A program made the translations under genes and the position numbers. Source: a virus. Taken from it: a DNA stretch of 44,473 nt. Below are positions 1 through 44,473 of this stretch, piece by piece. Every line of letters starts with the position of its first letter. Positions within the stretch are counted from its first letter, which is position 1. A model generated the notes under the pieces. That model worked only from the letters and a program-made list of their open reading frames with translations, was not told the DNA's origin and did not search any database. Where the stretch lies: positions 1 to 44,473 of the IMG/VR virus record IMGVR_UViG_3300020190_000108. One strand, given 5' to 3'.

Positions 1-505
1 AAAGTGTTTCTATTGTTGGAAATTCGTTCCAGTGCGGTTCATTGTACCACTGCTTTCTCAGGTAAGCATTTACACCTTCATTCAAAAGAATTCTTACTTC
101 GTTCGGATTATCTTCAACAACAAAAGCCGGATTCAATTTTTCAATCACGCCGTGCTTCTCATGTATGTTTGTAAAAGAAACACTGGATGCTCCAACTCTC
201 CATGTGTCCAGCCATTCATGAGTCGTCTTCATTGCAGCACTACAGCGCCTTGCTGTCACAATATGTATATCAATATTTTGGCTAAACCAGTAGTTGATCT
301 GGTGCCATGCGTCCGCGTATGGCTTTAAATTTTTCCAAAATATTGTGTTGTTGAATACGTTCATTGCCTCTGGATCATTTGAATCACTAATCAACCAATG
401 TGAATAGTCATAATCGGCCACGCCTTTTGCCATGAATATCTGGGATATGGGCGTATCAATGTCGGCAATAACGCCATCTAAATCTAAAACAATATTTTTC
501 TTCAT
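1..505 (-). CDS. HAD-superfamily 5'(3')-deoxyribonucleotidase-like phosphatase, 3' end cut by window edge
   Basis: The reading frame starts at ATG 505 and stays open to base 1, giving 168 residues without a stop, so the C-terminus lies outside the window. HAD motif I is clear at residues 8-15 (DLDGVIAD; nucleophile D8 and acid D10). Motif II is VTAR near 83-86, a conserved Lys lies near 118-123, and motif III is EDNP at 131-134. This arrangement fits the phage/bacterial 5'-nucleotidase branch of HAD enzymes, which dephosphorylate (deoxy)nucleoside monophosphates, so a role in phage nucleotide metabolism is inferred. No convincing Shine-Dalgarno is visible. A cUUCGg hairpin separates it from the upstream SSB-like gene, so it may be transcribed by read-through. 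Another small HAD phosphatase activity, such as a polynucleotide 3'-phosphatase, cannot be excluded. Confidence 0.82.
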   Translation of the reverse strand, partial: MKKNIVLDLDGVIADIDTPISQIFMAKGVADYDYSHWLISDSNDPEAMNVFNNTIFWKNLKPYADAWHQINYWFSQNIDIHIVTARRCSAAMKTTHEWLDTWRVGASSVSFTNIHEKHGVIEKLNPAFVVEDNPNEVRILLNEGVNAYLRKQWYNEPHWNEFPTIETL

Positions 506-524
506 AATTTTGGACAAGCAAATA

Positions 525-544
525 GGGAGCCCCGAAGGGCTCCC
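525..544 (-). terminator. cUUCGg tetraloop hairpin (terminator or mRNA-stabilising stem)
   Basis: On the minus strand GGGAGCCC-TTCG-GGGCTCCC forms a perfect 8-bp GC-rich stem closed by the very stable C(UUCG)G tetraloop. It lies 15 bases after the stop of the SSB-like gene. Only a broken T-run (TATTTGCTT) follows, so termination may be partial. It may equally protect the 3' end of the replication-gene mRNA. Confidence 0.7.
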
Positions 545-558
545 CATCGCCATTCACC

Positions 559-1203
559 TCACCAAGTGTCTTTTTCAATTTCTCCGGTTGTATAAAACTT
601 CTCCTGCTTCTCATAAGGAAGAGTTAAATACATATTTGTAAGATCATGATATGGCAAATTCTTAATTGAATCTGGCATTTCAGAAACCTCAAGAGGGATC
701 AGGCTGTAGTTTGTATCTGATGCACCTGAGCCAGTTCTAGAAATCTTATAGAACCGGTCTGTGATCGTACCAAACTCCTTGGCATACTCAATCAGAGTAA
801 GACCAACATGGCGCTGATTAAAAGTCGTGTCAAGAACTCTCGGCTCCCAAACACCCGGCTCTGTCTCAACAGCAATGTTGATCAGAAGATGAGGCTTTGG
901 TCTCCAAGCTTTATCAACAGTAGACTTCTCAGCAGCCCAGCAACGATAGTTGTACTTTTCTAAACCGGCAGTAGAGGCAGCCCTCCACTTCCAATTAATT
1001 GGCGATGTAACAACCGGCACATTAATTGCAGTACCAGACTCATCGTCATAATTCTTAGCGTCCTCCGTCATTTCCTGACGGAATCTGATCCGGTACGACT
1101 CTCCTGCCGACACCGTGAAATATTTCTTAACAGATGATTTTCCACCTTGTGGTGTGACCACCTGCTTTTCTAATTCATTTAAAGTTTTCATTGATTTAAA
1201 CAT
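559..1203 (-). CDS. Probable phage single-stranded DNA-binding protein, actinophage type
   Basis: This 214-residue protein starts at ATG 1203, six bases after an AGGAG Shine-Dalgarno, which decides the start. The N-terminal 30 residues are followed by a beta-rich core (YRIRFRQEM near 37-45, then a KNYDDE stretch, then WRPKPHLLINIAVE). A RTGSG element near 156-160 precedes an acidic C-terminal tail ending in Trp (EIEKDTW). From memory this matches a conserved actinophage protein annotated as ssDNA-binding. An acidic tail with a terminal aromatic residue is also seen in T7 gp2.5-like SSBs. It is the next gene after the primase and helicase, consistent with coating ssDNA at the fork. The family assignment is from recall and context, not from a diagnostic motif. 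Confidence 0.6.
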   Translation of the reverse strand: MFKSMKTLNELEKQVVTPQGGKSSVKKYFTVSAGESYRIRFRQEMTEDAKNYDDESGTAINVPVVTSPINWKWRAASTAGLEKYNYRCWAAEKSTVDKAWRPKPHLLINIAVETEPGVWEPRVLDTTFNQRHVGLTLIEYAKEFGTITDRFYKISRTGSGASDTNYSLIPLEVSEMPDSIKNLPYHDLTNMYLTLPYEKQEKFYTTGEIEKDTW

Positions 1204-1212
1204 GTTGTTCTC

Positions 1213-2145
1213 CTATATTGTAAGTTTTTTGTTTTCAATTATGTTTTGTATTTGTTGTTTGTTCATCTCACCTGGGTCTTTAAGCCCAGTTGAGTTTTCC
1301 ACCGTGTAAATCTCTTTACCACGGCAGAGATCTATTATAGCACATTTCATTGCCTCCCCTGCCTCGTCGTTATCAGAAAAAATTATGATTGAATCAAAAT
1401 ACCTTTTCATCATCTTGACTTGGCTGGATGTTACTTGTGCTCCAAGAGTTGACACAACATTTGGATAACCGGATTGATGAATTGCCATAGCATCAACACT
1501 GCCTTCTGTAATTATACAACTGTTAAAGGATTTGGCGTTCTGGAGATTGAAAAGGTAATCAGCCCTACGAAAACCACGGTTATAAAGATATCTAGGTTCT
1601 TGATCCTCACGAATTGCCCTGCCGATGTAACCGACCAGTTTATAAGACTGATCCCTTACTGGTATTACGATTCTTTCTTTAACTCTGGAAAAGCCGACCT
1701 CAAAGTATTCAAGGGTTTCAAGAGTAATGCCTCGATTTGTGATCCCCTGCAATAACACAACATCTTCTTCTTTTGAAAAATCAATTTCAATATCAACAAT
1801 GTCCAAGTCTTCTGTATGCTCTTTTTTGAAAAAACCTTTTTCTATCTCTTTCTTAAGAGCAATCGGATCTAACTTGATATCTTTACCGTATGGCTTGCCA
1901 GTTAATGCTTTGTAAAGTTGTCGGAAATTTCCTTTCTTGCCACAAGATGGGTTGAAGCATTGCCAAAGCCCAGTTTTCCTATTGATATAGAACGCAGGAC
2001 TATTTCTGTTTTTGTGAAAAGGACAAAACAAATTAAACTCTTGTGATGTTTGAGATTCAATGCTAATAGAAAGTTTCTCTAACAACTCAAGAATCTGTGA
2101 TTCCATATCAAATATTGAAAATGATTTGAAATTTGAAGATTTCAT
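1213..2145 (-). CDS. DnaG-type DNA primase (CHC2 zinc finger plus TOPRIM)
   Basis: A 310-residue primase that makes RNA primers for replication. The N-terminal zinc-binding motif is visible: C41-P-F-H44, then C63 and C68 in WQCFNPSCG. A linker leads to a TOPRIM domain, with the catalytic Glu in TEGSVDAM (E215), the acidic pair in SDNDEAG (D258, D260) and a third acidic element LKDPGE (D290). At 310 residues it is about half the length of bacterial DnaG and lacks room for the C-terminal helicase-binding domain, so coupling to the neighbouring DnaB-type helicase must occur otherwise. The start at ATG 2145 has only a weak upstream purine run; ATG 2106 is an alternative that still keeps the zinc finger. 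It lies downstream of the helicase in the same operon. Confidence 0.92.
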   Translation of the reverse strand: MKSSNFKSFSIFDMESQILELLEKLSISIESQTSQEFNLFCPFHKNRNSPAFYINRKTGLWQCFNPSCGKKGNFRQLYKALTGKPYGKDIKLDPIALKKEIEKGFFKKEHTEDLDIVDIEIDFSKEEDVVLLQGITNRGITLETLEYFEVGFSRVKERIVIPVRDQSYKLVGYIGRAIREDQEPRYLYNRGFRRADYLFNLQNAKSFNSCIITEGSVDAMAIHQSGYPNVVSTLGAQVTSSQVKMMKRYFDSIIIFSDNDEAGEAMKCAIIDLCRGKEIYTVENSTGLKDPGEMNKQQIQNIIENKKLTI

Positions 2146-2308
2146 TTTTTCTGTCGTAGTCTGTTTTCAGCACAGTGTTTTTAAATTCTCCGTGCTGAGA
2201 GCGCCATTCATCCTCAATCCAAGGTCTAAGCCTTATAATAGTTTCAATATCTTCGGCTTCACCTGAAATTGCTTTCTTAGGTATTAAATATCCCATTCTT
2301 CCTGCCAT
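2108..2308 (-). CDS. Small hypothetical protein between helicase and primase
   Basis: A reading frame of up to 66 residues fills the 138-base gap between the helicase stop (2284) and primase start (2145), overlapping both. Two starts are possible: ATG 2308 preceded by AGGG, or ATG 2296 preceded by AGGAAG; both are close to the purine run. The product is charged, with a central helix-like segment (EDIETIIRLRPWIEDEW) and no motif I recognise. Its position in an otherwise gap-free operon and the purine-rich start sites support a real gene. It could be a replisome accessory factor, but nothing in the sequence demonstrates that. Confidence 0.5.
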   Translation of the reverse strand: MAGRMGYLIPKKAISGEAEDIETIIRLRPWIEDEWRSQHGEFKNTVLKTDYDRKNEIFKFQIIFNI

Positions 2309-3501
2309 TTCCCTGTTTCAAGGTTCCATCTTAAAAAGAAACCAAATTGTGTTGATCTTCTGACTTTTCTAGATACGATCTGGAACAGGTCGGAATTATA
2401 TTCACGGTGGATAGCAAGCACTAAGTCAGCGTCGTAAGCTAACTGCTTGCTCCAAGCAACCTCTTCTAATTCCGGTGGTCTTTCGGAGTGACCATCGCTC
2501 ATTGTTACAGCAGCAACATCAACAATTGGCACACCATTCTTGACTGCCATTCTTTTAAAAGCTTTAGATAAATTTTTGGCTTTCTCTGTCTCATTGCGAG
2601 CACCAGAAGCGTCATCAAATAGACCGTGATAATCAAGAATAACAATGTCTGGTTTATACTGATCTATTTTTGCCTGCACCATATTCTGGTCTGCTGTTTC
2701 AAGACCCTCAGATGTGACAAGATGAATAGCGTGCTTACCATCAAAAGTCTCCTCAGCCCATTTCTCATAAGGCTCAACAACAGTTGGATTGGCCCTTACA
2801 AGATCTGTATTAGTAAATACACCACTGCCGTTTGTAAGTAAAGTGTCTAGCCTGTGGCCTTCCTGCTGTTTATTCATTTCTAATGAAATAATTAAAGGCC
2901 TGTAGCCTGCGCGCCATGCGTTTACTGCGAACAGTCTTGCAATAAAAGACTTACCAACTCCAGTCCATCCCAGCAGGACAATAAAATCACCCGGTTGCCA
3001 ACCGCCAAATTGCTTATCAATAACATTGATACCACTAGGGATACCCTGCAATTCGTTATTGCCCCTCTTGGCTCGCTCTCTTAAATCAACAACCCTGTCC
3101 TTCCACTCACCAGCAAGATCAGTATCTTTGAGGTTGCTGGAGAATTTATAAAGTTGTAATGTGTTCTCCATAAGATACGCCAGCGCCTCTTTAGGACCAA
3201 GATCACCAAGAAGCGCATTTGCTCTAGAGACAATAACCCTAGTTTGATAAGACAAAGACTCTTTCTTTGCCTCATCTATATAATATTTTAGTGGTTCTGG
3301 AGTTGCATAAAACTCAAACTCAGGATGGTGCTGTTTTACAGTTTCTTTTGACGGAACTTTTTTGTGCTCATCATAATGATTGGTAATAAAATTCCAAACA
3401 TCTCTATACTCTATAAAGACATTTTCAATGCCTTCGTTTACTGCCGTAACATAATCATTTGTTTGCATTAAAGAATTCAACAAACGTACTTCGTAATTCA
3501 T
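2284..3501 (-). CDS. DnaB-family replicative DNA helicase
   Basis: A 405-residue RecA-fold helicase. Residues 1-120 form a short helical N-terminal region with a DnaB-N-like opening (EVRLLNSLMQ). The ATPase core starts near 150: Walker A GWTGVGKS at 178-185, the post-Walker A catalytic Glu in SLEMN (E208), Walker B DIVILDY at 285-291, and an Arg-rich SRKVRRS near 377-383 where DnaB proteins carry DNA-binding and arginine-finger residues. It would unwind the fork as a hexamer. ATG 3501 overlaps the stop of the upstream gene by four bases (ATGA), so translation is coupled to the 103-residue protein before it. The primase is two genes downstream. Confidence 0.93.
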   Translation of the reverse strand: MNYEVRLLNSLMQTNDYVTAVNEGIENVFIEYRDVWNFITNHYDEHKKVPSKETVKQHHPEFEFYATPEPLKYYIDEAKKESLSYQTRVIVSRANALLGDLGPKEALAYLMENTLQLYKFSSNLKDTDLAGEWKDRVVDLRERAKRGNNELQGIPSGINVIDKQFGGWQPGDFIVLLGWTGVGKSFIARLFAVNAWRAGYRPLIISLEMNKQQEGHRLDTLLTNGSGVFTNTDLVRANPTVVEPYEKWAEETFDGKHAIHLVTSEGLETADQNMVQAKIDQYKPDIVILDYHGLFDDASGARNETEKAKNLSKAFKRMAVKNGVPIVDVAAVTMSDGHSERPPELEEVAWSKQLAYDADLVLAIHREYNSDLFQIVSRKVRRSTQFGFFLRWNLETGKWQEEWDI

Positions 3502-3809
3502 TCTTTCATCATTCTGTCGTGAGTGTCCTTAACAATTTGCATAAACATGTTCTTAGACTCTCGTTCTTGCTTTACCTTGTCTGTAATTTTTTTAGACTCA
3601 ACCGCAAAATCAAAAATAAGAAACGGTCCTGGTCTTGATTTTACGAAATGGGTTATGGAATCAAACAACAACCCTGAGTCGTAGTGTTCGGCTAATGCTT
3701 GAGCAACAGCCTCTTGCCTCGGTGAATCTGGAATAAATAATTTATTTGATTCTCTGCAGGATTTTTCTAAGAACAGAAGAAGATCTTGTCCTGTTGTTCT
3801 GTCGCTCAT
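3498..3809 (-). CDS. Small helicase-coupled protein, possible helicase loader
   Basis: A frame could begin at TTG 3815, but ATG 3809 lies six bases after a strong AAGGAGG, so I take 3809 (103 residues). The protein is charged and largely helical by appearance, with a recognisable centre (HYDSGLLFDSITHFVK, then GPFLIFDFAVESKK) and a helical C-terminus. I recall similar short proteins upstream of DnaB-type helicases in actinophages but cannot name a family. The ATGA overlap with the helicase implies matched synthesis, as expected for a loader or helicase partner. That role is inferred only from position and size. The 5' end overlaps the WhiB-like gene by about 67 bases. Confidence 0.68.
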   Translation of the reverse strand: MSDRTTGQDLLLFLEKSCRESNKLFIPDSPRQEAVAQALAEHYDSGLLFDSITHFVKSRPGPFLIFDFAVESKKITDKVKQERESKNMFMQIVKDTHDRMMKE

Positions 3810-4047
3810 TTTCAACCTCCTTCCAAGTGTAGTTTAGATATTCAAATTCAGAAATACCACCGTAAGTTCCATAAATGTCTCCAGAATTCCATGCATATGT
3901 AAAGCACTCTTTTCTTACTGAACATTCATTGCACACTTGAACGGCTTGTTCTATTTCTGATTTTTTGTATGAAAACCAAATACTTCTATCTTTGTGTTCA
4001 AAACACAAAGCTTTAGATTTCCAATCTTGCGTATTACTGCTTTTCAC
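3742..4047 (-). CDS. WhiB-family iron-sulfur transcription regulator
   Basis: A 101-residue protein with the WhiB signature: four cysteines, C15 then C39-x2-C42-x5-C48, which in the family bind a [4Fe-4S] cluster, followed by GTYGG at 60-64 in place of the usual G-[V/I]-W-G-G turn. A basic C-terminus (near 85-101) follows, as in family members that contact DNA or sigma factor. WhiB proteins are essentially confined to Actinobacteria and their phages, making this the best host marker in the window. Phage copies such as the one in mycobacteriophage TM4 interfere with host WhiB2 function. The start is GTG 4047, overlapping the preceding gene by 14 bases; no in-frame ATG exists before C15. Its 3' end overlaps the next gene by about 67 bases. 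Confidence 0.9.
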   Translation of the reverse strand: MKSSNTQDWKSKALCFEHKDRSIWFSYKKSEIEQAVQVCNECSVRKECFTYAWNSGDIYGTYGGISEFEYLNYTWKEVENERQNNRTRSSSVLRKILQRIK

Positions 4048-4240
4048 TGTCTAACTCTTGGAGTTTGGCTTCAATTTGGCTGTCAATTGAATCCCAAAGT
4101 CTCTTCCAAGCGTCTTCATCTTCAAGCGAAGTCGCCTTGCATTTAGCACCAGCATCAAGCCTTAGCGATTCGTAATTGCCAAGATTTTTGGTAATACCAA
4201 TGGATGCCCAAATCTCCACTTCATTTGTATTCTCTGCCAT
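4034..4240 (-). CDS. Conserved small phage protein of unknown function
   Basis: A 68-residue acidic protein starting at ATG 4240 after an AAGGGA ribosome-binding site. The front half (VEIWASIGITKNLGNYES, then LRLDAG) looks like a two-strand beta unit, and the back half is a charged helix (EDAWKRLWDSIDSQIEAKLQEL). I recall similar short proteins with a SIG-T-NLGNYES core in the early regions of other phages, none with an assigned function. It sits directly before the WhiB-like gene, overlapping it, and directly after the MerR-like gene, so it belongs to the regulatory/replication block. Confidence 0.75.
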   Translation of the reverse strand: MAENTNEVEIWASIGITKNLGNYESLRLDAGAKCKATSLEDEDAWKRLWDSIDSQIEAKLQELDSEKQ

Positions 4241-4241
4241 G

Positions 4242-4673
4242 TCATTCCCTTGTTTTTGCTTGGACCTTCCGAGAAAGGTTTTGTATTGTGTATTTTTTTG
4301 TATTTACAACTGGTCTACCAGGTGTTCTGGTGTTGAAAAATTCAACCATGATGTAAACATCCTCCTCAGTATAGTAGCGCCAATTGCTATAACCGGGGCA
4401 TCCGCCCCCAAACTTTTTTGCTTCAGGGATAAGAAATTTTTTTTCATATTTTCTAAGAGTATCAGGTCTTTTTTCCACAATCTTAGCAACTTCACCAACA
4501 GTATAAATTCTATATAGAATTATTTCGTGACCAACAAAAGGAATTTCAATAATTTCTTTGTTATCAAGTCTTTGTACATAAATTTTATTTATCCTCTTGG
4601 ATATTTTTTTTAATTTAACGATATAATTTGAATATGTATAAAATTTATTAGTAACAAGAGCATTATTAATCAT
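4242..4673 (-). CDS. MerR-like helix-turn-helix DNA-binding protein
   Basis: A 143-residue protein. Residues 1-52 are basic and beta-like (KLKKISKRINKIYVQRL). Residues 56-115 carry a MerR/excisionase-type winged helix: YTVGEVAKIVEKRPDTLRKY, then a wing including NWRYYTEEDVYIMVEFF. The C-terminus is Lys/Arg-rich. Such domains bind DNA as small regulators or as architectural factors in recombination; here a transcription regulator of phage genes is likely. ATG 4673 overlaps the stop of the upstream zinc-ribbon gene by four bases (ATGA), so translation is coupled. No effector-binding domain is present, unlike full-length MerR regulators. Confidence 0.8.
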   Translation of the reverse strand: MINNALVTNKFYTYSNYIVKLKKISKRINKIYVQRLDNKEIIEIPFVGHEIILYRIYTVGEVAKIVEKRPDTLRKYEKKFLIPEAKKFGGGCPGYSNWRYYTEEDVYIMVEFFNTRTPGRPVVNTKKYTIQNLSRKVQAKTRE

Positions 4674-4864
4674 TTCTGCCTCTTATAACCACTATTCATC
4701 TTAGAGACAAAATCTTTCAAAAAGGATAATTTTACATCTCTAGTATCTGCACATATGGCACATGTGATATCAATGTAATACTCACCAGCAAACCAATACT
4801 CTTCTCCTGCAAACTTTGGTCCACCGCATTTGGAACACTTAAACCTTAGACCTTTGATGTTCAT
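4670..4864 (-). CDS. Small zinc-ribbon protein
   Basis: About 64 residues from ATG 4864 (a TTG six bases upstream at 4870 is an alternative). Two CxxC pairs, CSKC near residue 10 and CAIC near residue 35, are separated by an aromatic/acidic stretch (GEEYWFAGEYYID), which forms a four-cysteine zinc ribbon. The C-terminus is basic. Small zinc ribbons in phages are often nucleic-acid binding or transcription-associated, but no specific family is recognisable. The gene begins right at the stop of the metallophosphoesterase gene and overlaps the MerR-like gene by four bases. Confidence 0.75.
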   Translation of the reverse strand: MNIKGLRFKCSKCGGPKFAGEEYWFAGEYYIDITCAICADTRDVKLSFLKDFVSKMNSGYKRQK

Positions 4865-4866
4865 AA

Positions 4867-6039
4867 TCAATCCAGCCAGCAGTTGTATTCAGCAGTAACA
4901 ATTCCCCTCTCTGGGTGAACAAACATCAAAGGCTGAGAGGCTCTGCCAACAGCAGCCAAACTCTCCATTGCATAAGTATTTGTTGACTCTGGGCTACCCG
5001 AAATACGGCACTGAACTGTGTTAAATGTCATTTTAGTAGGAGTATGGAAATGTCCAAAATACACATCATCAAAATGTTCCGGTATAGCACCAACCTTCCA
5101 ACCGTACACTTTTTTCTGGAAAGAGTAGAATGTTGAAAGACTACCGAACTGGTCCCCGTGAATTAATAAAGATGTATAGTTTCCAATCCTGTCTATTCCG
5201 TACCAGTTTCTTTCACCCCGGCCGTCTGGGATAACAAACTTAATACGCTTTTCACTTTCAAACATTAACTGCACTATTCTATACAACATTCTGTCCCCAT
5301 TTGTCTCTGGGTCGTGATCTCTTCTACCTCTGCCACCAATGGCACCGTGATTTCCGATCACACCAACAAAGGTTATGTTTTCAAAATTTTCCAACATCTT
5401 AGTAATGAACTTTTTCATTATTCTTGGACCATCGACGGTAATTTGTCTATACAAACCACCGTCAACGAGAAACGACTGGCCAGGGAAGATCAATTCCCCT
5501 TCAATAATGTCACCCAAACACCAAATGTGTAAATCCTTAACCGGATGGTCCTGCCTTTGGATTTCAGTAAGGTGTATAACCTTTTCTGCAAACTGGTCAA
5601 TCCGACCTTCGCAAACCGTTGAGTTGTAATCAGGAGTAACTTTACACAACTGCCAGTCAGCGAGAACGGCAACAGCAACCTCTTCATTTTTCTTAGTAGA
5701 AAGTTTGGCAAGTTTTGGTTTGGGAACAGGAGCAATTTTGTTAGACTCAATGTCTTCCTTAACTGCACGGTAAACAGCATCAGCTAAATGGTCTTCTTTG
5801 CTCTTTAATTTTTCAAACTCCTGCAGCAGTTTTGTATAACTTATTTTTAATTCTGATTCCGACAATATCGGGGTGTCGCTCAAAGCATCTTTTGGCATTT
5901 CAATAATTCCATTTTCTTTTCTATATTTACAAAGCCCCATAGAGTCAATAGACTTACGGCACGATGAGTCTGCATAGCGCTGATTGGCGGTATTTGGAGT
6001 GAACTCCACGCCACAGCCCTCTGCTCCACAAATTTTCAT
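4867..6039 (-). CDS. Calcineurin-like metallophosphoesterase with N-terminal Cys motif
   Basis: A 390-residue protein. The phosphoesterase core runs from about 120 to 370: motif I LADWQ (D128, with Gln130 where most family members have His), GD at 176-177, GNH at 229-231, HGDQ (H294) and GHFH at 329-332. These are dinuclear metal-binding positions of the Mre11/SbcD-type fold. Residues 1-40 hold C4, C9, C27 and C37, which may form a small zinc finger, and 60-100 look coiled-coil. Such enzymes in phages are thought to act on nucleic-acid ends or nucleotides; the substrate cannot be read from sequence. It opens the replication block, after the HNH gene and a 35-base gap. Confidence 0.85.
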   Translation of the reverse strand: MKICGAEGCGVEFTPNTANQRYADSSCRKSIDSMGLCKYRKENGIIEMPKDALSDTPILSESELKISYTKLLQEFEKLKSKEDHLADAVYRAVKEDIESNKIAPVPKPKLAKLSTKKNEEVAVAVLADWQLCKVTPDYNSTVCEGRIDQFAEKVIHLTEIQRQDHPVKDLHIWCLGDIIEGELIFPGQSFLVDGGLYRQITVDGPRIMKKFITKMLENFENITFVGVIGNHGAIGGRGRRDHDPETNGDRMLYRIVQLMFESEKRIKFVIPDGRGERNWYGIDRIGNYTSLLIHGDQFGSLSTFYSFQKKVYGWKVGAIPEHFDDVYFGHFHTPTKMTFNTVQCRISGSPESTNTYAMESLAAVGRASQPLMFVHPERGIVTAEYNCWLD

Positions 6040-6074
6040 AAGGTCAATTATATCAGATTTGGCAGGGGGCGGGT

Positions 6075-6515
6075 TTAATCATTTGGGAATTTTTTTCTCG
6101 GTGAAGGAAGCCGATTTGTAACCTTTTTTTTACCAACCCGATTTCTATCATTCATGTTCTTGCGCAACTTTTCACGGTGCTGTTCGCTTGGCCTTTTACC
6201 TTCTCTATGAATTGCGCTGTGTTCTTTCTGTGAACATAAAAATAAATTTTCTAAACGATTATCTGTTTTTATCTCATTAATGTGGTGAATGCTTTCCCAA
6301 GCATGCAAATATCTTTCTAAATATTCCTCAAAAATAGCTCTATGTTCATAAATATAGCCCTTAATATTTGCGGGGTGATCTGGGTTGAGTATTCTTACAT
6401 AGCCTTTATCGTCTATGTATTTACCACCATTATAGTTTGGGTTGGATTCTCCGAAACCAACTTTATCAGACCACTCAACATCTTTTCTTTTGGATGCGAG
6501 TTCTCGTCTTTGCAT
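6075..6515 (-). CDS. HNH homing endonuclease
   Basis: I choose ATG 6515 (146 residues), preceded by AGGG five bases upstream and one base after the previous stop; a TTG at 6533 is the longer alternative. The middle of the protein carries an HNH fold: YEHRAIFEEYL, HHIN and DNRLENL, then EHSAIHR, giving the His-His, Asn and His positions. The tail (GKRPSEQHREKLRKNM) resembles the NUMOD3 DNA-binding repeats found behind HNH/GIY-YIG domains in homing enzymes. It stands alone between the last tail gene and the metallophosphoesterase, a typical location for a free-standing mobile endonuclease in phages. No intron is evident in the flanking genes. Confidence 0.86.
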   Translation of the reverse strand: MQRRELASKRKDVEWSDKVGFGESNPNYNGGKYIDDKGYVRILNPDHPANIKGYIYEHRAIFEEYLERYLHAWESIHHINEIKTDNRLENLFLCSQKEHSAIHREGKRPSEQHREKLRKNMNDRNRVGKKKVTNRLPSPRKKFPND

Positions 6516-6516
6516 T

Positions 6517-7176
6517 TTATCCCTGACCGCCAATGTCCTCTACATAAAATTGCATTCTATTTTCATTGCAAGGAATTGTGAAAGTTGACGGGAAGGCATT
6601 GCTTGAACCGCTGTCTCGGTAAATTTCAACATTAAAAACTCCACTACCATTAGAACCAGCAATTCCTGCTGAAGTGGTAGTAACAAATGTGTATGTGCCA
6701 GCTCCAAAAATAATAGGAGCTGATCTTATGGTTGTATTTGCGGTAGTCGGAGCACCAGCAGCGGCATTTAAGTATGTGTGAATTGGCTGGTGGATTTTCC
6801 AATTATATATAACAGTTCCAGAAGCAGGAACATTACCAGATGTTAATCTTAAAACATATGTTGCATCTTCTTGCCCAGGGTTGGAAACTTGAATGCCGGG
6901 GAATACAAGGTTTAACCTAATATATCTGCTACCTGGTAGTGTAACTGAATTATCAACACCGCCACCTTCATTTTTAAGATTTATTATCTCATGGTATGTG
7001 TCCATGGTTGCATGAGATATTGAAGATGTAACTTGTTTAATTTTTATTAAACCTCGCGGGTTGTCGTCAGTTGCCTCCTTTACCTGCTGTATGTTTTCAG
7101 ACATCTGCTGAAGGCGCTCGGATGTGATGGGGGTACCCGCTGTCCAAGCAACCTGAGTATAATTTTCATAAGCCAT
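6517..7176 (-). CDS. Minor tail/structural protein
   Basis: A 219-residue Ser/Thr/Gly-rich protein. The opening (TQVAWTAGTPITSERLQQM) is typical of actinophage tail-tip or fibre-associated proteins: a short N-terminal element followed by a helix. The rest appears to be a beta-sandwich (SRYIRLNLVFPGIQV, then TYVLRLTSG and GTYTFVTTTSAG). No enzymatic motif is present. It is the last gene of the tail module, ten bases after the S74 fibre gene, so it is probably attached to the fibre or baseplate. Confidence 0.7.
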   Translation of the reverse strand: MAYENYTQVAWTAGTPITSERLQQMSENIQQVKEATDDNPRGLIKIKQVTSSISHATMDTYHEIINLKNEGGGVDNSVTLPGSRYIRLNLVFPGIQVSNPGQEDATYVLRLTSGNVPASGTVIYNWKIHQPIHTYLNAAAGAPTTANTTIRSAPIIFGAGTYTFVTTTSAGIAGSNGSGVFNVEIYRDSGSSNAFPSTFTIPCNENRMQFYVEDIGGQG

Positions 7177-7185
7177 ATTATTCCA

Positions 7186-8661
7186 TTATACTCCGATTAT
7201 CTCATTTAATCTAGCCTCTAGATTTTCTACTCTTTCTATTAATTCTTTTATGGCAGAGGTTAATATGGGGACTAGCCCAGCATAATCAACCATCCATGGA
7301 CTATTTTTAACATCGTCACCGCCAACTGTGACAGGATGGGGATACGCTTTGTATAAATCTTGGGCTATAAAACCATGTGCTTCTTTATTGGGATCTTCAA
7401 TCCATTTAAATGAAACTGGATTAATTTCTTTGATTATTGATAAACCGTTAGACAATATTTTAATATTTGATTTTAATCTACTGTCTGACGAGGTGACGTA
7501 CTTAACTGCCGAACTTCCATTAAATTCAATAGCACCAACAGCGTTGTTAGTATTGTAATTTACAAATCTTATGAAGTTCATGCCGTTGTCGTAACCCCTA
7601 CTCATATCAAACATCTCACCAGTAGTGCTTGTCATTGTAAAATCGCAACGCCCTGTTGACCTAATACGTGCCTCAGCGCCTGATCCATTGGAGGTAAGGA
7701 AATAATCTTCAGCACTAAAACGATCAGTTCTTATGAAATCCTTAAATAACTGCGTGTTCCCTGTGCTGTTATCTGAGTTCATTATTCTTATACCGGAACC
7801 ACCCGTCCCTCTCAAAAACCCGCTTGTAGTGATTTCAATACCGTTTGTCCCATCCGAGACCATCATTGAACCGCTAAAAACACCATCTGCACCCGTTATT
7901 GTTGCACCCGATAATGAACCTTGAAATAATCCTTCTTGTGCATATAGATATCCATTAGAATATAGAACAGCACTTCCGTTGTTGCTGGCAATATAAGTTG
8001 AAGCAATGTCCCATCCGCCAACATAACCATCATTTGCGATAACTGTTCCACGAACCAACACGTCGCTAAATTCAGCAATACCATTTGCATTGATTGCCCA
8101 ACCTACACTGCCTGATATATAATTATTGCTTTTAATTATAGCATTTGTTGTAACGAAATCTGACTGCAGATCAATGATTGACATTATATTTTCAATTTGC
8201 GTGTTGCCAATTGCATTGGCTGCTATTTTAATACCAGTAATTGTCCCAGTCGCGATTTCATTGGCCGTAATAGTGTTAGCAGCTATTTGACCAGCAGTTA
8301 TGGTGTTGGCAGCTATTTGACCAGCAGTTATGGTGTTAGCAGCTATTTGATTAGCAGTTATGGTGTTGGCAACAATTCTGTCTCCTTGAATTGTATTGGC
8401 GGTTATTGCTTTACCATTGAAAGTATTTGCTTCAAGCCGAATACCAGCCGGTTGTAAAACTTTAGACTGTATAGTTCTGACAATAAAGTCTTCAAAATTA
8501 ATTCTATTTTGCTCCTGACGAGTGATTCTAGTGGGGGAACCAACAGTGCTGGTTGTAAAATCAAAAACAGAATATTGGCCAACATCAATCAATGTAGAAT
8601 TAATACCATTATGGCTGTGACCGCCGGTTGCTTGAAAATAAATTGAATTTTCTGATGCCAT
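7186..8661 (-). CDS. Tail fibre with C-terminal S74 self-cleaving chaperone domain
   Basis: A 491-residue fibre. Residues about 75-155 are decapeptide-like repeats (ANTITAGQIA and variants) that likely form a trimeric beta-helical shaft; the middle is beta-rich with Gly. The last ~100 residues are an S74 intramolecular chaperone: SDSRLKSNI carries the Ser/Lys that perform autoproteolysis, followed by INPVSFKWI, AHGFIAQDL and a terminal helical bundle (LTSAIKELIERVENLEARL). In the family this domain trimerises the fibre and then cuts itself off. The start ATG 8661 is formed in a TAATG overlap with the hub gene and preceded by GGAG. It is a candidate receptor-binding protein. Confidence 0.88.
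   Translation of the reverse strand: MASENSIYFQATGGHSHNGINSTLIDVGQYSVFDFTTSTVGSPTRITRQEQNRINFEDFIVRTIQSKVLQPAGIRLEANTFNGKAITANTIQGDRIVANTITANQIAANTITAGQIAANTITAGQIAANTITANEIATGTITGIKIAANAIGNTQIENIMSIIDLQSDFVTTNAIIKSNNYISGSVGWAINANGIAEFSDVLVRGTVIANDGYVGGWDIASTYIASNNGSAVLYSNGYLYAQEGLFQGSLSGATITGADGVFSGSMMVSDGTNGIEITTSGFLRGTGGSGIRIMNSDNSTGNTQLFKDFIRTDRFSAEDYFLTSNGSGAEARIRSTGRCDFTMTSTTGEMFDMSRGYDNGMNFIRFVNYNTNNAVGAIEFNGSSAVKYVTSSDSRLKSNIKILSNGLSIIKEINPVSFKWIEDPNKEAHGFIAQDLYKAYPHPVTVGGDDVKNSPWMVDYAGLVPILTSAIKELIERVENLEARLNEIIGV
8281..8370 (-). repeat. Three tandem 30-bp units in the fibre gene
   Basis: Three adjacent 30-base units (8281-8310, 8311-8340, 8341-8370) differ at about three positions in total and encode repeats of ANTITAGQIA/ANTITANQIA. 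More diverged units flank them. Near-identical units point to recent unit duplication and possible length variation of the fibre shaft. Confidence 0.9.
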
Positions 8662-11600
8662 TACTCCGCCTTTCTTAATAAAATTTTATGTTCAATTGTG
8701 TCGCCAAAAGAAATGCTATGAGAAATAACCCAATAACTAACATTTGTAATATCCAAACTTAACAATTCAGTTATTTCAATTCTATCACCAATTTGAATTT
8801 GCGGGATGGCAATGCTCGTAACATCCACGACAGGCATTGGTGTTGTAAATTTTGATATTAAAAAATCTGCTATGGTTTGTGCTTTTACAGGGTCCATAAT
8901 ATATGGATTATTAATTACGACTTCTTTTAAACCATATCTTCTTATAGATTCAGACAAAGATGCCACTTGTTTTTTAACTTGGTTAGAACCAGATTGACCA
9001 ATCACTGGGACACCAGAGATAGATGTTGCCTCTTGCTCCCCCGTTAAAGGGTTTGTGCCCTGAATGTACGCTAGATTACCGCTAGGAAGCGCCGAGGTCG
9101 CTGATAAAACGAGTTCGGCAAAATACGGCGTTGTGTTGAATTTAGAAATTTCCAGAAGCGGTGGCGATCTAAAAGCAGCGTTTGCTGCCGTAACGAAAGG
9201 GAACAGGATATTAAAAACTGGGGCTCCTTCATATTTAATTTCATAATACCTAGATTCTCTGACAGGATCGTTTGCATAATGAGCAGATGGTGTTGTGTCA
9301 AACATCCCTCTTTCAACATTTAAAAAATTTTGTGAATCTAAATCATTATATTTAATAATTTCGTTACTTATTTTAATATAACCGCTTTGACTAAAAGGAG
9401 GAGTATTTGTTGTATTTACAGGTATGCTATTAGATGATGAAGATATATTATTTCTTAAAGTAACAGCACCAAGTGTAGAGCCCTCTGTTGCGTTCCACAC
9501 AGGTCTCCTGGATGTCAAAGCAGGAATTTCGTCTGTAACCTCAACAGTTACTTTATTAACTTGTAATTGTACATTATATTCTGCTGAAACGATGTGAGAG
9601 TTGCCTGATATTTGTTTTTGCACAGAGTAGTGTTGGTCAATTGATGGTTCATAAAATCTATAAAAATGGTAATAAGTAAATTTATTATTTTCATCAACAA
9701 AGAATCTGCCAAAATCACCAAGTGCAATATCATCAATAATTGCCTTCACACTCTTTTCGTTTCCGTATAAATGTGGAAATTTTGTTAGTGGTTTAATTTG
9801 TGTTGCAATATATCTATTGCGAATTTCGTCTCCATCTAAACACTTGTTATATATAATCAACTCATCAATTAAAAAATCTTTACCAGCATTAGCAATTGTG
9901 ATGTCTCCCAAACCAAATGTAGAAACTATGGAGTTGCTTTCTGTGGCTTTATGTTGGCCGTTTAAATAATATTTTATAACTTTATTTTTTTTTGTTACAC
10001 AAATGTGTTGCCATTTATCAGGATCTAAGGCCGTATTTGTAGATACTATTTTATTTCCATTGCTACCATTTAATGTAAAACCATTTCCAGAGTTATTATA
10101 AAAAAATGTATAACCATAATTAACGGAATTTGCTGTAGTTACATTTGTTATATATGTTCCGCTATTGCTAAAAGTTCCATTAGGAAATTTTACATATAAT
10201 TCAATAGTAAATTCTCCATCGTTATATTTAGAAGAATTTGTATTTTCTAAATCTAGAGATTCGTCATAAGGAATTACTATGGAAGAAGACGTTACAACTT
10301 TTACAGATTTGCTTCCTGGCTCTGAAACAAGTCCGGTTGTTTGATTAATTTCAACAGGACCAATATACTTTCCGTCATTTCTGTAATGATTTCTGTTTTT
10401 AGAATTTTTTACAGATGTCACATTTCTTGAGCCAACAGCATCCTCTGCGACAGTTGTGTACGCAGAACTGACGGGGATCTGCACTTGACCTGACCCAGAA
10501 AGTTGGCTATATAGTTTCAATTGGAAACTGCTCCCGCTACCTTGAGCGCCAGCTCCATGGTAGAATTCAATTCTTAATTTATAAGGCACACCGGCATCTA
10601 AATTTAAATAGAATCCCAAATATTCATAAGATGTCAAATTTCTTGTTGCAGTTGCCGTTGCATTTAAATTCCAATAATCAAGAATTATTGTATTATCTAA
10701 GTACGCCCTAATCCCCGCATTTCTTGTTGAAATATTAATAGAGTAGTCTCCACTTTGAGTAGGAACAAAATATCCGTCAACAACCCCATTAAAATATTCA
10801 CTTTGAGCTGTTGAGTTTACGCTTTGCAAAACTCCATTAATACTTGGAATAAAAGCAAAATCTGAAATGTCTAGGCACAACTGAGTGTTTGAGTTGAATC
10901 CGTAAACGCCCGACGCAGAGGTGCTGTATGAAACATAAGAAGCAGGAATGTAAGGTTTAATTCTTAAAGCCCTGTCGTATGCTGAAAGCTCTCGGTCAAG
11001 AGCGTCAGCGACAATATCTTTAAGAGTGTTTTCTTTACCTACTTCAATTTTCCAAGCACGCAGTCTCAACCCCTGTCCTGGGGTGATTGCCACACCCGTT
11101 TTATCTGGAGAAAATTCTGAAAACGAATACAGCGCAATTGCGTTTTTTCTTCCATAATCGTTGAATGGATAGATTTGATTTGATTCTTTTTTTGAAATAT
11201 TTGTCAACATCATTAAGTTTTCAATGGCTTCTCCAACAGTTGCGTTTTGAATATGGAAACCTTTAGTAATTTGTTTTTCAGTTAAAAATTTTGTTTTATC
11301 AATGCACTTAACAGAAACCTCCATTGAACTTCCGCCAGTCCACTCATCAATATAGAATTCTCCAAAGTCAATGTATTCAAAAGGATCAAAAGACACAACT
11401 TCTCCAGAAGTGTGAGAAGAAGCTGTTGTCGTACCAAACCCGCGTTCTAAAATTGTCACGGTTTTATCTGTTCTTGTGGAGCACAAAACCATTTCTTCAT
11501 TTAGTTTGTTTGGAGAAATTGTCAAAATAAAGTTGTTTGTTGCATTTCCATTCAAAAATCCTGCCGCGTCCAAAACTGTGAGGCTGTTTGAGGTCGTATT

Positions 11601-12581
11601 CATGTTTGCTGTCAAAACAGTGTTAACGAGTAAAGAGTTGCTTTTTACAATTTGCCAACCGTTATATATGTTAACTTTAAGATCTTTTTTCATATACTTG
11701 CCGTATAGTGAATTATCATTAAAAGGACTGAAATGTTTTGTTGTATTATCAAGAGTAATAGAGGCCGTGCTTGAGCCACCTCCTCCGATAGGAATGGAAT
11801 TTTCATACAATTCCCCCACCCTATCCACTGAGTGACTAATTACATAGTCTGTAACATCAACCTCATAAATTGGAACAACTTCCATTATCCGAGCATTGTC
11901 TAGTTTATTTCTAGTACTTAAAATTGTAAGTTTAATTTGATAAATATCGTATGTTCCAGCAGTATCTGGAATATTATGAATTTTATAATATTCGTCTTTG
12001 CCCATTTCACCGTACTGATCATAAATTTTTGACAGTGTGTTATTGTAAGCTTCTATTCTATACCATTGAACCTTGCCGAAATATTCAGATGTTACAATTT
12101 TTATCTTATTTATTTTTCTTTGTGTAAAAGTATACTCAACATAAGGGGATGTAGTAAACGCAAAACCGCCATCGGCATATGTTGATGATGTTGATTTAGC
12201 ATTTGATCTCCAACCAAATTTAAAATTATCTTCTGTGTCTGATGGCATTGCGTACCAGTTGCCATTTGCTCTAATAACTTGACCGTGCTCATCTTTATCA
12301 TTACAGACAGCCCAAGCAAAAGTTTGGCGTTCAGAACCGCTCATTGATTGTTCCGGTTTAAAGTAAAACCCAGATTGGAGAGTGGTCCCCGCCATTTGAG
12401 TACTCCTAGTCCCCCGAGATGTGTTGGAATATGTATCATTTGTTGCTATCGTAAGATTTTCTACATGTCTATTATCTAAAAATGTAATTAAAATTTTAGG
12501 TTTGACCCTTTGTGCATATGCATTCGTAGCACTAGAAAATGAGTTGGACAGCGTTTTGCCGTGCATATCTTGCGTTAGCAT
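8661..12581 (-). CDS. Large tail-tip/baseplate hub-like protein with PA14- and LamG-like domains
   Basis: I place the start at ATG 12581 (1306 residues): it overlaps the previous stop as TAATG and has GGAGG seven bases upstream. An in-frame ATG at 12608 lacks this. The N-terminal ~400 residues and the last ~310 residues (LNVERGMFD, then PQIQIGDRIEITELL) look like the split body of a siphophage tail-tip/hub protein. Between them, about 590-700 is PA14-like (DGYFVPTQSGDYSINI, AYLDNTIILDYW) and about 770-920 is a LamG/concanavalin-like jelly roll (FTIELYVKF, KWQHICVTK, FLIDELIIYN). Both folds commonly bind glycans, so host-surface attachment is likely. The protein follows the tape measure and tail-tip paralogs, as expected for a hub. 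Confidence 0.8.
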   Translation of the reverse strand: MLTQDMHGKTLSNSFSSATNAYAQRVKPKILITFLDNRHVENLTIATNDTYSNTSRGTRSTQMAGTTLQSGFYFKPEQSMSGSERQTFAWAVCNDKDEHGQVIRANGNWYAMPSDTEDNFKFGWRSNAKSTSSTYADGGFAFTTSPYVEYTFTQRKINKIKIVTSEYFGKVQWYRIEAYNNTLSKIYDQYGEMGKDEYYKIHNIPDTAGTYDIYQIKLTILSTRNKLDNARIMEVVPIYEVDVTDYVISHSVDRVGELYENSIPIGGGGSSTASITLDNTTKHFSPFNDNSLYGKYMKKDLKVNIYNGWQIVKSNSLLVNTVLTANMNTTSNSLTVLDAAGFLNGNATNNFILTISPNKLNEEMVLCSTRTDKTVTILERGFGTTTASSHTSGEVVSFDPFEYIDFGEFYIDEWTGGSSMEVSVKCIDKTKFLTEKQITKGFHIQNATVGEAIENLMMLTNISKKESNQIYPFNDYGRKNAIALYSFSEFSPDKTGVAITPGQGLRLRAWKIEVGKENTLKDIVADALDRELSAYDRALRIKPYIPASYVSYSTSASGVYGFNSNTQLCLDISDFAFIPSINGVLQSVNSTAQSEYFNGVVDGYFVPTQSGDYSINISTRNAGIRAYLDNTIILDYWNLNATATATRNLTSYEYLGFYLNLDAGVPYKLRIEFYHGAGAQGSGSSFQLKLYSQLSGSGQVQIPVSSAYTTVAEDAVGSRNVTSVKNSKNRNHYRNDGKYIGPVEINQTTGLVSEPGSKSVKVVTSSSIVIPYDESLDLENTNSSKYNDGEFTIELYVKFPNGTFSNSGTYITNVTTANSVNYGYTFFYNNSGNGFTLNGSNGNKIVSTNTALDPDKWQHICVTKKNKVIKYYLNGQHKATESNSIVSTFGLGDITIANAGKDFLIDELIIYNKCLDGDEIRNRYIATQIKPLTKFPHLYGNEKSVKAIIDDIALGDFGRFFVDENNKFTYYHFYRFYEPSIDQHYSVQKQISGNSHIVSAEYNVQLQVNKVTVEVTDEIPALTSRRPVWNATEGSTLGAVTLRNNISSSSNSIPVNTTNTPPFSQSGYIKISNEIIKYNDLDSQNFLNVERGMFDTTPSAHYANDPVRESRYYEIKYEGAPVFNILFPFVTAANAAFRSPPLLEISKFNTTPYFAELVLSATSALPSGNLAYIQGTNPLTGEQEATSISGVPVIGQSGSNQVKKQVASLSESIRRYGLKEVVINNPYIMDPVKAQTIADFLISKFTTPMPVVDVTSIAIPQIQIGDRIEITELLSLDITNVSYWVISHSISFGDTIEHKILLRKAE

Positions 12582-13582
12582 TAAACTTCCTCCAACTCTA
12601 AATCGCATTTATAAAAATAAACATTCTGAGTTAAATCTCTTCTCACAATGTCTTCTGTGTAGGACTTTACAAATACATTATAACTCGTCTCAACCGGCAA
12701 ATCTTGAGGATTCGTACCGTAACTTATAATTTTCAAAATATGAGAATTCATGTCGCTTGCAATTTCTCTTATATAATCCCTGGCTTCTCTTTTATCAAAA
12801 GTTTCATATTTTTTAGATGGCAACCATTCCCAGCCAATTTTTACAACCATTTTATTTGGAGTACTTGATTTATAATATCTAGATTTTTTAGAATTCCAAT
12901 TTATTTTTTCAACTTTTACTTGACCAACATCATAACTAATATTTCTATTTTGAGCGGTGAGAGGCTTGTCGTCTAAAACGATTAAAGAAACAATTGAACC
13001 TGGGAAGCGGCTTGTTGAGGTTATTCTGAGTATGTCAGCAACAACCAGACCTGTGACTATTGACAAATTTGCTTTTAATAAAAGAATTTCGCCAGCCAGC
13101 AACACAAACAACGAAGAACCAGACAGGTTTGCACTTAAGAGTTTGATAATTTTTGCATTTATGGTTGTGTTTAAATTTGAATCAAGATTAACAGCAGCCT
13201 TTATTATTTTTAAAGATGTAATGTTTGTAGAAAGATTGCCTGTTTGCGTCGCTGGTATGGCATACCTAATGGCAAGAGAAGTTGCGCTTAGGTCCACACT
13301 CGCATCGGCAATTACCAAAGCTTTTAAAATGTAAATTCCAACAACGACCGTTGCGCCATCAATACTGAGTATTGAACTAACTGTTTGAATTAGACCAGCC
13401 AAAGCGGTTAGATTTGATTCAAACGACAGAGCAGAGTCTGCTTTTACAATTTTTCCTGCAACTGCTGTTTGTTCTGACTCAATAGAAAGGACGGCAGCAA
13501 TTCCGATAATTGGGCCTCCGTTGTAGAACTTTTCACCAGAAGCATTTGCTGTAATCTCATATGTAAATTCTTCGTTAGACAT
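12581..13582 (-). CDS. Tail-tip protein with repetitive N-domain and Dit-like C-domain
   Basis: A 333-residue protein with two parts. Residues ~20-210 are a chain of similar segments (for example AVAGKIVKADSALSFES and ALAGLIQTVSSILSIDG) rich in Ala, Ser and Leu. Residues ~230-333 are clearly paralogous to the whole of the preceding 131-residue protein: both share KSRYYKS/KRRYYRS, a W-x-x-LPS element, D-x-R-x-x-RDY and an RR-[DE]-L/I-[ST]-Q-x-x-x-[FY]Y ending in EEV. The start ATG 13582 is in a TAATG overlap with GAGGA upstream. Position after the tape measure and before the hub suggests a distal-tail role, inferred from synteny. Confidence 0.7.
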   Translation of the reverse strand: MSNEEFTYEITANASGEKFYNGGPIIGIAAVLSIESEQTAVAGKIVKADSALSFESNLTALAGLIQTVSSILSIDGATVVVGIYILKALVIADASVDLSATSLAIRYAIPATQTGNLSTNITSLKIIKAAVNLDSNLNTTINAKIIKLLSANLSGSSLFVLLAGEILLLKANLSIVTGLVVADILRITSTSRFPGSIVSLIVLDDKPLTAQNRNISYDVGQVKVEKINWNSKKSRYYKSSTPNKMVVKIGWEWLPSKKYETFDKREARDYIREIASDMNSHILKIISYGTNPQDLPVETSYNVFVKSYTEDIVRRDLTQNVYFYKCDLELEEV

Positions 13583-13977
13583 TACACTTCCTCAAAAACC
13601 ATGTTAACTCTATAATAATCACAACCTTGAGAAATTTCTCTTCTTATAAGAGATTCCGAATAAGATTGGAGATATACATCTATTGTTTCAGCATTCTCAT
13701 CTGCTGTAATTTTTATTTTCATTGGTATTTTATTTGCAATTGCTGTAAGCGACTTTAAATAATCCCGCCCTTTTCTATTGTCTATTGTTTTTGAAGAAAG
13801 AGATGGCAAATAATCCCATTGAAAAGAAAATGTTCTTTTAATAGACCTGTAATATCTTCTTTTGGAGCCAGAGTCCAGTTCAACTTCTGAGGCATTAATG
13901 TTTATCACATCATTTATTTGTCGGCCCTGCTCGGTAATTTCTTGATTATTTAAAGACAAAAAACTTACAATTGTCAT
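13582..13977 (-). CDS. Distal-tail-like structural protein
   Basis: A 131-residue beta-rich protein, first gene after the tape measure and coupled to it by a TAATG overlap with AGAGGA upstream. The core contains RRYYRSIKRTFSFQWDYLP, then GRDYLKSL and SLIRREISQGCDYYRVN. The same fold is repeated as the C-terminal domain of the next gene. In siphophages the gene after the tape measure is normally the distal tail protein (Dit), which forms the ring linking tube and tip. I assign this by synteny and size, not by a diagnostic motif. Confidence 0.68.
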   Translation of the reverse strand: MTIVSFLSLNNQEITEQGRQINDVININASEVELDSGSKRRYYRSIKRTFSFQWDYLPSLSSKTIDNRKGRDYLKSLTAIANKIPMKIKITADENAETIDVYLQSYSESLIRREISQGCDYYRVNMVFEEV

Positions 13978-16900
13978 TACATTCCTCTATTCAAGCCATT
14001 ATATGTTGTTATAACCCTTGATTCAAGACCGGCTTGTTTTTGGTTGGCTGGGACAACCTTTACATTGTATTCCCTCATCATTGAATTAAACCATTCTTTT
14101 TCACCAATAAAGTTATCAACATAGAAGTTATAATTATGAGTACTTTCAGAATTTAGACTTTGTACTCCAACTCCTCCGTTTACAATTTTTGCATATGTTG
14201 ACATTGGTGGAACATACTTTGGTATTTCCGGGACAGAGATGTTGCTGACATAGCCACCGACTTTGTATTGTTTAGCCCCACTAAATATCCCTTTATTTAT
14301 TCTTGAAAGGAGATCAATACCGTATTTATCAACTGATGCTTTGTTAATAACATATTCTCCGCCATGAAGAATTGCTGGCACTCCAAGGTCCGACAGACCT
14401 GTGATCCGCCCCCCTTGGAAGCGTCCTTTTGCTCGGTACCCGTCTAAGTAAAGCTGTCTTTTTCTATAAACATCTTCTCCGCCGGGGAAAAATTCTTTTC
14501 TTGATTTTGCATCCCAATCAAGCGGGTTACGAAGTGCCTTTTCCGATCTTGGCTTCCACCCCTCAAGTCTTAATTTTTTTGATTCATTTGGTTTTGCTAT
14601 AGTAGTCCAGCCCCCAAGACCTACCGAATCTTTCTTAGTGTCAGCAGTTTTCTTGGTCCAGTTTTCGTCCATAAAATTAGAGTCCCAACCAAGAGCAGCC
14701 ATTCTATTAGCAACCAGCATTTGTTGCAAAGGGGACGCTTGACCTGCTGTTTGTGGATTGCCGTATAGCAATGTACCGCCAAAGTCTTTCCAAGCTTTAT
14801 TATTTATACTTAAGCCACCAGTTTTTTTCTTAGAAGTATAGCCAACTTTATCCGCGTCCTCTGCCCAGCCGTGCGCTGATTCTTTTGGCTGTACCAAATT
14901 CCACCATTTTTCGGATAAACCACCGTTTTTCTTTTGTTTTTCAAATTCAGCTCTTTCTTGTGCAACTTGTTTGTTTTCCCCTATTTGTTTTCCAAATTCT
15001 TTTACAATTCCACCCTTAAAGAATCTTGGGATTAAACCACCAGTAAAACTTCCGTCAGGATCGGGCGGGAGACCTCTCTCGATCCGCAGCTGGTCTAGGA
15101 GTTCTTGTATCTCATCTTCTCTTGAACTTTGAATATATGCTATCTCTTCTGAACTCAAGACAAGGCGAATGTTGTTTAAGGTTCTGTTAACGTTTTCTCT
15201 CATCTCGTCCACGATCGCGGCCGTCTCTTCAATGGCTCTTCTTTCTGCTTCTCTATATGCCATTTCTGCATTTTCTAATTCAATGTCTCTCATGGAGTCT
15301 GCATGCTGCTGAGTTTCAGATGTTTCAGCTCTTCTTGTGGAATTAGTTGCTATTCTTCTTGGCAGTGGTTGTGCCCATGGAGAAGAAGCACCATCAGCGG
15401 CATCTGGATGTACTCTTGTATTTGTTGGAATCTTTTCTTGCAATGGTTTTAAGATTCCTCTAGCTTGGTTGCGATACTGCGCTAAGTGAGCAACAACCGT
15501 TTCCACTCTTAATCTTTCATACATATCAGATAATGGATTCTTCTGTAGGGCAATATGACTGCCCCTCCAAAGGTCCAACATCTTTACTTTCCAGGGTATA
15601 TTTAACCACGTTTGCGCAATATCGTTTTGGGTACCAGCGAGATCGCCCCCAGTTATTCGCCAGTCAACACCAGGCAACATCTCACGAACAGACCGACCAA
15701 AATTCTCAGAAAAAGGATTTGTGCTACCTGATCTGGCCATAGTTATATTCCTAGGAACAATAACCCTATCAAAAAGAAATGCCATACTTTTGAGCATTGC
15801 TTTTAATGTAGAGCGGTTCGCCATCGGGTTCCTTGGGTCGTTTGCCGAATAGAGACCTGAAATTCCTATCTCATTCCCTCCAGTGTGATAACTCATAGAA
15901 ATAAGTCTCCTAAACACTGCTTCAGACTGAGGGTCCGAAAGTAAGTTCATATCGCCCCTCGGGGCAAAGGCGGGATCCATATTCCTCAGGAAATCTAGTA
16001 TGTCTGTTCGTCTTTTTTCATCTAATAATTGAAAAACATTAAAGCCGTCAGGATCGGGGCCAAGACCAAAAACATATTCATTTCCTTTTTCTGCTTGTTT
16101 TATTATTCTTTTAATTTCATCTAAAGTCAATTCATTTGAGAACGGTATTGATCTACGAACAAATTCAGAAATTTTTTTTACAAGAACTGCGACAGGATCT
16201 GTTTGATTTAACACATCTCTTATTCTTGTAGTAGAGTATAATTCATCAATTAATGCTCGACCTTCTTGATCTATCCGAAGACTTTCCCCGTATTCTTGCC
16301 AAGTAAGAGGAATTCTTCTAGGTATACCTGGAATATCAGCCGCAGAAAGCGTCTGATTCGCTCCAGGCAAATTAGCCGAATACATCCGGTCAAGGGTTTG
16401 TCTAATTTCAGCAAGCCTATCTGAAGTAGTCAATGGACCATGAGAGCCAATCATTATTCCTCTTTCAACTTGGGTTGCAATCCTCATGGCTTCTTCTTGT
16501 TGTCTTAGCAACAACTCTCGCTGCTCCTCTAGCGCTCGTCTTTGTGGGCTTGTTGGTCTTGCTATGGGGTTCTTTAGTGTTGGTCTCAATTCAACGGGCG
16601 TGAGGTCTCTCATCCTCCCTGGAGACAGTGGTCTATAGCCGAATGCTGGGAAACCCATCAGAGGATCTGAGCGTTGGCTGGGTGATTGCGGACGTTGATA
16701 AATCCACCGATCAATTCCCAGATAGTCGTCCACGACGCGCCTATAATTGGAAGTTATATTTGTGTCTAATATTGGATTATTGAGACCAAAATAAGACCTA
16801 AAATTATTTGGTATATTTTTTATATAATTAGTAAAATTAGAATATTTTTGTATTAAAAGACTGCCAAGAGTTCGGCTTACAAACCTTTCAGCAAAAAACT

Positions 16901-19900
16901 TTTGAAGAAATGACTCATATTGTGGCGGTTCATCTGGTAAAAAAGCGTCACGAAATGATGGGGGTCTTGGGATTCGGGCGGGACCTCGGAAAAATCGATC
17001 AATTGAGTAATTCCGATTGGCCGGTTGTGATCTCAAAAAATCAAGAAGCTCTTCCCTTCGCTCACTTGCCACTAAAGCATTGAAAATTGGGCTAGGGGGA
17101 TCTCCTTGCATCTGTCCCCAAGGAGGGCGGGGAATATCAGATCCAGGTCTCAATATATCAAAGGCCGCACTTCGCCACCGAGGGGGGGAAGTTCCATAAG
17201 AAACATTTATAAAAGTATCTTCCAACTCACGAACACTGCCAAAGTGTTCTTTGGCCATTTTCCTATAAGCCAATTGATCTTTAATAGCTTTTAAGTTCAA
17301 TTTTGCTGGTTTAATAAATTTATTAATTAAAGGTTCTTTTATTTGCATTTTTGGCATTACCTGCCCTTGCATAAAAGATCCAAGCTTGCTTAATTCTGGA
17401 GTTGCATAAAGCCCCAGAGCTCCCGCAACCGATGAGGGTGTCTTTGAAAGAGAATTGCCAAGATTCATTCTTGCGTACAATTCATCGCCCCGTCCCGCAA
17501 GGGATTTAGAAATCCTAGAAACTAGATTTGGTGCAACCTTTGTGCCAACTGTTTTTGCAATTGGTTTTAATAGTTTTGCACCCGTTAGAAGAGCAACAAC
17601 AGAACCGGCAAGAATACCAACCTCTTTCAGCCTTCTCTTTCCAGATACTTTTTCACCAGTTTCAATATCTTTGCCAAAAACGACTCTTGATGCAATTGGC
17701 AATAATTCAATTGGGTTTATCAAACGAGCTCCAAAACCGAAAGCTTTCCAAGCTTTACCAAAAGTTGAGTTTTGAAAGTCTTCTCTTATTTTTGCAAGTT
17801 TTTGGTCTTTTAATGGATCTGTGTAAGAAACGCTTGGCGTTTTCGCACTCGCAGCAAATTGTGCAGGGTTGTTAACTGCATATCTGATTCTGTCTCCAAT
17901 ATCTTCTTTGTCTGTTTTTTTCTTTGCTTTTGTTATTGGAGTTAAACCAACTTTGCCTTTTGATTCATCAAGAATCCCGCCCTTTGCTGAACCGACTCTT
18001 CCACCCGTAAAATAACCTTTTGTTTTATCGAATACGCCTTGATTGATATTTTGAAGCATTCCGCTACCATATTTATCAACAGCACTCTTTCTTACAACAT
18101 ATTCTCCACCATGTAGAACTGCGGGAATTCCCTGATGCATTGGACCGGTCGTTGGACCGCCTCCTGAATAATTAATTGGACCTCCGTGGAAGGCTATCGG
18201 AGTTTTACCTCTTGAACCACCAGCATTTTGTTTGAGACCACCAGCATTCTGTTTGAATTGGTTTGGGTTGATGTTTGTTGGGTATAGAGAAACCTCAACA
18301 AGTGATGGGTTAAGATATGCCTTATTTATAAAACCACTCAACTCATCTGTAGCAACCTTTGTCCAGTCTCGCCAAGGGTCTGTTGACTTTGAACGAGTTC
18401 TTGACCAGTACAAACCCACAGCAGCATGGTGACCAGTATCGGACAATGCTCCCCGTGCGCCTGAACCTGCTCCTGGTGCGCCCGTTGTTGTTGTCGTTGT
18501 TGTTGATTCACCAGCGGCTTCAAGTTCAGCCATTGTATCTTTAATTGCTTTTTTAACCGCTTCTTTGATTGCCAGTTTTTCAAGAGATTTGTTCATTTTT
18601 TGAACAACGCCGTCCATTGCAGAGCCTATTCCTGTTTGCGCCTTCAAAAGTTCTTGTTTTACAGATTCATTGGCATCAGCAATTGCTTTTGTGAAAAGAC
18701 TCTTCAAACTCTTTGGATCGTCTCCTTGGTATTTTGATTCAAGATATGTATTTAAAGCATCAAGACCTGTCCCATAAGCGGTCTGGATAGAACCACCAGG
18801 GGCGAATGCCGCTGTAATTGCGGTTCCTTGACCGGTGAGCATTTGTCCTGTAATACCCAAAAGCGATTGAGCATTTCCACCAGTTCCGGTATCAAGACCA
18901 AATTTATTTCTGGCTACAGTAATGAGGCTATCAAAACCTGCGGAGAAGAAACCAACGGCTCCGGTTGTGGAATCCATACCGGCTTGTATTTGTGCTGGAA
19001 GGGCTGTAAAGAAATTCTGAAATGCCGTAGATATATCTGAAGATGTTGTTTTTGCTCGCTCCGCAATTGTTTTAAATCTTGTTTCAAAGTCTTGTTGCGA
19101 GATCGCCCCCAGCGATGTTTGTGTTGAAATAAATGTTTCAAGTTCCTTGATTGATTCATCAAACAGTTTTGAAGCTTCTTCCCTTTGATTTCTTATTATT
19201 GTTATTGCATTTGATCTGTTATATGACTGCAATTCTTTTGTGCGCTCTTTTTCAAGATTATTCATTTCATCAGTGAAATCTTGCTGGGTCTTCATTTCCT
19301 CTAAATCAAGATTTCTTGCATCGTCAATACGACCTTCATAAATAGCAAGCGCCCTGTTCTTTTGGTAGTTTTGACTTTGTAATTCTCTTTCTCTTCTTCT
19401 CTTTCTCCTATCAGCTTCATATTCTTCTGTTTTTGTAAGTCTTTCTTCTGCTTCCGCGAGGGCTTCAATACCAGCAATTTGATCATCAAAAACCTTAAGA
19501 GCAGCGTCTTTTTGTTGATTAAGAGCATCAACCAGCTCATTACCCAATTGAGATAATGTATTGCTGAGGTTAGAAACAACAGCATCATAGAAACTCTTTC
19601 TTACTTCTTCTTTGGCTTGTGCTGTGGCCTGAGACACCGCTTCTGCAATTTTTTTACCAGCAGCATTGGCGGCTGCTGGATCTTTGAAAGAGTTCAAAAA
19701 TGCTTTTAAGAGACCCTTGCCAACTCCTGGCATTAGCGTCTCAATCTTCTCTCCTAACTTTTTTATGCCGACCTTTGCCTGATCGCCTAAGTTTCTAATG
19801 ACATTAGAAGTTTTACCAATTAATCCATTAATTTTATCTCCAACAAAATCAATTGCTCCAGAAATACCGTTTTGCATTGCTTGTAAAGCACCACGGATCT

Positions 19901-22900
19901 TGCCCCCCAACCCTGGGATCCAGCCAAGTCCTTTGGCAAGAAATTTAAGAGCTTCAAAGAAAAGGTTGTTAATGGCTTTTAATGACCATCTAGCCGCATT
20001 AACAACACCAATAGGAATTTGTTCAAGCAGGTTAACTGCCGATATAGCCAAGAGGGTGATAATTTCAATTACCAGTGGCGCGAAGTACTGTGTTAGGAAA
20101 TTCAAAAGCATCTTAAAAAGTTTTTTCAACCCTTCTCCAATCTGGCTAAATGCTTTTTCAATCATTTCACCACCCTTGGTTGAGTCACCTTTGAATTTTT
20201 CAAACAAGCCCCTAACCAAAAGAATAAATCCACCGATCACTTTCCAGACAGCTGATGCAATAGTTTTGAAAACGTTTAATGCAACGCTTACAAATGGAAC
20301 AACATATTTTTCAACAAACTCTTTAATGTTTTCGGCGGCCTTTTTAACATTTTGGCTGAACCTTTCAAGCCCTTTACCCATATCGTCCATTGATTCTCCG
20401 CCCTCTTTTCCTGCTCCGAGGAAACCTGCAAAAAGATCAAAAAATGGGGCAAGGAGCGCAATTGCAGTATCTTTAACCACAAGAAGTGTTTTTTTGAAAT
20501 TTTCCATTGCTCTTTTACCAGCTTCACCAAAATTACCAATAGTTTTTTTAATTGTGAAGAAGCCAGTAATGATTAATCCAATAACAAACAAAATTGGCAA
20601 GCCAACTTTGGGAATTCTTAATAAACCTTGGACAAGAGATGTGAGCGCTTGGTCTGCAACCATACCGAACTGACCCATGTTGTATGTAAGTTGGTTTATC
20701 AAACCAGAAGACAAGAAGCCTGCCTGTCTTTGCAAACCGGCACTTGCTTTTTGAGCCCCACTCCTGAATCTATCTCTAAAAGTAGGTCCGGTTCCATCCC
20801 CCCTAAGCCCAGAACCTGCTGCTCTTAAACCAGCAAGCGCTGCTGCTCCTCGGGACGCGCCAGATGCTTTTGCATCTTCCATTGCTTGTTTAGCAGCTTC
20901 TCTTAATTTTCCTAAGCCAGTAGTGGCCGTAACAAAAACATTGGTTATTGTTTTACCAAAAGGTATAAAGCCAAGAGCAAAACTTGCTATTCTTCCATGA
21001 GCAAAAATAATGTGTTTTGCAAATTGGGCACTTCCAAGACCAAACATTTTAACAGCAATACGAGCCGCTTCCAAACCTTTTATTAAACCTGTAGTATCAA
21101 GTCCAAAATTTTGTCTAATTCCTGAAAGGGCAGGATTCGTTACAAGATTTCCTTGTGCATTGCGGACATTCAGAGGTGTAGAATGAACAGTTAATGCTCC
21201 GTAAATGTTTCCAATACTTGCAATATTTTTTGTAAGCCTATCAAAGAGTTTACGAGCTGCTTCACCGGCTTTCTTTTGTCCTTCTGTTGCTGTTAGCTGT
21301 TGTCCTTCAATTATCGTTCTTTCAAGATTTGCAATGAAATCTATTGCTGATTTTCTTAAAAGACCGCGAACTGCCAAGATTGGCGCAAGGGCTGGCCCAA
21401 CAGTTACGCCTACGCCAAGTCTCGCAGGGGTAAGACCTGCAAAGAATCTTCGCACTCGCCCAGGAGTTCTACCGGGAGGCGTTGGACCGCTTGGAGGCGT
21501 TGGACCGCTTGGAGGCGTTGGGGGTGGACCGCTTGGAGGCGTTGGACCGCTTGGAGGCGTTGGACCGCTTGGAGGCGTTGGGGGTGTTGGGGGAGTGCTC
21601 CCTCCACCGGCTCCTCCTCTTGCTGATCTGGCGGCCCTTACTGCCGCAACTGTTTCTTTTATGTCAGAAATTTCATCACGAATTAGTATTTCAGCTTCAT
21701 CAAGTTCATCATCAATTATTGTTCCAAAAAACTCAATAGCTTCTGAAGTGTCTCGTATCCCATCTGAAATGTCATGTACCTCGGTGCTGACTCTGTGTCT
21801 AAGGTCTTCCATTTCTTCACCAACTCTTTTGACCCATTGTTCAATATCAACACCCTCAATTTGAGTAACCGGCAGCGCCCCCAGTGCTGTAATTAAATCA
21901 CTTAATTCATCAATTGTTGCTGTTTTAATTTTTGACAAACGATCTTTAATGTTGTCAATTGAATCTTTAAAGATTCTTGCTGGTTTACCAAGTTCTTCTG
22001 TTGCCACAGCAATCATTGAATCAATGTCCATACCCGAGTATGAACGACCAGTGAATTTTTGCAACTGGGCGATAAGATCAATAATTTGCTCAGATGTTCT
22101 GCTTTCTATTCTATAAAATTCTTCAATTAATTCATGAATCACATAATCAAATTCATCAGCAAAATCTGGAATGGGAGTGGAGGCAACATCGTCAGCAACA
22201 TCTGTGATGGTCTCTTTAGCAACCTCTATCTTTCTTTCAACCTCAACCGCAACTTCTTTCAAAGCTTCGGCTGGTGTTTTTGCAACATCGGCTGGTACGG
22301 GCACCGGCTTGATTTCTGCTGTTGCTGTTTCAATTGGTTCTATAGCAACAGTTGTTATTGATGCATCAACAACAATACCCATCTCTTTAAGTTTTGCGAC
22401 AAGCGCTTGAATCTTTTGTGCAGAGTTTCCACCAGCAGCCTTACCTCTTACATCAAAAGCACGAAGAATATATCTTAATGTGTCGCTTTGGAACTCAGCA
22501 AAGTTTTGAGAAGCAACTCCTGTTTCAATAATTTGCTGTTTAATTCTTTCAGCCAAAATAAGTCTTTCATCTCTGCTTATACCAAACCCTAAACTAGCTG
22601 TTTTTGATGGAGCGCCAGCAACTGTCTTTTCTGGAGTTGTCGGCGTGGAGACTGCAGTTTCCTTTGGTTGGAATCTTGATATGGTTCTTGCCTTTGCCTT
22701 TGCAAGATCCATTTCTTCATTAAGAGTTTTTTGGAACAGAACGAGGCGCTTAAATAATTCTTCTATACCTCCACCTTTTTCAAATATTTTAATGTTTTTA
22801 AGTTTTGCAAACGCCTCAATTGGATTTCTAAGGGCATCTTGAATTGTTAAACCAATCTTTGCTAATTCATCTTTTAATTTTGAAACTTCATCTATTGCCA

Positions 22901-25900
22901 AAGAGCCAGCAGTTGTCGCTATTACATCAAGCCCTTTACCTTGGGCTTTAAGCGTCTCTAAGAACGCAATAAGCACATCTTGTGCAACTTGCAAAGATTC
23001 TTCAATTTCGGCATTAATTTGACCCAATACCGTTGGACCGTCTGGAACGGCGGCACTTAAAGATTTTGGTCGTGCAGATCTTGGCAGGTCAGTAGGTTGT
23101 TTCTTAAATTCCTCAAGAGGTCTGAATGGAATATCCATTAAAGGCTGCATTGCCGCAAACAGGTCAGGGTATGAGAGGCTCTTGTATTCAGCTTCTTGTT
23201 GAATCGCTTTTAATTGTTTTACATAATGTTGGATTTGACTTGCTGTCATCGTTTCAAGGGACAACCCAGCTTTTTCTATTTTTTTAAAAAGTTCTACAAT
23301 GAGATAATCGGTAGTACCTTTAATTGGAGGCTTAGTTCTTGATCTAATTTCGTTTGCCATCTCTTCCAAAGAGGCAAATTCTCTTGTAAAACTTTTTTGC
23401 TTAGCTTCTTGGTAAACTTCAATAGTTGTTTTTAAAGCTCCAATTAAACTGTCTGCTATATCTTTATCAATCTTGCCAGAACGAGCCTTTTTGATGAGGT
23501 TTAAAATCTGAGTTCTTGCTTCAGCAACTTCTGGTGGTATTTGTTGAGGTCTAATGTCCAAATATGGGTTTGGAGTTTTCCCTGATTGCATCTGCAATTG
23601 AGTAACACCGGGAATTTTTTCCCCATCTCGATATAGAGGCTCATCTTCTCTACGAGCGGCTAGTCGAGCTTTGAACAGCCTTAGGCGACCGCCATATGAT
23701 TCTGATGCCTTTTTCCTTATAACTTTAATTTTTGAAATTTCTTCATTGAGCGTTTTTATTTGAAGGTTGTGTTCTTCAATAGCCTTATCAATTTCAACAA
23801 TTTGAGGATCTGTGGTTAGAACGTTAAAATGTTTTTGCAAATCTCTTCTAACTTTTTCAAGGTCTTTAATCTTTTTTTGGACCGACGCAATTTGCCCTTC
23901 TTTAAATTCAATAGCTTTTGATGCTTGCACCGAGCTCACAAGTTCTAGAATCATTTGTCTTCGCTGTTGTTCATAGAAAGTCAAAAATCCATCAATCTCT
24001 TCTTTGATAGATTGCTCTGCGGCAACAGCTAGTGCATCGTCTTTGTCATACGGGGCTAACTTCTTTGCGAGAGCTGCGCGAGACACCGCTTCGGCATCAC
24101 CCTGTGCTGCAGCAGCTGTTCTGAGGATGTCAGACAAAATAGCAGTCTGTTTGCTCCCACCGCCTGGAACCAAAGCCTGTGCGCCAAAATTTGCTCTTCC
24201 TCTACCAAACTGCTGCAGAGTAGATTTGATTGTTGATATATCCATTTGCAATAAACCTTCAACAGATGCGAGTTGTGGAAGGTTGTCTATATAGACCCTT
24301 TCTATGTCACTTATAGGAATTCTTTCAAAAAGGTTTTGGATGAACTGGAGTGTTTGTGCAACAGATTTTAAACTGAAATCTGTAGTATCAAAAAGTTTTG
24401 CAGCTTCTTGCCAAAAACCTGGTAGAGTAATTTTTAATTTAGAAGCAATATTTCTTATAAGATCGCCTGTAATTCTGACACCACCCTTACTTACTGCTCT
24501 GCCTGATATATAATATGAAGAGGCACCAAGATCTTTTAAAGCACTAAGTATGGCTTGTTCATCTTTTTGAATCAACTCAAGAGTTGTTAAAATGTTTTGT
24601 TTAGCAACTGTTTCATAATTTTTTTGCAAAGTTTGCATTAAAAGAAAAAGATCTGTTGATGTTGCTTCAGCTTGTGTAACAGCATGCAGAACTTTTCCAG
24701 TTGCTGGATCAACAAGGTCAAGACCAAAACCTTGTTTAAAAACTTTATTTAAATCTCTTAAAGCCTGTTCAAGTTTTTGAATTTCTTCATTTATTTTTTT
24801 TAAATTGCTTTCTTCTGTTTCAATTTGTTGTTGTAAAATTTTTTTATAATTTTCAAAATTTGATTTTTGAGCAATTTCTGTTGTTAAAGAATTAATTTGA
24901 GCTTTTAAAGCATTAGCTTTTTTTTGATAAGCTCTATATGATGCCATCCCCGCTCTATCATCTTTATCGGGCACGCCCTTAGATTCTAGATTTTTTTCAA
25001 TTTTAGACAGTTCAGTTTCTAACTCTTTCAAATGTTCTTCTGCTTGTTGGCGCTCTTGTTCAACAACATCTTGAGTTATTTTTTTTAATTTTTCTTGAAG
25101 TTTTTTAATATTTTTTAAACCTTTTGATTGTTTTAATCTGCGGAGCTCGTTTTGTACTCCTTTAGCATCTTGAACCAAACCCTCCTTAACAATTTTCATT
25201 TCTTCTGGGGTTAAAGTTTCCAGAGAGCCGAGCCTTGCCCGAAGATCTCCCCCCATAAAACCTTTGTCTCGGGGCTGACGACCACGAAACCGAGCGCGTG
25301 CAATTTTCCGGTATTGCTCAATCTGCTCTTTGTTTCTTTGAGCCATTGCCTCTCTTTCGGCTATCAAGCCTTCTGGCGACATCGCCTCGCGCAAAGAAAC
25401 AATGACAGAAGCGTCGTCTCCGCCAAACTTGGTTCTTAATTTTTCTGTTAATGATTGAATTTCTCTCTGATGAGAAATCAAATCAGAGCGAACTTTTATT
25501 TTCTGGTCTTTTAAATCTTTTTGTATTTTTTTCTCTTCGGCTATTGTCTTATCAACAATAGCGACCGCCTCGGCTTGAATTGATTCTTCTGCTCTCATTG
25601 TTGGAGAAAGTTGTCCAATCAAAGACCTTCTAACTTGACTTTTTGCTTCAAACAATGATTTAAGTTTGTTCATTTCTTCATTATTTCCAGATCTGATTGC
25701 TTCACTTATTTGTTGTGAAATCAATGCCTGTTCTGCTTCAATTTGAGAAATTTCATTTTTAATTTGTGGCTGTTGTGCAACAAGCGAGTCGTATTCAGAA
25801 ACTGCTTTTGTTGTTAATTCTGCAATTTTATTTGCTATTGCTTCGTCTCTGTTACTTTCAAGTGTTAAAATACTTTGGACCTTCTCTTGAATTTGTTGAT

Positions 25901-28900
25901 CAAAATCTTTCAATCGTTCTTGTAATTTTTCAACACCTCTAAGACGATCTTGTAATGTCATTGCAAGAGATGGTTTTGTTTCTTTGCTCACGCCACCCTT
26001 GGTGTCTGAAATTTTTGGACCGGCAGTTCCTGCTATGTCTGATGCCTCAAGCTCTTCTCCAATCAAAGCCATTGCTGTATTTGTTGCAGCTTTTTCACTT
26101 ATTACACCGCCACCAGAAACACCCATAACTGCCGAGGTGTGTCTTTTAGAAATTTGCAGTAATCTTGTTAATTGTTTTAAAATGTCAGCAATTTTTAAAA
26201 CTTGATCTTCAAAACCTTTTATTTCTTTGAATACGCCTTTGACTACTGGGGCAAAATCACCAGGTATAGAAATCTTTACCATATCTGCTAATTCTTTTAT
26301 AGAATCAAGACCTAGGCCACCAAATTTTTGAGATATGTCTGCTAAAATTGCTTCAAAACCACCCTTTGGGTCATCCGTTAGAGCTTTAGCATTACGCAGT
26401 CTATTCATCATCGCTTTAAACCCTTCAGGAGCGTTTATTGTACTAGCTTTAACTTGCTGCATTAATTCAACAATAGCCCTGACAAGCGATCTTGCAATTT
26501 CTGAGGTAACACTCACATACTCGGCTTTAACAACCGACTGAGCATCTAGCACACTGGTCTCAATGTCTGCGAGGTCATTTGCAATTTTTAATAAATCTTT
26601 TGCCCCCCGACCAACGAGAGAAACCGCATTTGCTGATAAAGTTTCAGAAATTTTTTGGTACAGATCATCCAAAGCTTTAGTGGCTCTAGAGCTGAGGTCT
26701 GATGATTGTTCTTTAAGTTTTTTAGAAGGTTTGGTGACAATAGATTTAACTTCACCAACAATATCTTCAGCTTCTTTGGCAATCGTCTTTGCTAATGTTT
26801 CATCGGTGGCTTCAGCAACTCTTGCGCCTGCATCCTCTGTTGTCGTTGTGGTTTTACGAGTCTTTTTTGCTGGCTTAGCTTCGCCTGCTTCAGCCGCAAC
26901 TTTCTCTCCAGTTGTTTCTATCGTCTCAGATAGAGCAGTATCGGTTGCTTCAGCAACATGACCCGTCGCTGTAGTAACTGCTGCTGTAGACTTGCTTGGA
27001 CCTCTAGGAGCACCTGGCTTAGAAGCAACTGACTTTGTTTTGTTATAAATATCTTTTATAAAATCTTCTAATGAAATATTAAGAGCTGTTGTGCGATTTT
27101 TAAAATCATTCATAATTTTTGTAATATTAAATTTCTTTCCTAAGTTTAACCCCTTGAGTTCGCGTATTTTTGCGACCATTATTACCTGATCTGAACTGAG
27201 CGCTTTCAAAGCATCTTCTGTAGGAGCCACAGCTATGTTGTATATGTCTTCAGCAGAAAGAAGTGTCTTGGGAATCTTCGGCGCTCTTGGTTTTGTTCCA
27301 GTTTTTGGTGCACCGCTTGGAGCAGGGGTTGGTGCAGGTGCTGCTGGTGTTGGTGCAGGTGTTGGTGGGGTTGGTGGGGTTGGTGTGCTGGCACCCCCTC
27401 CTGAGCCGCCCCCAATCGGTGGCTTCATCGGTACCGGGGGCCTGCCGCCCCCACCGCCTCCACCAGAACCTCTGCCTCCAGGAGGTCTTGGAGCGGGGAC
27501 CACGGTGGACGGGTCAAAGCCGTATGCTCTCAACACATTAAAGAACTCCTCAGCCATTCCCCGACCAATAGCAACAGCCTCTGGCATCATTGATGCCATT
27601 GCATTCCCGGCACTATCTACAATCGTTTTATAAAAACCGCCAAGCCCAAGTAATTGTTGAGATGGGGACATCTGCGCAAGGGCTGCTTCTATCTGCATTC
27701 TTGCATCTGGCATCAGGCCAGAAAAATCTGGTTGTTGTGTTTTATCAATATTCAGTTTACGCAGTATTCTGTCAGATTCCTTTCTCTGTCTAGCCGAACC
27801 ATCTGCAAGTCGGATTGCTTTTTGCAATTCTTGAAATTCTCTTTTTGTTGCTTTAAGGTAAAAATTATTTCCAATCTGTGTCAGTCTATTTCTAAATTTA
27901 TATAAAAGATCAGAAGATGTTAGCAACTCTTCCCTAACGGGGATTAATTCCCTTTTAAGTTTTGAAAAAGGGTTTAAACTAAATGTTTTCATTGAAAAGA
28001 ACGCAGACTTTAATTGGAAAAATGCACCTACCAAACGAACAATTGGACCCAACATTGCAACAAAAAGTATTGTTATACCCATAACTTTTTTGAATGTTGG
28101 GTCAAGTCCACGAACGAACTCTGCTAGTTTTTGTAAAATTGGAACTATAAACCCTAATATATCATTAAGCACAGGAACAATTTCTCGGCTTAGTGCTTTC
28201 AAAGATTCTCTTGCTCTTTGGTATCTTACTTCGGCAGAATTAAGAGATCTTTTTATTTCTTCTTCATACTTAGCAGCAGCCGTTGTTCCCTCGCCACCGC
28301 CTTGAACAGCGGTAAACAACACTCTACCGGATTCTGTTTGAATTTTACCAATTTGGTCATTACCTGCTTTTTGCTGCTCAACTAAATAGCGAGCAAAGTC
28401 ACCTCTAGCTTTGGTAAATGAATCTGCAATTTGCTTGTCGCCAGATTGTGAAAGTCTTACAACATTAGACAAATCTTCAAATTTATCGATTTGCATTTTA
28501 GAATATTTATCTCCAAGGCCTGCTGCTGCAGCTCTGCTTTGGACATAGGTTTGCAACAGATTACTGAGTTCTCCCTCTGTTGTTATGGCTTCTTTTTGAT
28601 TGATAGCAATTGCCTTCAGTCCGCTTGTCATTTGATCTTGGAATTGAGCAAGGTTTTGAATAGCAACTTCCATTCTTGGTCCTTGACGAACACCGAAAAG
28701 CCTTGCAAAAAATTCAAGAGTTCCTTGGGCACCCAAAGAGCCTCTCTTCATCGCATTAAAGCTGTCTGCTAATCTCTGTAGACTCTGAACTCCAACACCA
28801 GACTCAACATTAAAATCTTTATAACTTGCTTTTAGGGTATCAATCATTTCACTGTTTTGCTTGGTCGCAGCAATCAATCTTTGTAGAGAAACTTTTACGG

Positions 28901-30065
28901 AGTTAGCGGAAGCACCCAATTGAAAACCAGCAGAGACCATCGGCACCAGAAGAGCAGCAGCCTCGGTCATTGACAAACCAAAAGATGTTGAAGCAGCCGT
29001 TAGTTCTGGAAAGCCCTTTGCAATTTCTTTAAGAGATAGGGCAGTTTTGTTTTCAACCATGTTGAACATTGCCAACTGACCATTTAATTGTGCAATTACA
29101 TCAAGATAATCCTCATTGCTCTGAACCAGCAAACCCTGATCTCTTCTAACACGCAAAATATTTTGATACAAAGATTTTATGAATTCTTGTGATTGTGAAA
29201 TATCAACATTACCAAGCTTTTCTACGGCAGCAGTGATATCAACCAACCCAGCAAGGGCATCAATTGATTCAATACCCAACTCTGCGTAGTCACCAGCAAG
29301 ACCCTGGGTTAACTCTCTTGCGACACCATATTTCAAACTTATTGCGTCAAGTTCTTTGCCAAGACTAGATATTGCTCCTTGAAGGGACATGACTTTGCGA
29401 CCATTATCAATAAAAGCATTGCCATTTTCAATAACCTCAACGCCTGTTCTTTTAGACGCTTCGGCAATATCTTCATATGAGTCACTAATAAGCTTTGTAG
29501 TTCTAATGGTTTCTGTTTCAAGCCTTCTATAATTGGCAAAAGAATTTCTAAGCCAGAAGGCAATCGGGGCGGTAAGTCCCATTGTAATCCGGTTGCCAGC
29601 ATAAGAAACTTGGGTCGCCAGACTGTTATAGGCTCTCGCTTGAGCCCTAATATCTTGAGTTCTTACAAGTTTGCTTAAATCCTTTTCAACAGCCTGTTGT
29701 GCCCTTAAAGCAACAACAACATTATTAACAGATCTAGCCTGGGCGGCACTGGATAACGAGCCGGAACGAATTTGTCTTTCAAGCTCTTCTGCAACTTTTT
29801 TCGTATTGCGAAAGTGTCCAGCAAGCACAACTTGATGCTGCGAGGCAATCAATGTGCTCTGTGCAAGGTGGCTATTTGTAGCCGATGTTGATCTAAGCGC
29901 TTTTTCTAAAGCCTGCGCTGAGTTTGCTGTTTTTAAAGACCTTGAGCCAAATACAGATAGCGAATGAACAACCTGTTGTACTTCTCTGGACATGTTGCCC
30001 AGAGCGGTTGTAAGAGCGTCATTGACAGTCGCTTCTACCCTAACTCTACCTGATTGATCAGCCAT
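13977..30065 (-). CDS. Giant tape measure protein (5362 residues) with embedded Rpf-like domain
   Basis: One uninterrupted frame covers about 36% of the window. The N-terminus has the TMP core: MGLTAPIAFWLRNSFANYRR (~160), then LTAASTSFGLSMTEAAALL (~355). A hydrophobic segment at ~655-681 (GITILFVAMLGPIVRLV) and another at ~3154-3172 (PILFVIGLIITGFF) could insert into the host membrane. Much of 1200-2800 is long Lys/Glu/Gln-rich coiled coil, interrupted by Gly/Pro-rich linkers at ~852-918 and ~2830-2862. Near the C-terminus ~5052-5130 resembles an Rpf/transglycosylase domain with a candidate catalytic E5062. An HGGEYV module occurs twice (~3978 and ~5227). It sets tail length, occupies the tube lumen and is probably released at infection. 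No good Shine-Dalgarno precedes ATG 30065; a TAATAT box lies 12 bases before it. Confidence 0.95.
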   Translation of the reverse strand: MADQSGRVRVEATVNDALTTALGNMSREVQQVVHSLSVFGSRSLKTANSAQALEKALRSTSATNSHLAQSTLIASQHQVVLAGHFRNTKKVAEELERQIRSGSLSSAAQARSVNNVVVALRAQQAVEKDLSKLVRTQDIRAQARAYNSLATQVSYAGNRITMGLTAPIAFWLRNSFANYRRLETETIRTTKLISDSYEDIAEASKRTGVEVIENGNAFIDNGRKVMSLQGAISSLGKELDAISLKYGVARELTQGLAGDYAELGIESIDALAGLVDITAAVEKLGNVDISQSQEFIKSLYQNILRVRRDQGLLVQSNEDYLDVIAQLNGQLAMFNMVENKTALSLKEIAKGFPELTAASTSFGLSMTEAAALLVPMVSAGFQLGASANSVKVSLQRLIAATKQNSEMIDTLKASYKDFNVESGVGVQSLQRLADSFNAMKRGSLGAQGTLEFFARLFGVRQGPRMEVAIQNLAQFQDQMTSGLKAIAINQKEAITTEGELSNLLQTYVQSRAAAAGLGDKYSKMQIDKFEDLSNVVRLSQSGDKQIADSFTKARGDFARYLVEQQKAGNDQIGKIQTESGRVLFTAVQGGGEGTTAAAKYEEEIKRSLNSAEVRYQRARESLKALSREIVPVLNDILGFIVPILQKLAEFVRGLDPTFKKVMGITILFVAMLGPIVRLVGAFFQLKSAFFSMKTFSLNPFSKLKRELIPVREELLTSSDLLYKFRNRLTQIGNNFYLKATKREFQELQKAIRLADGSARQRKESDRILRKLNIDKTQQPDFSGLMPDARMQIEAALAQMSPSQQLLGLGGFYKTIVDSAGNAMASMMPEAVAIGRGMAEEFFNVLRAYGFDPSTVVPAPRPPGGRGSGGGGGGGRPPVPMKPPIGGGSGGGASTPTPPTPPTPAPTPAAPAPTPAPSGAPKTGTKPRAPKIPKTLLSAEDIYNIAVAPTEDALKALSSDQVIMVAKIRELKGLNLGKKFNITKIMNDFKNRTTALNISLEDFIKDIYNKTKSVASKPGAPRGPSKSTAAVTTATGHVAEATDTALSETIETTGEKVAAEAGEAKPAKKTRKTTTTTEDAGARVAEATDETLAKTIAKEAEDIVGEVKSIVTKPSKKLKEQSSDLSSRATKALDDLYQKISETLSANAVSLVGRGAKDLLKIANDLADIETSVLDAQSVVKAEYVSVTSEIARSLVRAIVELMQQVKASTINAPEGFKAMMNRLRNAKALTDDPKGGFEAILADISQKFGGLGLDSIKELADMVKISIPGDFAPVVKGVFKEIKGFEDQVLKIADILKQLTRLLQISKRHTSAVMGVSGGGVISEKAATNTAMALIGEELEASDIAGTAGPKISDTKGGVSKETKPSLAMTLQDRLRGVEKLQERLKDFDQQIQEKVQSILTLESNRDEAIANKIAELTTKAVSEYDSLVAQQPQIKNEISQIEAEQALISQQISEAIRSGNNEEMNKLKSLFEAKSQVRRSLIGQLSPTMRAEESIQAEAVAIVDKTIAEEKKIQKDLKDQKIKVRSDLISHQREIQSLTEKLRTKFGGDDASVIVSLREAMSPEGLIAEREAMAQRNKEQIEQYRKIARARFRGRQPRDKGFMGGDLRARLGSLETLTPEEMKIVKEGLVQDAKGVQNELRRLKQSKGLKNIKKLQEKLKKITQDVVEQERQQAEEHLKELETELSKIEKNLESKGVPDKDDRAGMASYRAYQKKANALKAQINSLTTEIAQKSNFENYKKILQQQIETEESNLKKINEEIQKLEQALRDLNKVFKQGFGLDLVDPATGKVLHAVTQAEATSTDLFLLMQTLQKNYETVAKQNILTTLELIQKDEQAILSALKDLGASSYYISGRAVSKGGVRITGDLIRNIASKLKITLPGFWQEAAKLFDTTDFSLKSVAQTLQFIQNLFERIPISDIERVYIDNLPQLASVEGLLQMDISTIKSTLQQFGRGRANFGAQALVPGGGSKQTAILSDILRTAAAAQGDAEAVSRAALAKKLAPYDKDDALAVAAEQSIKEEIDGFLTFYEQQRRQMILELVSSVQASKAIEFKEGQIASVQKKIKDLEKVRRDLQKHFNVLTTDPQIVEIDKAIEEHNLQIKTLNEEISKIKVIRKKASESYGGRLRLFKARLAARREDEPLYRDGEKIPGVTQLQMQSGKTPNPYLDIRPQQIPPEVAEARTQILNLIKKARSGKIDKDIADSLIGALKTTIEVYQEAKQKSFTREFASLEEMANEIRSRTKPPIKGTTDYLIVELFKKIEKAGLSLETMTASQIQHYVKQLKAIQQEAEYKSLSYPDLFAAMQPLMDIPFRPLEEFKKQPTDLPRSARPKSLSAAVPDGPTVLGQINAEIEESLQVAQDVLIAFLETLKAQGKGLDVIATTAGSLAIDEVSKLKDELAKIGLTIQDALRNPIEAFAKLKNIKIFEKGGGIEELFKRLVLFQKTLNEEMDLAKAKARTISRFQPKETAVSTPTTPEKTVAGAPSKTASLGFGISRDERLILAERIKQQIIETGVASQNFAEFQSDTLRYILRAFDVRGKAAGGNSAQKIQALVAKLKEMGIVVDASITTVAIEPIETATAEIKPVPVPADVAKTPAEALKEVAVEVERKIEVAKETITDVADDVASTPIPDFADEFDYVIHELIEEFYRIESRTSEQIIDLIAQLQKFTGRSYSGMDIDSMIAVATEELGKPARIFKDSIDNIKDRLSKIKTATIDELSDLITALGALPVTQIEGVDIEQWVKRVGEEMEDLRHRVSTEVHDISDGIRDTSEAIEFFGTIIDDELDEAEILIRDEISDIKETVAAVRAARSARGGAGGGSTPPTPPTPPSGPTPPSGPTPPSGPPPTPPSGPTPPSGPTPPGRTPGRVRRFFAGLTPARLGVGVTVGPALAPILAVRGLLRKSAIDFIANLERTIIEGQQLTATEGQKKAGEAARKLFDRLTKNIASIGNIYGALTVHSTPLNVRNAQGNLVTNPALSGIRQNFGLDTTGLIKGLEAARIAVKMFGLGSAQFAKHIIFAHGRIASFALGFIPFGKTITNVFVTATTGLGKLREAAKQAMEDAKASGASRGAAALAGLRAAGSGLRGDGTGPTFRDRFRSGAQKASAGLQRQAGFLSSGLINQLTYNMGQFGMVADQALTSLVQGLLRIPKVGLPILFVIGLIITGFFTIKKTIGNFGEAGKRAMENFKKTLLVVKDTAIALLAPFFDLFAGFLGAGKEGGESMDDMGKGLERFSQNVKKAAENIKEFVEKYVVPFVSVALNVFKTIASAVWKVIGGFILLVRGLFEKFKGDSTKGGEMIEKAFSQIGEGLKKLFKMLLNFLTQYFAPLVIEIITLLAISAVNLLEQIPIGVVNAARWSLKAINNLFFEALKFLAKGLGWIPGLGGKIRGALQAMQNGISGAIDFVGDKINGLIGKTSNVIRNLGDQAKVGIKKLGEKIETLMPGVGKGLLKAFLNSFKDPAAANAAGKKIAEAVSQATAQAKEEVRKSFYDAVVSNLSNTLSQLGNELVDALNQQKDAALKVFDDQIAGIEALAEAEERLTKTEEYEADRRKRRRERELQSQNYQKNRALAIYEGRIDDARNLDLEEMKTQQDFTDEMNNLEKERTKELQSYNRSNAITIIRNQREEASKLFDESIKELETFISTQTSLGAISQQDFETRFKTIAERAKTTSSDISTAFQNFFTALPAQIQAGMDSTTGAVGFFSAGFDSLITVARNKFGLDTGTGGNAQSLLGITGQMLTGQGTAITAAFAPGGSIQTAYGTGLDALNTYLESKYQGDDPKSLKSLFTKAIADANESVKQELLKAQTGIGSAMDGVVQKMNKSLEKLAIKEAVKKAIKDTMAELEAAGESTTTTTTTGAPGAGSGARGALSDTGHHAAVGLYWSRTRSKSTDPWRDWTKVATDELSGFINKAYLNPSLVEVSLYPTNINPNQFKQNAGGLKQNAGGSRGKTPIAFHGGPINYSGGGPTTGPMHQGIPAVLHGGEYVVRKSAVDKYGSGMLQNINQGVFDKTKGYFTGGRVGSAKGGILDESKGKVGLTPITKAKKKTDKEDIGDRIRYAVNNPAQFAASAKTPSVSYTDPLKDQKLAKIREDFQNSTFGKAWKAFGFGARLINPIELLPIASRVVFGKDIETGEKVSGKRRLKEVGILAGSVVALLTGAKLLKPIAKTVGTKVAPNLVSRISKSLAGRGDELYARMNLGNSLSKTPSSVAGALGLYATPELSKLGSFMQGQVMPKMQIKEPLINKFIKPAKLNLKAIKDQLAYRKMAKEHFGSVRELEDTFINVSYGTSPPRWRSAAFDILRPGSDIPRPPWGQMQGDPPSPIFNALVASERREELLDFLRSQPANRNYSIDRFFRGPARIPRPPSFRDAFLPDEPPQYESFLQKFFAERFVSRTLGSLLIQKYSNFTNYIKNIPNNFRSYFGLNNPILDTNITSNYRRVVDDYLGIDRWIYQRPQSPSQRSDPLMGFPAFGYRPLSPGRMRDLTPVELRPTLKNPIARPTSPQRRALEEQRELLLRQQEEAMRIATQVERGIMIGSHGPLTTSDRLAEIRQTLDRMYSANLPGANQTLSAADIPGIPRRIPLTWQEYGESLRIDQEGRALIDELYSTTRIRDVLNQTDPVAVLVKKISEFVRRSIPFSNELTLDEIKRIIKQAEKGNEYVFGLGPDPDGFNVFQLLDEKRRTDILDFLRNMDPAFAPRGDMNLLSDPQSEAVFRRLISMSYHTGGNEIGISGLYSANDPRNPMANRSTLKAMLKSMAFLFDRVIVPRNITMARSGSTNPFSENFGRSVREMLPGVDWRITGGDLAGTQNDIAQTWLNIPWKVKMLDLWRGSHIALQKNPLSDMYERLRVETVVAHLAQYRNQARGILKPLQEKIPTNTRVHPDAADGASSPWAQPLPRRIATNSTRRAETSETQQHADSMRDIELENAEMAYREAERRAIEETAAIVDEMRENVNRTLNNIRLVLSSEEIAYIQSSREDEIQELLDQLRIERGLPPDPDGSFTGGLIPRFFKGGIVKEFGKQIGENKQVAQERAEFEKQKKNGGLSEKWWNLVQPKESAHGWAEDADKVGYTSKKKTGGLSINNKAWKDFGGTLLYGNPQTAGQASPLQQMLVANRMAALGWDSNFMDENWTKKTADTKKDSVGLGGWTTIAKPNESKKLRLEGWKPRSEKALRNPLDWDAKSRKEFFPGGEDVYRKRQLYLDGYRAKGRFQGGRITGLSDLGVPAILHGGEYVINKASVDKYGIDLLSRINKGIFSGAKQYKVGGYVSNISVPEIPKYVPPMSTYAKIVNGGVGVQSLNSESTHNYNFYVDNFIGEKEWFNSMMREYNVKVVPANQKQAGLESRVITTYNGLNRGM
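14240..14385 (-). repeat. TMP internal repeat, copy 2 (HGGEYV module)
   Basis: This stretch encodes PAILHGGEYVINKASVDKYG followed by a GIF-x-x-x-KQY-x-x-GG tail, around residue 5227. It matches a second module 1250 residues upstream in the same protein. HGGEYV-type modules recur in many actinophage tape measures; their role is not known to me. Confidence 0.8.
18000..18135 (-). repeat. TMP internal repeat, copy 1 (HGGEYV module)
   Basis: This stretch encodes PAVLHGGEYVVRKSAVDKYG followed by GVFDKTKGYFTGG, around residue 3978. The alignment with copy 2 has few differences and shares the trailing Gly-Gly. The two copies bracket a region of about 1200 residues that looks unlike the coiled-coil tape. 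Confidence 0.8.
21481..21576 (-). repeat. 18-bp tandem repeats encoding a PPSGPT linker in the TMP
   Basis: Five copies of an 18-base unit (plus-strand gttggaccgcttggaggc) occur here, one separated by six extra bases. They encode repeated PPSGPT around residues 2830-2862 of the tape measure. The proline-rich linker ends the N-terminal coiled-coil half. Near-identical units suggest slippage-driven expansion. Confidence 0.88.
27310..27510 (-). repeat. Gly/Pro low-complexity linker in the TMP
   Basis: This segment encodes residues about 852-918, with poly-Gly (GGGGGGG), then alternating TP/PP and AP repeats. It separates the N-terminal membrane-segment region of the tape measure from the long coiled coil. 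The linker must be unstructured or polyproline-helical. Confidence 0.85.
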
Positions 30066-30110
30066 AACTATCTGTTGATATTATTACATATTTATTTAAT
30101 AAAAGCAATA

Positions 30111-30730
30111 TTAATTAGTCTCAAATCCAAGACCAAATGGCAATGCAACAGCTGCATCTTTTGTAATAACCTTGGGTGGTTCTGGGTCAAACCAATCATC
30201 ATTAAAGTCAACATCTGCGCCCTGTGCCAAGGCAGCAACTTTTATTTGATTATTCATTTCATTATTACAAGCGCGATATAAGAGGAATAGTTCTTCAAGA
30301 GTTAAATTTGCCTCTAATTCTTGAAGACTTTTCCACGCGCCAGTTTTTATAAATATTTCTGATTCATACTTGAGGATCGGTATGTCTCCCCATTCTAGGG
30401 GGGTTCCACTACCGTCCTCGCCGGTTAGGAAGGGTCGGACCCCATTGCAGCAGACATTAATTCACCGAAACAGCGAAGATCAAGTGCGTCTTCAAGCGCA
30501 TCCTTGTCCTCAGCAAGATCGGGATCAACAGCAAGAAGAGCAACTGAGGCTGCTTCCACCATCACATCAATATCTTCATCATTAAGGTTGTCCTCTGTCT
30601 TCAGATCCTTAACAATTTTCATGAACTTTCTAAGATTGCGGATTGTAAGAGGGCGGACTGTTCTTTTCTTGCCATCGGCAAAAACAATTTCTTTACCCAA
30701 AAACAAATCTTTATTCTTTTCTGTTGCCAT
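30111..30730 (-). CDS. Tail assembly chaperone long form (gpGT-like), made by -1 frameshift
   Basis: The short chaperone frame ends at 30425, but the -1 frame is open from 30461 down to TAA 30113-30111 and has protein-like content: LTGEDGSGTPLEWGDIPILK, then SLQELEANLTLEELFLLYRA and a D-rich DVDFNDDWFDPEPP. This extension has no start codon or ribosome site of its own. It fills the otherwise empty stretch before the tape measure gene. In siphophages gpG and gpGT chaperones coat the tape measure and recruit tail tube subunits. Slippage at GGG (30440-30443) would give about 206 residues: 97 from frame 0 and about 109 from the -1 frame. An alternative slip at CCT/CCC (30431-30434) gives nearly the same product. 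The coordinates span both frames. Confidence 0.82.
30425..30730 (-). CDS. Tail assembly chaperone short form (gpG-like)
   Basis: A 101-residue acidic, helical protein starting at ATG 30730 after AAGGAG. The N-terminus (FLGKEIVFADGKKRTVRPL) and the helical middle (RNLRKFMKIVKDL, then VMVEAASVALLAV) match the size, fold impression and position of gpG-type chaperones between the major tail protein and tape measure. It is expected in large excess over the frameshifted long form. The frame ends at TAA 30425 just after the candidate slip sites. The preceding transcript terminator means it is either transcribed by read-through or from its own promoter. Confidence 0.85.
   Translation of the reverse strand: MATEKNKDLFLGKEIVFADGKKRTVRPLTIRNLRKFMKIVKDLKTEDNLNDEDIDVMVEAASVALLAVDPDLAEDKDALEDALDLRCFGELMSAAMGSDPS
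30431..30443 (-). promoter_or_regulatory. Programmed -1 ribosomal frameshift site (candidate)
   Basis: A frame-0 GGG codon is preceded by G (ATG GGG), so tRNA-Gly can slip back one base and still read GGG. A few bases on, CCT preceded by C allows the same for tRNA-Pro (CCT to CCC). The -1 frame is blocked by TGA at 30464-30462 and frame 0 by TAA at 30427-30425, so the shift must occur between. There is no canonical X-XXY-YYZ heptamer. Confidence 0.65.
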
Positions 30731-30757
30731 TTATTCTCCTTATGTAAAAGGGGACAC

Positions 30758-30801
30758 AAAACCCCTAGGTTTTCAGTATACCATACCAACCTAGGGGTTT
30801 T
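30758..30801 (-). terminator. Strong intrinsic terminator after the major tail protein gene
   Basis: A perfect 14-bp inverted repeat (AAAACCCCTAGGTT / AACCTAGGGGTTTT) with a 16-base loop lies between the major tail protein stop and the chaperone start. On the minus strand the stem ends in TTTT, followed by GTGT. It would limit tape measure/chaperone transcription relative to the abundant tail tube protein. Confidence 0.85.
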
Positions 30802-30828
30802 GCGCGATAGTTTGGGTTTTTTAACGAA

Positions 30829-31410
30829 TCAGGATGTTTGATCCACGATCTTGCCGTACTCGTATCCAACATCTTCCGTCTTTGGAAGGATGCGGAAACC
30901 AACAGCAAAAACCGAAGCCTCAGCCCTCTTCATCGTGATATTTGATGCTTCCATCGAGATTGCTCTCTTGGTATAGAACTTACGAGTCTTGACTGCACCA
31001 GCGGCTGAGCCCGGGGCTGTGCCTGCGACAACCAGACCCTTCTCATACGGGAACACCGACTGAGCACCGAACTTGAATGTTCTTGTATTTGCACCATCGT
31101 TGTTGTTGATAATCGTATCACCACCAGTGTTCTGGTCGTAGTTCCATGCGATAGCAAGGTTGTTCAGAGTTGCCTCTGCCATGGTGGTCTTAACCATCAC
31201 CTTCACCTTTGATTGCACAATTCTGGCGGCATCGCCATACTGATCAATTTCAATATCCACCATGTCCGGCTCCCATGAAATCTCAACACCATTCTGCGTA
31301 GCGCCGAGGTCACTGAAGGCGTCCATTGCTCCAATTGTAGTTGCGTTGGCGGAATCGCCAAGCTTGAGTGTGGCCTCACCGACCACGATATTTGACACAT
31401 TAACTGCCAT
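30829..31410 (-). CDS. Major tail (tube) protein
   Basis: A 193-residue protein with tail-tube features: an early VVGEATLKLGD strand, then VEISWEPDMVDIEIDQYGD, MVKTTMAEATLNNLAIAW, and a C-terminal alpha/beta part ending near the AVGFRILPKTE segment. The first two match the conserved beta-sandwich/loop of siphophage tube proteins, which stack as hexameric rings. ATG 31410 lies behind a perfect AGGAGG, the strongest ribosome site in this region, and the gene is followed by a strong terminator. Both suit a protein needed in very many copies. Position between tail terminator and assembly chaperone confirms the call. Confidence 0.9.
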   Translation of the reverse strand: MAVNVSNIVVGEATLKLGDSANATTIGAMDAFSDLGATQNGVEISWEPDMVDIEIDQYGDAARIVQSKVKVMVKTTMAEATLNNLAIAWNYDQNTGGDTIINNNDGANTRTFKFGAQSVFPYEKGLVVAGTAPGSAAGAVKTRKFYTKRAISMEASNITMKRAEASVFAVGFRILPKTEDVGYEYGKIVDQTS

Positions 31411-31422
31411 AATTCCTCCTAA

Positions 31423-31617
31423 TTATTCGAGGATAAAAATTTTTTTTCCTCTTTTGTCACGCCATTTAGCGATCTTTTTTATATGGTTTGGGTGAACTTC
31501 TCCAATCCTTTTACCGATTCCTAGAGATTTATTCCACTCAAAATCATAAACCTTATTTTCTATTTTGACAACATATCCTGGGGTTTTCCCAATGTATGTA
31601 ATAGTAGTATAGTCCAT
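31423..31617 (-). CDS. Small basic protein before the major tail protein
   Basis: A 64-residue basic protein. The front is beta-rich (TTITYIGKTPGYVVKI) and the back is Lys-rich (HIKKIAKWRDKRGKKIF); the whole looks like a small SH3/KOW-type barrel. No family is recognised. ATG 31617 has no Shine-Dalgarno, but a TATTAT box lies eight bases upstream, suggesting leaderless initiation from its own promoter. It sits between the tail terminator and the major tail protein, where phages sometimes carry an extra neck or tail factor. Confidence 0.6.
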   Translation of the reverse strand: MDYTTITYIGKTPGYVVKIENKVYDFEWNKSLGIGKRIGEVHPNHIKKIAKWRDKRGKKIFILE

Positions 31618-31625
31618 ACAGTCTT

Positions 31626-31631
31626 ATAATA
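31626..31631 (-). promoter_or_regulatory. Candidate -10 box of a leaderless promoter (TATTAT-N8-ATG)
   Basis: TATTAT on the minus strand ends eight bases before ATG 31617, a gene with no Shine-Dalgarno. With normal -10 to +1 spacing, transcription would start at or next to the A of ATG. No good -35 is visible at the right distance. The promoter would drive the 64-residue gene and the major tail protein. Confidence 0.4.
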
Positions 31632-31637
31632 CCATAC

Positions 31638-32054
31638 TTATTTTACCACAATTACCATTTTGAAATCTAAATTCATTCTATACACGCCATTTATTTCTAA
31701 AGGGGCAACTAGACCCGCTCCGGTTTGATAACTTGAGAGAATCCTGTAATTGTTGCTGGTTATGCCATTTTGACCATTCACCCCATCTCCAACACTTAAT
31801 AAATTGATCACCCGGTTAGATATTTGAAAAAGCCTATTCATGTCTGTATCAAAAACAGAATATCTTACATAATCGGCTCTTTCCCAAAATGTCTCAACAT
31901 TTGAGACAGTTGGGTGATAAAAATAAACAACATAGGGCGCTGGTTCTCCGTCCGTTGCCACCACGGGGAAAAAATTCATTGTTTTTCCAGCGACATTTGC
32001 CAGAGTTGAATCATTTTTTAAAAATGTATTAACATCATAAACACTTATACTCAT
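31638..32054 (-). CDS. Tail terminator/completion protein
   Basis: A 138-residue alpha/beta protein. It has a helical start (SISVYDVNTFLKNDSTL), a strand with proline (GEPAPYVVYFYHP), a central ADYVRYSVFDTDMNRLFQIS strand-helix, and a C-terminal strand (GVYRMNLDFKMVIVV). This pattern and the position, fourth neck gene and just upstream of the tail tube genes, match tail terminators (lambda gpU/DUF3168 type). These cap the tube and join it to the head. Translation is coupled: the start lies in a four-base overlap with the gp10-like gene. Confidence 0.75.
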   Translation of the reverse strand: MSISVYDVNTFLKNDSTLANVAGKTMNFFPVVATDGEPAPYVVYFYHPTVSNVETFWERADYVRYSVFDTDMNRLFQISNRVINLLSVGDGVNGQNGITSNNYRILSSYQTGAGLVAPLEINGVYRMNLDFKMVIVVK

Positions 32055-32380
32055 CTAAAAACTCCAGCAATTTGATCTTGTAATTTCTCTAGGAGATATG
32101 TGTTCAAATCTTGTGTTATTTGTTCTAATGTAATCCCGTATTTGTACAATAATACATTTTCATCAACACCAGCGATATCTAATGTTACGGAGTTGTCCAT
32201 TGCAACAATTTCAATATCCGCATTATCAAATGCGTCTTCATGACCATAAACAATTGAATTATAAAAATATTCTCTGGTGGCCTCACCAGCGGAAACAAAA
32301 GATTGTTGTATATTGATTTTTGTCATTTGAAGCTTATCGTAAAACTGGGGGAGGTCAGAATTAATTTTAAACTGCATCAT
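32051..32380 (-). CDS. HK97 gp10-like neck protein
   Basis: A 109-residue protein starting in an ATGA overlap with the preceding gene. It has the usual gp10-like opening: a short strand, then helix QFYDKLQMTKINIQQSFVSAGEATREYFYNS is interrupted by charged residues, followed by beta segments and a C-terminal helix (TYLLEKLQDQIAGVF). It lies between head stopper and tail terminator, exactly where this family occurs. No catalytic motif exists; it is presumably part of the neck or needed for tail attachment. Confidence 0.68.
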   Translation of the reverse strand: MMQFKINSDLPQFYDKLQMTKINIQQSFVSAGEATREYFYNSIVYGHEDAFDNADIEIVAMDNSVTLDIAGVDENVLLYKYGITLEQITQDLNTYLLEKLQDQIAGVFR

Positions 32381-32769
32381 GATTGTTCCACAACAGTTCT
32401 AAGGCTTGCAATAATGTGATGTTTTTTGCCGTTCCAACCAAATTTTGGCTGTATGGTAATAACTTCAAATGGTCCTGCTTCCAATACATTGCCATATCTA
32501 TCTTTTAAATTGTATATTCTAGATGTAGTTATGACAGTATTAGAGTACTGACCAGGGACAATGATTTGCAGAACAGGAATAAAGTCTTGATACGGTGCGG
32601 TTCTAACCTTGGCACCAGCAGAGAACTGATCTTCTGGCGAGACGGCAATAACCGGGACTGTTTTGTTATATGTGAAAGTATAATACTTTTGACCAGCATC
32701 GTTGGTCGTGGTTGTTTTTAAGTGAACATCGGCGGTTTGATTATACCGAATAAAGCCAGCGACAGTCAT
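32377..32769 (-). CDS. Head closure/stopper protein
   Basis: A 130-residue beta-rich protein with features of gp16/gpFII-type stoppers. It has an opening strand pair (HLKTTTTNDAGQKYYTFTY), a middle loop (EDQFSAGAKVRTAPYQDF) and a C-terminal pair (PFEVITIQPKFGWNGKKHH, then ASLRTV). In siphophages this protein seals the portal-adaptor channel after DNA packaging. Evidence is order (second after the adaptor), size and the conserved-looking final strand block. It starts in a one-base TAATG overlap with the adaptor gene. Confidence 0.72.
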   Translation of the reverse strand: MTVAGFIRYNQTADVHLKTTTTNDAGQKYYTFTYNKTVPVIAVSPEDQFSAGAKVRTAPYQDFIPVLQIIVPGQYSNTVITTSRIYNLKDRYGNVLEAGPFEVITIQPKFGWNGKKHHIIASLRTVVEQS

Positions 32770-33698
32770 TACACAACATAATCCATAATGAAAAGAGTGT
32801 AATCCATCAACAACGTATCAACTTCAATATTACCGGTTGACTCATAAAAATTATCTTTCATGCTAAACTTTACGACATCAAGATCTACTGAGTAAATCCC
32901 ATGTCTTCTGTAGGCTGAGTCATCATTCATCGCGTCAGCGATTAAAAGAATGGCCGCTTGTTTTATATTTTCTGGAACATACTGCCACCCGTAATCGCCC
33001 AAGATTGAATATTGGGATGTCTTTTTAAAACGGTTGCTTAGCATTGTTATGGTTGTGCTTTCCAGTAATGAATTTTTCCATTTAATATAAAATGATGAAT
33101 TAAAATTAAACGGTTGATATTTTACTTTTTCCATATTATCCAAAGTTACCTGAGTTGAGTCATGCAAATTCTGTTCTTCAGATGTCCCAACATCAATCTT
33201 CACTGTTTTTAAATTAAAGATTGGTAATGGTAGATGTAGTTGTTTATAACCATTACCCTCGATTTCAACTGTTTGATTGTAATAAGGTTCAAAATTTTGA
33301 CCTGTAAAAGCGTTAATAATATTTTTAATTCTTTTTTCAATTTTTTCAAATTTATTGCTATTCTGTGGTTCAAGTTCCGGGTATTCCGCAAAGAACTCTT
33401 CGTATGTCACATAAGGAACATAGACATTAAAAATTATAGATTGCGTGTAGGCCGTATTGGCTACAGTGTATGAAAAATCTGCTCTGTGCTTACCCGCCGA
33501 TTTTAAAATATACAGACCAGAGGCTTGTTGACCGTATGTGATGTTATAAATGCCAGCAGAGGCTCTTGTGGCATTTGTAGGACCAGATATAAGATCACCA
33601 AACTCATGATAGAGAGAAACAGATACGGCATTGTTGGCAGGGTCCGCCGGAAGAGTCAGAGTTATGGTTTTAGATGTGTTTATTTTGACTTCATCCAT
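32769..33698 (-). CDS. Head-tail adaptor with extra N-terminal Ig-like domain
   Basis: Of 309 residues, ~100-309 form the adaptor: VTYEEFFAEYPELEP (the usual first helix of gp6/gp15-like adaptors), then KIEKRIKNIINAFTGQNFEP, a beta excursion, and helix ENIKQAAILLIADAM. Residues 1-98 are an extra beta-sandwich (ITLTLPADPANNAVSVSL, then SGLYILKSAGKHRADF) resembling the Ig-like/BppU-N domains of baseplate proteins and the 109-residue protein at 42348. Typical adaptors are 90-120 residues, so this is an elongated fusion; the extra domain may decorate the neck. ATG 33698 has no Shine-Dalgarno but sits nine bases after TATAAT. Confidence 0.8.
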   Translation of the reverse strand: MDEVKINTSKTITLTLPADPANNAVSVSLYHEFGDLISGPTNATRASAGIYNITYGQQASGLYILKSAGKHRADFSYTVANTAYTQSIIFNVYVPYVTYEEFFAEYPELEPQNSNKFEKIEKRIKNIINAFTGQNFEPYYNQTVEIEGNGYKQLHLPLPIFNLKTVKIDVGTSEEQNLHDSTQVTLDNMEKVKYQPFNFNSSFYIKWKNSLLESTTITMLSNRFKKTSQYSILGDYGWQYVPENIKQAAILLIADAMNDDSAYRRHGIYSVDLDVVKFSMKDNFYESTGNIEVDTLLMDYTLFIMDYVV

Positions 33699-33707
33699 TA
33701 TGCTTTA

Positions 33708-33713
33708 ATTATA
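33708..33713 (-). promoter_or_regulatory. Candidate -10 box of a leaderless promoter for the neck/tail operon
   Basis: A perfect TATAAT lies nine bases before ATG 33698, inside an 86-base non-coding gap, the longest in the right half of the window. The adaptor gene has no Shine-Dalgarno. A start of transcription about seven bases after the box would leave almost no leader, as in many actinobacterial mRNAs. The -35 region is weak (TTTCCT at an 18-base spacing). Confidence 0.5.
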
Positions 33714-33784
33714 CAGCATATAGATTTAATGAGGAAATCTAGAAATCTACTAAGATTTATCGGACATTGTTTTAATAGCAAATA

Positions 33785-34606
33785 TTATTTTTTGAAAAAG
33801 TTGAACCATTTTTTTTCTTTTTGCGCCTCTAAATCGGCTTCCCTCTGTTTTTTTCTATAAATTTGGTTTCTGTCTGGGGAAACCAGGCCGCCCTCTCCGA
33901 GGCCAGAATTAACAATAAATCTAAACATTGATTCATTGCCCCATAAAATTCTTTTAAAATTATTTTTTCTTATAATTGGCACCATAAACTGTATTGGAGT
34001 ACCTGCAGGTATTGTAAACTCTTTGTCAGTAGTTATATTTAATACAACGTGTATTTGATTATAAAAATCTGTGTGGACAATACCTGGTACAACAGTATAG
34101 TTTGGATTGGGTTCATGCAGAATTGGTAGCACCATTAAAGAAACACCTTTTGGTGTTCTAAATCTCCAAGGAGAAACAAGTTTAGGAAATTGTCCAGTTG
34201 GTATTGCTTTTATATTTGTTATAGGACAACCATGAACGCTGTGACTCTCAAAGCCAGAAACTTCAAAAGAACCAAAGTGCCCGTCCAATTGTCCTAATTT
34301 TAATTCAAATGTTTTACCATTAATAGATGGTCTTACTGTAACATCTGTCCAAAGGGGAATTACAAAACCATTTGTAATATAATCGTAGGTTCCTTGGCAT
34401 CTCCTAAGAGAACCTTTCATCTTTGGTAAATCTTTCCACCAAGATGGAAGTTGCTCGGATGGAAGAAATGGTGGTATGTCCATTAAGCGATTGTCTTGTG
34501 GAACGATTAATACTTCTCCCCTTTTTGGGGTTGGTAAATCTTTTTTATAATATAAAATTTTATATTTGAATTTGTCTGAGCGCTTCGGCATGATCAACTG
34601 TTGCAT
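33785..34606 (-). CDS. Conserved phage protein of unknown function linked to the halogenase
   Basis: A protein of up to 273 residues; ATG 34591 (five residues later) is an equally good start, and both overlap the halogenase gene. The N-terminal third carries a striking motif: PPFLPSEQLPSWWKDLP, then a Cys in SLRRCQGTYDYI and NGFVIPLWTDV. A beta-rich middle follows (FGSFEVSGFESHSVHGCP) and a Lys/Phe-rich tail. I recall similar WWKDLP-containing proteins in cyanophages, all uncharacterised. Double-psi or jelly-roll folding is plausible but not demonstrated. Coupling to the halogenase suggests a shared pathway. Confidence 0.7.
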   Translation of the reverse strand: MQQLIMPKRSDKFKYKILYYKKDLPTPKRGEVLIVPQDNRLMDIPPFLPSEQLPSWWKDLPKMKGSLRRCQGTYDYITNGFVIPLWTDVTVRPSINGKTFELKLGQLDGHFGSFEVSGFESHSVHGCPITNIKAIPTGQFPKLVSPWRFRTPKGVSLMVLPILHEPNPNYTVVPGIVHTDFYNQIHVVLNITTDKEFTIPAGTPIQFMVPIIRKNNFKRILWGNESMFRFIVNSGLGEGGLVSPDRNQIYRKKQREADLEAQKEKKWFNFFKK

Positions 34607-36023
34607 GTCCTGTCTGATTTAGCTTCGCCTCGGAGACAAGATAGTTTACCTGCTCTTCGACATCGTATGAGTATATCATTTCAAATGCCCTCTGTGCGGA
34701 AAGAAGACCCTGCCCCTGTGCCACATGATAAAAATGAGGAACTAAAAACATTTCATAATTATTATTACTAATATCATATAAAAATGGCGGACGCTCCTGC
34801 CAAAGTTCTAATAGTTCAACAAGATAATCTGGTTTTTCCATATGTTTTTGATCTCTCCACATTTGTGAATCCACTCTATCGGAAATGTAATGTAAACATA
34901 TCATTGCACATATATTTTCCATCATTTTATTCATTTTTTTATTATATGAATCTTGTAACTTTTTAGAGTTAATATCATAATTACCCAAATTTTGAGTTAA
35001 ACATCTAATTTGTTGAATTGTTGAACCAATACTTGTGGCCTCTAGAGGCTCCACAAAAGCTGCCGCTAAGCCAACAGCTACGCAGTTCTTCACCCAAAAT
35101 TTTTCAAGATGCCCTGGATCAAATCTAAAGGCTCTCGCTGGTTCAACTTGTCTTTCAAGAAGTTTGGAAACTTCCTGGATTGCTTGATCATCGGTGCAGT
35201 GAAGAGATGAATAAACATATCCATTACCTCTTCTGTCCTGCGTCGGTATTTCCCATACCCAGCCATTTGGCATAGCCCTAGCCCTTGTATAAGGACGTAT
35301 TTGACCAGAAGGATCAGATTCAGTAGGGAATGCAATAGCAGAATCCATTTGCATATATTTCTTATAAGAGTTCCATTTTGTATTTCCAAGTTTGGACATC
35401 AAAATTCTTTTAAACCCAGTAGCATCAATCCAGAAATCTGCATCAACAATATCGCCATTGCCAAGAGAAACGGATTGTATATAACCATTTTCACAATTTA
35501 AATTTATATTTTCAATTTCAGAATCAATCATTTTAATATTTCTAAATATACAAATATTTGTAAAATATTGATTTAATTTGAAAGTATCAAAATGAAACTG
35601 ATTAACTGACTGATGTGGATAATTAGCATTAACTTTATTTTCAATTAAAGCTCTTGATGTAATATTTTCTGTGAGGGTTTTATTGTTCTTAATAAGGCCA
35701 TTATAGAGAGCAAAATAACCAATAGGTTCCTCTGTTGCAGCATGTGCAACGCTATGGAAATAATCCGGGGTACGGTTGGTCCAGTTTTCAAAACGAATTC
35801 CATATTTATGCGTAGCTCTAGACTGCACTAACATGTCTGCTAATGGAATTTCACACATTTCCATGAAACTTCGCCAGTGCTCGGTTGAGCCTTCGCCAAC
35901 ACCAATAATGCCAATCTTAGAAGAAGATACACAAGTAATTTTAAATTTAGGGAAAACTTTTCTTAGGATCAAGGCTGAAATTAGCCCAGCAGTGCCGCCT
36001 CCAATAATGGCAATTTTTTTCAT
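34560..36023 (-). CDS. Flavin-dependent tryptophan-halogenase-like enzyme
   Basis: The 487 residues show a complete halogenase signature: FAD-binding GGGTAG at 8-13, GVGEGSTEHW at 41-50, a Lys in ATHKYGIRFENW (K73, the position of PrnA K79 that carries the halogenating species), the diagnostic WVWEIP (WxWxIP) at 255-260, and FVEPLEAT at 323-330, which holds the active-site Glu in the family. The enzyme needs reduced FAD, oxygen and halide; no flavin reductase gene is present, so the host would supply FADH2. Substrate may be free Trp, another indole or a peptide. A related cyanophage enzyme (VirX1) has broad substrate range and prefers iodide. ATG 36023 is coupled to the upstream gene by ATGA. 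Confidence 0.92.
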   Translation of the reverse strand: MKKIAIIGGGTAGLISALILRKVFPKFKITCVSSSKIGIIGVGEGSTEHWRSFMEMCEIPLADMLVQSRATHKYGIRFENWTNRTPDYFHSVAHAATEEPIGYFALYNGLIKNNKTLTENITSRALIENKVNANYPHQSVNQFHFDTFKLNQYFTNICIFRNIKMIDSEIENINLNCENGYIQSVSLGNGDIVDADFWIDATGFKRILMSKLGNTKWNSYKKYMQMDSAIAFPTESDPSGQIRPYTRARAMPNGWVWEIPTQDRRGNGYVYSSLHCTDDQAIQEVSKLLERQVEPARAFRFDPGHLEKFWVKNCVAVGLAAAFVEPLEATSIGSTIQQIRCLTQNLGNYDINSKKLQDSYNKKMNKMMENICAMICLHYISDRVDSQMWRDQKHMEKPDYLVELLELWQERPPFLYDISNNNYEMFLVPHFYHVAQGQGLLSAQRAFEMIYSYDVEEQVNYLVSEAKLNQTGHATVDHAEALRQIQI

Positions 36024-37090
36024 ATAAATTTATATTTAATTATTTTCTCTATAATATTTGTATCAAAATTAGTTATTAATTTATTATTTATTACTAATAG
36101 TTCTATATCATCCATTGAATTAGTGTCTAGATCAATATTATTTACAATACACAATGTATAAACAGAAGACTCTAAAAATGACTTTTCTTTGTACAAAATA
36201 GAATTATCAATCGTAAAAGATTTTTTACTATTCTTAAGTAAAGAATTAAGTGTTTTATATCTAATATGAGATAAAAAATAATTTTCTAATGATTCTGGAA
36301 ATATATTTTTTTCTTCAATTTCTTGATATATTTCATTATTACCCTGTATATATCTGGCAACTCTCATATCTGTTTCCAAGGAATTTATTTCACTTAAAAT
36401 ATCATTTATACCAAGTGCATTTATAAATGCCATTGCTTTTACGGCAGGACCCTCTTCACTGGAAAATGGAGACTTTGAAACCTCTGACCATTCAAAAATT
36501 TGTTTTAAAATACCAGAAAATGTTCTTGAATATGTATTTACAATTTGAGTACTTTTATCTTTGAAATCTTGATCTTTGGTATCGGCACGAAAGATATGAC
36601 CTATACCGCTTGCTGAAAGAACTACCTTCATAGAAATAATGTCATATCTAGTTGTTCTTGGATAAAAAGGAACCGGACCAAATTTGTTATAGTCACATCT
36701 AACAAATTCTACTCCATTTGATAATGAACCAGTTCCGCCGTATGTTGATGGTGGTGTGCCAGCAGACGGCAATTCAATTGAATTCCAAAAATTATAAAAT
36801 GAAAAAGGATGTGTTGTTGATCCTTGAGCAATATCTTGAAAATTCTCATATGCAAGCATTTGCATAATATAATCACCATTATCACCAACAATTTGATAAT
36901 CATGATATCCATGCATAGGTGATTTTTCTTTAAAGCAAAGCAAAACACCATTATCTGTTTGATAATAGTCAACATCAGGTGCTTCAATCAGTCCACCCGT
37001 TGTTTTTGCAAATGCTTTAACATCTCCACTTAGATTTGCTAGATGGAAAAAATCATACTCGAATGGATTAATTTCATTAATATTTTTCAT
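36020..37090 (-). CDS. Unrecognised protein in the halogenase cassette
   Basis: I place the start at ATG 37090, which overlaps the oxygenase stop by four bases (ATGA), giving 356 residues; a GTG at 37099 is less likely. The N-terminal ~200 residues look beta-rich and aromatic (YDFFHLANLSGDVKAF, then GVLLCFKEKSPMHGYHDYQI and GPVPFYPRTTRYDI). The rest is helical and Lys/Asn-rich. A His/Asp-containing HGYHDY could be part of a metal site, but no known family is evident. Coupling to both the oxygenase and halogenase suggests it acts in the same pathway, perhaps as carrier, partner or substrate-recognition protein. Confidence 0.72.
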   Translation of the reverse strand: MKNINEINPFEYDFFHLANLSGDVKAFAKTTGGLIEAPDVDYYQTDNGVLLCFKEKSPMHGYHDYQIVGDNGDYIMQMLAYENFQDIAQGSTTHPFSFYNFWNSIELPSAGTPPSTYGGTGSLSNGVEFVRCDYNKFGPVPFYPRTTRYDIISMKVVLSASGIGHIFRADTKDQDFKDKSTQIVNTYSRTFSGILKQIFEWSEVSKSPFSSEEGPAVKAMAFINALGINDILSEINSLETDMRVARYIQGNNEIYQEIEEKNIFPESLENYFLSHIRYKTLNSLLKNSKKSFTIDNSILYKEKSFLESSVYTLCIVNNIDLDTNSMDDIELLVINNKLITNFDTNIIEKIIKYKFI

Positions 37091-37689
37091 ATAAACCACA
37101 TCACTAAGCTATATTTTACACCAGATGTTACTGGGTGTGCTATATGGGTGTAAGGGAAATTAGACGGAAACAAAACAAGTTCATTTGTGTTGAGTTTTAT
37201 TGTTTTTTTGAAATAAGGAAATTCAAGTTCTCCACCTTCAAAAGATTCTCCAAAACATCCAACTAAACTCAAAACTCTGCTTGTGTCTGGAGAGTGGTCA
37301 TGGTGTGCGTGATATTGCGAATTATTCTGATATTTTAGCAATTGCATTCCCTGAATTGACTGTAGATGTAAATCAAAGCAACGTCTATAATCCCATATAC
37401 ATTCATCAATATTGAAAAATATTTCTTTGTATTGTTTTGCTAAATCTTTAATATCATCAACAACAGTATCATCAAGCAGTGGCCAAACATCGGCTTCCAT
37501 GGAGCTTCTATATTCTGACTCAGCAGTATTGCCAATATCACCAGTAACAGATCTATTCCAAGAAATATACGGCCATGATTTTTCCGTTTCTTTTTCTAAA
37601 TTTTCTATAAAATCTGATACATCAAAATAATTTTTATAGACAAAAACGCACGGCATCTCTTCATATTTTTCAATTAACACAGTATTCAA
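37087..37689 (-). CDS. 2-oxoglutarate/Fe(II)-dependent oxygenase (prolyl-4-hydroxylase-like)
   Basis: Up to 200 residues. The double-stranded beta-helix core has the iron triad H129-x-D131 (in YHAHHDHSPD) and H182, with K192 (PVTSGVKYSLVMW) as the 2-oxoglutarate-binding basic residue. GGELEFPYF lies in between, as in P4H-type enzymes. It would hydroxylate a protein, peptide or small molecule using 2-oxoglutarate and oxygen. The start is uncertain: TTG 37689, GTG 37680 or ATG 37656 (the last preceded by GAAGAG); all keep the catalytic domain. The gene overlaps the preceding unknown gene and is coupled to the next one. Confidence 0.88.
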   Translation of the reverse strand: MNTVLIEKYEEMPCVFVYKNYFDVSDFIENLEKETEKSWPYISWNRSVTGDIGNTAESEYRSSMEADVWPLLDDTVVDDIKDLAKQYKEIFFNIDECIWDYRRCFDLHLQSIQGMQLLKYQNNSQYHAHHDHSPDTSRVLSLVGCFGESFEGGELEFPYFKKTIKLNTNELVLFPSNFPYTHIAHPVTSGVKYSLVMWFI

Positions 37690-38071
37690 AGCTTTCTAAC
37701 TCTTGATTGTCAATTACAATTTTACAAGATTTTTTGCCAATTTCCGATGAATAGATACAGAATTTTGCACGATGTTTTTCTAATAGAAAGGGTTCATGTA
37801 TATTATCATTAACTAATAATTGAATATTTTTATTAAAAATAATATAATCATTATGATACAGAATATTTTGATGAAAATATTGTTTTATATTTTGAAAATA
37901 AGAACAATTTCTAAACTCGGGAACTTCAATAATTTCTACTTTATCAAAATTACTTTTAGCTTTTTCAATATCTTTACATAAACCAATATTAATTGGTAAA
38001 TTATTTTTTTTAGATAAAACTGAAGCCTCATCAATTAGATTTTCTGAAGGGCAAAACACAACTCTTTTCAT
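37670..38071 (-). CDS. Unrecognised small protein in the halogenase cassette
   Basis: A 133-residue protein, with ATG 38071 one base after the previous stop. It begins with a hydrophobic strand-loop (KRVVFCPSENLIDEASVL) reminiscent of a Rossmann-like start, then alternating strands and helices (NLPINIGLCKDIEKAK, KVEIIEVPEF) and several Cys and His residues. I do not recognise a family; a small nucleotide-binding or glycosyltransferase-like fold is possible but not supported by motifs. The gene is strongly AT-rich and Asn/Ile/Lys-rich compared with the neck and tail genes. Confidence 0.65.
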   Translation of the reverse strand: MKRVVFCPSENLIDEASVLSKKNNLPINIGLCKDIEKAKSNFDKVEIIEVPEFRNCSYFQNIKQYFHQNILYHNDYIIFNKNIQLLVNDNIHEPFLLEKHRAKFCIYSSEIGKKSCKIVIDNQELESFEYCVN

Positions 38072-38072
38072 A

Positions 38073-38306
38073 TTAAAGAGAGTTCAGTTTATTGTTAATT
38101 TCTTGATATTTTTTGTACGCATCATATAGATTCGCTTGTACACTTGGGGTTTCCCAATCTTTAAAATCTTCGATTTTAGAGAAATCATAAGTATCAGGAT
38201 CTAAACCAAGTATAACCATTGAAGAATATATTGTAGATTCAAAACCATTTTTTGCTGCGCTCAATGCAGCTTTTTTTTGTTCATTTGAAAGTGAAAAATT
38301 AATCAT
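38073..38306 (-). CDS. Small helical protein opening the halogenase cassette
   Basis: A 77-residue protein with a strong AGGAGG just before ATG 38306. It is predicted helical (SNEQKKAALSAAKNGFES, then YDAYKKYQEINNKLNSL) with a central loop LGLDPDTYDF and KDWETP. No family recognised. It stands between the histidine-rich fibre gene and the oxygenase cassette, so it may be a fibre chaperone/adaptor or belong to the cassette. It has one Trp, so it is a conceivable but unproven substrate for the halogenase. Confidence 0.65.
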   Translation of the reverse strand: MINFSLSNEQKKAALSAAKNGFESTIYSSMVILGLDPDTYDFSKIEDFKDWETPSVQANLYDAYKKYQEINNKLNSL

Positions 38307-38313
38307 TTTCCTC

Positions 38314-39861
38314 CTAAGAATTGATAATTGTTATAACAGATCCACCGTTGGCGGAAACACCACCAACAGAACCTCCACTGACATTTGTAGTAGCCGAAAT
38401 GGGCGTAGCGCTGTCTGTAACTATGATTATACCACCGCCTCCACCTGATTTACCATTTGTACCAGCCGTAGTGGACCCATTTGTGCCACTAGATCCTGCG
38501 CTACCACCAGGACCACCCACACCACCAGGATATGTTCTATGACCAACATGAGCCGTTGGACCGCCGATTCTTGCTCTTCCTTGATGATGTTGGCCGTGCA
38601 AATCATGCCTTGCTCTAGAAGCATGTGTAATGTGAGAACCTTTGGCCCCTACAACGTGATGTGCATCTGCTTCATGGTAATGATTATGCCCAAGAGGACC
38701 GGTTGTTGTATTAACATTATGTGCTACAGCACCACTATGACCTAATTGACCTCCTGCTGTGTGATCAATGCCATTTTGATGAAAAAAACTAGCGTCAGCA
38801 CCAACTGGTGCATGACCTGTTGACGCAACGCCATGATGTGGATTGCTCCCGTGGTGGTGATTGTGAGGATGAACCGGTGTCGCATCGTGTACGGTATAGG
38901 CCCATGTTCCGTGAGCATGAGGGGCATATGTTGCAGGGGTATGACCGCTATGAGGTAAGCCCAATGGATAGGCCCCACTTGAACCAATGCTTATGGTTGG
39001 TCCATGCGTTCCATCGCCAGAAATATAATGAGCATGATTTTGTGTATAGTGAGCAATTGACGCAGCGGGGGCGGTCGTTCCAGTATTACCAACATTACCT
39101 AATGTAGCACCAGAGCCAACTGCAATGCTTCCGCCAACCGTTGCGTTTGATCCTTGAGCTTTAATAACACCAGAACCAGTAATTGATTTGGCACAGATTA
39201 AAACAACTGCACCACCAATTCCACCATCACCCTTGATTGCAGCTGGAACATCAGTTCCTTTAACTCCGTTTGATCCGCTGGCACCCTGTGTTCCAGGGCC
39301 ACCGGCAGCACCAATATTTCGGCCTGGTAAAGAGCCAGGTTGTCCTGGCCAAGATGTTGGAGCACCTCCTGCGCCGGTACCGTCTGCAGCAAGCGTTAGC
39401 CCTCCCTCAACACCATCTTCTCCACCAGCACCGCCAGAAAAAGCAATAAAAGCACTATTAGAATCTACATAACCACCAAATATAATATTTTCTAAAGCGT
39501 TAAGAACATAAGATGGTGCTTGTGAGGCAATATATGTCGATCCCGCAGCATTACCGCCAAGAGATCCTATAGTATTAGAGGCAATGGGGGCTGTTCCTCT
39601 TAGAGTTGCAGTTGAAACTGTTGTACCAGAAGCAACGCCAAGATTTCCATCTAATGTCAAAGTTCCTTTAACAAATACTTTAAAACCGTTTGTGTTTAAA
39701 TGGCAATTAGAATTAATTGTTAAGTTATTATAATACATGTCTCTGCTAAGAGAAATATTGGCTACAATAACAACATCGCCATCTGTTCCGACACCGTATA
39801 CTGAATCATTGCCTATTCTTTGGACTTTTGCTGGCGAATTATATTTATCTATTCCTGGCAT
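38314..39861 (-). CDS. Histidine-rich glycine-rich tail fibre
   Basis: A 515-residue fibre. Residues ~20-75 form a beta module (YGVGTDGDVVIVANISLSRD, then NTNGFKVFVKGTLTLDG) shared with the neighbouring 239-residue protein. A Gly-rich shaft follows, with GGAGG and GGPG motifs that could form a polyglycine-II sandwich. Residues ~265-440 contain about 34 histidines, including several HxH units (HAH, HPH, HNH, HYH) and an HHH. The C-terminus is again Gly-rich with GGGGGIIIVTD. HxH motifs bind iron in the T4 gp37 receptor-binding tip, so metal-stapled trimers are the natural reading. No Shine-Dalgarno is seen at ATG 39861. Confidence 0.82.
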   Translation of the reverse strand: MPGIDKYNSPAKVQRIGNDSVYGVGTDGDVVIVANISLSRDMYYNNLTINSNCHLNTNGFKVFVKGTLTLDGNLGVASGTTVSTATLRGTAPIASNTIGSLGGNAAGSTYIASQAPSYVLNALENIIFGGYVDSNSAFIAFSGGAGGEDGVEGGLTLAADGTGAGGAPTSWPGQPGSLPGRNIGAAGGPGTQGASGSNGVKGTDVPAAIKGDGGIGGAVVLICAKSITGSGVIKAQGSNATVGGSIAVGSGATLGNVGNTGTTAPAASIAHYTQNHAHYISGDGTHGPTISIGSSGAYPLGLPHSGHTPATYAPHAHGTWAYTVHDATPVHPHNHHHGSNPHHGVASTGHAPVGADASFFHQNGIDHTAGGQLGHSGAVAHNVNTTTGPLGHNHYHEADAHHVVGAKGSHITHASRARHDLHGQHHQGRARIGGPTAHVGHRTYPGGVGGPGGSAGSSGTNGSTTAGTNGKSGGGGGIIIVTDSATPISATTNVSGGSVGGVSANGGSVITIINS

Positions 39862-39862
39862 A

Positions 39863-40582
39863 TTAAACCAACTGCGAGTAGATTACTGTTCCGTTTTGGC
39901 ACCCAGTACCACCAACAACATTTGTGCTTACATTAGCAGGGAGCGTTGCCTGAGCTGATATTATTATTACAACTCCACCGCCTCCTCCTCCAGAACCGGC
40001 AGTCCCTGGTGCGTTAATTGAAGCATTGACAGTGGTTGCATCCGTTGATATATATCTAGCACTTAATATTACAACGCCACCACCTGCCCCAGAAGCACCG
40101 CCTGCCCCGCCTCTCAAGAATAATGGATTTATTTGAGAGGCGGTTACTGAGTACCCGCGAACTGCCTGAACCGGCTGATACCAGTACCCACTCTGAGTTG
40201 TTTTATCCCCTGTTCCCCCAGCGCTTGTGGTAGGTGCAGTGGCATTTGCTGTTGCACTATTTCCTCCAAGTGCATTTATAATGTTTCCCCCAGCGGTGGC
40301 TCCACCGCCAGCAATACTTCCATTTGCACTAGACCCTGTTGCAAACCCGATCACAGCACCGTTACGTAATGTTAAAAGATTTTTAACAAACACACGATAT
40401 CCATTTGTTATTAATTGTATATTTGCTTGAATTTCTAAATTAAAATAATACATATCGGATGTCAAAGTAGTATTTGTAGAAATTGTTACAGAACCATCAG
40501 AACCAGACCCATAGATAGGGTCTGGAGCATCAATGAATGATGCAAAAGCATTGGCTGCTGGATATTTTATAAAACCTGTCAT
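39863..40582 (-). CDS. Glycine-rich fibre protein, paralog of the histidine-rich fibre
   Basis: A 239-residue protein. Its N-module (YGSGSDGSVTISTNTTLTSD, then LITNGYRVFVKNLLTL) aligns with the same part of the next fibre. Gly-rich stretches (LRGGAGGASGAGGGVVIL and GSGGGGGGVVIIIS) flank strands ending in ILSA/IISA. It lacks the His-rich segment, so the two genes look like a duplicated fibre pair with one copy carrying an inserted metal-binding region. ATG 40582 is in a TAATG overlap with GAGG seven bases upstream. Confidence 0.78.
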   Translation of the reverse strand: MTGFIKYPAANAFASFIDAPDPIYGSGSDGSVTISTNTTLTSDMYYFNLEIQANIQLITNGYRVFVKNLLTLRNGAVIGFATGSSANGSIAGGGATAGGNIINALGGNSATANATAPTTSAGGTGDKTTQSGYWYQPVQAVRGYSVTASQINPLFLRGGAGGASGAGGGVVILSARYISTDATTVNASINAPGTAGSGGGGGGVVIIISAQATLPANVSTNVVGGTGCQNGTVIYSQLV

Positions 40583-40950
40583 TATGTTTCCTCAATTCCA
40601 AATACAGCAATATTGATTGCGGTATTTGAACTGCACAGTGCAGTTATTTGATCAGAGTTTGTATTATTTGCCGTTGATCCATTGTTATTCAAAACCATTG
40701 AGCAGTTAAAAGTGACGGTTTCATTTGCAGCAACAGACAGTGCACTCAATATATCATGAGTATTGGCTTCAGCAACATTTGCTGGTTTTAAACGAACGGT
40801 AACTGTTTTTGCACTATTGGTTGTGTTTGTTAAAATAATTTGTTTAATAATTGATGTTGTGCTTTGGGGAACAGTATAAATTACGGAAGAGGCTGTTGTT
40901 AACTGAGTTGGGCTTGAAGCCCCAGAGAGTCTTTTTTGTGTTAAAGCCAC
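40582..40950 (-). CDS. Small virion structural protein
   Basis: A 122-residue protein starting at GTG 40950, seven bases after GGAGG. The sequence suggests a compact beta-sandwich (SVIYTVPQSTTSIIKQIIL, then KTVTVRLKPANVA and ETVTFNCSMVL) like the small Ig-like or decoration proteins found in fibre clusters. No enzyme motif. It is coupled to the next fibre gene by TAATG and sits within the fibre run, so it probably binds a fibre or the capsid surface. Confidence 0.65.
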   Translation of the reverse strand: MALTQKRLSGASSPTQLTTASSVIYTVPQSTTSIIKQIILTNTTNSAKTVTVRLKPANVAEANTHDILSALSVAANETVTFNCSMVLNNNGSTANNTNSDQITALCSSNTAINIAVFGIEET

Positions 40951-41162
40951 TACAAAACCTCCATATATAGTCTAATTAAGATATTCCGATTTTCCTGAGA
41001 GGAATTACCACCGCCAGAAGAAGAAAATTCCACTACAGCATTGGAAGAGTTTTTATAAAAAATTTTTCCATCTGCATAATTAATAGCAAGTTCGCCATGT
41101 TCTAGCGAGGCTGGAACATTTGAAGATGTGCCACTATTTTTAAGCTTTATAGTATTGGGCAC
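40950..41162 (-). CDS. Stand-alone fibre N-terminal module
   Basis: A 70-residue protein starting at GTG 41162, five bases after AGGAGG. PNTIKLKNSGTSSNVPASLEH, broken here, with GELAINYADGKIFYKN is the short beta module that opens many phage fibres, and matches the opening of the gene before it (IRIKRRSSGASGAPSSLENAEIAYN). Here the module is followed only by a Ser/Gly linker and a short tail (RNILIRLYMEVL), so the protein looks like a truncated fibre or a capping adaptor. Confidence 0.68.
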   Translation of the reverse strand: MPNTIKLKNSGTSSNVPASLEHGELAINYADGKIFYKNSSNAVVEFSSSGGGNSSQENRNILIRLYMEVL

Positions 41163-41174
41163 CTCGGCCTCCTA

Positions 41175-42071
41175 TCAGAATGTGCCACCATCAATTGTAG
41201 CAGTATTGGCTGCTAAATTAGCCAGCTGAGCACTATGCGCTTGAACATCAGTTCCAATTACAAGACCAAGGTTGGTTCTCGCTGTTGCTGTATCAGTGGC
41301 TCCTGTTCCGCCATGGGCAACAGCAATGGCAGTTGCTTGCCAAGTTCCCGTTGCAATTGTGCCTAAAGAGGTAAGACTTGATCCCGTTATCCCCGAACCC
41401 AGTGTTGAGCTACTTAGGACAGATGTACCATTGATATAAAAAGCCTTTCCACTTGCAAGATTTAAATGCTCTGAGGATGTCCAGGCATCTGTAGAATCAA
41501 CCCAGTTAAAAGTTTTGTTGGAGGCACCCAGAACGGTGATGCCAGCACCATCTGCTGTTGTATCATCTGGCGCTGCAACATTGGCAAGAACAACATTTTT
41601 ATCCTCAACAGTAAGTGTTGCAGTATTTAGTGTTGTTGTATTGCCTTGAACAACCAAATCACCGGTAACGGTCAAATCACCAGGAGTTGTAATATTGGGA
41701 GCTAATGATATTGTATTCCCAGCAACTGCAATTTGATTTGCTGTTCCACTTATTACAACTGTTGCATTAGTAATAGCGTTATCAACATAAAGTTTTGTAG
41801 TGGCGTGTGTATCAGCAGTTGGCGTAGGAACAATAGTGATTCCAGTAAATGTTTTATTGCCAGTTACAGTTTGAACACTGGACAAAGTAAGGTATGCACC
41901 AGCACCACCAATTGCTTCTACGCTTGTAGCAGCCCCGCCTGCGCCTCCTGTGCCTTTGCCATAATAAAGAACATCATTAACTTCATTATATGCAATTTCT
42001 GCATTTTCTAAAGAAGATGGCGCACCCGATGCTCCAGAAGACCTTCTTTTAATTCTAATGGTATTTGCCAT
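41175..42071 (-). CDS. Tail fibre protein
   Basis: I place the start at ATG 42071 (298 residues), preceded by GGAGGAAATT; the longer ATG 42089 is itself part of that ribosome site. The N-terminal module (TIRIKRRSSGASGAPSSLE, then AEIAYNEVNDVLYYG) is the standard virion-attachment unit. Next come beta repeats (TADTHATTKLYVDNAI, TPGDLTVTGDLVVQGNTT) common in T4-like and other fibres. The C-terminal HGGTGATDTATARTNLGL is the recurring phage-fibre motif often found near trimerising tips. The gene ends with a short GTF tail, 12 bases before the next start. Confidence 0.82.
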   Translation of the reverse strand: MANTIRIKRRSSGASGAPSSLENAEIAYNEVNDVLYYGKGTGGAGGAATSVEAIGGAGAYLTLSSVQTVTGNKTFTGITIVPTPTADTHATTKLYVDNAITNATVVISGTANQIAVAGNTISLAPNITTPGDLTVTGDLVVQGNTTTLNTATLTVEDKNVVLANVAAPDDTTADGAGITVLGASNKTFNWVDSTDAWTSSEHLNLASGKAFYINGTSVLSSSTLGSGITGSSLTSLGTIATGTWQATAIAVAHGGTGATDTATARTNLGLVIGTDVQAHSAQLANLAANTATIDGGTF

Positions 42072-42072
42072 A

Positions 42073-42348
42073 TTAGTAATTTCCTCCATCTAGTAATGTA
42101 TTTGCGATGGAATGAACATGGTCAGTCCTCGCAGCAATATTTAAAACCCCAACAGATGCCACTCTCGCAATATCTTCTGGGGCTGTTGTCGCATATGATG
42201 CATTTGCCAAGTTAATTGTAGCAGGAACGGTGTTAATAACACTTACATCATTTGTTTGGATTGTTATTGATGTTACATCGCTATTAGAAACAGTAAGTTG
42301 TGTGATGTCCCCAGTTTTGACAGTTAAATTTGTTATTTCCGCAGACAT
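42073..42348 (-). CDS. Small fibre-cluster structural protein
   Basis: A 91-residue protein with a repetitive beta opening (EITNLTVKTGDITQLTVSN, then DVTSITIQTNDVSVI) of about 11-residue periodicity, and a C-terminal DIARVASVGVLNIAARTDHVH. The last segment is a recurring motif in phage tail proteins. The start ATG 42348 overlaps the previous stop (TAATG). Probably a fibre connector; no specific function can be read. Confidence 0.65.
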   Translation of the reverse strand: MSAEITNLTVKTGDITQLTVSNSDVTSITIQTNDVSVINTVPATINLANASYATTAPEDIARVASVGVLNIAARTDHVHSIANTLLDGGNY

Positions 42349-42677
42349 TACGAAACATCCGGGCTAACCGTCACCTTCCCTTGCAACAAGGTGGTGACCA
42401 CGCTTCCATTGGTTTGTTGTAAATCATAAACATAAATACCTGGCCTAATATTTGCAGAGTTTGCTGATGTCATTGTAAAAGTAAGGGTGCCGTTTGCATT
42501 ATCTGTTTTAGACACATCAAAAATTGCTGTATTTGAGGTGGCATGGACAGATGTTTTCATAGATGCGACAAAAGACATTGCCGAAATATTAATATTGGCA
42601 TTTGCCGAATCTTTTAAACGAACCTCATGAACATAAGTGTCGCCTCGATGTATTGCAATATTTTTTTCCGCCGCCAT
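42348..42677 (-). CDS. BppU-N/Ig-like baseplate protein
   Basis: A 109-residue single-domain protein: NIAIHRGDTYVHEVRLKDS, then MSFVASMKTSVHA, ANGTLTFTMTSA, IRPGIYVYDLQQTNGS and a final GKVTVSPDV. This strand order is that of the N-terminal domain of baseplate upper proteins (BppU-N), an Ig-like adaptor that anchors receptor-binding proteins. Here it is free-standing and followed by fibres. Its ATG immediately follows the TAG of the cysteine-rich microgene. A similar domain is fused to the head-tail adaptor at 33698. Confidence 0.78.
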   Translation of the reverse strand: MAAEKNIAIHRGDTYVHEVRLKDSANANINISAMSFVASMKTSVHATSNTAIFDVSKTDNANGTLTFTMTSANSANIRPGIYVYDLQQTNGSVVTTLLQGKVTVSPDVS

Positions 42678-42758
42678 CTAGCAATCGCACTCCTCACAGC
42701 CACATTCGCAGCACTCGGTGCATTCACAGCCACATCCACAATCTTTTGTTCTAGACAT
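42678..42758 (-). CDS. 26-residue cysteine-rich metallothionein-like microprotein
   Basis: A microgene from ATG 42758 to TAG 42680-42678, with a GAGG Shine-Dalgarno five bases upstream and the next gene's ATG directly following the stop. Ten of 26 residues are cysteines, arranged as CGCGCEC, then CC, CEC, CGC and CDC around acidic residues (DCGCGCECTECC, then ECGCEECDC). CxC/CxxC density like this is typical of metallothioneins, which bind Zn, Cu or Cd. I know no phage family with this pattern. The placement between endolysin and baseplate genes, with proper translation signals, argues for a real gene and a virion, lysis-timing or metal-handling role. A very short protein could also arise by chance from a repetitive GC-rich patch. 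Confidence 0.6.
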   Translation of the reverse strand: MSRTKDCGCGCECTECCECGCEECDC

Positions 42759-42768
42759 ACCGACCTCG

Positions 42769-43299
42769 TTACTGACCGGGCTTTGGTAATGCTTTCCACG
42801 CTGCTTCCATTTTTGCAGCGTCCTTGGCAAATTCTTGTTCAAGTTCAATGTGAATCCACTTGCCACCAAATGAGCCAGCATTATCTTTTTCGTTATAAAC
42901 TTTTACGCCCTTGGCCCCCTCCCCACGCGAGCAACGAAAACCTCTTCCATAACCAACCTTTTTGTCAGATTTGTCGGCATCGTATGCGTAGTCATGAATC
43001 TCAACAATGCCGAGCTCCTTTGCATACTTCAGGAACCAATCCCACATCTCAACGCCAACCTTGCGGTCTGTGTATCCGATGTCCGCAGCTGCCCCAGTGG
43101 CATGAACCGACAGGTACTTCTCCATGCCCGGGTCACCAATTTTCTTTCCTTCTGTATGCTTATTCCTCATAAGACGGGCCGAGTAGATGCCCATATTGGT
43201 TGCTTTCCATCTGCGACCACATGCGGCAACAAACCACTCGGTTCCCGCGCCAGCTTTTTTGCCGTCAAATGATGGGTAATAAGGATACTTACGAGGCAT
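42769..43299 (-). CDS. Endolysin, M15-type (VanY/D,D-carboxypeptidase-like) peptidase
   Basis: A 176-residue enzyme from ATG 43299, sharing bases with the upstream TGA (TGATG). The zinc peptidase signature is present: SVHATGAAADIG gives H66 and D73, with WIHIE (H150) as the third ligand; the IHDY His near 102 lies between. M15 enzymes cut D-Ala or L-Ala-D-Glu bonds in peptidoglycan stem peptides. The N-terminus (TEWFVAACGRRW) and the C-terminal helix carry no export signal, so release depends on the adjacent holin genes. It lies directly downstream of two holin-like genes, forming a lysis cassette. Confidence 0.86.
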   Translation of the reverse strand: MPRKYPYYPSFDGKKAGAGTEWFVAACGRRWKATNMGIYSARLMRNKHTEGKKIGDPGMEKYLSVHATGAAADIGYTDRKVGVEMWDWFLKYAKELGIVEIHDYAYDADKSDKKVGYGRGFRCSRGEGAKGVKVYNEKDNAGSFGGKWIHIELEQEFAKDAAKMEAAWKALPKPGQ

Positions 43300-43493
43300 C
43301 ACTTAGACCCTTTACCAAAAGCAACATCTTTTGGATTTACATATCTCACCAAGACTGGCAGGGTAGCGGCCCAAAGTGCATTAAGGGCAGCCTTGGGATC
43401 GCCAGTTGAAGCATATACAGCTACAGCAGCGCCAAGAACGCTTCTTGCGTAAGAGGCAATAATAGCCTTGTTTTGTTCAGATAATTTAATCAT
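43299..43493 (-). CDS. Holin-like membrane protein (second of two)
   Basis: A 64-residue protein with two hydrophobic segments, ~10-28 (AIIASYARSVLGAAVAVYA) and ~35-51 (AALNALWAATLPVLVRY), and a basic tail (NPKDVAFGKGSK). The ending ALWAATLPVLVRYVNPKD is strongly reminiscent of actinophage holins. It probably makes the membrane lesion that lets the endolysin out. ATG 43493 follows AGGAGG by five bases. A TATAAT box upstream may give it extra transcription. The endolysin start overlaps its stop. Confidence 0.78.
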   Translation of the reverse strand: MIKLSEQNKAIIASYARSVLGAAVAVYASTGDPKAALNALWAATLPVLVRYVNPKDVAFGKGSK

Positions 43494-43519
43494 AAAAACC
43501 TCCTATATGATATATAGAC

Positions 43520-43525
43520 ATTATA
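43520..43525 (-). promoter_or_regulatory. Candidate -10 box upstream of the holin/endolysin genes
   Basis: TATAAT occurs in the 34-base gap between the two holin genes, followed by a leader with a clear AGGAGG ribosome site for ATG 43493. No convincing -35 sits 17 bases upstream, where the 82-residue gene still codes. It may fire with an actinobacterial or phage-modified polymerase, but could be chance in AT-rich DNA. Confidence 0.3.
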
Positions 43526-43527
43526 GC

Positions 43528-43776
43528 CTATTCAGAATCTGCATGGTTAGTCTTAGCTTTGCTAAAAATGGCTTGAATTTCACTTTGATCAAGTTTGCCA
43601 TCATCTAAGAAAGCGTTTGCCAAACCCTCAACGACCTTGGCAACCCCTCCAATTCCTGCCATCAAACATGCTTTCCAAAGATCAACACCAGCAATGGCAC
43701 CGGCTCCGATAACGCCTAATCCAGACGCTCCAAAGACAGCTAAAATTCTTAATAACACATTTCTTGTATTAGACAT
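43528..43776 (-). CDS. Holin-like membrane protein (first of two), with EF-hand-like tail
   Basis: An 82-residue protein with a basic N-terminus (RNVLLR), one long hydrophobic region with two likely segments (ILAVFGASGLGVIGAGAIAG and WKACLMAGIGGVAKVV), and an acidic C-terminus FLDDGKLDQSEIQAIF that has the spacing of an EF-hand loop. I recall actinophage holins with the same GVIGAGAIAG-VD-WKA and DGKLT-EI features. Together with the next gene it forms a dual-holin cassette. ATG 43776 follows AGGAG. Confidence 0.78.
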   Translation of the reverse strand: MSNTRNVLLRILAVFGASGLGVIGAGAIAGVDLWKACLMAGIGGVAKVVEGLANAFLDDGKLDQSEIQAIFSKAKTNHADSE

Positions 43777-43784
43777 AATTTCTC

Positions 43785-44473
43785 CTATTCATCATTACTA
43801 AGCATTACGCTTATGTAATGAACCAAAAAAGCAACAGATGTTGCAATTAAGGTAATCTTTCTAGTATCCCCAGAAAGTGTTGCAAAAACAATAATAGTGC
43901 TAGATATTGTAAATGCAAGAGCAGCGGTTTCTTTGCTGAACTTTTTAATAAAATTCCATATACTGAATTTTTTCATTCCATCCTCCGTGTATTTATAAAT
44001 ACTATTTGTGGTGTAACTTTCATCATCACCATTTGGCCCCTCAATCTCGGGAGCCTCCTCATCCTCCTCTTCCCCCTCCTCTTCTTTTTTAAAAGCAGAA
44101 TTGCTGTCTGATGGCTTGGGGGAGTTTAAACCTCCGCCAGAACCTCCTGAGCGTGGTTCTGGGCCTCTGACGGGGGCTGCGGCTGCTGCGGTGGCAATGC
44201 TTGCTATAGCAAGAAGAGTCCTTCTTTCTTTAACTGGAATTGCCGACCCTGTTGGTACATAATCATCAAAACCATCTGCATAAATGTTTATTTCTTCTTC
44301 AAAAGCTTCTCTGACTTCTGCCGGGGCATCCTGAACAGCTTCAATAATTTGAGTTTTTTCTTCTTCTGTTATATCTGAAGTATCAATTGATTGAAAAACC
44401 TGTGTGGCTTGTTCTTGCGTTATTTCTTGCAAAACATCTTTATTTGTAGCCAAATCAACAGCTTCTTCTGTTG
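43785..44473 (-). CDS. Membrane-anchored protein of unknown function, 5' end cut by window edge
   Basis: The frame is open to the window edge (a TTG at 44453 is in frame but upstream codons continue, TEEAVD), so the true start lies outside. The known ~225 residues have an acidic helical part (ITEEEKTQIIEAVQDAPAEV), then a turn VKERRTLLAIASIATAAAAA that could be a membrane-dipping segment, a Gly/Ser/Pro and poly-Glu linker, and two C-terminal transmembrane helices (ALAFTISSTIIVFATLS and ITLIATSVAFLVHYISVML). It precedes the holin cassette by 8 bases. A lysis regulator, superinfection-exclusion factor or virion membrane protein are options; none is proven. Confidence 0.65.
   Translation of the reverse strand, partial: TEEAVDLATNKDVLQEITQEQATQVFQSIDTSDITEEEKTQIIEAVQDAPAEVREAFEEEINIYADGFDDYVPTGSAIPVKERRTLLAIASIATAAAAAPVRGPEPRSGGSGGGLNSPKPSDSNSAFKKEEEGEEEDEEAPEIEGPNGDDESYTTNSIYKYTEDGMKKFSIWNFIKKFSKETAALAFTISSTIIVFATLSGDTRKITLIATSVAFLVHYISVMLSNDE

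Follow-up and report, generated by a model that had tools for sequence, protein, structure and literature searches.

A 44,473-base viral record of IMG/VR (IMGVR_UViG_3300020190_000108; the whole stretch is called the window here) contains a gene that, as judged from sequence, encodes a siphovirus tape measure protein (TMP) of 5,362 residues. The protein is ordinary in kind and extreme in size. It probably belongs to a long-tailed, non-contractile actinophage in which the whole protein acts as the ruler for a tail of about 0.8–0.94 µm. The TMP is one of a family of uncultured giants, whose tails are probably among the longest of any virus, and it is not the longest in that family. The tail length is predicted from the genes alone, while the family membership, the gene order, the integrity of the frame, the modules and the relatives are read directly from the sequences.

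The TMP gene lies on the minus strand (13977..30065). Near its N-terminus the protein matches PhageMin_Tail (PF10145; 36.1 bits, cut-off 33.2, E = 7.7e-9), and seven distinct TMP families of PHROG match over its two halves (E ≤ 0.01). The neighbouring genes, also on the minus strand, follow the pattern of siphovirus TMP loci, with a tube protein and a chaperone overlap upstream, the very long gene itself, and tail-tip proteins downstream. The major tail (tube) protein (193 aa; 30829..31410) matches PHROG major tail protein families and is 37% identical to annotated major tail proteins of Streptomyces phages; an AlphaFold model of it, made with 21 family rows, had a mean pLDDT of 46.8. The putative tail assembly chaperone (101 aa; 30425..30730) is named from its position and its -1 frame overlap, and phrog_10504, to which it corresponds, is a family of unknown function. 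Its -1 frame extension (30111..30461), comparable to that of lambda G/GT, runs open through the chaperone stop, with a slippery site that is a candidate only, to a point about 48 nt short of the TMP gene. A crude rule tried on 28 loci found a chaperone in 12 of them, and all 12 show this open -1 frame; the 12 include the window as well as L114 and L115, which are two copies of one phage. Directly after the TMP gene are two tail proteins of 131 and 333 aa (12581..13977), which matched no Pfam or PHROG family and whose relatives also follow a TMP of 6,438 aa. Farther downstream, a tail-tip protein of 1,315 aa (8661..12608) carries PA14 and lectin-like Laminin_G_3 domains. An earlier sequence-only reading had named the gene a TMP, and the PF10145 match above cut-off, the PHROG families, the chaperone overlap, and the tube and tail-tip neighbours bear this out.

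Three modules of the TMP are common to the family, namely an N module (residues 1–733; 27867..30065), a core (residues 3489–3830; 18576..19601) and a C-terminal module (residues 5223–5362; 13977..14399), again all on the minus strand, as are the features that follow. All three are conserved, and the N module is also related to TMPs of Streptomyces and Gordonia phages. The middle (residues 734–3488; 19602..27866) ranges from 574 to 3,033 aa within the family. The Gly/Pro linkers claimed by the earlier reading are present in its sequence, at about residues 860–945 (27231..27488) and 2826–2863 (21475..21590), and hydrophobic stretches at about residues 3154 and 3329 precede the core module. Between the core and the C-terminal module is a C-proximal insert (residues 3831–5222; 14400..18575). 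A first copy of the motif GIPAxLHGGEYVV (residues 3974–4017; 18015..18146) is found near the start of the insert, and the second begins at residue 5223, in the C-terminal module; an Rpf-like transglycosylase domain occupies approximately residues 5055–5124 (14694..14903). The combined fraction of Pro and Gly is highest in the insert (0.149; N module 0.082, middle 0.124, core 0.079) and is 0.112–0.131 overall in three TMPs of isolates. AlphaFold, run on residues 1001–2100 without an alignment, returned helices and no strands with a mean pLDDT of 43, a low-confidence model that serves as a hint only. In a helical-periodicity profile, most windows of the middle and core, and most of those in the insert as well, scored above one shuffled control. 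The profile is not a measure of coiled coil, and since periodicity is high in the insert too, it does not tell the middle and core apart from the insert.

The family was surveyed in IMG/VR. A scan with the tube protein gave 191 relatives; 80 of the 191 were taken, and 48 of these together with two other records were followed. The tube protein was matched in 48 of the 50 followed records, and 40 stretches were fetched, namely 38 that follow a tube gene and two that are fragments of the window's gene; ten with little downstream sequence were left out. A scan with an N-module alignment gave 143 relatives, from the 80 of which that were taken 17 more records were added and 16 fetched. The final set holds 39 intact, non-identical TMPs including that of the window (38 clusters at 95%). 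Excluded were L115 (a broken copy of L114), L126, L132, L141, L143 and L240 (cut by contig ends), the fragments L152 and L153, and copies with identical first 60 residues and length. TMP starts were set at the first start codon, so that some lengths may be slightly high, and the sampling leaned towards the window's close relatives and towards contigs that extend far downstream.

The 39 intact TMPs range from 1,878 to 6,438 aa (median 4,169). At least 4,000 aa is reached by 24 of them, and 30 equal or exceed the 3,327 aa of the Gordonia phage Hotorobo. Four are longer than the 5,002 aa of Thermus phage P23-45, at 6,438, 5,362, 5,358 and 5,068 aa. The longest is a 6,438-aa frame, L224:127-19440 (minus strand), found in the single record IMGVR_UViG_3300020193_000009; its tube protein is 74% identical to that of the window, and related tail-tip genes are nearby. 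Tube proteins are 67–92% identical to the window's in 20 aligned relatives, and the TMPs of these relatives and L224 run from 1,911 to 6,438 residues. A more distant branch of 56 loci has shorter TMPs: in the 26 records examined the open frames measure 1,005–3,340 aa, none of which reaches 4,000, although frames near contig ends may be cut. A search of the literature on giant and longest TMPs and on freshwater actinophage TMPs, which most subscription papers lay outside, found no published TMP longer than that of P23-45. The claim that the window's TMP is among the longest therefore stands in that it exceeds P23-45, and fails in so far as it implied an extreme of its kind; that view is rejected on the 6,438 aa of L224.

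Two parts of the TMP account, independently of each other, for its varying length in the family: the middle, and a C-proximal insert that is either present or absent. From core to C-terminus the length is at most 229 aa in 16 of the 39 TMPs and at least 937 aa in the other 23, with none between, and across the 39 the lengths of middle and insert are uncorrelated (r = 0.10). In the N-module tree the window groups with L114 and L116 (100/100). L116 has no insert (113 aa) and yet has the longest middle, 3,033 aa. L234 and L237 carry inserts of about 2,100 aa, and in the tree they fall within a group of short TMPs, next to L235, in which this stretch measures 229 aa. These placements indicate that large inserts were gained or lost more than once. 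The N modules of L234 and L235 are 71% identical, and one insert of about 1,900 aa separates the two TMPs.

A wall enzyme was found in the insert of at least seven of the 23 insert-bearing TMPs. An Rpf profile built from the window, L114, L138, L234, L237 and a separate Rpf-like protein encoded in record G004 found Rpf-like transglycosylases in seven of the 39 TMPs, namely the five seed TMPs and the non-seeds L226 and L227. The domain of the window taken alone matches PF06737 below the cut-off (E = 0.014) and an RpfC model weakly (E = 0.033), whereas a five-row family profile that includes it matches the RpfB structure 1xsf at E = 4.1e-6; the domain of L234 lies above the Pfam cut-off (27.5 against 27). 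The insert of L114 (IMGVR_UViG_3300044634_002660, TMP at 10658-16237, plus strand) also contains a complete-looking sortase (PF04203, 2.4e-21), which adjoins the Rpf-like domain and has candidate catalytic His, Cys and Arg residues by eye. No earlier report of a sortase inside a TMP was found in the literature, as judged by titles and the openings of abstracts.

Other inserts were less informative. The Pfam scan covered 12 of the 23; at E ≤ 0.05 it gave nothing in the inserts of L147, L134, L148 and L224, and weak or low-complexity matches only in those of L133, L135 and L226. The insert of L142 resembles ordinary TMP sequence, and eight other inserts resemble that of L142. The empty scans and the L142-like inserts mean that the term cargo is not proven for all inserts. 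The GIPAxLHGGEYVV motif occurs three times in L114, and L224 has three C-module matches; in the other insert-bearing TMPs a single C-module match was found, so that duplication of the motif is not a general rule. No whole insert turned up as a gene of its own among the other frames of 150-1500 aa that the fetched stretches contain. Part of the L133 insert (L133:5154-8963, minus strand) is 27–44% identical to parts of the tail-tip proteins of L117, L120 and L121, a likeness that suggests domain exchange between tape measure and tip. In L127 a separate 1,039-aa gene at 11366 (plus strand) follows a TMP of 3,015 aa; it gave no match in the insert-to-frame comparison.

Publications give a calibration of 0.15–0.175 nm of tail per TMP residue. 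With all residues counted, the predicted tail of the window's phage is 804–938 nm, and that of L224 at the same calibration is 966–1,127 nm. Leaving out the stretch between the two motif copies would reduce the window's tail to 617–720 nm, and counting up to the core end only would reduce it to 574–670 nm. One tail ring measures about 4 nm, and a tail of 870 nm would need about 200 rings. The scaling of tail with TMP length, assumed in the earlier reading, holds in isolated actinophages. Hotorobo, with a TMP of 3,327 aa and a tail of about 540 nm (PMC4982279), gives 0.162 nm per residue, and Katyusha, with a TMP gene of 9,084 bp and a tail of about 500 nm (PMC4919401), gives 0.165. Among the Thermus phages, the P23-45 TMP of 5,002 aa includes an N-terminal RNA polymerase and is associated with a tail of more than 800 nm (PMC10770324, PMC9022992), and the tail of P74-26 is called nearly 1 µm (PMC10034513).

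In mycobacteriophage TM4 the hydrolase motif is at about residue 853 of the TMP, and deletion of this 114-residue motif shortens the tail of about 200 nm by about 20 nm, where 17 were expected (PMC1796659). Folded enzyme domains can thus count, and the non-coiled C-terminal part of the window's TMP need not be discounted. By analogy, TM4 favours counting all residues, although its motif and the insert may occupy different places in the chain. The earlier caution that some residues may not contribute was reasonable; the TM4 deletion argues that they do.

In assembly with the whole protein as ruler, chaperones would coat the TMP, which would use its C-terminal module to dock at the tail tip. Rings of tube protein would then assemble along it until its end, and a terminator would cap the tube, giving the tail of about 0.8–0.94 µm. 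At infection the TMP would be released from the tail and would cut peptidoglycan with the Rpf-like domain that lies near its C-terminus. Across the family, TMP length would be the sum of the middle and an insert that is optional and in some members carries an enzyme; both parts probably lengthen the tail. Several observations weigh against this reading. The insert is missing in 16 of the 39 intact TMPs, the window's being counted in the 39, and the middle has Pro-rich linkers and the low-confidence model (mean pLDDT 43). Counting the insert that separates L234 from L235 would give these near relatives tails that differ two-fold in length; the insert may therefore not contribute. Lambda gpH is trimmed by proteolysis, and such trimming is invisible in sequence.

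A different view is that the insert is a cargo cassette carried at the tip which does not set length, so that the tail would be about 570–720 nm, long but not near the record. The all-or-none distribution of the insert, its independence of middle length, the C-terminal motif copies that bound it in some members and the enzymes in some inserts would all agree with such a cassette. Against it, the TM4 tail shortens by the hydrolase motif's share when the motif is removed, and whole-length scaling holds both for P23-45 with an RNA polymerase within its TMP and for Katyusha, for whose TMP a putative lytic transglycosylase domain is reported (PMC4919401). On this balance the cargo view is considered rather unlikely, and the whole-protein ruler is preferred. 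It may be proposed, tentatively and as a possibility that is somewhat doubtful, that tails near or above one micrometre arose in this uncultured freshwater actinophage family not for reach. They would instead have followed, as a by-product, when wall-enzyme cassettes (Rpf transglycosylase, sortase and others) were loaded onto the TMP between C-terminal motif copies.

An artefact of assembly, in which two genes or two strains were fused within the TMP frame, is very improbable. The frame is open from ATG to stop, as the earlier reading had described it, and record G001 (IMGVR_UViG_3300020578_000067, 63,505 bp) reads through the entire gene in a single frame of 5,369 aa. This copy has a 7-codon insertion in the first Pro-rich linker and differs in 33 further codons; the residue is changed in 23 of the 33, which gives no clear sign of strong purifying selection between the two copies. 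In a third sample, 3300021376, the gene is spanned by records G002 and G004, which share a 126-base identical overlap inside it. Record G003 and four further records (L110–L113) hold only part of the gene, and each ends at a contig end; among G001–G004 and L110–L113, none was seen to run from the gene into different sequence. That several records end inside the gene shows how difficult its assembly is, and of the 33 codons differing from G001, 24 cluster at residues 2680–2809, a pattern that looks like recombination between strains. Nevertheless, a join is made unlikely by the whole, differing copy in G001, by the coverage from the third sample and by the lack of any record diverging within the gene, and relatives of comparable size have the same module order; the artefact is rejected. 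A giant virion protein other than a TMP is less credible still and is also rejected, for although actinophage podoviruses do have giant genes, such as the 13.5-kb gene reported for Microbacterium podoviruses (PMC8281081), the matches to PF10145 and to PHROG TMPs in both halves, the chaperone overlap, and the tube and tail-tip neighbours strongly contradict it.

The host is likely actinobacterial. A whiB-like gene is present at 3742-4047 of the window (PF02467, E = 4.4e-13) and a second in record G004 (PF02467, E = 2.8e-18), and WhiB marks actinophages in the freshwater literature (PMC6802176, PMC10202952). The actinobacterial host named by the earlier reading is thereby supported at the level of phylum only. 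Scans of genome contigs with the tube protein and with the N module found no relative, so that no host can be read from cellular genomes. G004 also carries portal, capsid and DNA polymerase III alpha genes, and a 391-base match at 96.7% suggests that it and the first 22 kb of G002 close on each other, in which case the genome would be about 108 kb. Past about 22.6 kb of G002 (L019, L020) the gene content and strand pattern shift. The shift follows a gene that looks PA14-like by eye and has its N-terminal part repeated at the start of G004; either two phages would have been joined at this shared gene, or the genome would be a mosaic. The window (at 44473) and G001 (at 63505) stop at an identical base within one gene, which points to a shared assembly breakpoint or a repeat. 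At 33785-37689 the window has a tryptophan halogenase (PF04820, 7.4e-104), a 2OG-Fe(II) oxygenase and two unknown genes, a group located between head-tail connector and fibre genes. Genes similar by eye are found in the far part of G002 (about 38.5-41.8 kb), as if the group were a mobile cassette.

Control of tail length by a protein ruler was worked out in short-tailed phages. The present family offers a natural series, with near-equal tube proteins, TMPs of 1,911–6,438 residues, and an insert that is on or off in near relatives. Such a series would reveal whether enzyme domains that fold add to the ruler, and for what reason tails that greatly exceed a bacterial cell in length evolve. The TMP lengths also suggest that lake phages of Actinobacteria equal or surpass the extreme reported from the Thermus phages of hot springs.

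Among known systems, the Streptomyces phage Samisti12 (Stanwilliamsviridae) has a TMP of 2,107 aa with a related N module, less than half the length of the window's, and major tail proteins of Streptomyces phages are related to the window's tube protein. Unlike the wall enzyme of the window, that of Samisti12 is a Peptidase_M23 near the C-terminus (5.3e-24), which follows a partial C-module match at residues 1679–1707 (4.4e-6); no published tail length for this phage was found in the literature. The TMPs of the Gordonia phages Demosthenes, Hotorobo and Katyusha are also shorter, at 3,027–3,327 aa. Those of Demosthenes and Hotorobo have an N module related to the window's and no match to the family's core or C-terminal profile. 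An SLT transglycosylase domain is present in the Demosthenes TMP, and a putative one is reported for that of Katyusha, a phage compared here by description. TM4, as described (PMC1796659), resembles the window in having an Rpf-like peptidoglycan hydrolase inside its TMP; its tail of about 200 nm is unlike the 0.8–0.94 µm predicted here. A further parallel is gp96 of P23-45, encoded by a gene of 15,009 bp and compared with the window's TMP by size and domain content. Both are giant single siphovirus TMPs with extra domains in the same chain, and the tail of P23-45 is extremely long. The host phylum of P23-45 differs, and so do the extra domains, which are an N-terminal RNA polymerase and a metallopeptidase in gp96 and an Rpf-like transglycosylase in the window. 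Neither DxDxD, the signature of two-barrel RNA polymerases, nor HExxH occurs in the 5,362 residues of the window's TMP, which is thus not of the P23-45 polymerase type. With 5,002 aa, gp96 is the largest published TMP that could be verified, and the TMP of the window is longer.
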